From Candidatus Rokuibacteriota bacterium (lineage in GTDB: Bacteria > Methylomirabilota > Methylomirabilia > Rokubacteriales > CSP1-6): a stretch of 49,263 nucleotides of DNA. The translations under genes and the position numbers were made by a program. Below, in pieces: positions 1 through 49,263 of the stretch. Under the pieces are notes generated by a model. That model made no database searches. It had not been told where the DNA came from and saw only the letters and a program-made list of their open reading frames with translations. The DNA is taken from NCBI GenBank assembly GCA_030647435.1, contig JAUSJX010000078.1:104878-154140 (forward strand). Direction: 5' to 3'. How positions within the stretch are numbered: the first letter of the stretch is position 1; each line of letters begins with the position of its first letter.

Positions 1-465
1 CTCCGCGGTCGCCCGGGCTCCCGGCCCCGGTTACAGTGTCATGTCAGGCAGGGCCGGCTGCTCGGCTCGCGCCGCAGCACCCTGCTGCTGGACGAGCCGC
101 TCAGCAACCTGGACGCGAATCTCCGCGAGGCGATGCGGTTCGAGATCCGGCGCCTGCTCAAGACCTTCGCGATCACCACGCTCTACGTCACCCACGACCA
201 GGCGGAGGCCATGGTGATCTCGGACCGCGTGGCGGTGCTCCAGGACGGGCGTGTCGTCCAGCTCGGCACCGCCGAAGAGCTCTTCGAGCGTCCGCGGACG
301 CGCTTCGTCGCCGAGTTCATCGGCAAGACCAACCTGATCGACGGCGTCGCCGACGGGACGGGCACCGGCGCGCGCGGCCGCCTGCGCCTGCGCGTTGCCT
401 CGACGGATCTGACGCCCGGCGCGCCGGTCGGCGCGTGCGTCCCGCTCCCGTCAGGCGGCGGCTAG
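1..465 (+). CDS. ABC transporter ATP-binding protein, 3' part only
   Basis: This is the C-terminal part of an importer ATPase of the PotA/FbpC kind, cut by the window edge. The sequence shows Walker B followed by the D-loop (LLLDEPLSNLDA, about 82-117), the H-loop (YVTHDQAEAM, about 184-213) and the usual FVAEFIGKTN stretch leading into a TOBE domain. The open frame runs back to base 1, but the codons before Walker B do not read as an LSGGQ signature, so the 5' end looks disturbed or chimeric. The TOBE domain is short and ends in SGGG. Its permease partners are outside the window, so the substrate cannot be inferred. Confidence 0.7.
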   Translation, partial: LRGRPGSRPRLQCHVRQGRLLGSRRSTLLLDEPLSNLDANLREAMRFEIRRLLKTFAITTLYVTHDQAEAMVISDRVAVLQDGRVVQLGTAEELFERPRTRFVAEFIGKTNLIDGVADGTGTGARGRLRLRVASTDLTPGAPVGACVPLPSGGG

Positions 466-534
466 CCCCGGCTCACGTATCAGCACCCGTCGCGGTTGAG
501 GTTGGCGAGCGCCCGGCCGGAGACGGGTCAAAGC

Positions 535-960
535 TCAGAACTCGACCGCGAGCTGCGCCCCGAGCACGACGGCGCTGCCGACGCTCGATCGGCCCCCTGG
601 GTTGATGACGTACTGGAGGTCCGGCTGCACCGTGAGCCACCGGGCGACGGCGATGGCGTACGTCCACTCGAGGACCAGCTCGTACGTCTGCCCTGGCAGG
701 TCGCGGCTGAAGCCGCCGTAGTACGCCTTCCCGGTAGACCATCTGCTCGCCCAGCAGGAAGAAGCCGTAGTTCCCCGTCTGCTGCCGGCCGGGATTGGTG
801 AGAGAGGCGTACTCGTTCGAGTCGTAGTACCCGCCCGAATGATAGCGCCCGGGCAGGCCCGCATCGCCCTTCTCGGCGTTGAGCCGATAGGCGGCTTCCC
901 CGACGACGAAGTAGCCCGCCGAGCCGCTGATCCCGAACTCGGTGCCGGTGGCCGCGGCAG
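535..960 (-). pseudogene. OprB-type carbohydrate porin, broken C-terminal remnant
   Basis: Minus-strand reading gives typical OprB C-terminal beta-barrel segments: EFGISGSAGYFVVGEAAYRL (about 930-870), then NYGFFLLGEQMVYREG, and after a change of frame YYGGFSRDLPGQTYELVLEW and the terminal QPDLQYVINPGG ending in an aromatic residue. Family members have several dozen more residues between MVYRE and YYGGFS, so the frame change near 735 is probably an internal deletion rather than a single-base slip. The N-terminal two thirds are absent, and the fragment abuts a truncated IS481 transposase at about 960. An intact relative would be an outer-membrane sugar porin. This copy cannot make a barrel. 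Confidence 0.7.
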
Positions 961-1651
961 AGGGCCGCGTACGCGGCCGCGCGATAGGCCCCGGCGTTGT
1001 CGGTCATGAGCTCGCGCCCGCGGATGCCGAGGCGGCGAAACCAGGCCAGGGCGCGCCCCAGAGGAAGGCCGCGCACGGGGGGCCGTCCCCAGCCCGCAGG
1101 ACCTCCACATAGGCCACGCGCGTGGCGTCGTCGATAGCGACATGGACGTACTCCCAGCCGATGCCGCGCACCCAGGCGCGGCGGTCCCCGGTAATGCGAT
1201 GGCCGATGCGCCCGATCCGGCCGAGCTTCTTCGTGCCGACGTGGAGCAAACTTCCGGGGCGGCGGCGCTGATAGCGGCGCACCGGCCGGGGCGGCTCGAG
1301 GGCGCGCAGGCGCGCCAGTCCGTGGCGCCGTAGGAGCCGGGCCACCGTGGCGGGACTGAGCCGCAAGCGCGCGGCGATGTCCGTCCCCGTCCAGCGTTGC
1401 CGCCGCAGGTGCAGCACCCAGCGGACCAGCCGGCGGGGCGTGGCCGTGGACTGCCGCCGCGGCCGACACGACCGCTCGGCCAGGCCCGCCTCCCGCTCGT
1501 GTTGATACCGGGCGACCCACTTGCGCACCGTGCGCACACTGATCCCCATTCCGGCGGCGACCTGGGTTGAGCGTTGCCCCGCCTCCACGACCCGGCGCAC
1601 AATCTCGGCTCGACTCCGTGGCGTGGTCCGGGCTTTCTTATGCATGTCCAT
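960..1651 (-). pseudogene. IS481-family transposase, truncated and frameshifted
   Basis: The minus-strand frame from ATG at 1651 encodes the N-terminal helix-turn-helix region (MGISVRTVRKWVARY) and a second HTH (LSPATVARLLRRHGL). The integrase core follows, with the first catalytic Asp in YVHVAIDDATRVAYVE. A one-base slip near 1057 changes frame; the next frame gives AWFRRLGIRGRELMTDNAGA, which carries the second catalytic Asp. The gene then runs directly into porin sequence at about 960, before the catalytic Glu, so no active enzyme can be made. An 11-base inverted repeat (1646-1656 and 1710-1720) covers the start codon and could fold in the mRNA leader. Confidence 0.8.
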
Positions 1652-1740
1652 CCGAGTTCCCTCCCTGAGGTGATGGTTGGCGTCGCAACCACCAGCGTCT
1701 CAGGGCCAGCTCGGATGGACAACCTCCTGACACTTCACAG
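960..1740 (-). mobile_element. Remnant of an IS481-family insertion sequence
   Basis: The element consists of the truncated transposase and its upstream end. On the minus strand the outer end reads TGTGAAGTGTCAGGAGGTTG (1739-1720), which resembles an IS481-type terminal repeat that starts with TG and runs into the transposase leader. No matching terminal repeat is seen on the other side, because the element stops inside the transposase at the porin junction. It therefore appears to have lost one end by deletion or recombination. Confidence 0.65.
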
Positions 1741-1820
1741 GGCAGGCTATGTCATTACTTCATGCTCTCGAGCCCGGGCCCTTTGGTGTCCACGAACCGC
1801 GAGCGCCACTTGAGAGGGAA

Positions 1821-1829
1821 TGGGATAAT
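1821..1829 (+). promoter_or_regulatory. Possible extended -10 promoter before the trehalose operon
   Basis: The sequence TGGGATAAT is a TGn extended -10 followed by GATAAT. It lies about 120 bases before the otsA start in the otherwise featureless stretch 1741-1949. No convincing -35 element is present at the usual spacing. The strand and distance fit transcription of otsA-otsB-GH15, but the match is short. Confidence 0.3.
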
Positions 1830-1949
1830 GAGTGCCATGTCTGCCAAGTCGTCATTCGTAACACTCGGGCGACCGGGACGTCCGGCGCCTGACGGAGTCG
1901 CCGGCCGGATGCGGAAGCCGACGATGGCTCTCTCTTCAACCGGGAAACG

Positions 1950-4184
1950 GTGATGCGACTCTCGCTTCGCTTCATCATTCCCCTGGCGCTCGCCCTGGCC
2001 GCGATCGCCTACGCCGTAGTCCCGCTCGTGGATCGGCTCACGCTCAAGTGGTTCACGCGGGATCTCGAGATCCGCTCGACTCTGATCGCCACTGCCGTCC
2101 AGGAGCCGCTGCATGAGCTCGTCCTCGGCGGAACCAAGGCCAAGGTCCTGCGCTTCTTCAACAAGATGACGCAGGACGAGCGACTCTACGCGGTCGGCTT
2201 TTGCGATGCGGCCCAGGACCGGCTCGTGGCCACGCAGGCCTTCCCGCCAGACCTCAACTGCAAGGCCCTCGATGCCTTCCTGGCGAGACCGACGCACCTG
2301 CTGCCGAGCGCGCAGGGGCCGTTGCACGTTTCGGTGCAGAAGATCGAAGCGGAGGGAGAATCCGTCGGCAGGCTGGTGCTGGTGCACGACATGAGCTTCG
2401 TCCAGCGCCGCAGTGAGGAGACGAAGCGCTACGTCTTCTACTTCTTCATCGGTCTGGGCGCCATCGTCTCGATGATCACCGTCATCATCGCGCAGCTGAG
2501 CTGGCGCGGCTGGGTGCAGGGCATGCGGGCGCTGCTGCGCGGGGAAGGACTGCTGCGGCCGGCCGAGCGGATCAACCTGCCGGAGCTGCGGCCGCTTGCC
2601 CGGGACCTGCGCATGCTCATCCGCGATCTGGAGATGGAATACCGGCCGCGCGACGAGAGCCAGATCACCTGGTCGCCCGAGGCGCTGAAGCGGATCCTGC
2701 GCGAGGACCTGAAGGGCGAGGACATCATCGTCGTGTCCAATCGCGAGCCCTACATACACGTCCGACGGGACGATGCCGTGGAGGTGCAGCGGCCGGCGAG
2801 CGGCCTGGTGACGGCGCTCGAGCCGGTGATGCGGGCCTGTTCCGGCGTCTGGATCGCGCACGGCGGCGGCTCCGCGGACAGGCAGACGGTGGACCGCAAC
2901 GACCGCGTGGCGGTGCCGCCCGAGCACCCGGCCTACCAGCTCAGGCGCGTCTGGCTGACGAAGGAGGAGGAAGCCGGCTACTACTACGGCTTCGCCAACG
3001 AGGGACTGTGGCCGCTGTGCCATATCGCCCACGTGCGCCCGACCTTCCGCACGAGCGACTGGACCCAGTACGCGGCGGTCAACCGCACGTTCGCCCGCTC
3101 GGTGCAGGAGGAAGCCAAGACCGATGCCCCCATCGTGCTGGTGCAGGACTACCACTTCGCGCTCCTGCCGCGCATGATCCGCGAGCTGCTCCCCCGCGCC
3201 ACGATCATCACCTTCTGGCATATTCCCTGGCCGAACCCCGAGGCGTTCGCCATCTGCCCCTGGCGGGCCGAACTGGTCGACGGGCTGCTCGGCAGCAGCA
3301 TCCTCGGCTTCCACACCCAGTTCCACTGCAACAATTTCCTCGACACTGTGGACCGCCAACTGGAGGCCCGCGTAGATCGCGAATTGTTCACGGTCTCATA
3401 CCGCGGCCAGCCCACCGCCGTGAAGCGCTACCCGATCTCCATCGAGTGGCCGCCACCGGCCGACGTGATGCGTGTGAGCCTCGAGGAATGCCGCAGCCGC
3501 GTGCGCCGGCGGCACGGGCTCGGGCCCGACCACGCCGTCGGCGTCGGCGTGGATCGCATGGACTACACCAAGGGAATACTCGAACGGTTCAATGCCATCG
3601 AGCGGCTGCTCGAGATCGAGCCGCGCTGGATCGGCACGTTCAGTTTCATCCAGATCGCCGCGCCGTCCCGCTCCAGCATCGAGCAGTATCAGGATTTCGA
3701 GGTGCACGTGAGGGCGCTGGCCAGCCGCATCAATGCCCGCTTCGAGGCGGGCGACTGCCCGCCCATCATCCTCAAGGTGGAGCACCACGAGCCCCAGGAC
3801 GTGTACGAGCACTACCGAGCGGCGGACCTGTGCTTCGTGAGCAGCCTGCACGACGGCATGAACCTGGTGGCGAAGGAGTTCGTTGCCTCGCGCGACGACG
3901 AGCGCGGCGTGCTGATCCTCAGCCAGTTCACAGGGGCCTCGCGCGAACTGCCGGAAGCGCTGATCGTCAACCCGTACGACATCGACCAGTGCGCCGCGGC
4001 CATGCACGTCGCGCTCACCATGCCGCTGTCGGAGCAGCGCAACCGCATGCGCCTCATGCGCGGCCTGATCCAGGAGTTCAACGTATACCGATGGGCCGGC
4101 CGCATGCTGCTCGATGCCTCCAACATGCGCATGCGCGGCCGGGTGATGACGGCGGAGGCCGCGCGCCCCGCGGCCGGGCGGTAG
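1950..4184 (+). CDS. otsA: Trehalose-6-phosphate synthase with membrane-anchored sensor-like N-terminus
   Basis: This GT20 enzyme is predicted to join UDP- or GDP-glucose to glucose-6-phosphate, giving trehalose-6-phosphate. At 744 residues it is far longer than the roughly 470 of a plain OtsA. Residues about 8-26 and 163-184 look like membrane helices flanking an extracytoplasmic segment of about 135 residues, followed by a linker. The GT20 domain starts near residue 255, with VSNREP (about 262), DYH (about 400), FWHIPWP (about 421), VDRMDYTKG (about 533) and LHDGMNLVAKE (about 632) all present. The start could be GTG 1950 or ATG 1953. Five bases separate it from otsB. A related glycosyltransferase such as glucosylglycerol-phosphate synthase is the alternative. 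Confidence 0.88.
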   Translation: MMRLSLRFIIPLALALAAIAYAVVPLVDRLTLKWFTRDLEIRSTLIATAVQEPLHELVLGGTKAKVLRFFNKMTQDERLYAVGFCDAAQDRLVATQAFPPDLNCKALDAFLARPTHLLPSAQGPLHVSVQKIEAEGESVGRLVLVHDMSFVQRRSEETKRYVFYFFIGLGAIVSMITVIIAQLSWRGWVQGMRALLRGEGLLRPAERINLPELRPLARDLRMLIRDLEMEYRPRDESQITWSPEALKRILREDLKGEDIIVVSNREPYIHVRRDDAVEVQRPASGLVTALEPVMRACSGVWIAHGGGSADRQTVDRNDRVAVPPEHPAYQLRRVWLTKEEEAGYYYGFANEGLWPLCHIAHVRPTFRTSDWTQYAAVNRTFARSVQEEAKTDAPIVLVQDYHFALLPRMIRELLPRATIITFWHIPWPNPEAFAICPWRAELVDGLLGSSILGFHTQFHCNNFLDTVDRQLEARVDRELFTVSYRGQPTAVKRYPISIEWPPPADVMRVSLEECRSRVRRRHGLGPDHAVGVGVDRMDYTKGILERFNAIERLLEIEPRWIGTFSFIQIAAPSRSSIEQYQDFEVHVRALASRINARFEAGDCPPIILKVEHHEPQDVYEHYRAADLCFVSSLHDGMNLVAKEFVASRDDERGVLILSQFTGASRELPEALIVNPYDIDQCAAAMHVALTMPLSEQRNRMRLMRGLIQEFNVYRWAGRMLLDASNMRMRGRVMTAEAARPAAGR

Positions 4185-4189
4185 CGGCA

Positions 4190-4990
4190 ATGCGGGCCGA
4201 GCCGGGCATGGATGACGCATCCCGGATCGACCTGCCCGGCGGTCCGGCGGCATACGCGTTTTTTCTCGATATCGACGGCACGCTGGTGGATATCGCCGAC
4301 ACGCCGGGCCGGGTGTCCGTCGAGCCCCGGCTGCTCGACACGGTGCGGCGGCTGCACGCCGCTGCCGGCGGCGCCCTAGCGCTCATCAGCGGCCGGTCGG
4401 TGGCCGGCGTCGACCGGCTGTTCGCGCCACTCTGCCTGCCGATCGCCGGGCAGCACGGCGCCGAGCGGCGCGATGCCGCGGGCGCTGCCCATGCCGATTC
4501 CCTCTGCGCGGCGCAGTTCGGCGCGCTGCGGCGCTGCGTTGCCGCATGGGCCGAGGCCGTCCCGGGCGTGCTGCTCGAGGACAAGGGGATGTCGCTGGCA
4601 GTGCACTATCGGCAGGCGCCTCACTTGGGCGGCGCGGTGCAGCACGCGCTGAGGGAATGCCTCGAACGATTCGGCGACGAGTTCAGGCTGCAGCCGGGCA
4701 AGATGGTCCTGGAGGTCACGCCGGCCGGCAAGGACAAGGGAACCGCGATCATGGAATTCATGCAGGAAGCGCCCTTTGCGGGCCGTATTCCGGTATTTGT
4801 CGGCGACGACATCACCGACGAACACGGGTTCGCAGTTGTCAACAGCCTGGGAGGCCATTCCGTCAAGGTGGGTCCGGGCCCGCCGGACGCCCGCTCGCGC
4901 ATGCCCGACGTGGCCACCGTCCGGCGCTGGCTGCGGGCGCTGGCGGAGGGCCCGGCGCGGCCGCGCGACGCAGCGCGGGAGGGTGCATGA
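4190..4990 (+). CDS. otsB: Trehalose-6-phosphate phosphatase
   Basis: This is a HAD-superfamily phosphatase that removes phosphate from trehalose-6-phosphate. At 266 residues it has the usual length. Motif I is FFLDIDGTL with the nucleophile D27 and acid/base D29. LISGRS (about 65-70) is motif II, a Lys lies in PAGKDKG (about 178-184), and GDDITDEHGF (about 204) is motif IV. I chose ATG 4190, five bases after the otsA stop; ATG 4208 is an in-frame alternative. The stop overlaps the next start as ATGA. Position and sequence both support a trehalose biosynthesis operon. Confidence 0.9.
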   Translation: MRAEPGMDDASRIDLPGGPAAYAFFLDIDGTLVDIADTPGRVSVEPRLLDTVRRLHAAAGGALALISGRSVAGVDRLFAPLCLPIAGQHGAERRDAAGAAHADSLCAAQFGALRRCVAAWAEAVPGVLLEDKGMSLAVHYRQAPHLGGAVQHALRECLERFGDEFRLQPGKMVLEVTPAGKDKGTAIMEFMQEAPFAGRIPVFVGDDITDEHGFAVVNSLGGHSVKVGPGPPDARSRMPDVATVRRWLRALAEGPARPRDAAREGA

Positions 4991-6781
4991 GCACGCTGGA
5001 TCTGGGGCTCGTCGGCAACTGCAGCATCGGCGCCCTCATCGACGCCAAGGCCGAGGTGACGTGGGCCTGCTTTCCGCGCTTCGACGGCGACGCGGTGTTC
5101 TGCTCCCTATTGCGCGAGCGCGGCGGGGAGCGCGATTTCGGCTACTTCGCGGTCGACGTGGTGGACGCCGCCCGTACCGAGCAGGCCTACCTCGACAACA
5201 CGGCGGTGCTGGTGACGCGCATTCATGACCGGCAGGGCGGCATCGTCGAGGTGACGGATTTCGCGCCCCGCTTCCGTCAGCACGGGCGCACCTTCTGCCC
5301 GATGATGCTGGCGCGCCGCGTCCGGCGCGTCGAGGGCAGCCCACGCATCGTGCTGCGTGTGCGGCCCGCCTGCGACTTCGGCCAGGCCCGGCCCCAGGTC
5401 AGCCACGGCAGCCACCATATTCGCTTCATGGCACCGGAGCTCGTCCTGCGCTTGACCACGGATGCCTCGGTGACGGCAATCCTGGAGGAGATGCCCTTCT
5501 TTCTCGAGGACTCCGTCACCCTCTTGCTCGGGCCCGACGAGACCGTCCCGGACGCGGTGGGCGAAGTGGGCGACCGCTTCCTGCGCGAGACGGTGGTCTA
5601 CTGGCGCGACTGGGTGAACAATCTCGGCATTCCTTTCGAATGGCAGGACGCGGTGATCCGCGCCGCCATCACGCTCAAGCTGAACGCCTACGAGGACACC
5701 GGTGCCATCATCGCCGCGATGACGACCTCGGTGCCCGAGGCGCCGGCTTCCGGGCGCAACTGGGACTACCGCTACTGCTGGCTGCGCGACGGCTACTTCG
5801 TGGTCAACGCTCTCAACCGGCTGGGCGCCACGCGCACGATGGAGCGCTACCTCGGCTTCGTGGTGAACATCGCCGCGGGCGCGGGCAACGGCGGTAACAC
5901 GCTGCAGCCGGTCTATCGCATCAGCGGCCAGGCGACGCTGGAGGAGCGGGAGCTGCCCCATCTGCCCGGCTACCGTGGCATGGGACCGGTGCGCGTGGGC
6001 AACCAGGCCTACCGGCAGGTGCAGCACGACGTATACGGCTCGGCCATCCTTGCCGCCACACACGTCTTCTTCGACCGGCGCATGTCCCGGTGCGGTGACG
6101 AGATGCTGTTCCGCCGCATGGAGTCGCTCGGCGAGCGGGCCGTGGCCGTGTGGAACACACCGGATGCCGGGCTGTGGGAATCGCCCGGAACCCCCCAAGG
6201 TGCACACCTTCTCGGCTTTGATGTGCTGGGCGGCCTGCGACCGCCTGGCGCGCATCGCCGAGCGGCTCGGGCTCGCCGAGCGGGTGGCCTACTGGCGCCC
6301 CCGCGCCGAGGCGATCCGCAGGGGCGTGTGCGAGGCGGCCTGGAACGGGCGGCGCAATGCGTTTGTCGCCACGTTCGCCGGCGAGAGTCTCGACGCCAGC
6401 CTGCTGCTGATGCACGAGATCGGCTTCCTGCGGGCCGACGATCCACGCTTCGCCGCCACGGTCGGCGCCATCGAGCGGGAGCTCAAGCGCGGCGACTTCA
6501 TCTTCCGCTACGTCGAGGCCGACGATTTCGGCGAGCCTGCGAACGCCTTCGTCGTGTGCACCTACTGGTACATCTACGCCCTGACTGCCCTCGGCCGCCA
6601 CGAGGAGGCGCGGGCGCTGTTCGAGCGCATGCTCGCCTGCCGCAACCGCCTTGGCCTGCTGGCCGAGCACATCGATCCCCGCACGGGAGAGCAATGGGGG
6701 AATTTCGTGCAGACCTACAGCATGGTGGGCCTGATCAACTCCGCCATCCGCCTCTCGATCCCGTGGGATCGGGCCTTCTGA
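4987..6781 (+). pseudogene. GH15 glucosidase/trehalase-like protein, interrupted by a frameshift
   Basis: Two frames together encode a GH15 protein of about 598 residues, starting from the ATG that overlaps the otsB stop. The N-terminal part has NCSIGALIDAKAEVTW and the catalytic-domain motif NWDYRYCWLRDG (about 258-269). The C-terminal part has EHIDPRTGEQWGNF, which carries the usual second acidic residue. The frames switch near 6180-6200, where WES changes to VHTFSALMCWAACDRLA in the other frame, next to a run of six C at 6191-6196. That makes a consensus error likely, but a real mutation cannot be excluded. In ots clusters such proteins act on trehalose or related glucosides. The far side of the frameshift is well preserved, so inactivation, if real, is recent. 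Confidence 0.8.
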
Positions 6782-6987
6782 CTTACTGTCCGCACTTCCC
6801 GTGGTGCGATCGCGAGGAGATCGAGAATCTGCCGCTGGAGCGCATAGGACGGACAAGCGCCGCTCCCTGGGCTCCCCCGCCGAGCGCACTCTGCGCCCGT
6901 CAGCGGGATCCAAGTCCGAACCTTAGCAGCTTCTTAGCAGCGCGAAAGGCTCCGCCGTCGCCCGCGTCGGTCTCACTCGCACGCCTC

Positions 6988-7481
6988 TCACACGCTCTTG
7001 GTCCGGTAAGCGAGGCCGTCCAGGCATGCGTCGTAGGTGTCGCGGGCGATCCGAACCCAGTCTGTCTTGTTGACGCTGCGGCGGTTCCGGCTGGTCGGGC
7101 TCGAGGGAAACGCGCACGCCATCTTGATCCACCGCGTCTGCTCCGCGGCGATGGCCCGGATCTCGTCGGCGACCTCGGAGTGATCCTGGTCCTGGCTGAA
7201 GACCAGGGCGATGTCGTACTCGCCATGGATGCCCTGCCGCCCCATCAGCGCGAGCTTGGCCGACCAGAAGTCGTGCCAGCGAGCTTCGTCCTCGCGATCA
7301 GGGATGCCCGAGTGGAACGCGTCTGCGCGAGCTGCCAGCCGAGCTCCGCGCAGACGCGGTCGGCCAGGACACGCACGTCGTAGTTGGGGTACGTGTAGCC
7401 GATGGCCTCCCGCGCGGCGTGGAACAGGTTCTGTCCGTCGATGAACGCGTCGGTTCGTTTAACCGCGGGCTCGGGGGGCAC
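6988..7481 (-). pseudogene. NYN-domain (LabA/DUF88-like) nuclease, frameshifted and internally deleted
   Basis: On the minus strand, from a GTG at 7481, the frame reads AFIDGQNLFHAAREAIGYTY, a typical NYN-domain start with the first acidic residue. One base appears to be missing after LAQTR; restoring it gives RFHSGIPDREDEARWHDFW and a run to MGRQGIHGEYDIALVFSQDQ. Normal members have some 45-50 residues between the G[IV]H and the YD[IV]ALV strand, including the acidic KGIDVRIALD segment. Those are absent here. The C-terminal part (EVADEIRAIAAEQTRWIKMA and the KTDWVRI tail) is intact. NYN proteins are predicted RNases; this copy should be inactive. Confidence 0.75.
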
Positions 7482-7492
7482 GGATCAGACCG

Positions 7493-7538
7493 GAAAAGAA
7501 TAACCCCGCCCGATGCCTTTCGGCATATCGAGCGGGGC
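7493..7538 (-). terminator. Rho-independent terminator-like hairpin on the minus strand
   Basis: The stem CCCCGC(T)CGAT...GGCATCGGGCGGGG (7538-7505) has a small bulge and one mismatch, and is followed on the minus strand by TTATTCTTTTCC. It lies between a minus-strand promoter match and the NYN-gene start at 7481. It could end a very short transcript or attenuate the NYN gene. Confidence 0.5.
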
Positions 7539-7554
7539 GCAAGTGCACAGAGCG

Positions 7555-7582
7555 GGTATAGCAAGCTCCGCAAGCTCGTCAA
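7555..7582 (-). promoter_or_regulatory. Sigma70-like promoter on the minus strand
   Basis: TTGACG (7582-7577) and TATACC (7560-7555) are separated by 16 bases. Predicted transcription begins near 7548 and runs straight into the terminator-like hairpin at 7538-7505, then into the NYN remnant. No coding region lies between promoter and hairpin. Confidence 0.4.
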
Positions 7583-7820
7583 CCTCGGAGTGGCCCATGA
7601 TCACTGAAGTCCCTGACAAGCGCGCTGCCATGGTGACCACGTCACCAGCTGCGCCCCGGCTCCTGTCCACGCATCTGTAGCGCGTAAGTAACATACGCCT
7701 GTTCTCGGACGCGGCGGCCCGGGGTACCCGTCTCACAGCGACGTGTCAGTCAGATCGTTCGGGGACGCCGCGAAGCAGCTTTACCCAGAGTAACTGGACC
7801 AGATACGCTCCCTCAAGCCA
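7583..7820. other. Intergenic stretch with no recognised feature
   Basis: I found no credible gene or RNA gene here on either strand. The open frames in this stretch lack family motifs and ribosome binding sites. Confidence 0.5.
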
Positions 7821-7850
7821 TTGGACGATCGCCGTGCCATCGGGTAGAAT
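7821..7850 (+). promoter_or_regulatory. Sigma70-like promoter, leaderless spacing
   Basis: TTGGAC (7821-7826) and a strong -10, TAGAAT (7845-7850), are 18 bases apart. The -10 ends six bases before the ATG at 7857, so transcription would begin at or beside the start codon. No Shine-Dalgarno sequence can fit between them, which suggests a leaderless message. Confidence 0.5.
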
Positions 7851-7856
7851 CCGGGA

Positions 7857-8177
7857 ATGAAGTGTCGTCGCGGAATGCTCTTGGCCATTCTCCTCTACGT
7901 CACGCTTGACCTTTCGGTGCCGACGATACCTGGTGCCTTCGTGTTCGAGTCCGCCGATTCGCTTGAGATCAGCAGTGGCCGCGCGGGCGAGGGCAAGGCC
8001 GAGATCTCTGTGCTGCCGGCGCTGGCCAGAGATTCGTTCGGTGTGTCGCAGCCCCCTATCGATCTCAGGGATCGCTTGGCGGCGAATTGCAACGTCGCGC
8101 TTCTTGGTCACCCCATACTGAACCGGCTGCCACGGGCGACCCTCGATCCGGCTCCACCCTCCGAAGACCCTCACTAA
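7857..8177 (+). CDS. Hypothetical secreted or membrane-anchored protein
   Basis: This 106-residue protein has a positively charged start followed by a hydrophobic stretch (residues about 6-27, MLLAILLYVTLDL onward), which looks like a signal peptide or anchor. The rest is polar and ends in RATLDPAPPSEDPH. I do not know a function. The ATG sits six bases after a good -10 element, which supports the gene, its start and leaderless translation. The next gene begins 88 bases downstream on the same strand. Confidence 0.6.
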   Translation: MKCRRGMLLAILLYVTLDLSVPTIPGAFVFESADSLEISSGRAGEGKAEISVLPALARDSFGVSQPPIDLRDRLAANCNVALLGHPILNRLPRATLDPAPPSEDPH

Positions 8178-8265
8178 ACCCCGTCCGCTCGGTTGATCCT
8201 CGGCGACCCCGTTCTTGGGGGGCCGCTCCGTCCATCTCACGGTTACGTCTCGCGGAGGGCGAGCC

Positions 8266-8355
8266 ATGAAGAAAGGTTACGAAGGCATCACGATCAGCGT
8301 GCTGATGCTGTTGACTGCCTTCGTCCTCATCGCCATCGCCAAGCTCCTCTTCTGA
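8266..8355 (+). CDS. 29-residue single-pass membrane peptide
   Basis: ATG 8266 opens a 29-residue frame: a short charged N-terminus (MKKGYEG) followed by one continuous hydrophobic helix (ISVLMLLTAFVLIAIAKLLF). A good Shine-Dalgarno, GGAGGG, lies about 8 bases upstream. It sits 36 bases before a hypothetical gene and just upstream of a CPA2 antiporter, all co-directional. It could be a small membrane regulator or an accessory subunit of the antiporter. The helix composition and ribosome site are visible; any role is inference. Confidence 0.6.
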   Translation: MKKGYEGITISVLMLLTAFVLIAIAKLLF

Positions 8356-8391
8356 GTCCACCAAATCGCGCACGGTCACAGGAGGGCGACT

Positions 8392-8736
8392 ATGGCCGAA
8401 GTCGGACGGTTCGTCACCGATCCCAAGGCTGGCGCGTACTGCCAGATCACTCTCGACAGCGGGGAGAAGATCCTGGTCAATCACGCGGGGAGTGGCTTCA
8501 AAGACGGTAGGGTCACGATCGAGGTCCTGAAGTTCATGCCCTTTGCTGCCGACCGTATCTTTACCTGGGACCTGGATAACCCGGAGGGCAGGGCCGCGCT
8601 CACCCACCTGACCCGGGACGCCCGGCCGGGAAACGTCGAGGCGACGGCACTGGGAGCTTTCGTGGCGCACGTCAAGAGTGGCAAGTCGGTCGCTGAAGTG
8701 AAGACCAGCTGTGCCGCGCTGATGTCGATCCGATAG
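8392..8736 (+). CDS. Hypothetical cytoplasmic protein, antiporter-linked
   Basis: This 114-residue soluble protein follows a strong ribosome site (AGGAGGG). I do not recognise the family. The N-terminal half contains beta-like segments (GRFVTDPKAGAYCQITLDSG, then GSGFKDGRVTIEVLK). The C-terminal part is helical, with a Cys near the end (KTSCAALM). There is no signal peptide. Twenty bases separate it from the antiporter gene, so co-transcription is likely. Confidence 0.65.
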   Translation: MAEVGRFVTDPKAGAYCQITLDSGEKILVNHAGSGFKDGRVTIEVLKFMPFAADRIFTWDLDNPEGRAALTHLTRDARPGNVEATALGAFVAHVKSGKSVAEVKTSCAALMSIR

Positions 8737-8756
8737 GCCGGCGCCGGAGGAACCCA

Positions 8757-9932
8757 GTGATGGAGTTCCGCGAGCTGTTGGTGGGCCTCGTCCTCGTCTG
8801 GATTGCGGCCAAGGTGGCCGGCGAGGGGATGGAGCGCATCGGCCAGACCGCCGTCCTTGGCGAACTGCTGGCCGGGGTGCTCATCGGGCCTGGTGGCCTC
8901 GGGCTCGTGCACGAGTCGGACACTCTGCACGCGCTGGCCGAACTCGGTGTCCTCATCCTCCTGTTCGAGGTTGGGTTGGAATCGGACCTCAACCAGTTGC
9001 TGCGGGCTGGCGCCCAAGCGACGCTTGTCGCGGTGGTCGGAGTGGTACTGCCGTTGGCCCTCGGCTTCGGCGTCATGCGCTGGTTCGGCCACTCGGCGCT
9101 CCTGGCCGTCTTCGTCGGCGCGACCCTCACCGCCACCAGCGTGGGTATCACGGCGCGTGTGTTCGCTGATCTCGGGCGGCTTCAGGATGCTGCCGCCAGG
9201 GTGGTGCTCGGAGCGGCTGTCGTGGATGACATCCTGGGCCTGATCATCCTGGCGGTCGTCACCGGGATCGCGCAGACGGGAGGGGTGTCCTTTGCCGCCG
9301 TCGGCCTGCTCACCGGGAAGGCTGTCGTCTTCCTGGTGGTCGCGATCCTGGTTGGGATTCGTCTCGCCCCGATCATCATCGGTTGGATAGGACGGATGAA
9401 GGCGCGGGGCACCCTCATCGTCTACTCGGTCGTCTTCGCGGTGGCGCTTGCCGCGCTGGCAGACCTGGTCGGTCTGGCGACGATCGTTGGGGCGTTCGCC
9501 GCCGGGCTGGTCTTGGCGACGACTGAGCGGCGGGAACACATCGAGGATCGCATCAAGCCGGTCGCTGACCTTTTCGTCCCGATCTTCTTCGTCAGCGTGG
9601 GGATGAAGGTCCAGCCCGAGATGCTGAACCCGTTCGCGGAGCACGCGCAGTTTGGCATCGCGATGCTCCTGACCGCTGTCGCCGTCATCTCGAAACTGGC
9701 AGCCGGCCTTGCGGTCTACCAGAGAACCGTGCGTCGGTGGGTGGTCGGGGTCGGCATGGTGCCGCGCGGCGAAGTCGGCCTGATATTCGCCGGGGCCGGT
9801 CTGTCGGCGGGAGTGATCGCGCAGGACCTGTACTCGGCGCTCGTGGTCGTGGTGATGCTCACGACGTTCGCGGCTCCCCCAGGGCTGAAGGCTCTCTACC
9901 GCGAGAAGAAGGCGAGGCGTCGGCGTGAGTGA
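8757..9932 (+). CDS. CPA2-family cation:proton antiporter
   Basis: This 391-residue integral membrane protein is of the NapA/KefB transport-domain type, predicted to exchange Na+ or K+ for H+ across the inner membrane. It has about 12 hydrophobic segments, GELLAGVLIGPGGLGL near residue 45, TLTATSVGITARVF (about 122-136) and the paired acidic VVDDILGL (about 157-164), where the ion-binding aspartates lie. PVADLFVPIFFVSVGMK and VPRGEVGLIFA are also typical. It ends after the transport domain, with no TrkA/RCK regulatory domain. Start is GTG 8757 or ATG 8760, behind GGAGGA. Confidence 0.88.
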   Translation: MMEFRELLVGLVLVWIAAKVAGEGMERIGQTAVLGELLAGVLIGPGGLGLVHESDTLHALAELGVLILLFEVGLESDLNQLLRAGAQATLVAVVGVVLPLALGFGVMRWFGHSALLAVFVGATLTATSVGITARVFADLGRLQDAAARVVLGAAVVDDILGLIILAVVTGIAQTGGVSFAAVGLLTGKAVVFLVVAILVGIRLAPIIIGWIGRMKARGTLIVYSVVFAVALAALADLVGLATIVGAFAAGLVLATTERREHIEDRIKPVADLFVPIFFVSVGMKVQPEMLNPFAEHAQFGIAMLLTAVAVISKLAAGLAVYQRTVRRWVVGVGMVPRGEVGLIFAGAGLSAGVIAQDLYSALVVVVMLTTFAAPPGLKALYREKKARRRRE

Positions 9933-9968
9933 ACTCGGGTGTCGCTGCTCGGACCGTCGAACCTCACC

Positions 9969-10115
9969 TCACCCCAGAATCTTCTCGCTTTGTCTTGCGT
10001 CGCGGAGATCGTCTCTCGGGGACGATCGCGTAGCGGCGGTACTCGGCCGCGGTCTTGTGGCCGCGAGCTCCATCCCGACGGAGCGCGAGATGCCGGAAAG
10101 ATTTACGGAGTGAAG
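9969..10115 (-). pseudogene. Degraded C-terminal tail of a tyrosine recombinase/integrase
   Basis: Three minus-strand frame segments, joined by two single-base slips, read NLSGISRSVGMELA, then GHKTAAEYRRYAIVPE, then DDLRDARQSEKILG and stop. The middle segment contains the GHKT...Y..Y motif around the nucleophilic tyrosine of phage-type integrases. Nothing upstream restores the rest of the catalytic domain. It is a relic of a mobile element, next to a 1-kb gene-poor stretch. Confidence 0.6.
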
Positions 10116-11066
10116 CAGATTGGCGTCTGCGCCCATTTTGCGCCCACAACACCCTGAACGAAGCTGAAATGAGCACCAGCATGCTGCACCATCGCTGTGG
10201 CAGCGGCTCCTGGGGCGGCCAGTGTCTGAGTATGGGCGATTATGTCACGGGAACGGGGGCCCCGAGGGGGGCGGGCGGTGCCGGAGGGGGCTAGTGTTGG
10301 CTATCCTCACGCGGCGCCAGGACCTCGCGGGCCGGCGTCGTCAAGGCGTAGGGCGCGCCGCTCTGGGCGCCAAGGGGATTCGATGCCTCTTGTACTCTGG
10401 AGTTCCGCGGGGGTATGAGCGCCGCCCAGCTCAGATCGGCCGTGCGGAAGCTGCTGAGGGTCCTAATGTTTCTTATGCCCTCCGAGTAGGTCACACGAGC
10501 GGGCGCACCGGACCAGGGCAAGCCAACCTTCGGATTTCAAACTGACACACTGCCTGGCCGCGCGGCTACGACGCGGCGAAATCGACCGCCACTAACCGTT
10601 CGGTGGCTGACGGCATCCGTCCGGAACCGGGTTAGTTGGACGGAACCATCCAGAAGCAGTGACGCAGCGTGGGCCGGAGTATATCAGGGATACAAGCGGG
10701 ACAGGTTAGGCTGGGCGGGCGCGGTCAGGGTGTCCCGCAGCGGTTTGACCTGTTCCGGCGTCACGGTCTGGCCCGCCAGTCTCTTGCCGTAGAGTCAAAC
10801 TTCATATGCCCTCACTCCGTGAGGTTGTAGAGTGCTCCGTCCCCGGACTGGTGCGCCGGCTCAAGGCTACCGCTCTACAGGGTGTCTCTCGCCTTGTTCG
10901 GGTTTGAGTCATCGTCAACGCGTTCTCGCGACGCGAACCTGAATGGCCTGAAGCCTGCTTGACTCCGGGCAAGACAACGGGACTGCAAAAGGCATCCGCA
11001 GCGCGTTCCACGAGACCACCGCCGAAGCAGCACACGACTCGCCCTGCCAGTCGCCATCAGACCGAT
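10116..11066. other. Gene-poor stretch, probable decayed sequence
   Basis: There is no intact gene. One minus-strand frame (about 10795-10685) reads as a plausible protein end (LYGKRLAGQTVTPEQVKPLR...NLSRLYP and stop). It has an in-frame stop directly before it and no start codon, so it may be another gene remnant. The rest holds no motif, RNA gene or clear repeat that I can support. With the integrase tail on its left, it looks like the scar of an old mobile element. Confidence 0.4.
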
Positions 11067-11396
11067 TCAAGGGATTCCCGGTGACGTCACTTCTCGGCGG
11101 CGGTCTTCCGGCAGCGCAGCCCACGCGCGGACCACAGCGTCGTAGGCCCGATGCCATTCCCCGAGCACGTCCGCGATCTCGTCTATCGACGGCCATTCGT
11201 CCCGGGTGATGGCCGGGGAGTGGAGGAGCCGCAGCGGGACATAACTCTTACCGGCCAGGACGGCAACATCCCGCCAGTCCCCTCCCAGCATCGTTGCCAC
11301 CCGCCGAACACGTTCGACTGTTTCCGCCGCACGCCCCGCGGCCACGTCCAGTGCGCGCCGCGCGACGAGGTACTGCTCGAGCAATGCTTCGCTCAT
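11067..11396 (-). CDS. Hypothetical protein coupled to the TRAP transporter
   Basis: This 109-residue, mostly helical, soluble protein starts at ATG 11396, which overlaps the dctQ stop as ATGA and follows GGAGGAG. Recognisable stretches are LLEQYLVARRALDVAAGRAA and DEWPSIDEIADVLGEWHRAY. I do not recognise the family. Translational coupling suggests a role linked to the TRAP system, or it may simply be the last gene of the operon. Confidence 0.65.
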   Translation of the reverse strand: MSEALLEQYLVARRALDVAAGRAAETVERVRRVATMLGGDWRDVAVLAGKSYVPLRLLHSPAITRDEWPSIDEIADVLGEWHRAYDAVVRAWAALPEDRRREVTSPGIP

Positions 11397-11908
11397 CGTT
11401 CCTCCTCCGGCGTCGATCTGCGAATCCTCGATCGGGCAGCGATCCATGCGCCAAGGGCGACCGCGACGGCGCCCCACAGGCTCAGGATGCCGAGCAGCAT
11501 TGCGCCCTGGGGAATGGCCAGCGGAATCTCGAGCAGGATGCTCGTTGCGGCGTAGCGCCACGACTCGGCGAAGAGTCCCCAAGACTGAAAGACGAGGACG
11601 CTGCAGAAGACGAGCGCCGCGAGCAGGTTGAGCAGCTCGACCGCCTCGCGCTTCCAGCCAGCGAGACGGTCGGCGAGAATCACGAGCCGCGGGAGTGTGC
11701 CCGAGCGGAAGACAGCGGCCGCCGCCACCAAGGCGGAGAATGCGAGAATGTACCCGGACAGCTCGTCGCCGAAGGAGATCGGGGCGAGCTCGCCGTACCG
11801 GATGATAACCTGCGCGAACACGACGAACGCGCCCAGGAAGAGAGTCGCCCCCGACGCGGCTAGACCGCCGTTCGCCACCGCGCGCATGATCTTCTCCAGC
11901 GTGTTCAT
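11393..11908 (-). CDS. dctQ: TRAP transporter small permease (DctQ type)
   Basis: This 171-residue membrane protein has four predicted helices: about residues 15-35, 48-70, 90-112 and 128-152. It carries a DctQ-like RYGELAPISFGDELSGYILA segment in the second part. It is the small membrane subunit of a tripartite ATP-independent periplasmic carboxylate importer. It lies 8 bases after dctM and overlaps the next gene as ATGA. The order here is P-M-Q rather than the common P-Q-M. Confidence 0.85.
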   Translation of the reverse strand: MNTLEKIMRAVANGGLAASGATLFLGAFVVFAQVIIRYGELAPISFGDELSGYILAFSALVAAAAVFRSGTLPRLVILADRLAGWKREAVELLNLLAALVFCSVLVFQSWGLFAESWRYAATSILLEIPLAIPQGAMLLGILSLWGAVAVALGAWIAARSRIRRSTPEEER

Positions 11909-11916
11909 GGGGGTTC

Positions 11917-13218
11917 TCACGTCCGCATCAGCGCGGGCAGCCAGAGGGCGAGCCGGGGGACGCACGCGACTAGGACGATCATCAGCAGGAGGACGACGAG
12001 GTACGGCACCGCACCCCTAGCCACCGCCTCGATATGCCCGCCTCCGAGCACACCGTCCAGGATGAAGAGGTTGATGCCGAACGGCGGGGTGATGAGGCCG
12101 GTTTCCACACAGATGGTGACGAGCACACCGAACCACACGAGGTCATACCCAAGGGTGACCATCACCGGGGCCAGGAGGGGAACCGTCAGCACGATAATCG
12201 AGTAGCTATCGAGGAAGCACCCGAGGACGACCAGGCCAGCCAGGGCGATGGCCACGATGAGGGGGCCGGGAAGATTGGAGCCGACAACGAGCGCTACCAG
12301 CCGGTCGGTTACCCCCTTGGTCGTGTAGACGTAGCTGAGGAGAGAGCCGCTTACGAGGAGAAGCACCACCATGGATGTGACGCGCGCCGCGTTCGCCGTG
12401 CCCGCGACGAGCGTCCGCCATGTGAGCGCGCGGTAGAACATGGCGAGGACCAGCGCGATCCCGACCCCCACCGCCGCCGCCTCGGTGGGCGTCACCACCC
12501 CAGCGTAGATCATGCCGAGGACGCCGCCCACCAGCAGGACCCAAGGCACGACGCCGGCGCTGGCGACGAACCGGTCATGCCAGGTGTATTCGCGAGTGTC
12601 TCTCGGCAGCAGGTCGGGGCGGAGCAGCGAGCGCACGAAAATCCACAGCATGAAGCCCAGCGAGGTGATGAGACCGGGAACAGCGCCGGCGGCAAAGAGG
12701 TCGGCGATCGAGGTTTCGGTCATGATCGCGTAGACGATCATGGGCACGCTCGGCGGGATGAGGATGCCCAACGTGGCACCCCCCGCCAGGCTGCCCATGT
12801 TGAGCTGGGTCGGATATCCACGGGCCCGGCCCTCCACGTGAGCCGCCTTGCCGAAGGCGGCCGCGGTGGCGGCGCTCGAGCCGGACGCCGCCGCGAACAC
12901 GGTACTGGCGATGATGTTGACGTGGAGCAGCCCGCCCGGGATGCGGTTCAACCACGCCGCCGCCGCCCGATAGAAGCGGCTGCTCACGTCGCCGGCGACG
13001 AGGATTTCCGCCATGAGAAGGAACAGCCCGATGGAGAGATACGCGGGGTTGCTCGCGACGTTCCACAGGATGACCCGTATCGCATACAGGTTCCCGTCCA
13101 GCCCGAATACCGCTCCGCACAGACCCCCCACGCCCATCGCGAAGGGGAACGACACCCCGAGCAGAAGCAGCGCGAGCATGGGGCCGAACGTCACGAGCAG
13201 GAACCCCGCGTCGGACAT
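11917..13218 (-). CDS. dctM: TRAP transporter large permease (DctM type)
   Basis: This 433-residue protein has about 12 hydrophobic segments and is the ion-coupled transport subunit. Family motifs are ASGSSAATAAAFGKAA, LAGGATLGILIPPSVPMIVY and, near the C-terminus, ETGLITPPFGINLFIL. I chose ATG 13218, two bases after the dctP stop; frames extending further upstream overlap dctP and lack family sequence. The partner SBP and small subunit flank it directly. Confidence 0.9.
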   Translation of the reverse strand: MSDAGFLLVTFGPMLALLLLGVSFPFAMGVGGLCGAVFGLDGNLYAIRVILWNVASNPAYLSIGLFLLMAEILVAGDVSSRFYRAAAAWLNRIPGGLLHVNIIASTVFAAASGSSAATAAAFGKAAHVEGRARGYPTQLNMGSLAGGATLGILIPPSVPMIVYAIMTETSIADLFAAGAVPGLITSLGFMLWIFVRSLLRPDLLPRDTREYTWHDRFVASAGVVPWVLLVGGVLGMIYAGVVTPTEAAAVGVGIALVLAMFYRALTWRTLVAGTANAARVTSMVVLLLVSGSLLSYVYTTKGVTDRLVALVVGSNLPGPLIVAIALAGLVVLGCFLDSYSIIVLTVPLLAPVMVTLGYDLVWFGVLVTICVETGLITPPFGINLFILDGVLGGGHIEAVARGAVPYLVVLLLMIVLVACVPRLALWLPALMRT

Positions 13219-13220
13219 GG

Positions 13221-14246
13221 TCAGCGGCTCCGGGTCGCCTCGATCAGCTCCTTGCCCACCGGCCCGGCCTTGGTCACCCACGCCTCGATGATCTCCTGGC
13301 CCGCGGACCGTGCCTTGGCGTGGTCGGCCGCGCTCAGCCGCGTGAGCGTGACCCCGTGCGACTCGAGTGTCTTCCACGAATCACGCTGGATCGTCTTCGC
13401 GATGCCGGCCGCCCGGGCTTCCGACTCCTCGGTCACCTGCCGCACGATCGCCTGCAGATCCGCGGGTAGCTCGTTCCACGCCTTGCGCGACACGCCGACG
13501 ATGAGAGGCACATAATCGAGACCTACGTCGACCAGCGCGAACTTCTGGCGCGCGTCCCACAGGCTGAACGACACGCCGGTATAGCCGCCGGTGATCACAC
13601 CGTCGATCACCCCGCGCTGCGCCGCCGACACCATCTCGTTGTAGGACACCGAGGTGGGGCTGGCGCCGAGGCCCTGCAGGAACTGCGCGTGCTCACGGGA
13701 GTAGAAGCGCAGCTTGAGGCCCTTGAGGTCCTCCAGCTTGTTGACCGGGCGCCGGCCGTTGTAGATGATCTGCTCGTCCGCCATGTAGTACAGCAGCGGA
13801 ATGATGTCCCACTTGGCGAACTCCCGCTCCCAGATCGCGCGCGTCTTCCGCCACATTTCCGCCACCCCGTCGGGCCCCCGCTCCGAGAAGAGCATCGGCA
13901 GAGACGGGAAGCTGAGCGCGGGCATGTCGCCCGCGGCCGCGCTGTACACGAGGCCGACGACGTCCACCGAGCGCGCCTGGAGCACGCGGAGGGAGTTGGC
14001 CGCGCCCAGCGCGAGCTGCCCGCCCGCGAACCACTTGATCTCCAGCCGCCCCTGCGAGCGCTTCCCGATCTCGGCCGCCCACGTTTCGAGCAGCTCCGTC
14101 TGGATACGATGGCTCGCCGCGAATATTGAATCGGCGCGCCACACGATCTTCCCGTCCACCTTCGCGGCCTGTCCTTCGATCCGACCGGGCCAGGCGGCGG
14201 CCGCCGCCAGCACGAGCACCATCACGACCAGCGCAATCCTTCGCAT
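13221..14246 (-). CDS. dctP: TRAP transporter substrate-binding protein (DctP type)
   Basis: This 341-residue periplasmic receptor has a Sec signal peptide (MRRIALVVMVLVLAAAAAWP). It shows the DctP pattern: WAAEIGKRSQGRLEIKWFAG, LSFPSLPMLF, NGRRPVNKLEDLKGLKLR (which includes the Arg that usually grips a carboxylate) and QRGVIDGVITG. GAGGAG lies before ATG 14246. It is 60 bases beyond livF and may begin its own unit or continue the long upstream operon. The substrate is probably an organic acid; which one is unknown. Confidence 0.88.
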   Translation of the reverse strand: MRRIALVVMVLVLAAAAAWPGRIEGQAAKVDGKIVWRADSIFAASHRIQTELLETWAAEIGKRSQGRLEIKWFAGGQLALGAANSLRVLQARSVDVVGLVYSAAAGDMPALSFPSLPMLFSERGPDGVAEMWRKTRAIWEREFAKWDIIPLLYYMADEQIIYNGRRPVNKLEDLKGLKLRFYSREHAQFLQGLGASPTSVSYNEMVSAAQRGVIDGVITGGYTGVSFSLWDARQKFALVDVGLDYVPLIVGVSRKAWNELPADLQAIVRQVTEESEARAAGIAKTIQRDSWKTLESHGVTLTRLSAADHAKARSAGQEIIEAWVTKAGPVGKELIEATRSR

Positions 14247-14306
14247 GTCAGTCTCCTCTCGTGTGCACATCGTCCGCGGCGGTGGCCCGGCTCCCGCGCC
14301 GGCGCC

Positions 14307-15020
14307 TCACCGACCGCCCAGGTACGCTTCCCGCACCTCCGCCCGCCCGGCGAGCTCGGAAGCGGGGCCTTCCATCGCGACCACGCCGCCGTGCAGGACA
14401 TACGCGCGATCAGCCACCTCCAGCGACAGCCGGGCGTTCTGCTCCACGAGCAGCATGGTCAATCCCTCCCGCGCCAGGCCGGCGATGAAGGTGAAGATCT
14501 CCCGGACCACCGTGGGGGCGAGCCCCATGGACGGTTCGTCGAGGAGCAGCAAGCGCGGGCGCGACATCAGCGCGCGCCCGATAGCGAGCATCTGTTGCTG
14601 GCCGCCGCTCAACGTTCCCGCGAGCTGCTCTGCGCGCAGCCTGAGCACCGGAAAGAGTTCGTAGACACGGTCCAGCTCGCGCATCACGCCGGGCCGGTCG
14701 CGCCAGAACTGGCGGTAGGCGCCAAGGAGCAGGTTCTTCCTGACGTCGAGGCTCGCAAAGACGGCGCGGCCCTGGGGCACGTGGACCACTCCCAGCGCGA
14801 CGACGCGGTCCGGGGCGAGAGTGGCGATGCTCTGGCCCTCGAACCGGATGTCACCCCGGCGGCAGCGGGTGAGGCCGGAGATCGTCCGAAGCAGAGTGGT
14901 CTTGCCGGCGCCGTTCGCCCCGATGATGGTGACGAGCTCCCCGGCCGCGACGCGCATGGATACGCCCCGAACGGCGTCGATCCCGCCGTAGCCACTCCAC
15001 ACCTCGTGGAGCTCGAGCAT
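14307..15020 (-). CDS. livF: Branched-chain-type ABC transporter ATPase (LivF)
   Basis: This 237-residue ATPase is of the LivF type. Walker A is GANGAGKTT (about 34-42), the signature is LSGGQQQM (about 136-143), Walker B is LLLLDEPSMGLAP and the H-loop is LLVEQN. It pairs with the fused LivM-LivG two genes upstream to energise uptake of an amino acid or small carboxylate. RidA sits between the two ATPase genes. Nineteen bases separate it from ridA. Confidence 0.9.
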   Translation of the reverse strand: MLELHEVWSGYGGIDAVRGVSMRVAAGELVTIIGANGAGKTTLLRTISGLTRCRRGDIRFEGQSIATLAPDRVVALGVVHVPQGRAVFASLDVRKNLLLGAYRQFWRDRPGVMRELDRVYELFPVLRLRAEQLAGTLSGGQQQMLAIGRALMSRPRLLLLDEPSMGLAPTVVREIFTFIAGLAREGLTMLLVEQNARLSLEVADRAYVLHGGVVAMEGPASELAGRAEVREAYLGGR

Positions 15021-15039
15021 CGGGGTGTACAGACGGCGC

Positions 15040-15447
15040 CTATCCCGCCGAGCGCCCGCGCCGACTCACCGCGATGGCGTCGATCTCGATGAGGGCGCCC
15101 GGACGCAAGAGCCCCGCGACGATCACGCCGGTGGCCGCGGGGAACGTGGAGCCGAAAACTTCCCGCCGCACCGCCGCCGTGCCCGCGTAGTTCTCGGTGC
15201 TTATGACGTAGTCGCGGGTGAAGACGACGTCAGCCAGGGAGGCGCCCGCGGCCGCCAGCACCTCGGCCATCTTTCCGTAGATGAAGCGGGTCTGGGCCAC
15301 GATGTCGCCCTCGCCCACGAGCCGCCCTGTCGCCTCGTCCACCGCCGTCATCCCGGAGAGAAGGACCAGGTCCTCGGCCCGCACGGCCGCCGAGAAGGTG
15401 AACCGCGAAAAGCGCGGCCAGTTTGGAGTGATCGCCTCGTGTCGCAT
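15040..15447 (-). CDS. RidA/YjgF-family enamine-imine deaminase-like protein
   Basis: This 135-residue protein of the RidA fold starts at ATG 15447, two bases after the LivMG stop. Typical stretches are LVLLSGMTAVDEATGRLVGE, AQTRFIYGKMAEVLAAAGAS and FPAATGVIVAGLLRPGALIE, ending in IDAIAV. The Arg conserved in true deaminases for carboxylate binding is not obvious; the usual R-x-C/V-E stretch reads GVIVAGLLRPG. It may therefore belong to a non-archetypal Rid subgroup. Its place inside an importer operon suggests action on an imine formed from the imported compound. Confidence 0.8.
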   Translation of the reverse strand: MRHEAITPNWPRFSRFTFSAAVRAEDLVLLSGMTAVDEATGRLVGEGDIVAQTRFIYGKMAEVLAAAGASLADVVFTRDYVISTENYAGTAAVRREVFGSTFPAATGVIVAGLLRPGALIEIDAIAVSRRGRSAG

Positions 15448-15449
15448 TG

Positions 15450-17249
15450 TCACCTCCGTGCGAGATTCAGGGGGGTCTCGTCGCCGAGGTAGGCGACGAT
15501 GACCTGCGGGTCGCCTCGGACCGCTTCCGGCGAACCCTCCGCGATCTTCGTGCCGTGGTCGAGGACGACGACGGTATCGCAGATGCCCATGACGAATTCC
15601 ATGCGGTGCTCGATGAGGACCACGCTGACGCCGGCGGCGCGGATGGTGCGGATGAGCCGCCCGAACGCCGCCAGCTCGGTGTCGTTGAGTCCAGCCCCGG
15701 GCTCGTCCATCAGCACCACACGCGGCCGCGGGGCGAGGGCCCGCGCCAGCTCCAGCCGCCGCTGCTGATCGAGCGACAGGTCGGCCGTCCGGCGGCCCTC
15801 GAGCCCGGCGAGCCCCACCATGGCGAGGCACTCGCGCCCGCGCGCCTCCATGGCCGCTTCCTGCCCGAGGGGCACCACCGCGCTGACCGCGCCGCGCGCG
15901 AGTCCGGACAACCAGGGAAGCTGTAGCGCCACCGCGACGTTGTCCAGCACCGGGAGCTGCGGGAAGAGCCGCACGCTCTGAAACGTCCTCCCGATGCCGC
16001 GCCGGGTGATCTGGTGCGGGGGCAGACCCACGAGCGGCGCCCCGTCGAGGGTAATCCGCCCCCCGTCCGGCGGTACGAGACCGTTCAGCACGTTGAACAG
16101 CGTCGTCTTCCCCGCCCCGTTCGGGCCGATGACGCCGGTGACCGTGCCTGGCCGCACGACAAAGGATACCTTCGCGAGCGCTCGCACGCCTCCGAAGGCC
16201 TTGCTGACCTCCGACACCTCGAGGAGGGACCCGCCCCCGGTGGACCATGTCCCGGCCCGTACGGATCCCGCGGGCGCCGGCACGGCGGGCGCCACCGTCC
16301 GTGAGCCGCGGCGGGCGAGAGTGCCGAGTGCGCCCGCGAGCCCGTCGGGGAGGAACATCACTACGACCCCGAGCACAACGCCGAAGAGGATGACGTCGTA
16401 CTCCTTGTAGGCGCGCAGGTACTCAGGCAGCACGGTCAGCGCGGCGCCTCCCACCATCGGGCCCCACAGGCTTCCCATACCGCCCACGACCGCCATCGTC
16501 GCGAGCTTGACGCCGGGGAAGGCGCCGAAGGTCGGCGGATCGAGGAAGCTCATGTAGTGCGCGTAGATGCTGCCGCTCAACGACGCCCACGCCGCCCCGA
16601 GGACGAACACGCCGAGCTTCTGGCGGAAGGTGTCGACCCCCGCCACCTCGGCCGCCACCTCGTCGTCGCGCAGCGCCCGGAGTGACCGCCCCGTCACCGA
16701 CCACGACAGCCCGATCGCGGCGAGCTGGCACAGCGCCCAGAGTCCCCAGACGACGTAGAAGAAGTGGAGATCGGAGCCCGCCGTCCAGCCGCCCAGCGAC
16801 AGCGGCGGGATGCCGGCGAGCCCGGACGCTCCCCCGGTGATGTCCTTCCATTCCTCGAGGAGGATCTGCACGATGATCCCGACCCCGAGGGTGGCCATCG
16901 CGAAGTAGTAGCCGCGGAGCCGGAGGGCGGGCAGGCCGATCACCAGGGCCACCACCATGGTGAGGACCACGCCGACTGCCATGGCCGCCCATGGCGCGAG
17001 GCCGTAGTGCAGGCACAGGATACCCGAGGTATAGGCGCCGATACCGAAGAAGGCGGCGTGGCCGAGCGAGATCTGACCACCCCAGCCGAGGATCAGGTTC
17101 AGTCCAGTCACCAGCACCACGTTGAGGCCGGTGACCACCATCACGTTGACGTAGTACGGGTTGGAGAAGACGGCGGGCGTCAGCGCGAGCGCCACCACCA
17201 GCCCCGCGAGGAGGCCGAGGTCGCGCCGCAGCCCGCGCGCCCGGCTCAT
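15450..17249 (-). CDS. Fused ABC permease-ATPase (LivM-LivG)
   Basis: One 599-residue polypeptide joins a LivM permease (residues 1 to about 320, with GLNLILGWGGQISLGHAAFF and the conserved GMGSLWGPMVGG) to a LivG ATPase (from about 345). A proline/glycine-rich linker (about 325-345) connects them. The ATPase has Walker A GPNGAGKTT, Walker B VVLMDEPGAGLN and H-loop VLIEHRM. Its signature reads LSLDQQRRLELARAL, without the usual glycine. The start overlaps the livH stop as ATGA. The fusion is seen directly with no internal break. LivH and the SBP are just upstream, LivF downstream. Confidence 0.9.
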   Translation of the reverse strand: MSRARGLRRDLGLLAGLVVALALTPAVFSNPYYVNVMVVTGLNVVLVTGLNLILGWGGQISLGHAAFFGIGAYTSGILCLHYGLAPWAAMAVGVVLTMVVALVIGLPALRLRGYYFAMATLGVGIIVQILLEEWKDITGGASGLAGIPPLSLGGWTAGSDLHFFYVVWGLWALCQLAAIGLSWSVTGRSLRALRDDEVAAEVAGVDTFRQKLGVFVLGAAWASLSGSIYAHYMSFLDPPTFGAFPGVKLATMAVVGGMGSLWGPMVGGAALTVLPEYLRAYKEYDVILFGVVLGVVVMFLPDGLAGALGTLARRGSRTVAPAVPAPAGSVRAGTWSTGGGSLLEVSEVSKAFGGVRALAKVSFVVRPGTVTGVIGPNGAGKTTLFNVLNGLVPPDGGRITLDGAPLVGLPPHQITRRGIGRTFQSVRLFPQLPVLDNVAVALQLPWLSGLARGAVSAVVPLGQEAAMEARGRECLAMVGLAGLEGRRTADLSLDQQRRLELARALAPRPRVVLMDEPGAGLNDTELAAFGRLIRTIRAAGVSVVLIEHRMEFVMGICDTVVVLDHGTKIAEGSPEAVRGDPQVIVAYLGDETPLNLARR

Positions 17250-18112
17250 CGGGCCGCCGCGACGAAGAGGCCCGAAGGCCGCAGCACGAGCACGGCCAGG
17301 AGGATGCCGAAGCTGAAGGCGTCGCGAAGGCCGGTGGAGACAAAGCCCGCCGCGAATGCCTCCACCACGCCGAGGGCGACCGCTCCGACGACCGCGCCCA
17401 CCGGGTTCCCCATGCCCCCGAGGACGCAGGCGGAGAAGGCCTTCACGCCGAGCATGGTGCCCATGTCCCAGGTCGCGAACGTGATGGGCGCCACCACGAT
17501 GCCGGCGATCGCCCCCGAGCCCGCGCTCACCGCGTAGGCGAGCGCGGTCGCGTACCGGACGCTGATTCCCATAAGGGCCGCCGCCTCCGAGTGGTCGGAC
17601 ACCGCGAGGAGCGACCAGCCCAGCATGGTGCCGCGGAAGACCAGCCAGAAGAGGACGAGCAGGGCCAGCACCGTCCCCACCACCCAGAGCCCCTGCGGCG
17701 AGATCGCGGCGCCGAAGAGCCAGAGCGATGCCTCCCCCGAGAAGGCGGGGAGGGGGCGAGCATTGGCGCCGAAGGCCAGGAGCGCCACCCCCTTGAACAC
17801 AATCGAGGCAGCGATGGTCATGATGACGGTAGCTACGAGATGCGACCGACCGAGGGGCGCGATCATCAGCACGTCCATGGCCACGCCGATGACGACCACC
17901 GCCCCCACCGCGAGGACGACGGCAAACGGGAGCGGCACGCCATGCAGGACGCCGGTAGCGGCCAGCATCGCACCCAGCATGAGGAACTCGCCCTGCGCGA
18001 AGTTCACCACACCGGTGGCGTTGTACACCACGGTGAACCCGAGCGCGGTCACGGCGTAGACCGCGCCCACCGTGAGCCCCGAGAAGAGGAGCTGGACGAC
18101 GTTGATGTCCAC
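17246..18112 (-). CDS. livH: Branched-chain-type ABC permease (LivH)
   Basis: This 288-residue inner-membrane permease has eight or more hydrophobic segments. Motifs include YNATGVVNFAQGEFLMLGAM (about 29-48) and the coupling region GVKAFSACVLGGMGNPVGAV. GTG 18112 is the start, 24 bases after the SBP stop. It pairs with the LivM half of the fusion protein. Confidence 0.9.
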   Translation of the reverse strand: MDINVVQLLFSGLTVGAVYAVTALGFTVVYNATGVVNFAQGEFLMLGAMLAATGVLHGVPLPFAVVLAVGAVVVIGVAMDVLMIAPLGRSHLVATVIMTIAASIVFKGVALLAFGANARPLPAFSGEASLWLFGAAISPQGLWVVGTVLALLVLFWLVFRGTMLGWSLLAVSDHSEAAALMGISVRYATALAYAVSAGSGAIAGIVVAPITFATWDMGTMLGVKAFSACVLGGMGNPVGAVVGAVALGVVEAFAAGFVSTGLRDAFSFGILLAVLVLRPSGLFVAAAR

Positions 18113-18136
18113 CGCGCTCGCTACGCCTCCCGCGCG

Positions 18137-19294
18137 CTACTCGGCGAGAACGAACTTGCCGTCCTGCCCCCGCAACATGATGAGAGAGTCGACGGAGAGG
18201 CCGGAGTGGTCCTGCGCCGAGAAGTTGAAGACGCCGGTCAGGCCAACAAGCCCGCGGAGCTTCTCTATCCCATCGCGGATCTGCTGACGATCGGTGGCAC
18301 CCCGTCGCATAGACTCCACCACGACCAGGAGCGTGTCGTACCCGACGCCGGCGAAGTACTCGACGTCCTCGTTGTGCTTGGAGCGGAACTGGTCGCGGAA
18401 CCGCAGGATCAGCGCGCGCTGGGGGTCATTGGCCGCGAGCGCGTCGGGAAGGTTGACCTTCGGCGAGGGGACTAGGTTCCCGTTGGAGGCGGGGCCAGCG
18501 AGCTGCAGGTATCGAGGCGACGACCAGCCGTGGGTGTGGTACACGGCCACGTCGAGGCCGAGCTGCTTGACGTTCTTGACCAGGAGGGCGGAGGAGGGAT
18601 GCACGTTCCACGAGAGGATGGCGTTGGCCCCGCTCGCCTTGACGCGCAGGAGCTGCGCCGTCATGTCGGTGTCCGCGGTGCGGTAGGTCTCCTGGGCCAC
18701 CACCTGCACGCCGAACTTCGGCGCCGCCGCCACGAACTCGGTGCGGGCGTCCTCGCCGTAGGCGATGGCCGGGGTGACGGTGGCCACCTTGCCGTGACCG
18801 AGCTTCTTCATGTGCTCCAGGACCTTCGTGACGACGACATCGTTGCCCACCACCGGCCGGAAGACCCACGGTTTGACGGGGTGCGTGAGCGCGCTGGAAC
18901 CGACCCCCGAGACCATGACGACCTTGGCCCGCTCGGCGAGCGGGTAGGCAGCGAGCGCCTCGCCGGTGGTGCTGGGGCCGACGATGGCGAGCACGTTGTC
19001 GAGCTCGATGAGTCGCTTGGTCGCGGTCACTGCCTTGGTGGGGTCGCCCTCGCTGTCGTAGATGACCACCTCGAGCGGCCGCCCGTTGATGCCGCCGGCG
19101 GCGTTGATCTGTTCCTGGAGAAGCACGATGGCCTTCCGCTCCGGCTCCCCGAGGAAGGCGGCCGGTCCGCTCACGGCGAGGACCGCGCCGACGCGCAGCG
19201 GGGCCTGGGCCTGGGCGTCGGCGCAGGCCAGCCACCCGCCGAGGAGTGAGCCCGCGAAGACGAGCAGCACTGCGATCGAAGACTTCCGCTTCAT
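18137..19294 (-). CDS. ABC substrate-binding protein, branched-chain type
   Basis: This 385-residue periplasmic binding protein (type I fold) begins with a Sec signal peptide of about 29 residues (MKRKSSIAVLLVFAGSLLGG to DAQAQA). Family features are VGAVLAVSGPAAFLGEPERK, the INAAGGINGRPLEVVIYDSE region and IVGPSTTGEA. ATG 19294 overlaps the stop of the molybdenum-hydroxylase gene as ATGA, which ties uptake and oxidation together. Frames extending further upstream are shadows of that gene. The ligand may be an aromatic or amino acid; it is not determinable here. Confidence 0.9.
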   Translation of the reverse strand: MKRKSSIAVLLVFAGSLLGGWLACADAQAQAPLRVGAVLAVSGPAAFLGEPERKAIVLLQEQINAAGGINGRPLEVVIYDSEGDPTKAVTATKRLIELDNVLAIVGPSTTGEALAAYPLAERAKVVMVSGVGSSALTHPVKPWVFRPVVGNDVVVTKVLEHMKKLGHGKVATVTPAIAYGEDARTEFVAAAPKFGVQVVAQETYRTADTDMTAQLLRVKASGANAILSWNVHPSSALLVKNVKQLGLDVAVYHTHGWSSPRYLQLAGPASNGNLVPSPKVNLPDALAANDPQRALILRFRDQFRSKHNEDVEYFAGVGYDTLLVVVESMRRGATDRQQIRDGIEKLRGLVGLTGVFNFSAQDHSGLSVDSLIMLRGQDGKFVLAE

Positions 19295-21666
19295 GAGCGT
19301 GCCCCTTCTGTGCCCCGCGACGCTGTCCGCCAGACGTCCTCCGGGGTGAGTGGAATGTGAGCGATGTGCGCCCCGAACGGGCGGAGCGCGTCGGCAACGG
19401 CGTTCGCTACCGCCGCCACCGCCCCGATCGTCCCTCCTTCTCCCATGCCTTTGATGCCGCCCACCGTCAGCGGCGAGGGTGTCTCGAGGTGGAATATGTC
19501 GAATTCGCCGGGCAGGTCCGTGGCCCGGGGGAGCGGGTAGTCCATGAAGGAGGCGGTGAGGAGCTGCCCCCGCGCGTCGTAGCGCGCGCCCTCCCCGAGC
19601 GCCTCGCCCACACCCTGGGCGACTCCGCCGTGGATCTGGCCGTCCACGATGAGGGGATTGATGACGGTGCCGCAGTCGTGCACGACGAGGTACCGCACCA
19701 GCCGGACGACGCCGGTATCGACGTCGACCTCGACGACGGCGAAGTGGGCGCCGTTGGAGATGGTCTGGATGGGCGGGTCGTAGTACTCGGTGACGTCCAG
19801 GCCCGGCGCGATCCCGTCCGGAAGCGCGACGGGGCTCACCATGTACGCCTGCTTCGCGAGGTCGGCAAAGGCCACCGACCGGAAGGAAGCCCCCTTGACG
19901 GCGACGCGCCCGTCCTTGAGCTCGAGGTCGGCCGCCAGCGCCTCCAGGCGGTGGGCGGCGATCGCGAGCACCTTGTCCCGCACCTTCCGGGCGGCCAGGA
20001 TAGTGGCGCCGCCGCCAACCACCGCCCCCCGGCTCCCCCACGACCCGCTCCCATAGGGCGCGAGGGTGGAATCGCCGCAGCTCACGCGGATGCGGTCGAG
20101 CCCGACGCCCAGCTCGTCGGCCACCAGCTGGGCCAGCGCGGTCTCGATCCCCTGGCCCATGGCGGTGCAGCTCGTGTAGACGCGGACAACACCGCTCGGA
20201 TCCACGCGGACCGTGGCGGCGTCGAAGCCGGGTACGCGCACGATGCCACGCCAGAGGAGGGCCTTGGCGCTGGCTGCGGTGAACTCGGCGTAGCAGGAGA
20301 TGCCGATCCCCAGATAGCGCCGCGCCGCGCGCCCGCGCGCCTGCTCCTCGCGCAGCGCCTCGTAGCCGAGCTCGCGCAGGCCGACGCGCAGCGATTCCTG
20401 GAAGCTCGCGCGCTCGTAACTCACGCCCAGCGCGTTCGTGTAGGGAAACTCCGCGTCGGCGATCAGATTGCGGCGCCGGACCTCGGCCGGGTCCAGGCCG
20501 AGGCGCTCGGCGAGGAGGTCCATCATCCGCTCCATCGAGAATGTCGTCGTCACCATCGCCACGCCGCGGTATGCCCCGCGCGGCTGCGTATTGCTCACCA
20601 CCGCGGTTGCCTCGTAGGCGTAGCTGGCAACGCGGTAGGGGCCGAGGATTTGCCGGGCCGCGCCCGTCGCCTCCAACGTCGAGCCGAAGGGCAAGATCGA
20701 GTAGGCGCCCGCATTGGTCACCACCCGGGCCCGCATCCCCTCGATGCGGCCGTCGGCGGTGGCGGCCAGCTCCACCGTGATGCGGTGGTCGCGGCAGTAG
20801 ACATTGCATTGCAGGTCCTCGAGGCGTCCCTGCACCCACTTGACGGGCCGTCCGAGGCGGTGCGCCGCCCAGGCGACGACGAGGTCCTCGGGATACATGT
20901 GCAGCTTGATGCCGAACCCTCCGCCGATGTCCGGGGGAATCACGCGGATGGTGTGCTCGGGAAGGTCGAGCAGCTCGGCGAGCAGCGTCCGTACGACGTG
21001 GGGGCTCTGGTGGGAGGTCCACAGCGTCAACTGCCCGCTTCCGCCGTCGTGCTGGGCCACGCACCCGCGCGTTTCCAGCGGCGCCGCTGTCACCGGGGCC
21101 GAGCGGAAGGTCTCGGTCAGCCGGACCGCCGCCCGCGCAAACGCCGCGTCCACGTCGCCGCCCTGGCCCTTCGCGCGCATGAGGACGTTATCGGCCCAGT
21201 GGCCGTGGACCCGCGGGGCACCCGCGGCGAGAGCGTCCTCGATGGTGACGGTGGCGGGCAGCGGCTCGTAGTCCACCGCGACCCGCGCGGCGGCATCCTC
21301 GGCGGCGGCGAGGTCCTCCGCCACCACCGCTGCTACCGCCTCGCCGACGTAGCGCACCTTCCCGCTGGCAAGGGCCGGCCACTCCGTCACCTTGTAGTCG
21401 GTGAGCTGCATGTCGTCCGCGCGCATCACTTTGACTCCATCGAGGTCGCGCGCGGTGAGGCAGGCCACCACGCCGGGGACGCGGGCTGCCGCCGCGGTGT
21501 CAATCGCCCTTACGCGGGCGTGGGCGTGCGGGGAGCGGACGAAGACGACGTGCGCCATCCCCGGCAGGGTGATGTCGTCGACGTACCGCCCCCTCCCCGC
21601 CACCAGCCGCGGGTCTTCCACCCGCGGCTGCCGCGCTCCCACGTGCTTCGACGACACCTGCGTCAT
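19291..21666 (-). CDS. Molybdenum hydroxylase large subunit (xanthine dehydrogenase/CoxL family), orphan
   Basis: This 791-residue molybdopterin-binding subunit hydroxylates C-H bonds, often next to ring nitrogens. It shows an N-terminal a/b hammerhead domain (GRYVDDITLPG), PDIGGGFGIKLHMYPED, PRGAYRGVAM (about 362), GQGIETALAQ and the C-terminal GIKGMGEGGTIGA (about 735) with the catalytic Glu. The CO-dehydrogenase Cys loop (AYRCSFR) is absent, so it is not a CO dehydrogenase. No FAD or 2Fe-2S subunit gene lies nearby, although the paralogue at 39656 has both. It overlaps the SBP gene by four bases. Confidence 0.88.
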   Translation of the reverse strand: MTQVSSKHVGARQPRVEDPRLVAGRGRYVDDITLPGMAHVVFVRSPHAHARVRAIDTAAAARVPGVVACLTARDLDGVKVMRADDMQLTDYKVTEWPALASGKVRYVGEAVAAVVAEDLAAAEDAAARVAVDYEPLPATVTIEDALAAGAPRVHGHWADNVLMRAKGQGGDVDAAFARAAVRLTETFRSAPVTAAPLETRGCVAQHDGGSGQLTLWTSHQSPHVVRTLLAELLDLPEHTIRVIPPDIGGGFGIKLHMYPEDLVVAWAAHRLGRPVKWVQGRLEDLQCNVYCRDHRITVELAATADGRIEGMRARVVTNAGAYSILPFGSTLEATGAARQILGPYRVASYAYEATAVVSNTQPRGAYRGVAMVTTTFSMERMMDLLAERLGLDPAEVRRRNLIADAEFPYTNALGVSYERASFQESLRVGLRELGYEALREEQARGRAARRYLGIGISCYAEFTAASAKALLWRGIVRVPGFDAATVRVDPSGVVRVYTSCTAMGQGIETALAQLVADELGVGLDRIRVSCGDSTLAPYGSGSWGSRGAVVGGGATILAARKVRDKVLAIAAHRLEALAADLELKDGRVAVKGASFRSVAFADLAKQAYMVSPVALPDGIAPGLDVTEYYDPPIQTISNGAHFAVVEVDVDTGVVRLVRYLVVHDCGTVINPLIVDGQIHGGVAQGVGEALGEGARYDARGQLLTASFMDYPLPRATDLPGEFDIFHLETPSPLTVGGIKGMGEGGTIGAVAAVANAVADALRPFGAHIAHIPLTPEDVWRTASRGTEGARS

Positions 21667-21695
21667 CGTGCCCTCCCTCGCGCCGGCCGTAGCGA

Positions 21696-22718
21696 TCAGA
21701 TCTGCTGGATGGCGGCGACAAGCTTCTTCACGCGCTCATCAGTGTCCCCGAACGTCCAGTCGGGGTAGCCGAGATGCACGCGCTTGGCGTAGCTGCCGAA
21801 CCGGTCCTTGATGAGGTCGGGCAGCTCCTCGTAGCGCCCCACTACCGAGAAGTTCTCGACCATCTCGTCGGTGATGAGCTTGGCCATCTCGACCCACTTG
21901 CCCTCCTTGGACATGGGGTGCAGGCGCGCGGTCACCTCGCCCCAGCCGTGGTACTCGAAGATCGGGCGGTAGGTGGGCGTGGAGCCGTAGAACGCGATGC
22001 GCGACCGGATGGCCTCGCGTGCGCGCTTGATCTCCTCCGGCGTCGAGCCCACCCCCACGAAGCTGCCGTTGCTGATGTCGACGCTCTTGGGGTCGCGGCC
22101 CATTTTCCTGGCACCCGCGTAAAAAGCGGGCACGAGCCGCTCGCGCACCCAGCGGTTGGTCACGGGGTCGCCGAAGAAGACGCCGTCGCAGATCTCGCCC
22201 GCGAGCCCGGCCATGCCGGTGTTCATGCAGGAGGTGTAGATGGGCGGCCGGGGGACGGTGAGCGGCTCCGGGGTGAACAACGGGATCATGAGGGTGTGGG
22301 TGTAGTGCTCGCTGTGGAAGTTGAGCGGCGTCTTGTTCTGCCAGCAGTCGAAGATCGCGTGGAGCGCGTTCACGTAGTCGCGCATCCGCGGGAGTGGCGG
22401 CGAGTAGGGCACGCTGTAGCGGCGCTCCATGTGGCCCTTCACCTGGGTGCCGAGGCCGAGCTCGAACCGCCCCTTGGCGAGGTCCTGGATGGACCACGCG
22501 GAGTAGGCGGTGACCATCGGGCTCCGCGGGAACGCCACGTGGATCCACGTGGCCATGCGGAGCCTGGTGGTGGCGGCGGCGGCCATGGTGCAGGACAGGA
22601 TCGGCGGCGTGGTCATCTCCGCCATGGTCACGCCGTCGAAGCCCAGGCGCTCCAGCCGCTGGACGAAGGCCGGGACGTCGGCCAGGTGCTTGGGACGGGA
22701 GTCAACGTACACGCGCAT
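21696..22718 (-). CDS. LLM-class flavin/F420-dependent oxidoreductase
   Basis: This 340-residue luciferase-like TIM-barrel protein has FVQRLERLGFDGVTMAEMTT near residue 20-38, MATWIHVAFPRSPMVTAYSA and FELGLGTQVKGHMERRY. The family uses FMN or F420. The cofH gene nearby makes F420 plausible, but cofactor choice cannot be read with certainty. ATG 22718 follows AAGGAGG. Twenty-nine bases separate it from the molybdenum-hydroxylase gene. It probably reduces or oxidises an intermediate of the same pathway. Confidence 0.87.
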   Translation of the reverse strand: MRVYVDSRPKHLADVPAFVQRLERLGFDGVTMAEMTTPPILSCTMAAAATTRLRMATWIHVAFPRSPMVTAYSAWSIQDLAKGRFELGLGTQVKGHMERRYSVPYSPPLPRMRDYVNALHAIFDCWQNKTPLNFHSEHYTHTLMIPLFTPEPLTVPRPPIYTSCMNTGMAGLAGEICDGVFFGDPVTNRWVRERLVPAFYAGARKMGRDPKSVDISNGSFVGVGSTPEEIKRAREAIRSRIAFYGSTPTYRPIFEYHGWGEVTARLHPMSKEGKWVEMAKLITDEMVENFSVVGRYEELPDLIKDRFGSYAKRVHLGYPDWTFGDTDERVKKLVAAIQQI

Positions 22719-22756
22719 TTCGCACTTCCTCCTTGAGGGGTATCGGTGTCGGTGGG

Positions 22757-23695
22757 TTACGGGGTCGCGAGCAGGGCCCGGGCATTCTGCTCGACGATCT
22801 TCTCGATCTCGTCGGAGCGGAAGGCGACGTCGCCGTCGGTGGTGGCGGGCAGCTCCCGCACATGCTCCAGCCACTGGCGGCGGTCGAGGAAGACGTCGAA
22901 GAAGGGGCCGTCCACGCCGAACAGGATCCGGTCGGCCCCCACCGCGTCGATCACGCGACGGAGCACGCGCCGGAACTGCGTGGGGTTCACCGCCGCGGTC
23001 ATCTGGAAGGCGGAGACGTCGGCGAGCAGCCGCGCCTTGCCGCGGGCGACCTCGCAGTACTCGCGCCACCAGGCGAAGCTCATGTGGGCCGCGATCGCGG
23101 TGAGATCGGGGAACTCGTCGAGGACCGCCGCGATGGGCCGGGGGTGCGCCCAGTCGCTCGCGTCCTCCGGCCGGGGCCCGGAATGGAAGACGATCGGCAG
23201 CCGATGGTCGGACGCGTAGCGGTACACTGGGGCCATGGCGGGGTCGGTGGGGTAATACCGGCCCGCGAGCGGGTCGAGCTTGAGGCCGCGCATCCCCCAC
23301 TCCTCCACCGCGCGGCGGACGAGCGCGAGCGGGTCGGACACTCGCGGGTGGACGCCCGCGAAGCCGACGAGACGCCCCGGCCAGCGCCGCACCACCGCGG
23401 CCACGTCGCGGTTCTGCCTCTCGAAGGCGTCGCCCGGAGCGTCGGAATCGAAGGAGAAGCCGCCCACCACCACGAAGGAGGTGTCGATGCCCGCCGCCTC
23501 CATCTTGGCAATCGCCCCCTCGCCCGCGGGGTCGAAGCACTCCTTCTCGATATGGGCCCGCAGTGCGGCCGGCGCCATCGGGCGGCCCAGCTTCTCGAGC
23601 TGCGGCCCGAAGAGCTCGGTGACGCCGTCGAGTAGGGGCGCCGAGAGCGCCCCCGGCGTCACGTAGAGATGACAGTGCGTGTCGATCGCTCCCAT
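22757..23695 (-). CDS. Amidohydrolase_2-family metal-dependent hydrolase/decarboxylase
   Basis: This 312-residue TIM-barrel protein has the metal-binding set in order: H7 and H9 in IDTHCHLY, a His in LPIVFHSGP, a His in AIAAHMSFAW and an Asp in RILFGVDGPFF. The family includes ACMSD and 5-carboxyvanillate/resorcylate-type decarboxylases as well as lactone hydrolases, so ring-acid decarboxylation or hydrolysis are both possible. The start at ATG 23695 is 8 bases after the preceding CoA-transferase gene. Its operon position fits aromatic-acid catabolism. Confidence 0.83.
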   Translation of the reverse strand: MGAIDTHCHLYVTPGALSAPLLDGVTELFGPQLEKLGRPMAPAALRAHIEKECFDPAGEGAIAKMEAAGIDTSFVVVGGFSFDSDAPGDAFERQNRDVAAVVRRWPGRLVGFAGVHPRVSDPLALVRRAVEEWGMRGLKLDPLAGRYYPTDPAMAPVYRYASDHRLPIVFHSGPRPEDASDWAHPRPIAAVLDEFPDLTAIAAHMSFAWWREYCEVARGKARLLADVSAFQMTAAVNPTQFRRVLRRVIDAVGADRILFGVDGPFFDVFLDRRQWLEHVRELPATTDGDVAFRSDEIEKIVEQNARALLATP

Positions 23696-23703
23696 CCGAT
23701 CTC

Positions 23704-24915
23704 CTATGAAAACGCGCCCGCCTCGCGCAGGGTGGCGAACTCGTCGTCCGACATCCCGAGGACCTCGCGGCAGACGCGCTCGGTGTCCTGGCCGAAAAGC
23801 GGCCCGGGGTGGCGGATCTCGGCCGGCGTCTCCGAGAGCGCGTACGGGTTGCCGCTGAGCGTGCAGGTGCCGATCTCCGCGTGCTCGCGGACATGCCAAT
23901 GCCCGCGGTGATTGAGCTGTGGGTCGGCGCGCAGGTCCTCGCCCCGCTGCACGAAGCCCGCGGGCACGCCAGCCGCCTGTAGCGGGCCCACCACGTCCTC
24001 CGCCCGCCGCGCCGCCGTCCACACGGCAAGGAGGCCGTCGATCTCCTCCTCGTGGCGCTTGCGGCCCTCCGCGGTGGCGAAGCGCGCCGCTTCCAGCGCG
24101 GGGATGGCGGCCACCCGCACCAGCGCCTCCCACTCCGCGTCCTCGGTGACCGCGATCGCGCACCAGCGGTCATCGCCAGCGGACGGGTAAACATTGTGGG
24201 GGGCGGCCGCCGAGTCCCGGTTGCCCCGCCGCGCCCAGACCCGGCCGTTGACGGTGTAGTCGAGCAGCACAGGGCCAAGAAAGTTCAGTGCCACCTCGTA
24301 CTGCGACGCCTCGATGTGCACGCCCTGACCAGTGCGCTCACGCTGCGCGAGGGCGGCGAGGATGGCGGTGGCGCCGACCGGTGGCAGGAGCCAATCGGGG
24401 TAGGCTCCGTAGACCTCGACTGGACCCCGGTCCGGCCAGCCGGTCAGATGCGCGAAGCCGGTAAGGCCGGCCAGCGTCACGCCGAACCCCGGGTGGCCCG
24501 AATGCGGACCGCCCGCGCCCTGGATGCTGGTGCTGAACAGGATCACGCGGGGGTTGAGCGCGCGCAGCGTCTCGTAGCCGAGGCCGAGCCGCTCGAAGAC
24601 TCCGGGCGTGAAGTTTTCGACGACGACGTCCGCCCACCGCACGAGCCGCCGGGCTAGGTCGAGCCCGGCCGGGTGCTTCAGGTTTAGCGTCATCCCGAGC
24701 TTGTTGCAGTTGAGCTCGTTGAACCAGCCGGCGCGGTTCAGGCCGGGGACACTGTCTTTCATAGGGGGCGCGAGGCGGGCGAGATCGGGCTGCTCGCCGG
24801 ACTCGATCTTGACCACGGTGGCGCCGTGGGTGGCGAAGACGCGCGCCGTGGCGGGACCTGTGCCCACCTGGGAGAAATCGGCTACCGTGACGTCGGCGAG
24901 CGCGCCCGCGGCCAT
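23704..24915 (-). CDS. CaiB/BaiF-family (type III) CoA-transferase, copy 2
   Basis: This 403-residue enzyme moves CoA between acyl groups. It has VADFSQVGTGPATARVFATH at the start, GATVVKIESGEQPDLARL, NKLGMTLNLKHPAG, VVVENFTPGVFERLGLGYE and RTGQGVHIEASQYEVAL, with an acidic residue at the S-x-x-[DE] site. The ATG overlaps the stop of the upstream CoA-transferase by one base (TGATG), so the two are probably translated together and may form a heteromer. Confidence 0.88.
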   Translation of the reverse strand: MAAGALADVTVADFSQVGTGPATARVFATHGATVVKIESGEQPDLARLAPPMKDSVPGLNRAGWFNELNCNKLGMTLNLKHPAGLDLARRLVRWADVVVENFTPGVFERLGLGYETLRALNPRVILFSTSIQGAGGPHSGHPGFGVTLAGLTGFAHLTGWPDRGPVEVYGAYPDWLLPPVGATAILAALAQRERTGQGVHIEASQYEVALNFLGPVLLDYTVNGRVWARRGNRDSAAAPHNVYPSAGDDRWCAIAVTEDAEWEALVRVAAIPALEAARFATAEGRKRHEEEIDGLLAVWTAARRAEDVVGPLQAAGVPAGFVQRGEDLRADPQLNHRGHWHVREHAEIGTCTLSGNPYALSETPAEIRHPGPLFGQDTERVCREVLGMSDDEFATLREAGAFS

Positions 24916-26177
24916 CAGACGGCCCCGCTGCCGCGCAGGGCGGCCAGATCGTCGGCGCCGAGGCCCAGCTCGCCGTAGACCTCGGCGTTGTGCTGCCCCA
25001 ACGCGGGCGCTGGCGCCCGCAGGGCCACCACCCGCCCGTCGAGCCGGAACGGGGGGCCGGGGAAGGTCATCGTCCCCGACCACGGGTCGTCGACGGTCCG
25101 CCAGAAGCCCCGCGCCCGGAGCTGCGGGTCTTCCAGGATCTCGCGCGACGTGAAGGCCGGGTAAAGCATGATCCGGCGCTTCACCGCCTGCTCCATCAGC
25201 TCCTGCATCGAGAAGCGTCGGAAGAAGGCGGAGAAGCGCGGGACGATGGGGTCGAGGTCCGCCTGGGACACCACGCGCCAGTCGAAGCGCATCCAGTCGA
25301 TGCCGCGCAGGTAGTCGTCGGAGGCGTCCGCCTCCTCCATCCAGTCGGTGAGCGCGCGTAGGGAGCGCGCGCCGAAGCTGCCACCGATGATGGCGAAGCA
25401 GAGGTGGCCATCGCGACATTGCCACACGAACGGGAACGTGACCCCGGTGTCGGGGCGACGACGGTTCGCCCCCGACCGCCGCACATTGCTCCGGGTGAGA
25501 TCCCAGAAGAGATGGACATCCTGGAGCACCCAGATCACCGCCTGCTGGCCCGACACGTCCACGAACTGTCCCCGCCCCGTCCGCAGGCGATGGTAGTAAG
25601 CGATGAGCGTGCCGACCGCCGCCTGCGCACCGGCCACCGCGTGCGACTGGGGGAAGCTGATGCGTACAGGCGGCCGGTCGGGGTCGCCGAGGACATAGAC
25701 GTGGCCGGCCATCGCCTCCAGCACAAGGTCCGGCGCCTTGAACTGCGCGTAGGGCCCGGTCTGTCCAAACGGGGTGATGGCGGTGTAGACGAGCCGCGGG
25801 TTGTCGCCGACCAGCGTGGAATAGCCGAGGCCCATCCCCTCCATGGTCCCGGGGGGGAAGGACTCGACGAGCACGTCGGCCCGCGCGGCCAGCCGGCGTA
25901 GCAGCGCGCGCCCGGAGGGCACACCAAGATTCAGGGTCACGCCACGCTTGGCGGTGTTGAGAAAGGTCCACGTCAGGCTGCGCTCCGCGTCGGGGGCGCC
26001 GGGGGCGCCGTCCCGGAACGGCCCGAGGCGACGGCCCGAGTCTCCGGCAGGCGGCTCGATCTTGATCACGTCAGCGCCGAGGTCGGCCAGGAGGCGCGCG
26101 CAGAAGGCGCCCGCGTGCCCGGTGAGGTCGAGCACCCGGCAGCCAGCGAGGAAACCCGCGGTCGGCGGGGCCATCAT
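24915..26177 (-). CDS. CaiB/BaiF-family (type III) CoA-transferase, copy 1
   Basis: This 420-residue paralogue of the following gene has RVLDLTGHAGAFCARLLADL, GADVIKIEPPAGDSGR, GVTLNLGVPSGRALLRRLAA and VLVESFPPGTMEGMGLGYS. At the S-x-x-[DE] site where its neighbour has Glu, this copy reads SGQQAV, with no acid. Whether that removes a catalytic residue depends on an alignment I cannot run. The ATG overlaps the regulator stop as ATGA. The pair suggests activation of a dicarboxylate or aromatic acid as a CoA thioester. Confidence 0.87.
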   Translation of the reverse strand: MMAPPTAGFLAGCRVLDLTGHAGAFCARLLADLGADVIKIEPPAGDSGRRLGPFRDGAPGAPDAERSLTWTFLNTAKRGVTLNLGVPSGRALLRRLAARADVLVESFPPGTMEGMGLGYSTLVGDNPRLVYTAITPFGQTGPYAQFKAPDLVLEAMAGHVYVLGDPDRPPVRISFPQSHAVAGAQAAVGTLIAYYHRLRTGRGQFVDVSGQQAVIWVLQDVHLFWDLTRSNVRRSGANRRRPDTGVTFPFVWQCRDGHLCFAIIGGSFGARSLRALTDWMEEADASDDYLRGIDWMRFDWRVVSQADLDPIVPRFSAFFRRFSMQELMEQAVKRRIMLYPAFTSREILEDPQLRARGFWRTVDDPWSGTMTFPGPPFRLDGRVVALRAPAPALGQHNAEVYGELGLGADDLAALRGSGAV

Positions 26178-26779
26178 CGTCCGCCCCGCCTCGCGCGGGC
26201 GCCCGCCGGGAGCCCCCCGTCGTCAGGCATCCCGGGCAGGCGCCAGTCGAAGGCGCGCTTGACCATGTCGAGGATGTAGAAGGTCTCGCTGCGCTCGATG
26301 CCGGGCACCTCGCCGAGCGACACCGTCAGGAAGCGCATGAGCTCGTTCGACCTCTCGAAGACCGCGGCGAACATGACGTCGTAGCGGCCCGCCACGACGG
26401 CGAGCCACGTGACCTCGCGGAACTTGCGCAGCCGCTGCGCCACCGCCAGCGTCTTGCCGCTCCCGGTGGTGAGACCGATGAAGGCGTAGATAGCGTAGCC
26501 CACCTTGAGCGGCTCGGCCACCGCCACCACCTGGATGACGCCGTTCTCGATCAGGGACTCGATGCGCCGGCGCACGCTCGACTCCCCAAGGCCCAGCCCG
26601 CGCGACATCTCGGCATTCGACTGACGGGCGTCGCGCTGTAGCGCCTGGATGATGCGGCGGTCGGTGGCGTCGAGCACCGGCGCCGCCTCCGGGAGCTCAT
26701 TCGGCGACATCCTCGCCGCTGGCTTTCGGCCTCTACGCCGCTGTTTATGACGATTTTCGGCTACCACACGCTTGACCAT
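26174..26779 (-). CDS. Lrp/AsnC-family transcriptional regulator
   Basis: This protein of up to 201 residues starts with an Arg/Lys-rich tail, followed by an AsnC-type winged HTH (LDATDRRIIQALQRDARQSN, then LGLGESSVRRRIESLIENGV). A RAM ligand-binding domain follows (YAIYAFIGLTTGSG, VVAGRYDVMFA, IERSETFYILDMVKRAF). Start is ATG 26779 or ATG 26710; the second drops the basic tail. It is the first gene of the long minus-strand catabolic operon, overlapping the next gene as ATGA. Its promoter shares a -10 with that of the divergent cofH unit, so it probably regulates both. Confidence 0.88.
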   Translation of the reverse strand: MVKRVVAENRHKQRRRGRKPAARMSPNELPEAAPVLDATDRRIIQALQRDARQSNAEMSRGLGLGESSVRRRIESLIENGVIQVVAVAEPLKVGYAIYAFIGLTTGSGKTLAVAQRLRKFREVTWLAVVAGRYDVMFAAVFERSNELMRFLTVSLGEVPGIERSETFYILDMVKRAFDWRLPGMPDDGGLPAGARARRGGR

Positions 26780-26800
26780 GGCTGAATCCGCCGCTATAGT
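26772..26800 (+). promoter_or_regulatory. Sigma70 promoter for the cofH-ligase unit
   Basis: TTGACC (26772-26777) and TATAGT (26795-26800) are 17 bases apart. Start is predicted near 26807, 46 bases before the cofH ATG. The -35 lies just beside or inside the first codons of the regulator gene, and the -10 is shared with the minus-strand promoter. Confidence 0.55.
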
Positions 26801-26825
26801 AGGTTCCCCTGACGGAACTTGTCAA
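26796..26825 (-). promoter_or_regulatory. Sigma70 promoter for the regulator/catabolic operon
   Basis: On the minus strand TTGACA (26825-26820) and TACTAT (26801-26796) are 18 bases apart. Transcription should start near 26789. That leaves about 10 bases before ATG 26779 or about 79 before ATG 26710. The -10 overlaps the -10 of the opposing promoter. Confidence 0.6.
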
Positions 26826-26852
26826 GGCCTCCGTCGGGGAGGAGGAACGCAC

Positions 26853-28130
26853 ATGAGCACCGGCGCCGCGAATGGCCTCGCTCCCGCGCTCGACGGAGCC
26901 TCGAGGGACACGCGCGCGATCCTCGCCCGAGTCCTGGACGGCGCCGAGCTCCCGCTGCCGGAGGCCCTCGCCCTCGCGGAAGCGCGCGGGCGCGACCTCC
27001 AAGCCCTCGCCGCGGCGGCCGACGAGATGCGGCGCCGCCAGGCCGGCGACCTCGTCACCTTCGTGGTGAACCGCAACATCAACTTCACGAACGTCTGCAT
27101 CAAGCACTGTGGCTTCTGCGCCTTCAGCCGTGACCACCGCGAGGAGGAGGGTTACCTCCTGCCCATCGCGGAGGTGGTCCGGCGCGCGCGCGAGGCGGCG
27201 GATCTCGGCGCCACCGAGGTCTGCATCCAGGCGGGGCTGCCCCCCAGGCTGGACGGGCGCTTCTACATCGATCTCTGCCGCGCGCTGAAGGCCGCGCTGC
27301 CCGATCTCCACCTGCACGCCTTCTCCCCGGAGGAGATCCTCTACGGTTCCGTGCGCTCCGGGTTGCCTATCAAGGACTACCTGAGCGAGCTCAAGGCGGC
27401 CGGCCTCGGCACCCTGCCCGGCACCTCGGCGGAGGTGCTCGACCAGGCCGTGCGCGACTCCATCGCCCGGGGTCGCATCACGGTGGACCAGTGGGTGGAG
27501 GTGATCACCACCGCCCATGCCCTCGGCATCCGCACCACGTCCACCATCATGTACGGCCACGTCGAGACGCCCGCGCACTGGGTGCGGCACATGGCGCTGC
27601 TGCGCGACATCCAGAAGGACACCGGCGGCTTCACGGAGTTCGTGCCGCTCTCCCTCATCCCGTTCGAGGCGCCGATGTACGCGAAGAAGCTCGTGGCCGG
27701 CGTGCGGCCGGGCGCCACCGGCGTGGAGGTGGTTTGCATGCACGCCCTCGCGCGGCTGATGCTGGGCCCCGTGCTCCCCAATATCCAGGCCTCGTGGGTG
27801 AAGGAAGGCCCGAAGCTCGCGCAGATCCTCCTCGATGCCGGCGCCAACGACCTCGGGGGCACCCTCATCAACGAGTGGATCTCGACCTCTGCAGGCACCG
27901 CCTTCGGGCAGCTCGTGCCGCCCGCGGAGCTGCGCCGCCTCATCCGCGACGCCGGCCGGGTGCCCGCGCAGCGCGACACCCTCTACCGCATCCTCCACGT
28001 CTACGGCGAGGATGACGAGACGGAGTCCGCCCTAGATTGTGTCGAGGACGCGGAGGCGCGCTTCGGCTCGTATCGCCGCCTCATCGCGTCGGGCGAGTTC
28101 CGCTTCACGAACCCGGGAGACCGCCGATGA
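26853..28130 (+). CDS. cofH: FO synthase subunit 2 (CofH), radical SAM
   Basis: This 425-residue radical-SAM enzyme joins tyrosine-derived 4-hydroxyphenyl to 5-amino-6-ribitylaminouracil on the way to the F420 chromophore. RNINFTNVCIKHCGFCAFSR holds the cluster cysteines C82, C86 and C89 in the CofH-type spacing. Also typical are CIQAGLPP, HLHAFSPEEI, LPGTSAEVL and SWVKEGPKLAQILLDAGAND. A strong GGAGGAGG precedes ATG 26853. It overlaps the ligase gene as ATGA. No cofG is in the window, so its partner must be elsewhere. A menaquinone-type MqnE/MqnC enzyme is the less likely alternative. Confidence 0.85.
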   Translation: MSTGAANGLAPALDGASRDTRAILARVLDGAELPLPEALALAEARGRDLQALAAAADEMRRRQAGDLVTFVVNRNINFTNVCIKHCGFCAFSRDHREEEGYLLPIAEVVRRAREAADLGATEVCIQAGLPPRLDGRFYIDLCRALKAALPDLHLHAFSPEEILYGSVRSGLPIKDYLSELKAAGLGTLPGTSAEVLDQAVRDSIARGRITVDQWVEVITTAHALGIRTTSTIMYGHVETPAHWVRHMALLRDIQKDTGGFTEFVPLSLIPFEAPMYAKKLVAGVRPGATGVEVVCMHALARLMLGPVLPNIQASWVKEGPKLAQILLDAGANDLGGTLINEWISTSAGTAFGQLVPPAELRRLIRDAGRVPAQRDTLYRILHVYGEDDETESALDCVEDAEARFGSYRRLIASGEFRFTNPGDRR

Positions 28131-29776
28131 CCATGGACCGCTACCTTCCTCCCCGCGCGCTGTGGCCCGAGCGTGTGTACACGCTGGCGGAACACCGGGC
28201 CTATCCAGCCCGCTTCAACTCTACGGAGGTGCTGCTCGACCGCCACGTCGAGGCGGGGCACGGCGACCGGACAGCTGTCCTCTTCGAGGACCGCCGGATC
28301 ACCTACCGGGCGTTGCAGGAGGACGTCAACCGCCTCGGGTCGGCGCTGCGGGGCCTAGGCGTGGAGGAGGACGATCGCGTGCTCCTGCGGGCGCCGTCGA
28401 TCCCGCCGTCGCTAGTGGCGAACTTCGCCATCATCAAGATCGGCGCGGTCAGTGTGCCGATCTCGCCGCTCTTCTCCCGCGTGGAGATCGCCCACGTCGC
28501 GCGCGCGACGGCGGCGAAGGCCATCCTCGTCGCCGCCTCCCTCCTCGAGGAGGTCGAGCGCGCCCGCGAGGATCTGGACGGGGCGATTCCCGTCATCGTT
28601 ATCGGAGGCGACCCGGCCGAGATCCGCGCCAAGGGATTCATCTCCTATGGAGAGCTCCTTGCCCGGGGCGACGCGCGCCTGGCCGCGGTCCCCCGCGATC
28701 GCCTCGCTCCGTCGGTTCTGCTATTCACCTCGGGCACCACCGGAATGCCCAAGGGCACCGTGCATTTGATGGACGAGGCGCTTACCGTCGCCGACGGCTT
28801 CGGCCGCCTGGGCTGGCGCCTCACGCCCGAGGACGTCCTCTGCAGCCCCGCGCCGCTGTCCACGGCCGCCGGATACTCCGCTCAGGCCGTCATCCCGTTC
28901 CGGCTCGGCGCCCCCATCTCCCTGCTCGCGCGCTTCAGCCCCGAGGGTATGCTCCAGCAGATCGAGCGCCACCGGGTGTCGGTGGTCTCCGTGCTCCCCA
29001 CCGGCTACCGAAAAATCCTGGAGCTGCCCGACGCCGCCCGGCGCCACGACCTGGGGTCGGTCCGCCTCTACACGGGCGGGGGCGAATCGCTGACGCCGGC
29101 CACCTACGAACAGTGGCGGCTCGCGTTCGGCCGCGAGATCTACGAGGGTCTGGGCACGACCGAGATGATGTTCGTCTTCGCGTCCTCCGCGGTGACGGGC
29201 CGCGTGAAGGTCGGGGCCATCGGACCCGCCGTCCCCGGGTACGAGCTGCGCGTGGTGGACGAGGACGGCCGCGACTGCAAGCCGGGGGAGGTCGGGTCGC
29301 TCATCGCCCGCGGCCCCACCGGGACCATCTACTGGAACGACCTGGAGCGCCAGCGCGCGGCCGTCGAGGCCGGATGGTCGCGGATCGGCGACCTCGTCAC
29401 GATGGATGAGGACGGCTACATCTCCTTCCTCTCCCGCGAGGATGACATCATCAAGTCCTCGGGCTACCGCATCGGGCCCGACGAGGTCGAGCAGGCCCTG
29501 GCCGGCCACTCCGCCGTCGCCGACGTGGGGGTGATCGGCATTCCCCACGCCGTGCACGGCGAGGACACCTGCGCCTTCATCGTCCTGCAGCCGGGATCCA
29601 CCGACTCCCCCGCCCTCCGTCAGGAGATCATCGACTCGTGCCGGGGAACCATCGCCGTCTACAAGCTCCCCCGAGTGCTGCGGGTGGTCGAGCGCCTCCC
29701 GCGCGCGCCCGGCCCCGCCGGCCCGGGGACGGGGAAGCTCCTCCGCCGGCTGCTCCGCGAGATGACCGCACGATGA
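28127..29776 (+). CDS. AMP-forming aryl-CoA ligase (benzoate/2-aminobenzoate-CoA ligase-like)
   Basis: This 549-residue acyl-adenylate enzyme has the P-loop TSGTTGMPKGT (about 201-211), YEGLGTTEMMFVFAS and the hinge/C-terminal SREDDIIKSSGYRIGPDEVE. The final catalytic Lys is in GTGKLLRRLL. The N-terminal LPPRALWPERVYTLAEH...RFNSTEVLLDRHVE resembles 2-aminobenzoate- and benzoate-CoA ligases, but the exact acid is a guess. It starts inside the cofH stop (ATGA) and ends inside the start of a broken SBP gene (ATGA). Confidence 0.83.
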   Translation: MTMDRYLPPRALWPERVYTLAEHRAYPARFNSTEVLLDRHVEAGHGDRTAVLFEDRRITYRALQEDVNRLGSALRGLGVEEDDRVLLRAPSIPPSLVANFAIIKIGAVSVPISPLFSRVEIAHVARATAAKAILVAASLLEEVERAREDLDGAIPVIVIGGDPAEIRAKGFISYGELLARGDARLAAVPRDRLAPSVLLFTSGTTGMPKGTVHLMDEALTVADGFGRLGWRLTPEDVLCSPAPLSTAAGYSAQAVIPFRLGAPISLLARFSPEGMLQQIERHRVSVVSVLPTGYRKILELPDAARRHDLGSVRLYTGGGESLTPATYEQWRLAFGREIYEGLGTTEMMFVFASSAVTGRVKVGAIGPAVPGYELRVVDEDGRDCKPGEVGSLIARGPTGTIYWNDLERQRAAVEAGWSRIGDLVTMDEDGYISFLSREDDIIKSSGYRIGPDEVEQALAGHSAVADVGVIGIPHAVHGEDTCAFIVLQPGSTDSPALRQEIIDSCRGTIAVYKLPRVLRVVERLPRAPGPAGPGTGKLLRRLLREMTAR

Positions 29777-29975
29777 GCCGGGGTAGGCTCCGTGGCTGGT
29801 CGGCCAGCCTCGCCCTCGCGGTGCTCGCGCTCGCTACCGGCGCGCCGGCTCAGGGGGGGCACCCCTCGTGATCGGCGAAATCAACCCGCGCACGGGGCAG
29901 TTTGGTGTGCAGGGGACCGCAATCCACGAGGGCATCGCACTCGCGGTGGAGGAGGTGACCGCGCAGGGCGGCGAG
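29773..29975 (+). pseudogene. ABC substrate-binding protein, N-terminal remnant with frameshift
   Basis: ATG 29773 overlaps the ligase stop and opens a signal peptide (LRGWSASLALAVLALATGAP). The frame hits a stop after a run of seven G (29853-29859). One base out of phase it continues as TPLVIGEINPRTGQFGVQGT and GIALAVEEVTAQGG, the standard start of a branched-chain-type binding protein. Family sequence ends near 29972, and roughly 300 residues are missing. It is a second case in this window of an SBP start coupled to an acyl-CoA ligase and then lost. Confidence 0.7.
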
Positions 29976-30043
29976 CACGCGCGCGGACGGTGGCGAGGAC
30001 CTGCGCCACGCCCTCGTGGCTCGGTGGGGGTGCGGGGTGAAAG

Positions 30044-30262
30044 GTGAGCGGCCCTGGCCTCGAGGACATGCGCGCCATCGGCAACAATGGGGTCGGGCTC
30101 GGCATCCCGTTCTGGCTGCCGGGAAGCGGAGAGAATCATCCCGACGCCGTCCTCTGCGAGCAGTCCCTCTGGATCGACGGCCGGAAGATCGTGGAGGACG
30201 GGATCCTCGTGGCGCCCCCGGACCTCGCGAGGCTGGCGGAGCGACTCGTCCCCAGGGTCTGA
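30044..30262 (+). pseudogene. Orphan C-terminal fragment, possibly NicX/M29-like
   Basis: A 72-codon frame reads MSGPGLEDMRAIGNNGVGLG, then SGENHPDAVLCEQSLWIDGR and KIVEDGILVAPPDLARLAER. The pattern H-x-D, then S-[hydrophobic], D-G and EG-x-[IL]-V resembles the C-terminal end of the NicX-like protein at 32462 (HFDIPM...SIFLDG...IEGTIV). If so, it is the tail of a second such enzyme whose body has been deleted along with the rest of the preceding SBP gene. The similarity is short, and this assignment is inference. Confidence 0.35.
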
Positions 30263-30303
30263 GCGGCGGCACGAGTGGTCGCGCGAGAGAAAGGAGTGGA
30301 GCG

Positions 30304-31440
30304 GTGAGCACTGCGGAGCACGTCTTCGAGATGGATGGCGGAGACCCGTTCGGGCCCACGCAAGCGGCGCGGGAGCGGGCCCGTCACGCACCGGGCTTCA
30401 TCTACACCTCGCCCGAGATCCTCGCGCGGGAAAAGCAGCGGATCTTCCTCAAGGACTGGCTTTATGCGGGTCGGGCCGAGGAGTACGAGAGGCCGGGTGA
30501 CTTCAAGTCGTTCCGCGTCCTGGGCGAGCCGGTCGCCATCAGCAGGGACAGCGAAGGGCTCAACGCGTTCGCCAACGTCTGCGCGCACCGAGGGGTCGAA
30601 GTGGTGCCCGGAGAGGGCAACACCCAGGTGTTCAGCTGTCCGTACCATGCCTGGTCCTACGACCTGAAGGGCCAGCTTCTCGGCGCGCCGCTGACGGAGG
30701 ACGTCGAGAGCTTCGACTTCAAGAGCTGCCGCATGGCCCCGGTCCGCCTCGCGACCTGGGCCGGGAACGTGTTCGTGTGCCTCGACCCGGACACGCCCCC
30801 CTTCGAGGAGGCGGCCGCCTCGTTCATCGAGCAGTTCGCCTTCCTCCGGATGGAGGACTGCGGGATGTCCGGGAAGATGACCATCGACCTCGACTGCAAC
30901 TGGAAGCTCGTGGTCGAGAACCTGATGGACATGTACCACGTCGGCACGCTCCACGTCCGCAGCTTCGGGCAGTACACGACCGCCGACCCGGCTCGGTTCA
31001 AGCTGCTCCCCGGCGGCGGCATGCGCTTCGACTACTCCTCGGCGCCCGCCACTCCGAGCGGCAAGACGTTCTTCGGGAAGATCCCGTGGCTCGCCGACCA
31101 GCCGGACAGCTTCGCGGTGACGGGGTTCCTCCCCCCGAATATGCAGATCTTCGTGCGCAGTGATCAGATCCGCATCCTGATCACCTGGCCCCTGGCGCCC
31201 GACAGGTCCCGCATCGTCTACCACAGCCTGTTCCCCAAAGAGCACTTCGAGCTTCGGGACTTCAACGTGAAGGTACGCGTGTACCACGACTACATCGCGA
31301 GCGTGCTGGATGAGGACCGGTCGATGGTGCAGTCGCTCCAGAACGCCATGTCGACGCGTGCGTTTCAGCCCGGGCCGATGGCGGGACTGGAGAAGGCCGT
31401 CCACCACGCGCTGACCAACTACCTCGATCGGATTCGGTGA
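30304..31440 (+). CDS. Rieske non-haem iron oxygenase, alpha subunit
   Basis: This 378-residue oxygenase inserts oxygen into an aromatic ring or removes a methyl group. The Rieske 2Fe-2S ligands are C93 and H95 (CAHRG) and C112 and H115 (CPYH). The mononuclear iron site follows in ENLMDMYHVGTLH, with D209, H212 and H217. GTG 30304 is preceded by AAGGAG. No beta subunit, ferredoxin or reductase of the usual type is adjacent. The flavin reductase-like gene at 31637 is the nearest redox partner candidate. Demethylase-type members are also of this form. Confidence 0.88.
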   Translation: MSTAEHVFEMDGGDPFGPTQAARERARHAPGFIYTSPEILAREKQRIFLKDWLYAGRAEEYERPGDFKSFRVLGEPVAISRDSEGLNAFANVCAHRGVEVVPGEGNTQVFSCPYHAWSYDLKGQLLGAPLTEDVESFDFKSCRMAPVRLATWAGNVFVCLDPDTPPFEEAAASFIEQFAFLRMEDCGMSGKMTIDLDCNWKLVVENLMDMYHVGTLHVRSFGQYTTADPARFKLLPGGGMRFDYSSAPATPSGKTFFGKIPWLADQPDSFAVTGFLPPNMQIFVRSDQIRILITWPLAPDRSRIVYHSLFPKEHFELRDFNVKVRVYHDYIASVLDEDRSMVQSLQNAMSTRAFQPGPMAGLEKAVHHALTNYLDRIR

Positions 31441-31518
31441 TGGTGAGGGCTCTTTCCGGACCGGCGGTACCGGCAGGGCGTTGTGTAGAAACGTTCGGGA
31501 AATCGGCCAATTCTACGC

Positions 31519-31548
31519 TTGACAGGCTGCTGACGAAAGTGCTGTATT
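31519..31548 (+). promoter_or_regulatory. Sigma70-like promoter before the module B operon
   Basis: A perfect TTGACA (31519-31524) and TGTATT (31543-31548) are 18 bases apart in the 196-base gap after the Rieske gene. The start codon of the flavin reductase-like gene lies 88 bases downstream. This could drive the whole run of genes to about 42037. Confidence 0.5.
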
Positions 31549-31636
31549 CTATCCCACCCGATTCTCTTGTCCACGCAATTTTCTTGCGGACGCATGATGC
31601 GCGAACGGGACTGCACGGGAAGGCCGGAGGGCGACG

Positions 31637-32314
31637 ATGAGCGGGGGCAACGAGGGGCGTTCCGAGGGGGTTTCGACGCGCACGCCAAAGCTCCGGCTCG
31701 AGCCGCAGGGGATGGAAGACGTCCGGGTCTACAAGCTTCTGACGGGCGTCGTTGTCCCGCGGCCCATCGGCTTCATCTCGACGGTGAGCGTGTTGGGGGT
31801 GCCGAACGCGGCGCCGTTCAGCTTCTTCAACGCCCTCTCACACCGGCCGCCGATCGTCTGCTTTTCGGCGGCGCTCCGGGATGGCTGCGACAAAGACACG
31901 GTCACCAACATCCGGGCGACCGGCGAGTTCGTGGTCAACGTGGTGACGGAGACGATCGCCGGGGCAATGAACCAGTGCGCGGAGAACTACCCGCCGGACG
32001 TCAGCGAGTTCGAGGTGACGGGGTTGACGCCTGTGCCGGCGCAGCTCGTGCGGGCGCCGCTGGTCGCCGAGTCGCCGGTGAACATGGAGTGCCGGCTGAT
32101 CAGCCTGACGCCGCTGCCCGAATCGCCCTACACGCTCGTGCTCGGGCGGGTGGTGCTCTTCCACGTGGCGGCGGAGATCCTGGGCGAGAACGGGCGGGTC
32201 GACTTCACACGGTTGCAGGCGGTGGGACGGATGGCCGGCAACAAGTACACGTCGACGCGCGAGATTTTCACGATGGAGTACGATAGCTTCGTGCAGGTGC
32301 GGCGGGCACGATGA
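31637..32314 (+). CDS. Flavin reductase-like FMN-binding protein
   Basis: This 225-residue protein is of the flavin reductase-like (DIM6/NTAB) fold. YKLLTGVVVPRPIGFISTVS and NAAPFSFFNALSHRPPIVCF are the characteristic FMN-binding stretches, followed by KDTVTNIRATGEFVVNVV. It may supply reduced flavin or electrons to an oxygenase such as the Rieske protein upstream, or act on its own substrate. GGAGGG lies before ATG 31637. The stop overlaps a 54-codon frame as ATGA. Confidence 0.85.
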   Translation: MSGGNEGRSEGVSTRTPKLRLEPQGMEDVRVYKLLTGVVVPRPIGFISTVSVLGVPNAAPFSFFNALSHRPPIVCFSAALRDGCDKDTVTNIRATGEFVVNVVTETIAGAMNQCAENYPPDVSEFEVTGLTPVPAQLVRAPLVAESPVNMECRLISLTPLPESPYTLVLGRVVLFHVAAEILGENGRVDFTRLQAVGRMAGNKYTSTREIFTMEYDSFVQVRRAR

Positions 32315-32475
32315 CGGCGCGCTACGCGACGGTGGCGACGGGCGGGCGCGGGGTGCGGATCCTGGAGGTCCCGGCTGTGCTCCAGCAGGGAAGTGCCGGA
32401 CTCGCATCGTTCGGCGATCAGGTCGACGAGACGTTCTTCGCGAGGGAAGGTGGAGAGTACGATGCTTCAAGCTAA
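32311..32475 (+). CDS. 54-residue hypothetical small protein
   Basis: ATG 32311 overlaps the preceding stop as ATGA, and the frame ends 14 bases inside the next gene. It encodes a 54-residue peptide with TARYATVATGGRGVRILEVP at the start and an acidic end (QVDETFFAREGGEYDASS). I recognise no family. Tight coupling on both sides suggests it is translated, but it might be the shortened start of a lost gene. Confidence 0.4.
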   Translation: MTARYATVATGGRGVRILEVPAVLQQGSAGLASFGDQVDETFFAREGGEYDASS

Positions 32476-33514
32476 CGCGGCCCTCACGGCGCTCTTTCTC
32501 AAGGAGTTCGAGTGGTGCAACGTGCGGGGCGGCGAATCTGCCGCGATCGTGACCGAGCCCGACTCGCAGGAGCACTACCTCGTGGCCAGCATGGCCGCCC
32601 TCAACGCCGTCGGCGCGCGGGCCTTCCAGTTGATGGTGCCCGTGGCGCCCGAGACCAATCTCCCGGTCGTCGCCCGCGGGACGGGAGGCTCGACGGTGCT
32701 CGAGTCCCTCCCCACCGTCGTGGAGCTCCTCAAGAAGACCGACTTCATCGTCGACCTCACCGTGGAGGGGCTGATCCACTCGGCCGAGACCGAAGCGATC
32801 CTCAAGGCGGGCGCCCGGATGCTCTTCATCAAGGAGCCCGCCGACGCCCTGGCCCGGCTGCTGCCGACGGAGGAGCGGATGGGCCGGATCGACCGGTCGG
32901 TCGAGCTACTCCGGAACGCGAGGACGATGACGGTCACCTCGAAAGCGGGGACGAACTTCAAGGTGGAGTTGGCCGGGGCACTGGTCACGGGCTCACGGGG
33001 CTTTTGTAACGAGCGGGGACGGTGGGCCAACTGGGGGCAGGGGCTCGTGGCCGCCTATCCGGTCTCGACCGACGCCGAGGGCGACGTGGTGCTGGCGCCG
33101 GGCGACATCGTCTACCCCTTCAAGAAGTACGTCGACGGGCGCGTGATGTTGCGCTTCCGCCAGGGTTTCGTGGCCTCGGTGGAGGGCGAGGGCATCGACG
33201 CCGACCTGATCCGCGACTACATGGAGCGCTGGCGCGAGCGGAACGCCTACGGGATCTCGCACGTGGGCTGGGGGCTCCACGAGCGCGCCCTGTGGCACGC
33301 GCTGAGTCTCTACGAGAAGCGGGAGATGATCGGCGTCGACGGCCGGGCGTTCGAGGGCAACTTCCTCATCTCCACCGGCCCCAACCACGCCGCCGGTCGG
33401 CACACCCTCTGCCACTTCGACATCCCCATGCGGAACTGCAGCATCTTCTTGGACGGCGCGCCCGTCGTCATCGAGGGGACTATCGTCGAGCCGAGCATCC
33501 GCCGGAGCGCGTGA
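32462..33514 (+). CDS. NicX-like 2,5-dihydroxypyridine 5,6-dioxygenase (M29-related fold)
   Basis: This 350-residue protein belongs to the family shared by M29 aminopeptidases and the extradiol-type dioxygenase NicX, which opens 2,5-dihydroxypyridine to N-formylmaleamate. Candidate iron ligands are H267 (ISHVGWGLHE), H318 and D320 (CHFDIPM). From memory, the ligands reported for Pseudomonas putida NicX are H265, H318 and D320, so the match in position is close. ATG 32462 follows AAGGTGGAG. A peptidase role cannot be excluded, but the oxygenase and molybdenum-hydroxylase neighbours favour ring cleavage. Confidence 0.72.
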   Translation: MLQANAALTALFLKEFEWCNVRGGESAAIVTEPDSQEHYLVASMAALNAVGARAFQLMVPVAPETNLPVVARGTGGSTVLESLPTVVELLKKTDFIVDLTVEGLIHSAETEAILKAGARMLFIKEPADALARLLPTEERMGRIDRSVELLRNARTMTVTSKAGTNFKVELAGALVTGSRGFCNERGRWANWGQGLVAAYPVSTDAEGDVVLAPGDIVYPFKKYVDGRVMLRFRQGFVASVEGEGIDADLIRDYMERWRERNAYGISHVGWGLHERALWHALSLYEKREMIGVDGRAFEGNFLISTGPNHAAGRHTLCHFDIPMRNCSIFLDGAPVVIEGTIVEPSIRRSA

Positions 33515-33532
33515 GCGCGATCAACGGACCGC

Positions 33533-34405
33533 ATGCACGTCGCCCTGCAGATCTTCTTCGACGCCCTGCTCCTGGTCGGGATCTACGCGATCGGAGCGCT
33601 CGGCTTCGCCCTGATCTGGGGCGTGCTGAACCTCCTCAACCTCGCGCACGGTGCCTTCATCATGCTCGGCGCCTACAGCACCTTCCTCCTCTGGCGCGCG
33701 GGCCTCGATCCGCTGCTGGCGCTTCCGGTCACGATGGCCGTGATGTTCGCGTTCGGATGGCTGCTCCAGCGGTATGTCTTCGACTTCATGGTCAACGGGC
33801 CGCCTTCGCAGAGCATTGCGCTGACCTTCGGCGTCAACCTGGTGCTGATGGGTGTCGCGCTCCGGGTCTTCACGGGCGAGTACCGCTCGATCGTCGTCCC
33901 CCCGTACCTCCAGGGATTCGTCGACATCGGCGGCGCCAGGCTGACCTACGCGAGGATCGCGACGATCGTCATCGCGCTCGGGCTGACGGCGGCGCTCTGG
34001 TGGTTCATGGACCACACCGAGAAGGGCCAGGCCATCCGGGCCACGCGCCTCGATCTCGACGCGGCCCGCCTGGTCGGCGTCGACGTCCAGCAGATCTACA
34101 GCCTGACGACCGCGATCTCCGCGGCCATGGCGGGCGCCGCCGGGGGTCTCATCGCGCTCGTCTACAGCGTGAGCCCGCAGATGGCCGACTCCTATCTTAT
34201 GCAGATCTTCATCGTCACCGTGCTCGGCGGCCTCGGCAGCATGGTGGGGCCGCTGCTGGGCGCCGCGGTGGTCGGGGTCACCAACAGCGCGGTGGCGAGC
34301 CTGGTGGGTGCGACCTACAGCAGCCTCGTGGGCGCCGGTATCGTGCTCCTGATCCTGGTCGTGCGTCCCGGCGGGCTTCTCGGCCGGCGGTTCTACGAAG
34401 GATGA
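33533..34405 (+). CDS. livH: Branched-chain-type ABC permease (LivH), module B
   Basis: This 290-residue inner-membrane permease has about eight hydrophobic segments. WGVLNLLNLAHGAFIMLGAY and GGLGSMVGPLLGAAVVGVTN are the family motifs. ATG 33533 lies 18 bases after the NicX-like gene. Unlike module A, LivM and LivG are separate genes downstream. Confidence 0.9.
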   Translation: MHVALQIFFDALLLVGIYAIGALGFALIWGVLNLLNLAHGAFIMLGAYSTFLLWRAGLDPLLALPVTMAVMFAFGWLLQRYVFDFMVNGPPSQSIALTFGVNLVLMGVALRVFTGEYRSIVVPPYLQGFVDIGGARLTYARIATIVIALGLTAALWWFMDHTEKGQAIRATRLDLDAARLVGVDVQQIYSLTTAISAAMAGAAGGLIALVYSVSPQMADSYLMQIFIVTVLGGLGSMVGPLLGAAVVGVTNSAVASLVGATYSSLVGAGIVLLILVVRPGGLLGRRFYEG

Positions 34406-34412
34406 GGCGGCG

Positions 34413-35450
34413 ATGAGCGCCGAGGCGCAGGCGACGACGCGGGACGTGCCGGCCCCCCTGGCGGACGCGTCGACCGATCGGCGCGACCTGATCGGGCTGG
34501 CCCTCCTCGCGCTGGCGGCCGTGGCCCTGCCCTTGGCCGTCGGACAGTACGGCGTGCGGCTCGCGACGACGGTCCTCATGTACGTCGCGCTGGCCCAGGC
34601 CTGGAATCTCGTCGGCGGCTACGCGGGCCTCCTCTCCATTGCGCACCCGGCCTTCTTCGGCACCGGGGCGGTGGCCGCCGCGATCGTCCTGATCAACGGC
34701 TTGCCGCTAATACTCGCCGTGGTCGTTGCCGCCGCTGTGGCCGTGGGGATCGCGGGCCTCACCGGGGTGCCCACGCTCCGTCTTCGGGGTCACTACTTCG
34801 TGATCGCCAGCCTCCTCATCTCCGAGGTGACCCGCAACGCCGTCCTCAACATCGACGCGTTCGGGTACAACGGCGGCGTCGCGGCCAACATCTTCCGATT
34901 CGTGCCGATGATTCCCGGCGTCGGGCACGGGCACCTCCTGTACTTCGTGATGCTCGCGCTCGCGCTGTCCTGCATGGGGCTGGTGATCGCCGTGGACCGG
35001 TCGCGCTGGGGCTACGCGCTCCGTGCGATCCGCGACAACGAGTCGGCCGCACGGGCGCTCGGGATCCACGCCCCGCGCGTGCGTCTCCTGACCTTCCTCC
35101 TCAGTGCGTTGCTGACGGCGTTCATCGGGACCGCGTGGGCGCTCTGGCTCGGCGTCGTCGACACCAACGAAGCGTACAACCCGGCCATCACGTTCGAGGT
35201 GATCGTGATGGTCTTCCTCGGCGGCATGGGCACGGTGTGGGGGCCGCCCCTCGGCGTCCTCCTCATCCTGCTCCTGGGCGAATACTTCGGGATCAAGTTC
35301 GCCGAGCTCACGCTGGTGACGTCCGGACTCATCGTGGTCCTCGTCGTGCTGTTCCTACCCGAGGGGCTGGTGCGCGTCTTCACCGAAGGACCGCGCAGCC
35401 TGCACCCCGCACGGCTCGCCCAGAACCTCCGGCGCTTCAAGGTGCGGTAG
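34413..35450 (+). CDS. livM: Branched-chain-type ABC permease (LivM), module B
   Basis: This 345-residue permease has a hydrophilic N-terminus of about 28 residues before the membrane helices. Motifs: NLVGGYAGLLSIAHPAFFGT, GVPTLRLRGHYFVIASLLIS and VFLGGMGTVWGPPLGV. Seven bases follow livH, and the stop overlaps livG's GTG by one base. Confidence 0.9.
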   Translation: MSAEAQATTRDVPAPLADASTDRRDLIGLALLALAAVALPLAVGQYGVRLATTVLMYVALAQAWNLVGGYAGLLSIAHPAFFGTGAVAAAIVLINGLPLILAVVVAAAVAVGIAGLTGVPTLRLRGHYFVIASLLISEVTRNAVLNIDAFGYNGGVAANIFRFVPMIPGVGHGHLLYFVMLALALSCMGLVIAVDRSRWGYALRAIRDNESAARALGIHAPRVRLLTFLLSALLTAFIGTAWALWLGVVDTNEAYNPAITFEVIVMVFLGGMGTVWGPPLGVLLILLLGEYFGIKFAELTLVTSGLIVVLVVLFLPEGLVRVFTEGPRSLHPARLAQNLRRFKVR

Positions 35451-36208
35451 TGCTCGAGGCCGTCCAGCTCGTCAAGCGCTTCGGCGGGGTCACCGCCGTG
35501 AACGGCCTCGACTTCCGTGTCGCCGAGGGCGAGATCGTCGGCCTGATCGGTCCGAACGGCGCCGGCAAGACCACACTCGTCGACCTCCTGACCGGCCACC
35601 AGCTCCCCACCTCCGGGCGCATCGCGTACCTCGGCCGGGACATCACCGCGAGCCCGCCGCAGGCCCGGAACCGCCTGGGGCTCGCCCGCACCTTCCAGAT
35701 CGCGCGCCCGTTCCTGTCGATGACCGTCCACGACAACGTGATGGCCGGCGCGCTCTTCGGTCGACGCGGCCGACGGCTCGGGCTTGACGCCGCCCGCGCC
35801 GAGACCCGCCGCATCCTCGATCGCGTCGGCCTGACCGCGATGACCGCGGTGCGCGCTTCCGCCCTCACCAACGCCGGCAAGAAGCGGCTGGAGATCGCCC
35901 GCTGCCTCGCGACCTCGCCGAGCCTCCTCTTCCTGGACGAGCCGCTCTCCGGCTTCAATCGCCGCGAGGTCGACGAGGCGCTGGGGATGATCCGCGAGAT
36001 CAACCGGTCCGGTATTACGATCGTCTTCATCGAGCACATCGTGCCGGCGGTGACCGCGGTGAGTGACCGCATCGTCGTCGTCGCCAACGGCGCCAAGATC
36101 GCGGAAGGCACGCCGGCCGAGATCCTGGCGCACCACGAGGTCAAGCGCGCCTACCTGGGCGACGTGCGGGCGACGGCCGCCCGCTACGCGGCCGGCGGGA
36201 CCCGATGA
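35450..36208 (+). CDS. livG: Branched-chain-type ABC ATPase (LivG), module B
   Basis: This 252-residue ATPase has Walker A GPNGAGKTT (about 34-42), Walker B LLFLDEPLSGFN and H-loop VFIEHIV. The signature position reads LTNAGKKRLEIARCLA rather than LSGGQ, a change also seen in the fused LivG of module A. GTG 35450 overlaps the livM stop, and the gene overlaps livF as ATGA. Confidence 0.9.
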   Translation: MLEAVQLVKRFGGVTAVNGLDFRVAEGEIVGLIGPNGAGKTTLVDLLTGHQLPTSGRIAYLGRDITASPPQARNRLGLARTFQIARPFLSMTVHDNVMAGALFGRRGRRLGLDAARAETRRILDRVGLTAMTAVRASALTNAGKKRLEIARCLATSPSLLFLDEPLSGFNRREVDEALGMIREINRSGITIVFIEHIVPAVTAVSDRIVVVANGAKIAEGTPAEILAHHEVKRAYLGDVRATAARYAAGGTR

Positions 36209-36945
36209 CGGGGAACGGGCAGCTGCGCGAGCCGCTCCTCGTCGTGGAAAACCTGGAGGCGGGGTACGGCGATACGCAGGTCCTCTGGGGCGTGACGCTC
36301 GACGTCCTGCCCGGCGAGATGCTGGCCGTGGTCGGGGCCAACGGCGCGGGCAAGACGACGCTGTTGCGCACGCTGTCCGGGCTCATCGTCCCGACCAGCG
36401 GCCGGATCCGGTTTGCCGGCCGCGACATCGCGGGAGCGCGAAGCCCCGAGATCGTGCGCCTGGGCATGGGCCACGTGCCCGAGGGCAGGCGCCTCTTCTC
36501 GGGCATGACCGTCGAGGAGAACCTCCGCATGGGGGCGTACGGCCGTGCGCACAAGGACCGGGCGGCCGTCCGCGCGGACCTCGAGCGCGTGTACGGGTAC
36601 TTCGCGCGTCTGCGTGACCGGCGGCGGCAGATCGCGGGGACGCTCTCGGGCGGTGAGCAGCAGATGTGCGCGATCGGCCGGGCGCTCATGGGAGACCCGC
36701 GGCTTCTTCTGATCGACGAGCTCTCGCTGGGGTTGGCGCCCGTCGTCGTCGAGGAGTTGATCCCCATCCTGCACGACATCCAGGGCGCGGGCACCACCAT
36801 CGTGCTGATCGAGCAGGACGTCAGCGTGGCGCTCCAGATCTCGGATCGTGCGTTCGTGATCGAAACGGGCCGCGTGACCCTCAGCGGCCCGGCGCGGGAG
36901 CTGGCGAAGGACGAGGCGATCGTGCGGAGCTACCTCGGCGAGTGA
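36205..36945 (+). CDS. livF: Branched-chain-type ABC ATPase (LivF), module B
   Basis: This 246-residue ATPase has Walker A GANGAGKTT, signature LSGGEQQM, Walker B LLLIDELSLGLAP and H-loop VLIEQDVS. The Glu-Leu after Walker B (DELS) replaces the usual DEPS. It completes the importer, and its stop lies 58 bases before the binding-protein gene. Confidence 0.9.
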   Translation: MTGNGQLREPLLVVENLEAGYGDTQVLWGVTLDVLPGEMLAVVGANGAGKTTLLRTLSGLIVPTSGRIRFAGRDIAGARSPEIVRLGMGHVPEGRRLFSGMTVEENLRMGAYGRAHKDRAAVRADLERVYGYFARLRDRRRQIAGTLSGGEQQMCAIGRALMGDPRLLLIDELSLGLAPVVVEELIPILHDIQGAGTTIVLIEQDVSVALQISDRAFVIETGRVTLSGPARELAKDEAIVRSYLGE

Positions 36946-37003
36946 GGGCGCGGCGGGTGGCCCTCGGCGACGGCAGAACATCACCAGCGACAAGGAGGCA
37001 ACT

Positions 37004-38254
37004 GTGACGACTGAGAGACACGGGACGACACGACGGACCTTCCTCGGGGGCGCGGCGGCGACGGCCGCGTCGGTCTTCGGCCCCGGCCGCGTCTACGCGC
37101 AGAAGGCCGGCACGCTGAAAATCGCTTCCGTGGTGAGCCTGAGCGGGAACTTCGCCAGCTACGGCGACCACCTGAAGCGCGGCACCGACATCGCGGTCGA
37201 GCGGATCAACGCGGCCGGCGGCGTCAGGGTGGGGGACACGACCTACAAAGTCGACGTCCAGCACTACGACGACAAGACCGACGCCACCACCGCCGCCCGC
37301 CTCGTGGAGCGCGCCGTCACCACGGAGAAGGCCCACATGGTCCTGGCCCCCCTGGGCAGCGTGCTCGTGAAGGCGTGCATCCCGGTGGCCCAGCGTCTGC
37401 GCTTCCCGATGATGGCCCACTGGGCTCACGTTGACAGCGTCTTCGCCGCCCAGAAGGGCGACCCCTGGCTCTTCTCGGCCCTCAACGGGTTCAGCGGGTT
37501 CTACACGCTGATCATGGAGATGGCGGCGAAGTTCGACAACCCGAAGATCGGGAAGGTGGCGATCCTCTCGCCGAACGACGAGCTGGGCGTGTCCGCGCTC
37601 AAGGAGTACTTCCCGAACGACCTGAAGCGGGCGAAGCTCCAACTGGCCGCCGCCGAGCTGTACCCGGCGAAGACCCAGGAGTACGTCGGCGCCCTCGAGC
37701 GCATCCGGCGCTCCAACCCCGACGGGATCGTCATCAACGCCTACACGCCGGACATCATCGCGATCTTCAAGGAGATGCAGATGACGAAGCTCTTCCCGCC
37801 GCTGCTCGTGGTCGAGGCGCCGACGAAGCTCTACGACGCCCTCGGCCCCGCCATCAACGGCGCGTTCGTGCCGTTGATGTGGCACGAGAGCCTGACCGGG
37901 CCCAAGGACCCGTACATCGGGAGCAACAAGGAGTTCGCGCGCATCTACAAGGACAAGCACAAGGAGGACGTGGTGGACTTCGTCGCCCCGCTCGGGTCGC
38001 ACAACGTGCTCGTCTACGTCCAGGTCCTGCAGAAGGCGGGCGTGGTGGATGACCCGGCGAAGATCCGGAAGGCCTTCCTCGAGTTCCAGGGCGAGACGTT
38101 CTTCTCGAAGGTCTCCTTCAACGACATCGGCCTTAACCCGCAGCACACCATTTACCCGGGGCAGTGGCACGACGGCAAGATCCATCTCGTGTACCCGCCC
38201 CAGCTCGCGACGGCGAAGCCGATGCACCCGTTCCCGCTGTGGAAGAAGGCGTAG
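37004..38254 (+). CDS. ABC substrate-binding protein with Tat-type signal, module B
   Basis: This 416-residue type I periplasmic binding protein starts at GTG 37004 behind AAGGAGG. The N-terminus has a twin-arginine motif (TTRRTFLGGAAATAASV), so it is likely exported folded. The mature part begins LKIASVVSLSGNFASYGDHL and has INAAGGVRVG and APLGSVLVKACIPVAQ. It lies directly before the molybdenum-hydroxylase genes, 13 bases from the FAD subunit, so uptake and hydroxylation appear coupled. Ligand unknown. Confidence 0.88.
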   Translation: MTTERHGTTRRTFLGGAAATAASVFGPGRVYAQKAGTLKIASVVSLSGNFASYGDHLKRGTDIAVERINAAGGVRVGDTTYKVDVQHYDDKTDATTAARLVERAVTTEKAHMVLAPLGSVLVKACIPVAQRLRFPMMAHWAHVDSVFAAQKGDPWLFSALNGFSGFYTLIMEMAAKFDNPKIGKVAILSPNDELGVSALKEYFPNDLKRAKLQLAAAELYPAKTQEYVGALERIRRSNPDGIVINAYTPDIIAIFKEMQMTKLFPPLLVVEAPTKLYDALGPAINGAFVPLMWHESLTGPKDPYIGSNKEFARIYKDKHKEDVVDFVAPLGSHNVLVYVQVLQKAGVVDDPAKIRKAFLEFQGETFFSKVSFNDIGLNPQHTIYPGQWHDGKIHLVYPPQLATAKPMHPFPLWKKA

Positions 38255-38267
38255 CAGGAGGACATCG

Positions 38268-39134
38268 GTGAAGCCAGCGCCTTTTGAGTACCACGCTCCA
38301 CGAACGTTGGACGAGGTGCTGGCGCGGCTCCGGCAGGCCGGCGGGGAGGCGAAACTCCTCGCCGGCGGCCAGAGCCTCGTGCCCGCGATGAACCTGCGCC
38401 TGGCCCGGCCGCAGGTCCTGATCGATCTCGGCCGGGTCAGCGAGCTCGATTACATCCGTGAGGCCAACGGCCACCTCGCCGTGGGCGCACTCGTGCACCA
38501 GCGCGCCGCCGAGCGGTCCGACGCCGTACGGCGTGATGTGCCGCTCCTGGCCCGGGCGCTTCCGTTCATCGGCCACCCGGCGATCCGCAACCGCGGCACC
38601 ATCGGCGGAAGCTTGGCCCATGCGGACCCGGCCGCCGAGTTGCCCGCAGTCGCCACCGCGCTGGACGCCGATCTGGTCATCGCCGGCCCCGGCGGTCAGC
38701 GCGTCGCCAAGCCGTCCGAGTTCTTCGTGTCGTACTTCACCACCTCACTCCAGCCCGACGAGGTGCTGGTCGAGGTCCGGCTGCCCCGGGCCACGTCGAG
38801 CATGCGCTCGGCGTTCGTCGAGATCTCCCGTCGGCACGGGGACTTCGCGATCGTCGGCGTGGCGCTCTCCGTGGACCTCGACAGCGGCCGCCGGTGCCGC
38901 GCTGCGCGCGTGGCGATCGTCGGCGTGGGACCGGGGCCGGTGCGCGCCGTGCAGGCCGAGCGCTGCCTGGAGGGCCAGGTGGCGAGCGAGGCCCTCTTCC
39001 GCGAGGCCGGCCAGATCGCGGCCAAGGAGATCGATCCACCGAGCGACATTCACGCGACGAGCCACTACCGCCGGCGCCTGACGGCCGTGCTTCTCGAGGA
39101 CGCGGGTCGCCAGGTGCTCGGCCCGAGCGCATGA
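38268..39134 (+). CDS. Molybdenum hydroxylase FAD-binding medium subunit (CoxM/XdhB type)
   Basis: This 288-residue protein transfers electrons from the iron-sulfur subunit to FAD. FAD-binding motifs are AKLLAGGQSLVPAMNLRLAR (about 26-45) and RNRGTIGGSLAHADPAAELP (about 107-126). GTG 38268 follows CAGGAGG. It overlaps the 2Fe-2S subunit as ATGA. With the two following genes it makes a complete S-M-L enzyme. Confidence 0.9.
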   Translation: MKPAPFEYHAPRTLDEVLARLRQAGGEAKLLAGGQSLVPAMNLRLARPQVLIDLGRVSELDYIREANGHLAVGALVHQRAAERSDAVRRDVPLLARALPFIGHPAIRNRGTIGGSLAHADPAAELPAVATALDADLVIAGPGGQRVAKPSEFFVSYFTTSLQPDEVLVEVRLPRATSSMRSAFVEISRRHGDFAIVGVALSVDLDSGRRCRAARVAIVGVGPGPVRAVQAERCLEGQVASEALFREAGQIAAKEIDPPSDIHATSHYRRRLTAVLLEDAGRQVLGPSA

Positions 39135-39643
39135 GGACGCCGATGTCCCAAAAGATTCCGATCCGCATCACGGTCAACGGCATCGTCCACGAACGGGAGG
39201 TCGAGCCGCGGCTGCTGCTGGCCGACTTCCTCCGTCACGAGCTCGAGCTCACGGGGACGCACGTGGGCTGCGAGCACGGCGTGTGTGGCGCCTGCACGGT
39301 CATGGTGGACGGCGCCAGCGCCCGGAGCTGCCTGCTCTTCGCCGCCCAGCTCGACGGTGCCCGCGTGACGACCGTTGAGGGGCTCGTCCGGGACGGCGAC
39401 TCGCAGCCGATCCAGGATGCGTTCCACGAGAACCACGCCCTCCAGTGCGGCTACTGCACGCCGGGGTTCCTGATCACGCTGTACGAGTTCCTGGCCGACA
39501 ACCCGGAGCCGACCGAGCAGGAGGTACGCGAGGCGCTCTCGGGCAACCTCTGCCGGTGCACGGGCTACCTCAACATCCTCAAGGCCGTGCAGGATGCGGC
39601 CGGCCGGTTGCGCGCGGCCGGGCTGCGACCGGCCGTACGCTAG
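39131..39643 (+). CDS. Molybdenum hydroxylase 2Fe-2S small subunit (CoxS/XdhC type)
   Basis: This 170-residue protein has the two cluster motifs of the family: C47, C52 and C55 in GCEHGVCGACTV (plant-ferredoxin type), and C106/C109 (QCGYCTPGF) with C141/C143 (LCRCTGY). ATG 39131 overlaps the preceding stop; ATG 39143 is an alternative that removes four residues. It passes electrons from the Mo site to FAD. Confidence 0.92.
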   Translation: MRTPMSQKIPIRITVNGIVHEREVEPRLLLADFLRHELELTGTHVGCEHGVCGACTVMVDGASARSCLLFAAQLDGARVTTVEGLVRDGDSQPIQDAFHENHALQCGYCTPGFLITLYEFLADNPEPTEQEVREALSGNLCRCTGYLNILKAVQDAAGRLRAAGLRPAVR

Positions 39644-39655
39644 CAGGAGATCGAC

Positions 39656-42037
39656 ATGGCACATGGTACGACCACCGGCTACGTGGGGCGGGACGTGCTC
39701 CGCGTGGAGGACGACAAGCTCCTGAAAGGGCTCGGCATCTTCGTCGACGACCTCCATCTGTCCGGGCTGGTTCACCTGGCGTTCGCCCGGAGCCCCCACG
39801 CGCACGCGCGCATCCGCGCGATCCGGACGGAGAGGGCCAGGGCGCTGCCGGGCGTGCTCGCCGTCTTCACGGGCCGCGACCTCGAGGCGCTCTGCAAACC
39901 GATGCGCGTCGAGATCGCCTTCCCCTCGTACAAGGCGCCCGCGCGCCCGGTCGTGGCCGTCGACGCCGTGAAGTTCGTCGGCGACGCCGTGGCCGTGGTG
40001 GTGGCGGAGAGCCGGTACATCGCCGAGGATGCCGCCGACCTGGTCGAGGTCGACTACGAGCCCCTCCCGGCCATCGTCGACGTCGAAGCGGCGCTCGACC
40101 CCACGGCCCCGCTGGCCCATCCCGAGCTCGCCGACAACGTGTTCTTCAAGAGCGAGTTCAAGGCGGGGGACGTCGATGGCGCCTTCGCCTCGGCGGACCT
40201 GGTCCTCAAGGAAAGCTTCCGGACCGGCCGCGTCGCCGGCGTGCCCCTCGAGCCGCGCGGCTGCGTGGCCGCCGTCGAGCGGGGGCGCGGGACGCTGACC
40301 TTCTGGACGTCGACCCAGATCCCGCACATGGTGCGGACCGCGCTGGCGGACCTCCTCATCGAGCCGGAGCTCAGCGAGCCGAAGATCCGCGTGATCACTC
40401 CCGAGGTCGGCGGCGGCTTCGGCACCAAAGCCCACGTCTATCCGGAGGAGATCGTGACGGCGGCCCTCGCGTTCAAGGTCGGTCGCCCCGTCAAGTGGGT
40501 GCAGGACCGGCGCGAGGAGCTCCTGACCGACATCCATTCCCGCGACCACGTCTACGAGCTCGAGGTGGCCGTGAACCGCGATGGCGTGCTCAAGGGCGTG
40601 AGGGCGCGGATCCTCACCAACGCCGGCGCCTACTCGTCGTTCCCCTTCGGCTGCACGCTGGAGCCGACCGGCGGGGCGCGGATGCTCCCCGGCGCCTACC
40701 GGATCCGCGACTACGCCTACGAGTGCTACGCCATCACGACCAATACGTGCCCGGCGGGGGCCTACCGGGGCGTGGCGCAGCCGAGCGCCTTCATGGCCAT
40801 CGAGGGAATGATGGACCGCATCGGCCGCGCCCTCGGCATCGATCCCGCCGAGGTCCGCTTCCGCAACCTCATCCAGCCGGAGGAGATGCCGTACGTCAAC
40901 GTAGTGGGTGTCCGCTACGACACGGGCAGCTACGTGCAGTCGCTGCGGCGGGCGCTGGAGCTGGCCGGCTACGACGAGTTCCGCAAGCACCAGACGCCCG
41001 GGCGGCTCCAGGACGGGAAGTACCGGGGCATCGGCATCTGCTGTTTCACGGAGATCACCGGCACCGGCGCGCCCGGCTGGCGGGCCCGCGGTCTCACGCG
41101 CGTGCCGGGCTTCGACAGCGCGCTCCTCAAGATCGAGCCGACCGGTAAGGTCACCTGTGTGGTGAGTACCGCCGGCGCGGGCCAGGGGCACGAGACGACG
41201 TTCGCCCAGCTCATCGGCGAGGAGCTCGGCATCCCGCTGAGCGACATCACGGTGATCGAGGGCGACACGGCTGGCGGCCCCTACGGCACCGGCACCTTCG
41301 CCAGCCGGAGCGTGGTGACGGGCGGTGGCGCCATCGTCCGCGCCTCGGCGAAGCTGCGGGACAAGATGAAACGGATCGCCGCCCACCTCCTGGAGGCGGC
41401 ACCGCAGGACATCGTGCTCGACGCGGGCTACGCCACCGTCCGCGGGATGCCCTCGAGCCGCGTGACGGTGCGCCAGATCGCGGAGAACGCCTACTCGATG
41501 TCGTCGAAGGGGCTGCCCGACGGTGAAGAGTACGGGCTGGAAGCGACCGACTACTACGATCCTCCCCTCGTCACCATCGCCAACGGGACCCACGTGGCCG
41601 CGGTCGCCGTCGACCCGCGGACCGGCCGGGTGGAGATCGAGCGCTACGCGATCGCCCACGACTGCGGGCGGGTCATCAATCCGATGCTCGTCGAGGGTCA
41701 GATCCAGGGCGGCACCGCGCAGGGCATCGGCGAGGCGGTGATGGAGCTCATGGTGTACGGTGAAGACGGGCAGTGCCAGACGGCCACCCTGATGGACTAC
41801 CTGCTCCCGACGACCGCCGACATGCCGGCCCTGACTATCGACCACATCGAGAGCCCGTCCATCGACACGGCGGGAGGGTTCAAGGGCGTCGGCGAGGGAG
41901 GGGTCATTGGTGCCGTGCCGGCCATCACCAATGCGGTGGCCGATGCTCTCGCAAGCTTTAAAGTGAACGTCAACCGTATTCCGTTGACGCCTGACCGCGT
42001 GCTCGCGCTCATCGAGGGCGCAGCTTCAGGCGCCTGA
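39656..42037 (+). CDS. Molybdenum hydroxylase large subunit (xanthine dehydrogenase/CoxL family), module B
   Basis: This 793-residue catalytic subunit is paralogous to the one at 19291. It has FVDDLHLSGLVHLAFARSPH, PEVGGGFGTKAHVYPEE, PAGAYRGVAQP (about 365), GAGQGHETTFAQ and GFKGVGEGGVIGA (about 739) with the catalytic Glu. There is no AYRCSFR loop, so it is not a CO dehydrogenase. In this context it may hydroxylate a pyridine- or other ring-type acid next to nitrogen, the step that makes hydroxypyridines for NicX-like cleavage. That substrate is inference. Confidence 0.9.
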   Translation: MAHGTTTGYVGRDVLRVEDDKLLKGLGIFVDDLHLSGLVHLAFARSPHAHARIRAIRTERARALPGVLAVFTGRDLEALCKPMRVEIAFPSYKAPARPVVAVDAVKFVGDAVAVVVAESRYIAEDAADLVEVDYEPLPAIVDVEAALDPTAPLAHPELADNVFFKSEFKAGDVDGAFASADLVLKESFRTGRVAGVPLEPRGCVAAVERGRGTLTFWTSTQIPHMVRTALADLLIEPELSEPKIRVITPEVGGGFGTKAHVYPEEIVTAALAFKVGRPVKWVQDRREELLTDIHSRDHVYELEVAVNRDGVLKGVRARILTNAGAYSSFPFGCTLEPTGGARMLPGAYRIRDYAYECYAITTNTCPAGAYRGVAQPSAFMAIEGMMDRIGRALGIDPAEVRFRNLIQPEEMPYVNVVGVRYDTGSYVQSLRRALELAGYDEFRKHQTPGRLQDGKYRGIGICCFTEITGTGAPGWRARGLTRVPGFDSALLKIEPTGKVTCVVSTAGAGQGHETTFAQLIGEELGIPLSDITVIEGDTAGGPYGTGTFASRSVVTGGGAIVRASAKLRDKMKRIAAHLLEAAPQDIVLDAGYATVRGMPSSRVTVRQIAENAYSMSSKGLPDGEEYGLEATDYYDPPLVTIANGTHVAAVAVDPRTGRVEIERYAIAHDCGRVINPMLVEGQIQGGTAQGIGEAVMELMVYGEDGQCQTATLMDYLLPTTADMPALTIDHIESPSIDTAGGFKGVGEGGVIGAVPAITNAVADALASFKVNVNRIPLTPDRVLALIEGAASGA

Positions 42038-42133
42038 CGGCCGTGCCGCACACACTCAAGGGAGAGTGAGAAGGGCGGGCCGTCGCCCGCGCTCGGCGAG
42101 GCTAGCCCGGATAAGTCGTGAACCAACAGCGGG

Positions 42134-42225
42134 CACCCTCACCCCGACCATCTCCCTCGTGAGGGAGAGGGAGCCTGCCTTGCCACCCTCTCCCCCGCCG
42201 AGGCGGAGAGGGCAGGGTGAGGGGG
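42134..42225. repeat. Palindromic intergenic repeat element
   Basis: Within the 284-base gap after the molybdenum-hydroxylase genes, outer arms CCCTCACCC (42136-42144) and GGGTGAGGG (42215-42223) enclose two smaller hairpins. These are CTCCCTC/GAGGGAG (42152-42167) and CCCTCT...AGAGGG with CCGCC/GGCGG (42186-42212). This layout is common in dispersed REP/MITE-like intergenic elements. It may act as a terminator or mRNA end-stabiliser. No other feature is seen in this gap before the ribosome site of the next gene. Confidence 0.65.
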
Positions 42226-42321
42226 AGCGTACGACGCAGAGCATGCGTTCGTGAATAAAGCGGGCGAGGCGACGGCGCGCATGGAACGAGAAGCTCACCT
42301 CCGAGAAAGGGAGAGAAAGAC

Positions 42322-43401
42322 ATGAAATTCGGCATAGCGTACGATCTCCGCAATCCGCGCCGGTGGATGGTGCCGTTCAACAAGCTCTATCAGGAATGCG
42401 TCAACCAGGCCGCGGCCGTCGAGGAGCTGGGATTCGACAGCGTGTGGGTCTGCGAGCACCACTACTCGGAGGACGACGGATGGATCCCCGCGGGCCTGAC
42501 CCTCGCGGCGGCGATCGCGGCGCGCACCCAACGCGTGAAGATCGGCACGTACATCATCCCGCTGCCCTTCCACGATCCCGTGCGGGTGGCCGAGCAGGTG
42601 ACCGTGCTCGACTACCTCTCGAACGGCCGGATCCGGCTCGGCGTGGCCGTCGGCTACCGGGTCCAGGAGTTCCGGACGCACGGCATCGATCGCAAGGAGC
42701 GGGGGGCCCGGCTCGAGGAAGGCATCGACATCATCAGGAAGTGCTGGACCGAGGAGAAGTTCTCGTACGACGGCCGGTTCAACAAGCTCAAGGACCTGAC
42801 CTTCTATCCCCGGCCGATCCAGGTCCCGCACCCGCCGATCTACATCGGCGCGCAGACGGCGGCCGCCATCCGGCGCGCGGCGCGCCTCGGCTGTCATCTC
42901 CTGCCGTTCGGCGGGCCGGGGACGTACAAGCTCTACACCGACGCCCTCCGCGAGAACGGCCGGGATCCGTCGCAGTACGAGTTCGCGACGATGTATCTGT
43001 ACAGCCCGATCGTGTGCCGGGATCCCGAGGCGGTGTGGAAGACGTACCGCCAGCAGATCATGTACCGCCTCGACTGGTACGACCGCTGGTACAACGAGGC
43101 CGCGGACCTGCCGAAGAACCAGCTGCAGCTGCTCGCCGACGCCTCCGAACGCGAGCGGCGCGAGCGCGAGGCCATCATGACGCCCGAGGAGTGCATCGCC
43201 TTCATGACGAAGTTCCTGGCGAACATGCCGTGCACCGAGGTCGTCATGTGGGCGGGCTACGCCGGTGTTCCGCTGAGCGTGAGCTTCGAGTGGATCGAGC
43301 TGTTCGCCAAGGAAGTCATGCCGCACTTCGGGAACACGGTGGGCGGCTATGCCGTGGACACCTCCGCCCCGCGGAAGCCGTCCATGATGCTGAAGTCGTA
43401 G
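42322..43401 (+). CDS. LLM-class flavin/F420-dependent oxidoreductase, module B
   Basis: This 359-residue luciferase-like TIM-barrel protein has AAAVEELGFDSVWVCEHHYS, IGTYIIPLPFHDPVRVAEQV, LGVAVGYRVQEFRTHGI and PPIYIGAQTAAAIRRAARLG. The EHHYS segment and early barrel resemble bacterial luciferase-type monooxygenases and F420-dependent dehydrogenases; the cofactor cannot be fixed from sequence reading. GGGAGAG precedes ATG 42322. It begins after the palindromic repeat and is followed by a cupin gene 10 bases later. Confidence 0.87.
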   Translation: MKFGIAYDLRNPRRWMVPFNKLYQECVNQAAAVEELGFDSVWVCEHHYSEDDGWIPAGLTLAAAIAARTQRVKIGTYIIPLPFHDPVRVAEQVTVLDYLSNGRIRLGVAVGYRVQEFRTHGIDRKERGARLEEGIDIIRKCWTEEKFSYDGRFNKLKDLTFYPRPIQVPHPPIYIGAQTAAAIRRAARLGCHLLPFGGPGTYKLYTDALRENGRDPSQYEFATMYLYSPIVCRDPEAVWKTYRQQIMYRLDWYDRWYNEAADLPKNQLQLLADASERERREREAIMTPEECIAFMTKFLANMPCTEVVMWAGYAGVPLSVSFEWIELFAKEVMPHFGNTVGGYAVDTSAPRKPSMMLKS

Positions 43402-43411
43402 CGGCACGGCG

Positions 43412-43843
43412 ATGGCACGCGAGATCGAGAAGATCCGGATCGACGTCGATGCCCCGCAGACGCGCCGCGTCCGGACGCTGCGGGGCAACCTCTACCCGGT
43501 GGGGCGGGCCCTGGTGACGCCCCACGGCAGCGGCGCCGTCGAGGACTTCGGCGCGGGAGAGACCTCGACCTGGCAGTTCTGGCACGCGGAGGCGCACTAC
43601 ATCCTCGCGGGCGCTGCCGACGTGAAGTACTCCCTGCCGCCCTGGTTCGACGAGGCGAAGACGATGCGCGTCGAGGCGGGGGACTTCTACATCATCCCGC
43701 CCGGCGCCGACATGACGTGGACCGTCACGTCGGCGGGGCCGCTCCGGAAGCTCTGTGTGATCCTGCCCAACGAGCGGCTGTACCAGGAAGTGCGGCCGCT
43801 CCAGGTCGAGCGGCTGACGCCCGGGGGCGGTTCGCGCGGATGA
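43412..43843 (+). CDS. Cupin-domain protein
   Basis: This 143-residue single-cupin protein has its first motif region around WQFWHAEAHYILAGAADVKY and its second around VEAGDFYIIPPGADMTWTVT. Some metal ligands look incomplete: one His pair is plausible in HAEAHY, but the second motif lacks a clear His. It may therefore be a binding or structural cupin rather than a dioxygenase. It sits between an LLM oxidoreductase and an acyl-CoA ligase and overlaps the latter as ATGA. Confidence 0.75.
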   Translation: MAREIEKIRIDVDAPQTRRVRTLRGNLYPVGRALVTPHGSGAVEDFGAGETSTWQFWHAEAHYILAGAADVKYSLPPWFDEAKTMRVEAGDFYIIPPGADMTWTVTSAGPLRKLCVILPNERLYQEVRPLQVERLTPGGGSRG

Positions 43844-45363
43844 ACATCGCCACGATCCTCGAGCAACGCGCCCGCTACCGCCCCCACGCGGTGGCCCTCT
43901 GCTTCGGGGATCGCGCGTACACCTTCCACGACCTCGACCGGGGCGCCGGCGGGGTCGCCGAGCAGCTCGTGGGCCTCGGCGTCAAGCCGGGCCATCGTGT
44001 GGCGGTCCTGGTCCCGTCGCGGCCCGAGTTCATCCTCGCCTACTACGGCTGCCAGAAGGTCGGCGCGTCCGTCGTCTCCATCAACTCGGCCTTCAAGCGT
44101 GACGAGATCGCCCACGTCCTGAAGAATTCCGAGCCCTCCGTGCTCATCACGACGGTCTCGTCGTGGCCCTCGCTGCCCCCCCGCCAGGACGTGCCGTCGG
44201 TCGTCCACTACCTGACCATCGACGGCGCGCCCGAGGGGGCACGGGCGCTGGACTGCTCGCGCGCCGCCACGTTCAGGGCGGTGGACCGCGAGCGCGACGA
44301 CACGGCGTCGATCCTCTACACGTCAGGGACGACCGGCAGCACCAAGGGCGTCATGCTCACGCACGCGAACGTCTCCTTCAACACCCTCATCGCCAACCAC
44401 TATCTCGCGATGACGGCGGACGACCGCATCCTCTGTGCGGTGCCGCTCTTCCACACGACCGGGCAGAACTCCCTCATGAACGGCGGGATCAACGCCGGGG
44501 CGACGGTGTTCCTCCACGAGCGGTTCTCGGCCGAGCACGCCGTGGAGGCGATCGCCCGGCACCGGATCACCGTGCTAATCGGCGTGCCGACGATGTACAT
44601 CCGGCTCCTGGAGGCCGCGGGCTCTGCCCGGTTCCTGTCGCTGCGCCGCTGCTTCTCCGCCGGCGCTCCGATGCCGCCGGACGTGGCCGCGGAGTGGCGC
44701 GAGCGCTCGGGGGTCGAGATCGAGGAAGCGTGGGGGCTCACCGAGACGACGGCCTTCGCGACGTACAATCACCCGGTCGAGGTGCGGCGGGGGTCGGCGG
44801 GGACCCCGATCCTGTCCGTGGACGTGCAGGTCGTGGACGGCCAGGACCAGCCCGTGGCGGATGGCGAGGTCGGCGAGCTGGTCGTGCGCGGGCCGAACAT
44901 CATGAAGGGCTACCTCGGCGACCCCGAGGCCACCGCGCGCGCGCTGCGAAACGGCTGGTTGCATTCGGGCGACGTGGGCTACCTTGGCGAGGACGGCTAC
45001 CTCTACGTGGTGGACCGCCTCAAAGACATGGTCAACGTGTCCGGCTTCAAGGTCTCGCCCACGGAGGTCGAGCACGTGCTGTCGCAGCATCCGGGGGTGC
45101 TGGAGGTCTCGGTCGCGCCGAGGCCCCATGCGGTGCGAGGCGAGTGCGTGGCGGCGTTCGTCGTCCTCAAGCGAGGCGCGATGCCGTCCGCGGGTGAGCT
45201 CGTCGCATACTGCCGGGACAGAATGGCGTCATACAAGGTGCCGTCGAGCATCGACTTCGTTCAGGCCCTCCCCAAGGGCGCGACGGGCAAGGTGCTCCGG
45301 CGCGAGCTGCGCGACCGAGCGGCCGCGATGCCGCCCATCACGGGGAGAGGAGAGACGACATGA
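43840..45363 (+). CDS. AMP-forming acyl-CoA ligase, module B
   Basis: This 507-residue acyl-adenylate enzyme has the P-loop TSGTTGSTKG (about 161-170), AWGLTETTAFATYN, GWLHSGDVGYLGEDGYLYVV and the hinge DRLKDMVNVSGFKVSPTEVE. The catalytic Lys is in PKGATGKVLRREL near the end. It belongs to the medium/long-chain or aryl-CoA ligase group; the acid is unknown. It starts within the cupin stop and ends within the start of a truncated SBP gene, both as ATGA. Confidence 0.85.
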   Translation: MNIATILEQRARYRPHAVALCFGDRAYTFHDLDRGAGGVAEQLVGLGVKPGHRVAVLVPSRPEFILAYYGCQKVGASVVSINSAFKRDEIAHVLKNSEPSVLITTVSSWPSLPPRQDVPSVVHYLTIDGAPEGARALDCSRAATFRAVDRERDDTASILYTSGTTGSTKGVMLTHANVSFNTLIANHYLAMTADDRILCAVPLFHTTGQNSLMNGGINAGATVFLHERFSAEHAVEAIARHRITVLIGVPTMYIRLLEAAGSARFLSLRRCFSAGAPMPPDVAAEWRERSGVEIEEAWGLTETTAFATYNHPVEVRRGSAGTPILSVDVQVVDGQDQPVADGEVGELVVRGPNIMKGYLGDPEATARALRNGWLHSGDVGYLGEDGYLYVVDRLKDMVNVSGFKVSPTEVEHVLSQHPGVLEVSVAPRPHAVRGECVAAFVVLKRGAMPSAGELVAYCRDRMASYKVPSSIDFVQALPKGATGKVLRRELRDRAAAMPPITGRGETT

Positions 45364-45539
45364 CGGCACGGCCTTCTCGGCGGGACTTCCTCAAGACAGG
45401 CGGCGCGGGTCTGATTGTGGGCGGGGCGGGCCTGCATGCGCGCCCGCGCTTCGCGCAGGCGAAGACGGCCACGCTCAACATGGGAACGATCGTCAGCCCG
45501 AGCGGCGACTTCTTGAAGGCGGACCTGGCCCTCGGGTAG
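45360..45539 (+). pseudogene. Truncated Tat-signal substrate-binding protein start
   Basis: ATG 45360 overlaps the ligase stop. The 59-codon frame starts with a twin-arginine signal (SRRDFLKTGGAGLIVGGAGL) and goes on to KTATLNMGTIVSPSGDFLKA, the opening strand of a branched-chain-type binding protein. It stops after LALG. Three hundred or more residues are missing, and no continuation is found in another frame. It is either a recent truncation or a sequence error. Confidence 0.7.
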
Positions 45540-45582
45540 CGGGCGCCGGAGGGGTGGTCGCCGCACGAGCGCATCCTGAGCG

Positions 45583-45611
45583 TTGAACGGCGGAAGGTGG
45601 GCTGGTACACT
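45583..45611 (+). promoter_or_regulatory. Extended -10 sigma70 promoter, leaderless spacing
   Basis: TTGAAC (45583-45588) and TACACT (45606-45611) are 17 bases apart, with TGG directly before the -10 (extended -10). The -10 ends seven bases before GTG 45619, so transcription should begin at or beside the start codon. No Shine-Dalgarno is possible in that gap. Confidence 0.6.
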
Positions 45612-45618
45612 CTGCGCC

Positions 45619-46665
45619 GTGCCAACCCAGTGGGACGCGTACCGTACTGCTCTCGATTCGATCGCCCAGGCCGTCGCCCGCACGCCGCTCGTGCGGCTGA
45701 ACCGGATGACGGCGGGACTCAAGCCGCCCGTCTACGTGAAGATCGAGTGGTACGGACCGACCGGCAGCGTGAAGGACCGGATCTACCTGCACATGTTCGC
45801 GCGGGCGGAGGCCAGCGGCCAGCTCAAGCCCGGCATGCGGGTGCTGGAGTGCTCCACCGGCAACGCCGGCATCGCCTGCGCCTTCGCCGCCGCCGTCAAG
45901 GGCTACCGCTGCACGATCGTCATGCCCGAGGGCATGAGCGACGAGCGGAAGAAGATCATGCGGGCCTACGGCGCCGACATCGTCTTCACGCCCGGCGGGG
46001 AAAGCGACGTGGACCTTGCCGTCGAGCGCCTGGAGGAGATCCGGCGCGCCGCTCCCGGCGCCTGCTGGGTGCCCGGACAGTTCGACAACCCCAACAACGT
46101 CGACGCCCACTACCACACGACCGGCCCCGAGATCTGGGAGCAGTGCGGAGGCGTCGTCGGCGCCTTCGTGGACGTGCAGGGCAGCGGCGGGACGATCACC
46201 GGCGTGGGGCGCTTCCTGCGCGAGCGCGACGCGAAGGTCAAGCTCTACGCCGTCGAGCCCGACGAGTGCGCGATGCTGACCCGCCGGACGTGGGGCCCGC
46301 ACGGCATCGAGGGCATCGGCGACGGCTTCATCCCCGAGAACCTCGACGTCACCCACCTCACCGGTGTCATCACCACGACCACGGCGGAGGCCATCGAGGC
46401 CGCGCGCCGGGGCGCCGCCGAGGAAGGGATCTTCTGCGGCATCTCCAGCGGCGCCAACGTGGCCGCCGCCCTCAAGCTGGCCCGCCGTCACCCGGAGCTG
46501 CCGTCGATCGTCACCATGATCAACGACACCGGCCAGCGGTATTTCACCACCGCGCTCTGCGGCGAGGCCAAACGCGTGGAGGTGCCCGAGCGCGAGCACC
46601 CGATGGACCCGCGCACCGGCGAGCTGCTCGACCGCTATCAGGCACGCTGGGAGCTCCTGCGCTAA
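45619..46665 (+). CDS. Cysteine synthase-like PLP enzyme
   Basis: This 348-residue fold-type II PLP enzyme of the CysK/CysM/CBS group has the PLP lysine K52 in GPTGSVKDR, the substrate loop STGNAGIACAFAA and the phosphate loop GSGGTITGVG. It has ISSGANVAAALKLA near the end. It may make cysteine from O-acetylserine, or a relative such as cystathionine or a beta-replacement product. I chose GTG 45619 over the TTG at 45583 because the TTG coincides with the -35 element. It is probably translated from a leaderless message. Confidence 0.85.
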   Translation: MPTQWDAYRTALDSIAQAVARTPLVRLNRMTAGLKPPVYVKIEWYGPTGSVKDRIYLHMFARAEASGQLKPGMRVLECSTGNAGIACAFAAAVKGYRCTIVMPEGMSDERKKIMRAYGADIVFTPGGESDVDLAVERLEEIRRAAPGACWVPGQFDNPNNVDAHYHTTGPEIWEQCGGVVGAFVDVQGSGGTITGVGRFLRERDAKVKLYAVEPDECAMLTRRTWGPHGIEGIGDGFIPENLDVTHLTGVITTTTAEAIEAARRGAAEEGIFCGISSGANVAAALKLARRHPELPSIVTMINDTGQRYFTTALCGEAKRVEVPEREHPMDPRTGELLDRYQARWELLR

Positions 46666-46667
46666 AG

Positions 46668-46775
46668 GCATCCTGGTACGACTTCGTCGCCGCGCGCCGC
46701 CGGCTGGAGGGCAAGGCGAAGTCGGCAGGGGAGAAGCGGGCGAGCGTGGAGGACCCGGTGCAGCCGCCTCATTGA
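46668..46775 (+). pseudogene. Detached N-terminal fragment of a CoA-transferase alpha subunit
   Basis: The frame directly after the cysteine synthase-like stop reads ASWYDFVAARRRLEGKAKSA, then GEKRASVEDPVQPPH and stop. It lines up with the start of the CoA-transferase at 48665 (DFVEARRRLEAK...GEKLTSLEE). It has no start codon and stops after 35 residues, just where the other protein enters its CoA_trans domain. It is a non-functional duplicate of that N-terminus. Confidence 0.6.
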
Positions 46776-46851
46776 CCCGTGCTTCAGGCAAGGACTACGT
46801 TCTCAGGACGCCGTGCCCCCGGCCATGGCGACAACCTCAGGGAGGGAGACG

Positions 46852-47631
46852 ATGGCGAAGTACATCGACATCAACTGCGACATGGGGGAGAGCTACGGCC
46901 GGTGGACCCTTGGCCACGACGAGGAGGTCATGCCCAACATCGCGTCGGCCAACATCGCCTGCGGCTTCCACGCCGGCGACCCCCACGTGATGCGCCGGAC
47001 GGTGGAGCTGGCCGTCCGGCACGGCGTCGCCATCGGGTCTCATCCCGGCATGCCTGACCTGATGGGCTTCGGGCGGCGCGCCATCGACGTGACGCCCCAG
47101 GAGATGAAGGACTACCACCGCTACCAGACCGGCGCGCTATGGGCCTTCTGCAAGGCGGCCGGCGTCGAGCTCCAGCACGTCAAGCCGCACGGCGTGCACT
47201 ACTCGATGTTCGAGCAATATCCCGCGCTGGTCCGGGCGACGGCCGAGAACGTGATGGAGATGGACAAGAACCTGTTCCTCTTCACGCTCTCCGACACCAA
47301 GTACGAGGCCGAGGCCAAGAAGACCGGGGTCCGGATCGTGAGCGAGGGGTTCGCCGACCGGATGTACCAGGCGGACAAGCAGATGGTGCCACGCAAGGCC
47401 GGGCCGCATGCCATGATCACCGACCCCCAGCAGGCGGCCGACCACGCCGTCATGATGGCGAAAGAGGGGAAGATCCGCACCATCGACGGTAAGCTCATCG
47501 ACGTCGATATCCAGACCATCTGCATCCACGGCGACAGCCCCGCCGCGCACAAGATCGTGCGCGCGGTCCGTGAGGGCCTGGAGAAGGCCGGCCTGATCGT
47601 GCGCCCGCTGCGCGAGTGGTTCGGTCGATGA
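46852..47631 (+). CDS. LamB/YcsF-family protein (PxpA-like, 5-oxoprolinase subunit A)
   Basis: This 259-residue protein is of the family that opens cyclic lactams such as 5-oxoproline with PxpB and PxpC. Motifs: DINCDMGESYG at the start, ANIACGFHAGDPHVM, GSHPGMPDLMGFGRR, HVKPHGVHYSMF (usually VKPHGALYN) and ICIHGDSPAAH. GGAGGG precedes ATG 46852; ATGA overlap follows. No pxpB or pxpC is in the window, so the protein may work alone or have a different lactam substrate. Lactam opening fits a nitrogen-ring catabolism setting. Confidence 0.83.
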   Translation: MAKYIDINCDMGESYGRWTLGHDEEVMPNIASANIACGFHAGDPHVMRRTVELAVRHGVAIGSHPGMPDLMGFGRRAIDVTPQEMKDYHRYQTGALWAFCKAAGVELQHVKPHGVHYSMFEQYPALVRATAENVMEMDKNLFLFTLSDTKYEAEAKKTGVRIVSEGFADRMYQADKQMVPRKAGPHAMITDPQQAADHAVMMAKEGKIRTIDGKLIDVDIQTICIHGDSPAAHKIVRAVREGLEKAGLIVRPLREWFGR

Positions 47632-48662
47632 AGGCCGTCGTCTTCCACGAGTACGGCGACATCGACGTCCTCCGCTACGAGGACATCGAGACGCCCACGC
47701 TCGGCCCACGGGACGTCCTCGTCAAGGTGCGGGCGACGGCCCTCAACTACTACGACGTCATGACGCGCGCGGGCACCTACCGCCCCAACGAGCGCCTGCC
47801 CCACATCCTGGGTGGCGACATCGCCGGGGACGTGGCCGAGGTCGGCTCCGAGGTCACGCACCTCAAGCCGCAGGACCCGGTGGTCGTGTACGCCGCCCTG
47901 GGCTGTGGCCGCTGCGAGCAGTGCCTGATCGGCGAGGTGAACTGCTGCGTGGAGTACCGCTACGTGGGGGCGCACGTGTGGGGCGGTTACGCCCAGTACG
48001 TGAAGGTCCCCGAGGAGAACCTGGTGCCCCTCTACCAGGGGCTGTCCTACGAGGAGGCGGCCGCCTACAACCTGACGTTCCTGACCTCGTGGCACATGCT
48101 GATCACGCGGGCCAACCTCCGGCCGGGCGAGGACCTGCTCGTCCTGTCGGCGGCCAGCGGGATCGGCGTGGCCGCCGTGCAGATCGGCCGGCTCATGGGG
48201 TGCCGGGTCATCGCCTGCGTCGGCTCGGACGACAAGTTCCCGCGGCTGCGAGAGCTCGGGGCGGACGTCCTCATCAACTACAGGACGAACGATTTCTATG
48301 AGGAGGTCATGAAGATCACGGGCAAGCGCGGCGTCGACGTGGTCTTCGAGAACACCGGCACGGAGACGTGGGACCGCGCCGTCCGCTCCCTCACTCGCAT
48401 GGGGCGGCTCGTCACCTGCGGCGGAACCTCGGGCTACCAGGTGACCACGGACGTCGCCTACATCTTCCACAAGCAGCTCTCGATCATCGGCTCCAACCAC
48501 GGCACCAAGCGCGAGCTGCAGACGCTGGTGAAGCTGCTGGAGGCGGGCAAGCTGCGCCCGGTGGTGGACCGCGTGCTGCCGCTCACCCAGGCGCGGGAGG
48601 GACACCGCCTCCTCGAGGGGCGGAAGGTCTTCGGCAAGGTCGTTCTGGTCCCCGAGCACTGA
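47628..48662 (+). CDS. MDR-family oxidoreductase with structural zinc lobe
   Basis: This 344-residue medium-chain dehydrogenase/reductase has a GroES-like N-terminal domain and an NAD(P) Rossmann fold (SAASGIGVAAVQIGRLMG). The structural zinc cysteines are present (GCGRCEQCLIGEVNCC, about 92-107). The catalytic-zinc Cys and His positions read YYDVM and GGDIAGDVAEVG, so it probably lacks the catalytic zinc and works as a quinone- or enoyl-type reductase. It overlaps the PxpA-like gene as ATGA. Confidence 0.85.
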   Translation: MKAVVFHEYGDIDVLRYEDIETPTLGPRDVLVKVRATALNYYDVMTRAGTYRPNERLPHILGGDIAGDVAEVGSEVTHLKPQDPVVVYAALGCGRCEQCLIGEVNCCVEYRYVGAHVWGGYAQYVKVPEENLVPLYQGLSYEEAAAYNLTFLTSWHMLITRANLRPGEDLLVLSAASGIGVAAVQIGRLMGCRVIACVGSDDKFPRLRELGADVLINYRTNDFYEEVMKITGKRGVDVVFENTGTETWDRAVRSLTRMGRLVTCGGTSGYQVTTDVAYIFHKQLSIIGSNHGTKRELQTLVKLLEAGKLRPVVDRVLPLTQAREGHRLLEGRKVFGKVVLVPEH

Positions 48663-48664
48663 CG

Positions 48665-49033
48665 ATGGCCGTGGGCCCCGGGGACTTCGTGGAGGCCAGA
48701 CGGCGGCTCGAGGCCAAGCCCCAGAAGGTCGGCGAGAAGCTCACGAGCCTCGAGGAGGCGGCGGGCCTCGTGAAGGACGGCGACCATGTGGCGATCGGAG
48801 GTTGCTTTTTCTCCCGCACGCCGCTGGCCCTTCTCCGCGAGGTTCTCCGCCGGGGACCGAAGGGCCTCACGCTCTCGCGCAACCCCACCTGCTTCGAGGG
48901 CGAGTGGTTCATGACCGCGGGGGCCTCGGATACCGTCGTGACGAGCTGGATCGGCATTGGCCACCCCTGGGGCCTCTCGAGGCCGGTGCGGGAGCTGGTC
49001 GAGGGCGACCGGGTGCGCGTGGAGGTGAGGTAG
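48665..49033 (+). CDS. CoA-transferase alpha subunit (GctA-like), truncated
   Basis: This 122-residue protein starts ATG 48665, two bases after the MDR stop. LVKDGDHVAIGGCFFSRTPL (about 36-55) is the CoA_trans start. The rest runs through LSRNPTCFEGEWFMTAGA, TVVTSWIGIGHPWG, and ends RVRVEVR. Family members are about 280-320 residues, so more than half is missing. A 22-base palindrome lies over the stop codon. It may be a real truncation or a misread end. An intact version would work with a beta subunit, not seen here. Confidence 0.75.
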   Translation: MAVGPGDFVEARRRLEAKPQKVGEKLTSLEEAAGLVKDGDHVAIGGCFFSRTPLALLREVLRRGPKGLTLSRNPTCFEGEWFMTAGASDTVVTSWIGIGHPWGLSRPVRELVEGDRVRVEVR

Positions 49034-49047
49034 CCCGGGCTACCTCA
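49026..49047. repeat. Perfect 22-base palindrome over the CoA-transferase stop
   Basis: TGAGGTAGCC followed by GGGCTACCTCA-type symmetry makes a perfect inverted repeat with no loop spacer. It includes the TAG stop of the truncated CoA-transferase and lies between convergent genes. No T-run follows on either strand, so it is not a standard intrinsic terminator. A protein-binding site or a rearrangement end are alternatives. Confidence 0.6.
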
Positions 49048-49071
49048 ACCTGGCCCCACCATTGAGGTCTG

Positions 49072-49263
49072 CTAGGTGCGGCAGATGTAGATGCTGTTCT
49101 GGGGCCCCGGGGCCTCGACGACCTCGACGCTCTTGAATCCCGCCTCCCCGAGCATCCGCCGCGCCGTTTGTTCACCCCACGCGGTGCCGAGGCCTGCGCC
49201 GCCCGCCGCCAGCGAGACCGTCATGCAGTGCATCACGCTCATCGCGTACATGTAGGGCGTGAA
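49072..49263 (-). CDS. SAM-dependent methyltransferase-like, C-terminal end only
   Basis: The minus-strand frame open to the window edge encodes 63 residues ending in SIYICRT. FTPYMYAMSVMHCMTVSLAA, GLGTAWGEQTARRMLGEAGF and the beta-strand SVEVVEAPG match the C-terminal part of class I methyltransferases found next to transcription-factor-like domains. The catalytic fold is outside the window. It is convergent with the CoA-transferase. Confidence 0.65.
   Translation of the reverse strand, partial: FTPYMYAMSVMHCMTVSLAAGGAGLGTAWGEQTARRMLGEAGFKSVEVVEAPGPQNSIYICRT

Follow-up and report, generated by a model that had tools for sequence, protein, structure and literature searches.

Can two operons that run in opposite directions be started from a single -10 element, and would such an element force the cell to express only one of them at a time? 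This question is raised by the gap between lrp, a gene for an Lrp/AsnC-type regulator, and an orphan copy of cofH in the genome of a Candidatus Rokuibacteriota bacterium. The 49,263-nucleotide stretch of contig JAUSJX010000078.1 analyzed here, and the position numbers within it, are referred to below as the window.

Layout of the lrp-cofH gap

The hexamers lie within a genuine divergent gap, since the gene calls place lrp and cofH on opposite strands to either side of them (Table 1). On the plus strand, TTGACC and TATAGT are separated by a 17-bp spacer (26778-26794), and on the minus strand, TTGACA and TACTAT are separated by 18 bp. A sequence-only reading had proposed this arrangement with a common -10 element; it was confirmed, and the coordinates given for it were exact. 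Together, the two -10 hexamers span 26795-26801 and have bases 26796-26800 in common. An independent promoter scan returned exactly these two sites in the gap, each matching 10 of the 12 consensus bases, and no others there; across 14 kb, it returned three sites in total. Positions 26796 and 26800 each double as -11A and -7T, a reciprocal pairing across the strands, and CTATAG (26794-26799) is a palindrome. When a 7-bp rule was applied, the start in the lrp direction was predicted at 26789 (G) and that in the cofH direction at 26807, which places the two predicted starts 18 bp apart. The base at 26807 is a C within a run of four C, and transcription toward cofH may therefore actually begin at a purine close by, for example 26811 or 26812.

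Table 1. Features of the lrp-cofH gap and of the genes beside it (window coordinates)
Feature	Position	Strand	Details
Closely packed genes downstream of lrp	11393..26177	-	
Lrp/AsnC-type regulator (lrp)	26174..26710	-	Pfam HTH_24, HTH_AsnC-type, AsnC_trans_reg
Divergent gap, 142 bp	26711..26852	.	60% GC; core 26772-26825, 52% GC; genome, 68% GC
-35 TTGACC, cofH direction	26772..26777	+	5/6; direct reading and independent scan
-10 TATAGT, cofH direction	26795..26800	+	5/6; -11A = 26796, -7T = 26800
-10 TACTAT, lrp direction	26796..26801	-	4/6; both key positions kept
-35 TTGACA, lrp direction	26820..26825	-	6/6; direct reading and independent scan
Candidate operator GTTCC-N6-GGAAC	26803..26818	.	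In the lrp-promoter spacer, over the predicted cofH start
10-bp inverted repeat CCCTGACGGA/TCCGTCGGGG	26807..26839	+	
Orphan cofH (FO synthase subunit 2)	26853..28130	+	ATG start; GGGGAGGAGG upstream
AMP-forming acyl/aryl-CoA ligase	28127..29776	+	PF00501, PF13193; 4-bp overlap with cofH

Translation of lrp probably begins at ATG 26710 or at GTG 26677, the latter with GGAGG 8 nt upstream, and the lrp leader would therefore measure about 79 to 112 nt. An ATG at 26779 was rejected as the start: the codons from 26779 to 26711 have a GC3 of 0.52, whereas gene starts average 0.88 and only 0.2% of 1150 genes reach so low a value, and in distant homologues the conserved xxDxxII is preceded by only a few residues.

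Two further elements lie within the gap. GTTCC-N6-GGAAC has three copies in 1.41 Mb of the genome, of which only this one is intergenic, and a role for it as an operator is speculative. The inverted repeat extends from the predicted cofH transcript start to beside the ribosome-binding site, with a predicted folding energy of -20.5 kcal/mol for 54 nt (z of -2.2); it could form a 5' hairpin on the cofH transcript that acts as a stabilizing or control element. An Rfam search of the window returned no match, and hence no known RNA leader or riboswitch. The gap as a whole has no second copy elsewhere in the genome and no full-length match elsewhere.

Promoter-like sites in the genome background

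The background consisted of 1.41 Mb of the same 5.8-Mb genome, taken as fetched regions with the window included, in which genes were called by a simple codon-usage caller trained on this genome. A site was defined throughout as a promoter in which 10 or more of the 12 bases agree with a sigma70-like consensus, the host genome's own sigma preference being judged from enrichment only. The density of such sites was 147 per Mb in intergenic DNA but 1.7 per Mb within genes, an 89-fold difference, and the 30 intergenic sites observed compare with 3 per 203 kb from a first-order Markov model of intergenic DNA. Of the 27 intergenic sites to which a downstream gene could be assigned, 25 faced a gene on the same strand, the present pair making up 2 of the 25. 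The intergenic enrichment and the correct orientation indicate that the consensus serves well for finding promoters in this organism.

Against this background, a common -10 element with at least 10/12 matches on both strands was found at this site alone in the 1.41 Mb, and ten Markov replicates contained no such pair. Among the 93 divergent gaps, any site was present in 6 and one on each strand in 1, the gap described here; among random gaps with matching dinucleotide composition, 362 of 100,000 contained any site and 0 of 100,000 contained one on each strand, figures that apply to a site chosen because it was striking in appearance. The two -10 hexamers do not count as independent evidence, because, owing to the CTATAG palindrome, any fair -10 entails a comparable one on the opposite strand; the independent evidence therefore rests on the two -35 hexamers. 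The common -10 pair is not due to chance.

Flanking genes and the proposed F420 link

Both promoter directions run into genes, and cofH has a strong ribosome-binding site. An Lrp/AsnC protein heading a long minus-strand operon and a plus-strand unit of cofH and a ligase gene had both been proposed, and both descriptions held up. The regulator matched the AsnC-type HTH and ligand-binding domains with 48.9 bits against a cut-off of 27 and 41.3 bits against a cut-off of 25, respectively, and cofH and the ligase gene overlap in the plus-strand unit. The genes downstream of lrp encode two CoA transferases, an amidohydrolase, an F420-type luciferase-like oxidoreductase, the large subunit of a Mo-hydroxylase, a branched-chain-type ABC transporter, a RidA-like protein, and a TRAP transporter. 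The second CoA transferase (23704-24915) was identified from its translation and its resemblance to the first. Genes for a Mo-hydroxylase large subunit and for an ABC transporter of the branched-chain type occur both at 15453-21666 and at 33533-42037, one region on either side of the gap, and the two regions resemble parallel units for uptake and oxidation.

Close relatives of the regulator were absent from the 57 family genomes, where the best matches were 34 to 40% identical, and a GTDB scan that used the regulator as query returned none either. No fetched cofH locus besides that of the window had a close Lrp relative nearby, and an lrp gene adjoining cofH was absent from the 57 family genomes, the GTDB Lrp scan, and the 80 cofH loci retained after GTDB was scanned with CofH.

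The ligase scored below the cut-off for the benzoate-CoA ligase family. Its relatives are 59 to 69% identical in 13 other family genomes, contig C48 of the present genome carries a paralogue with 67% identity, and none of nine fetched loci of these relatives had cofH alongside. Between the ligase and a Rieske oxygenase gene lie 527 bases (29777-30303) with at most one weakly scored open reading frame (30044-30262), and because of this separation the oxygenase may belong to a separate transcription unit. Farther along, a 350-residue protein is encoded at 32462-33514 between flavin reductase and transporter genes; it had no Pfam match, and a longer reading of it from 32393 had no NCBIfam match.

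The identity of CofH is clear from a TIGR03551 score of 466 bits, compared to the curated cut-off of 374, and from the radical-SAM cysteine motif CIKHCGFC in its translation. Its usual, though not required, partner cofG is absent beside it; the genome's cofG occurs only on contig C13, where it is grouped with the other cofH, cofD, and cofE. Of the 112 cofH loci examined, 2 of which are the window locus itself, 105 have cofG directly upstream, and the window copy has lrp there instead. The locus resembles the cofG-cofH operons of Rokubacteria and Methylomirabilota in its CofH protein, which shares as much as 85% identity with the proteins they encode, but differs from them in the gene that precedes cofH. 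The window CofH is 73% identical to the genome's own CofH from C13, and in the cofH tree it is placed with a Rokubacteria lineage other than that of the C13 copy (85% identity, support of 96/97). This separate placement rules out a recent local duplicate and points to either horizontal gain or an old paralogue.

It had also been suggested that the shared promoter ties F420 supply to a degradation operon. This suggestion is weak, as cofH stands here without cofG, and cofG, cofH, cofD, and cofE are together on C13. With these genes on C13, F420 could be supplied independently of this promoter, and the F420 link would amount at most to additional copies of a single FO-synthase subunit.

Probable bidirectional transcription, competition, and the proposed switch

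We consider it likely, judging from the sequence, that 26772-26825 is a sigma70-type bidirectional promoter for which co-expression is the default. RNA polymerase would open a single symmetric -10 element (CTATAGTA) in either orientation, with the two outward -35 elements setting the two directions. Transcription of lrp and the catabolic operon would start near 26789, and cofH-ligase transcripts would begin around 26807 or at a purine slightly downstream. One polymerase would be bound at a time, both units would be co-expressed by default, and interference would appear only once one direction turned strong, for example, on activation. The hexamers, their spacings, the 18-bp register, the non-randomness, and the gene context are directly shown; promoter activity, the start points, interference, and any Lrp control are what we infer. 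The bidirectional reading draws on the 18-bp spacing of the predicted starts and the reciprocal -11A/-7T pairing, which together form the commonest published arrangement. Bidirectional promoters have divergent starts 7 to 25 bp apart, commonly 18 (PMC10268837), and in the commonest bacterial layout the starts are 18 bp apart and -11A is paired with the opposite -7T (PMC10268837, PMC12825309). In E. coli, bidirectional promoters are the source of 19% of the RNAs detected, and 24% of these promoters lie between divergent genes and give two mRNAs (PMC12825309). Two-way promoters are common in bacteria and already described, and the present site is very probably a further good example.

The site shares with the promoters of Warman, Grainger, and colleagues (PMC12825309, PMC10268837) a symmetric -10 element that would be read both ways, the -11A/-7T cross-pairing, starts (predicted here) that are 18 bp apart, and a position between divergent genes. 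It differs from them in that both -35 elements are near consensus, in that it is known from sequence alone, and in its host, which belongs to a different phylum and has a GC content of 68%. A T at -18, which is frequent but not required in bidirectional promoters, is absent on both sides (26789 is a C on the plus strand and 26807 is a G on the minus strand). As at the E. coli acrR/acrA and soxR/soxS loci (PMC12825309), a regulator gene and a divergent unit share one promoter core, but the regulator here is of the Lrp/AsnC type and heads a catabolic operon.

If a single direction were at work, the -10 of the other would follow inevitably as the mirror image of a near-palindromic hexamer, and its -35 would be an accident. 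The CTATAG palindrome, which makes the -10s non-independent, and the match of only 4/6 for the lrp-direction TACTAT fit this explanation, but the -35 hexamers speak against it. Given a -10, the chance of a -35 with at least 5/6 matches at 16 to 18 bp is 0.9%, which is the figure for TTGACC or better on the opposite side, and that of a perfect -35 such as TTGACA at the right spacing is 0.04%. In addition, there are genes on both sides, and the scan found no further site in the gap, so that we regard a one-direction promoter as rather unlikely. The hexamers might instead be accidental altogether, with the genes using promoters elsewhere or another sigma factor, and approximately 10% of single intergenic sites this strong (3/30) are indeed expected by chance; set against the uniqueness of the pair in 1.41 Mb and its absence from 100,000 random gaps, this explanation is very improbable.

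The remaining alternative concerns how a bidirectional promoter would be used. That only one polymerase can be held at a time, as the sequence-only reading had it, follows from the geometry as steric exclusion. Its further step, that the operons may be mutually exclusive, was unsupported as stated, because five natural E. coli bidirectional promoters showed no competition at basal strength: weakening one direction gave no rise in the other, and competition appeared only after one -35 was improved or an activator raised one direction (PMC12825309). Shared occupancy therefore does not imply exclusive expression. Since both -35 elements are near consensus here, interference is more plausible than usual, and some competition between the lrp and cofH directions would be more likely than at most such promoters. 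Whether Lrp bound in the gap could steer the polymerase so that the two units alternate is a special case of the bidirectional reading, and its probability overlaps with that of the latter. The regulator gene is adjacent and divergent, a palindrome lies within the lrp-promoter spacer, the -35s on both sides are near consensus, and E. coli activators that favor one direction often repress the opposite one (PMC12825309). However, the case for an operator consists of one palindrome, competition is absent at bidirectional promoters of basal strength, and a dimer bound at 26803-26818 would lie across the two promoters, with repression of both as a possible outcome. Lrp as the switch is thus a neighborhood argument and speculation, and we judge an exclusive switch set by Lrp to be unlikely. 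Decidedly improbable, in our estimation, is a true either/or switch in which strong -35s and polymerase competition, not a repressor, would set the catabolic operon against the spare cofH-ligase unit.

As a bidirectional promoter, the site is a clean and statistically backed candidate from an uncultured GC-rich lineage, and its pair of near-consensus -35 elements makes it a useful construct for determining when competition for a -10 element becomes regulatory. For the organism, the locus presents a lone extra cofH under a new promoter and away from its cofG partner. If it were a true either/or switch, the cell could balance the supply of an additional FO-synthase subunit against catabolism that uses F420.
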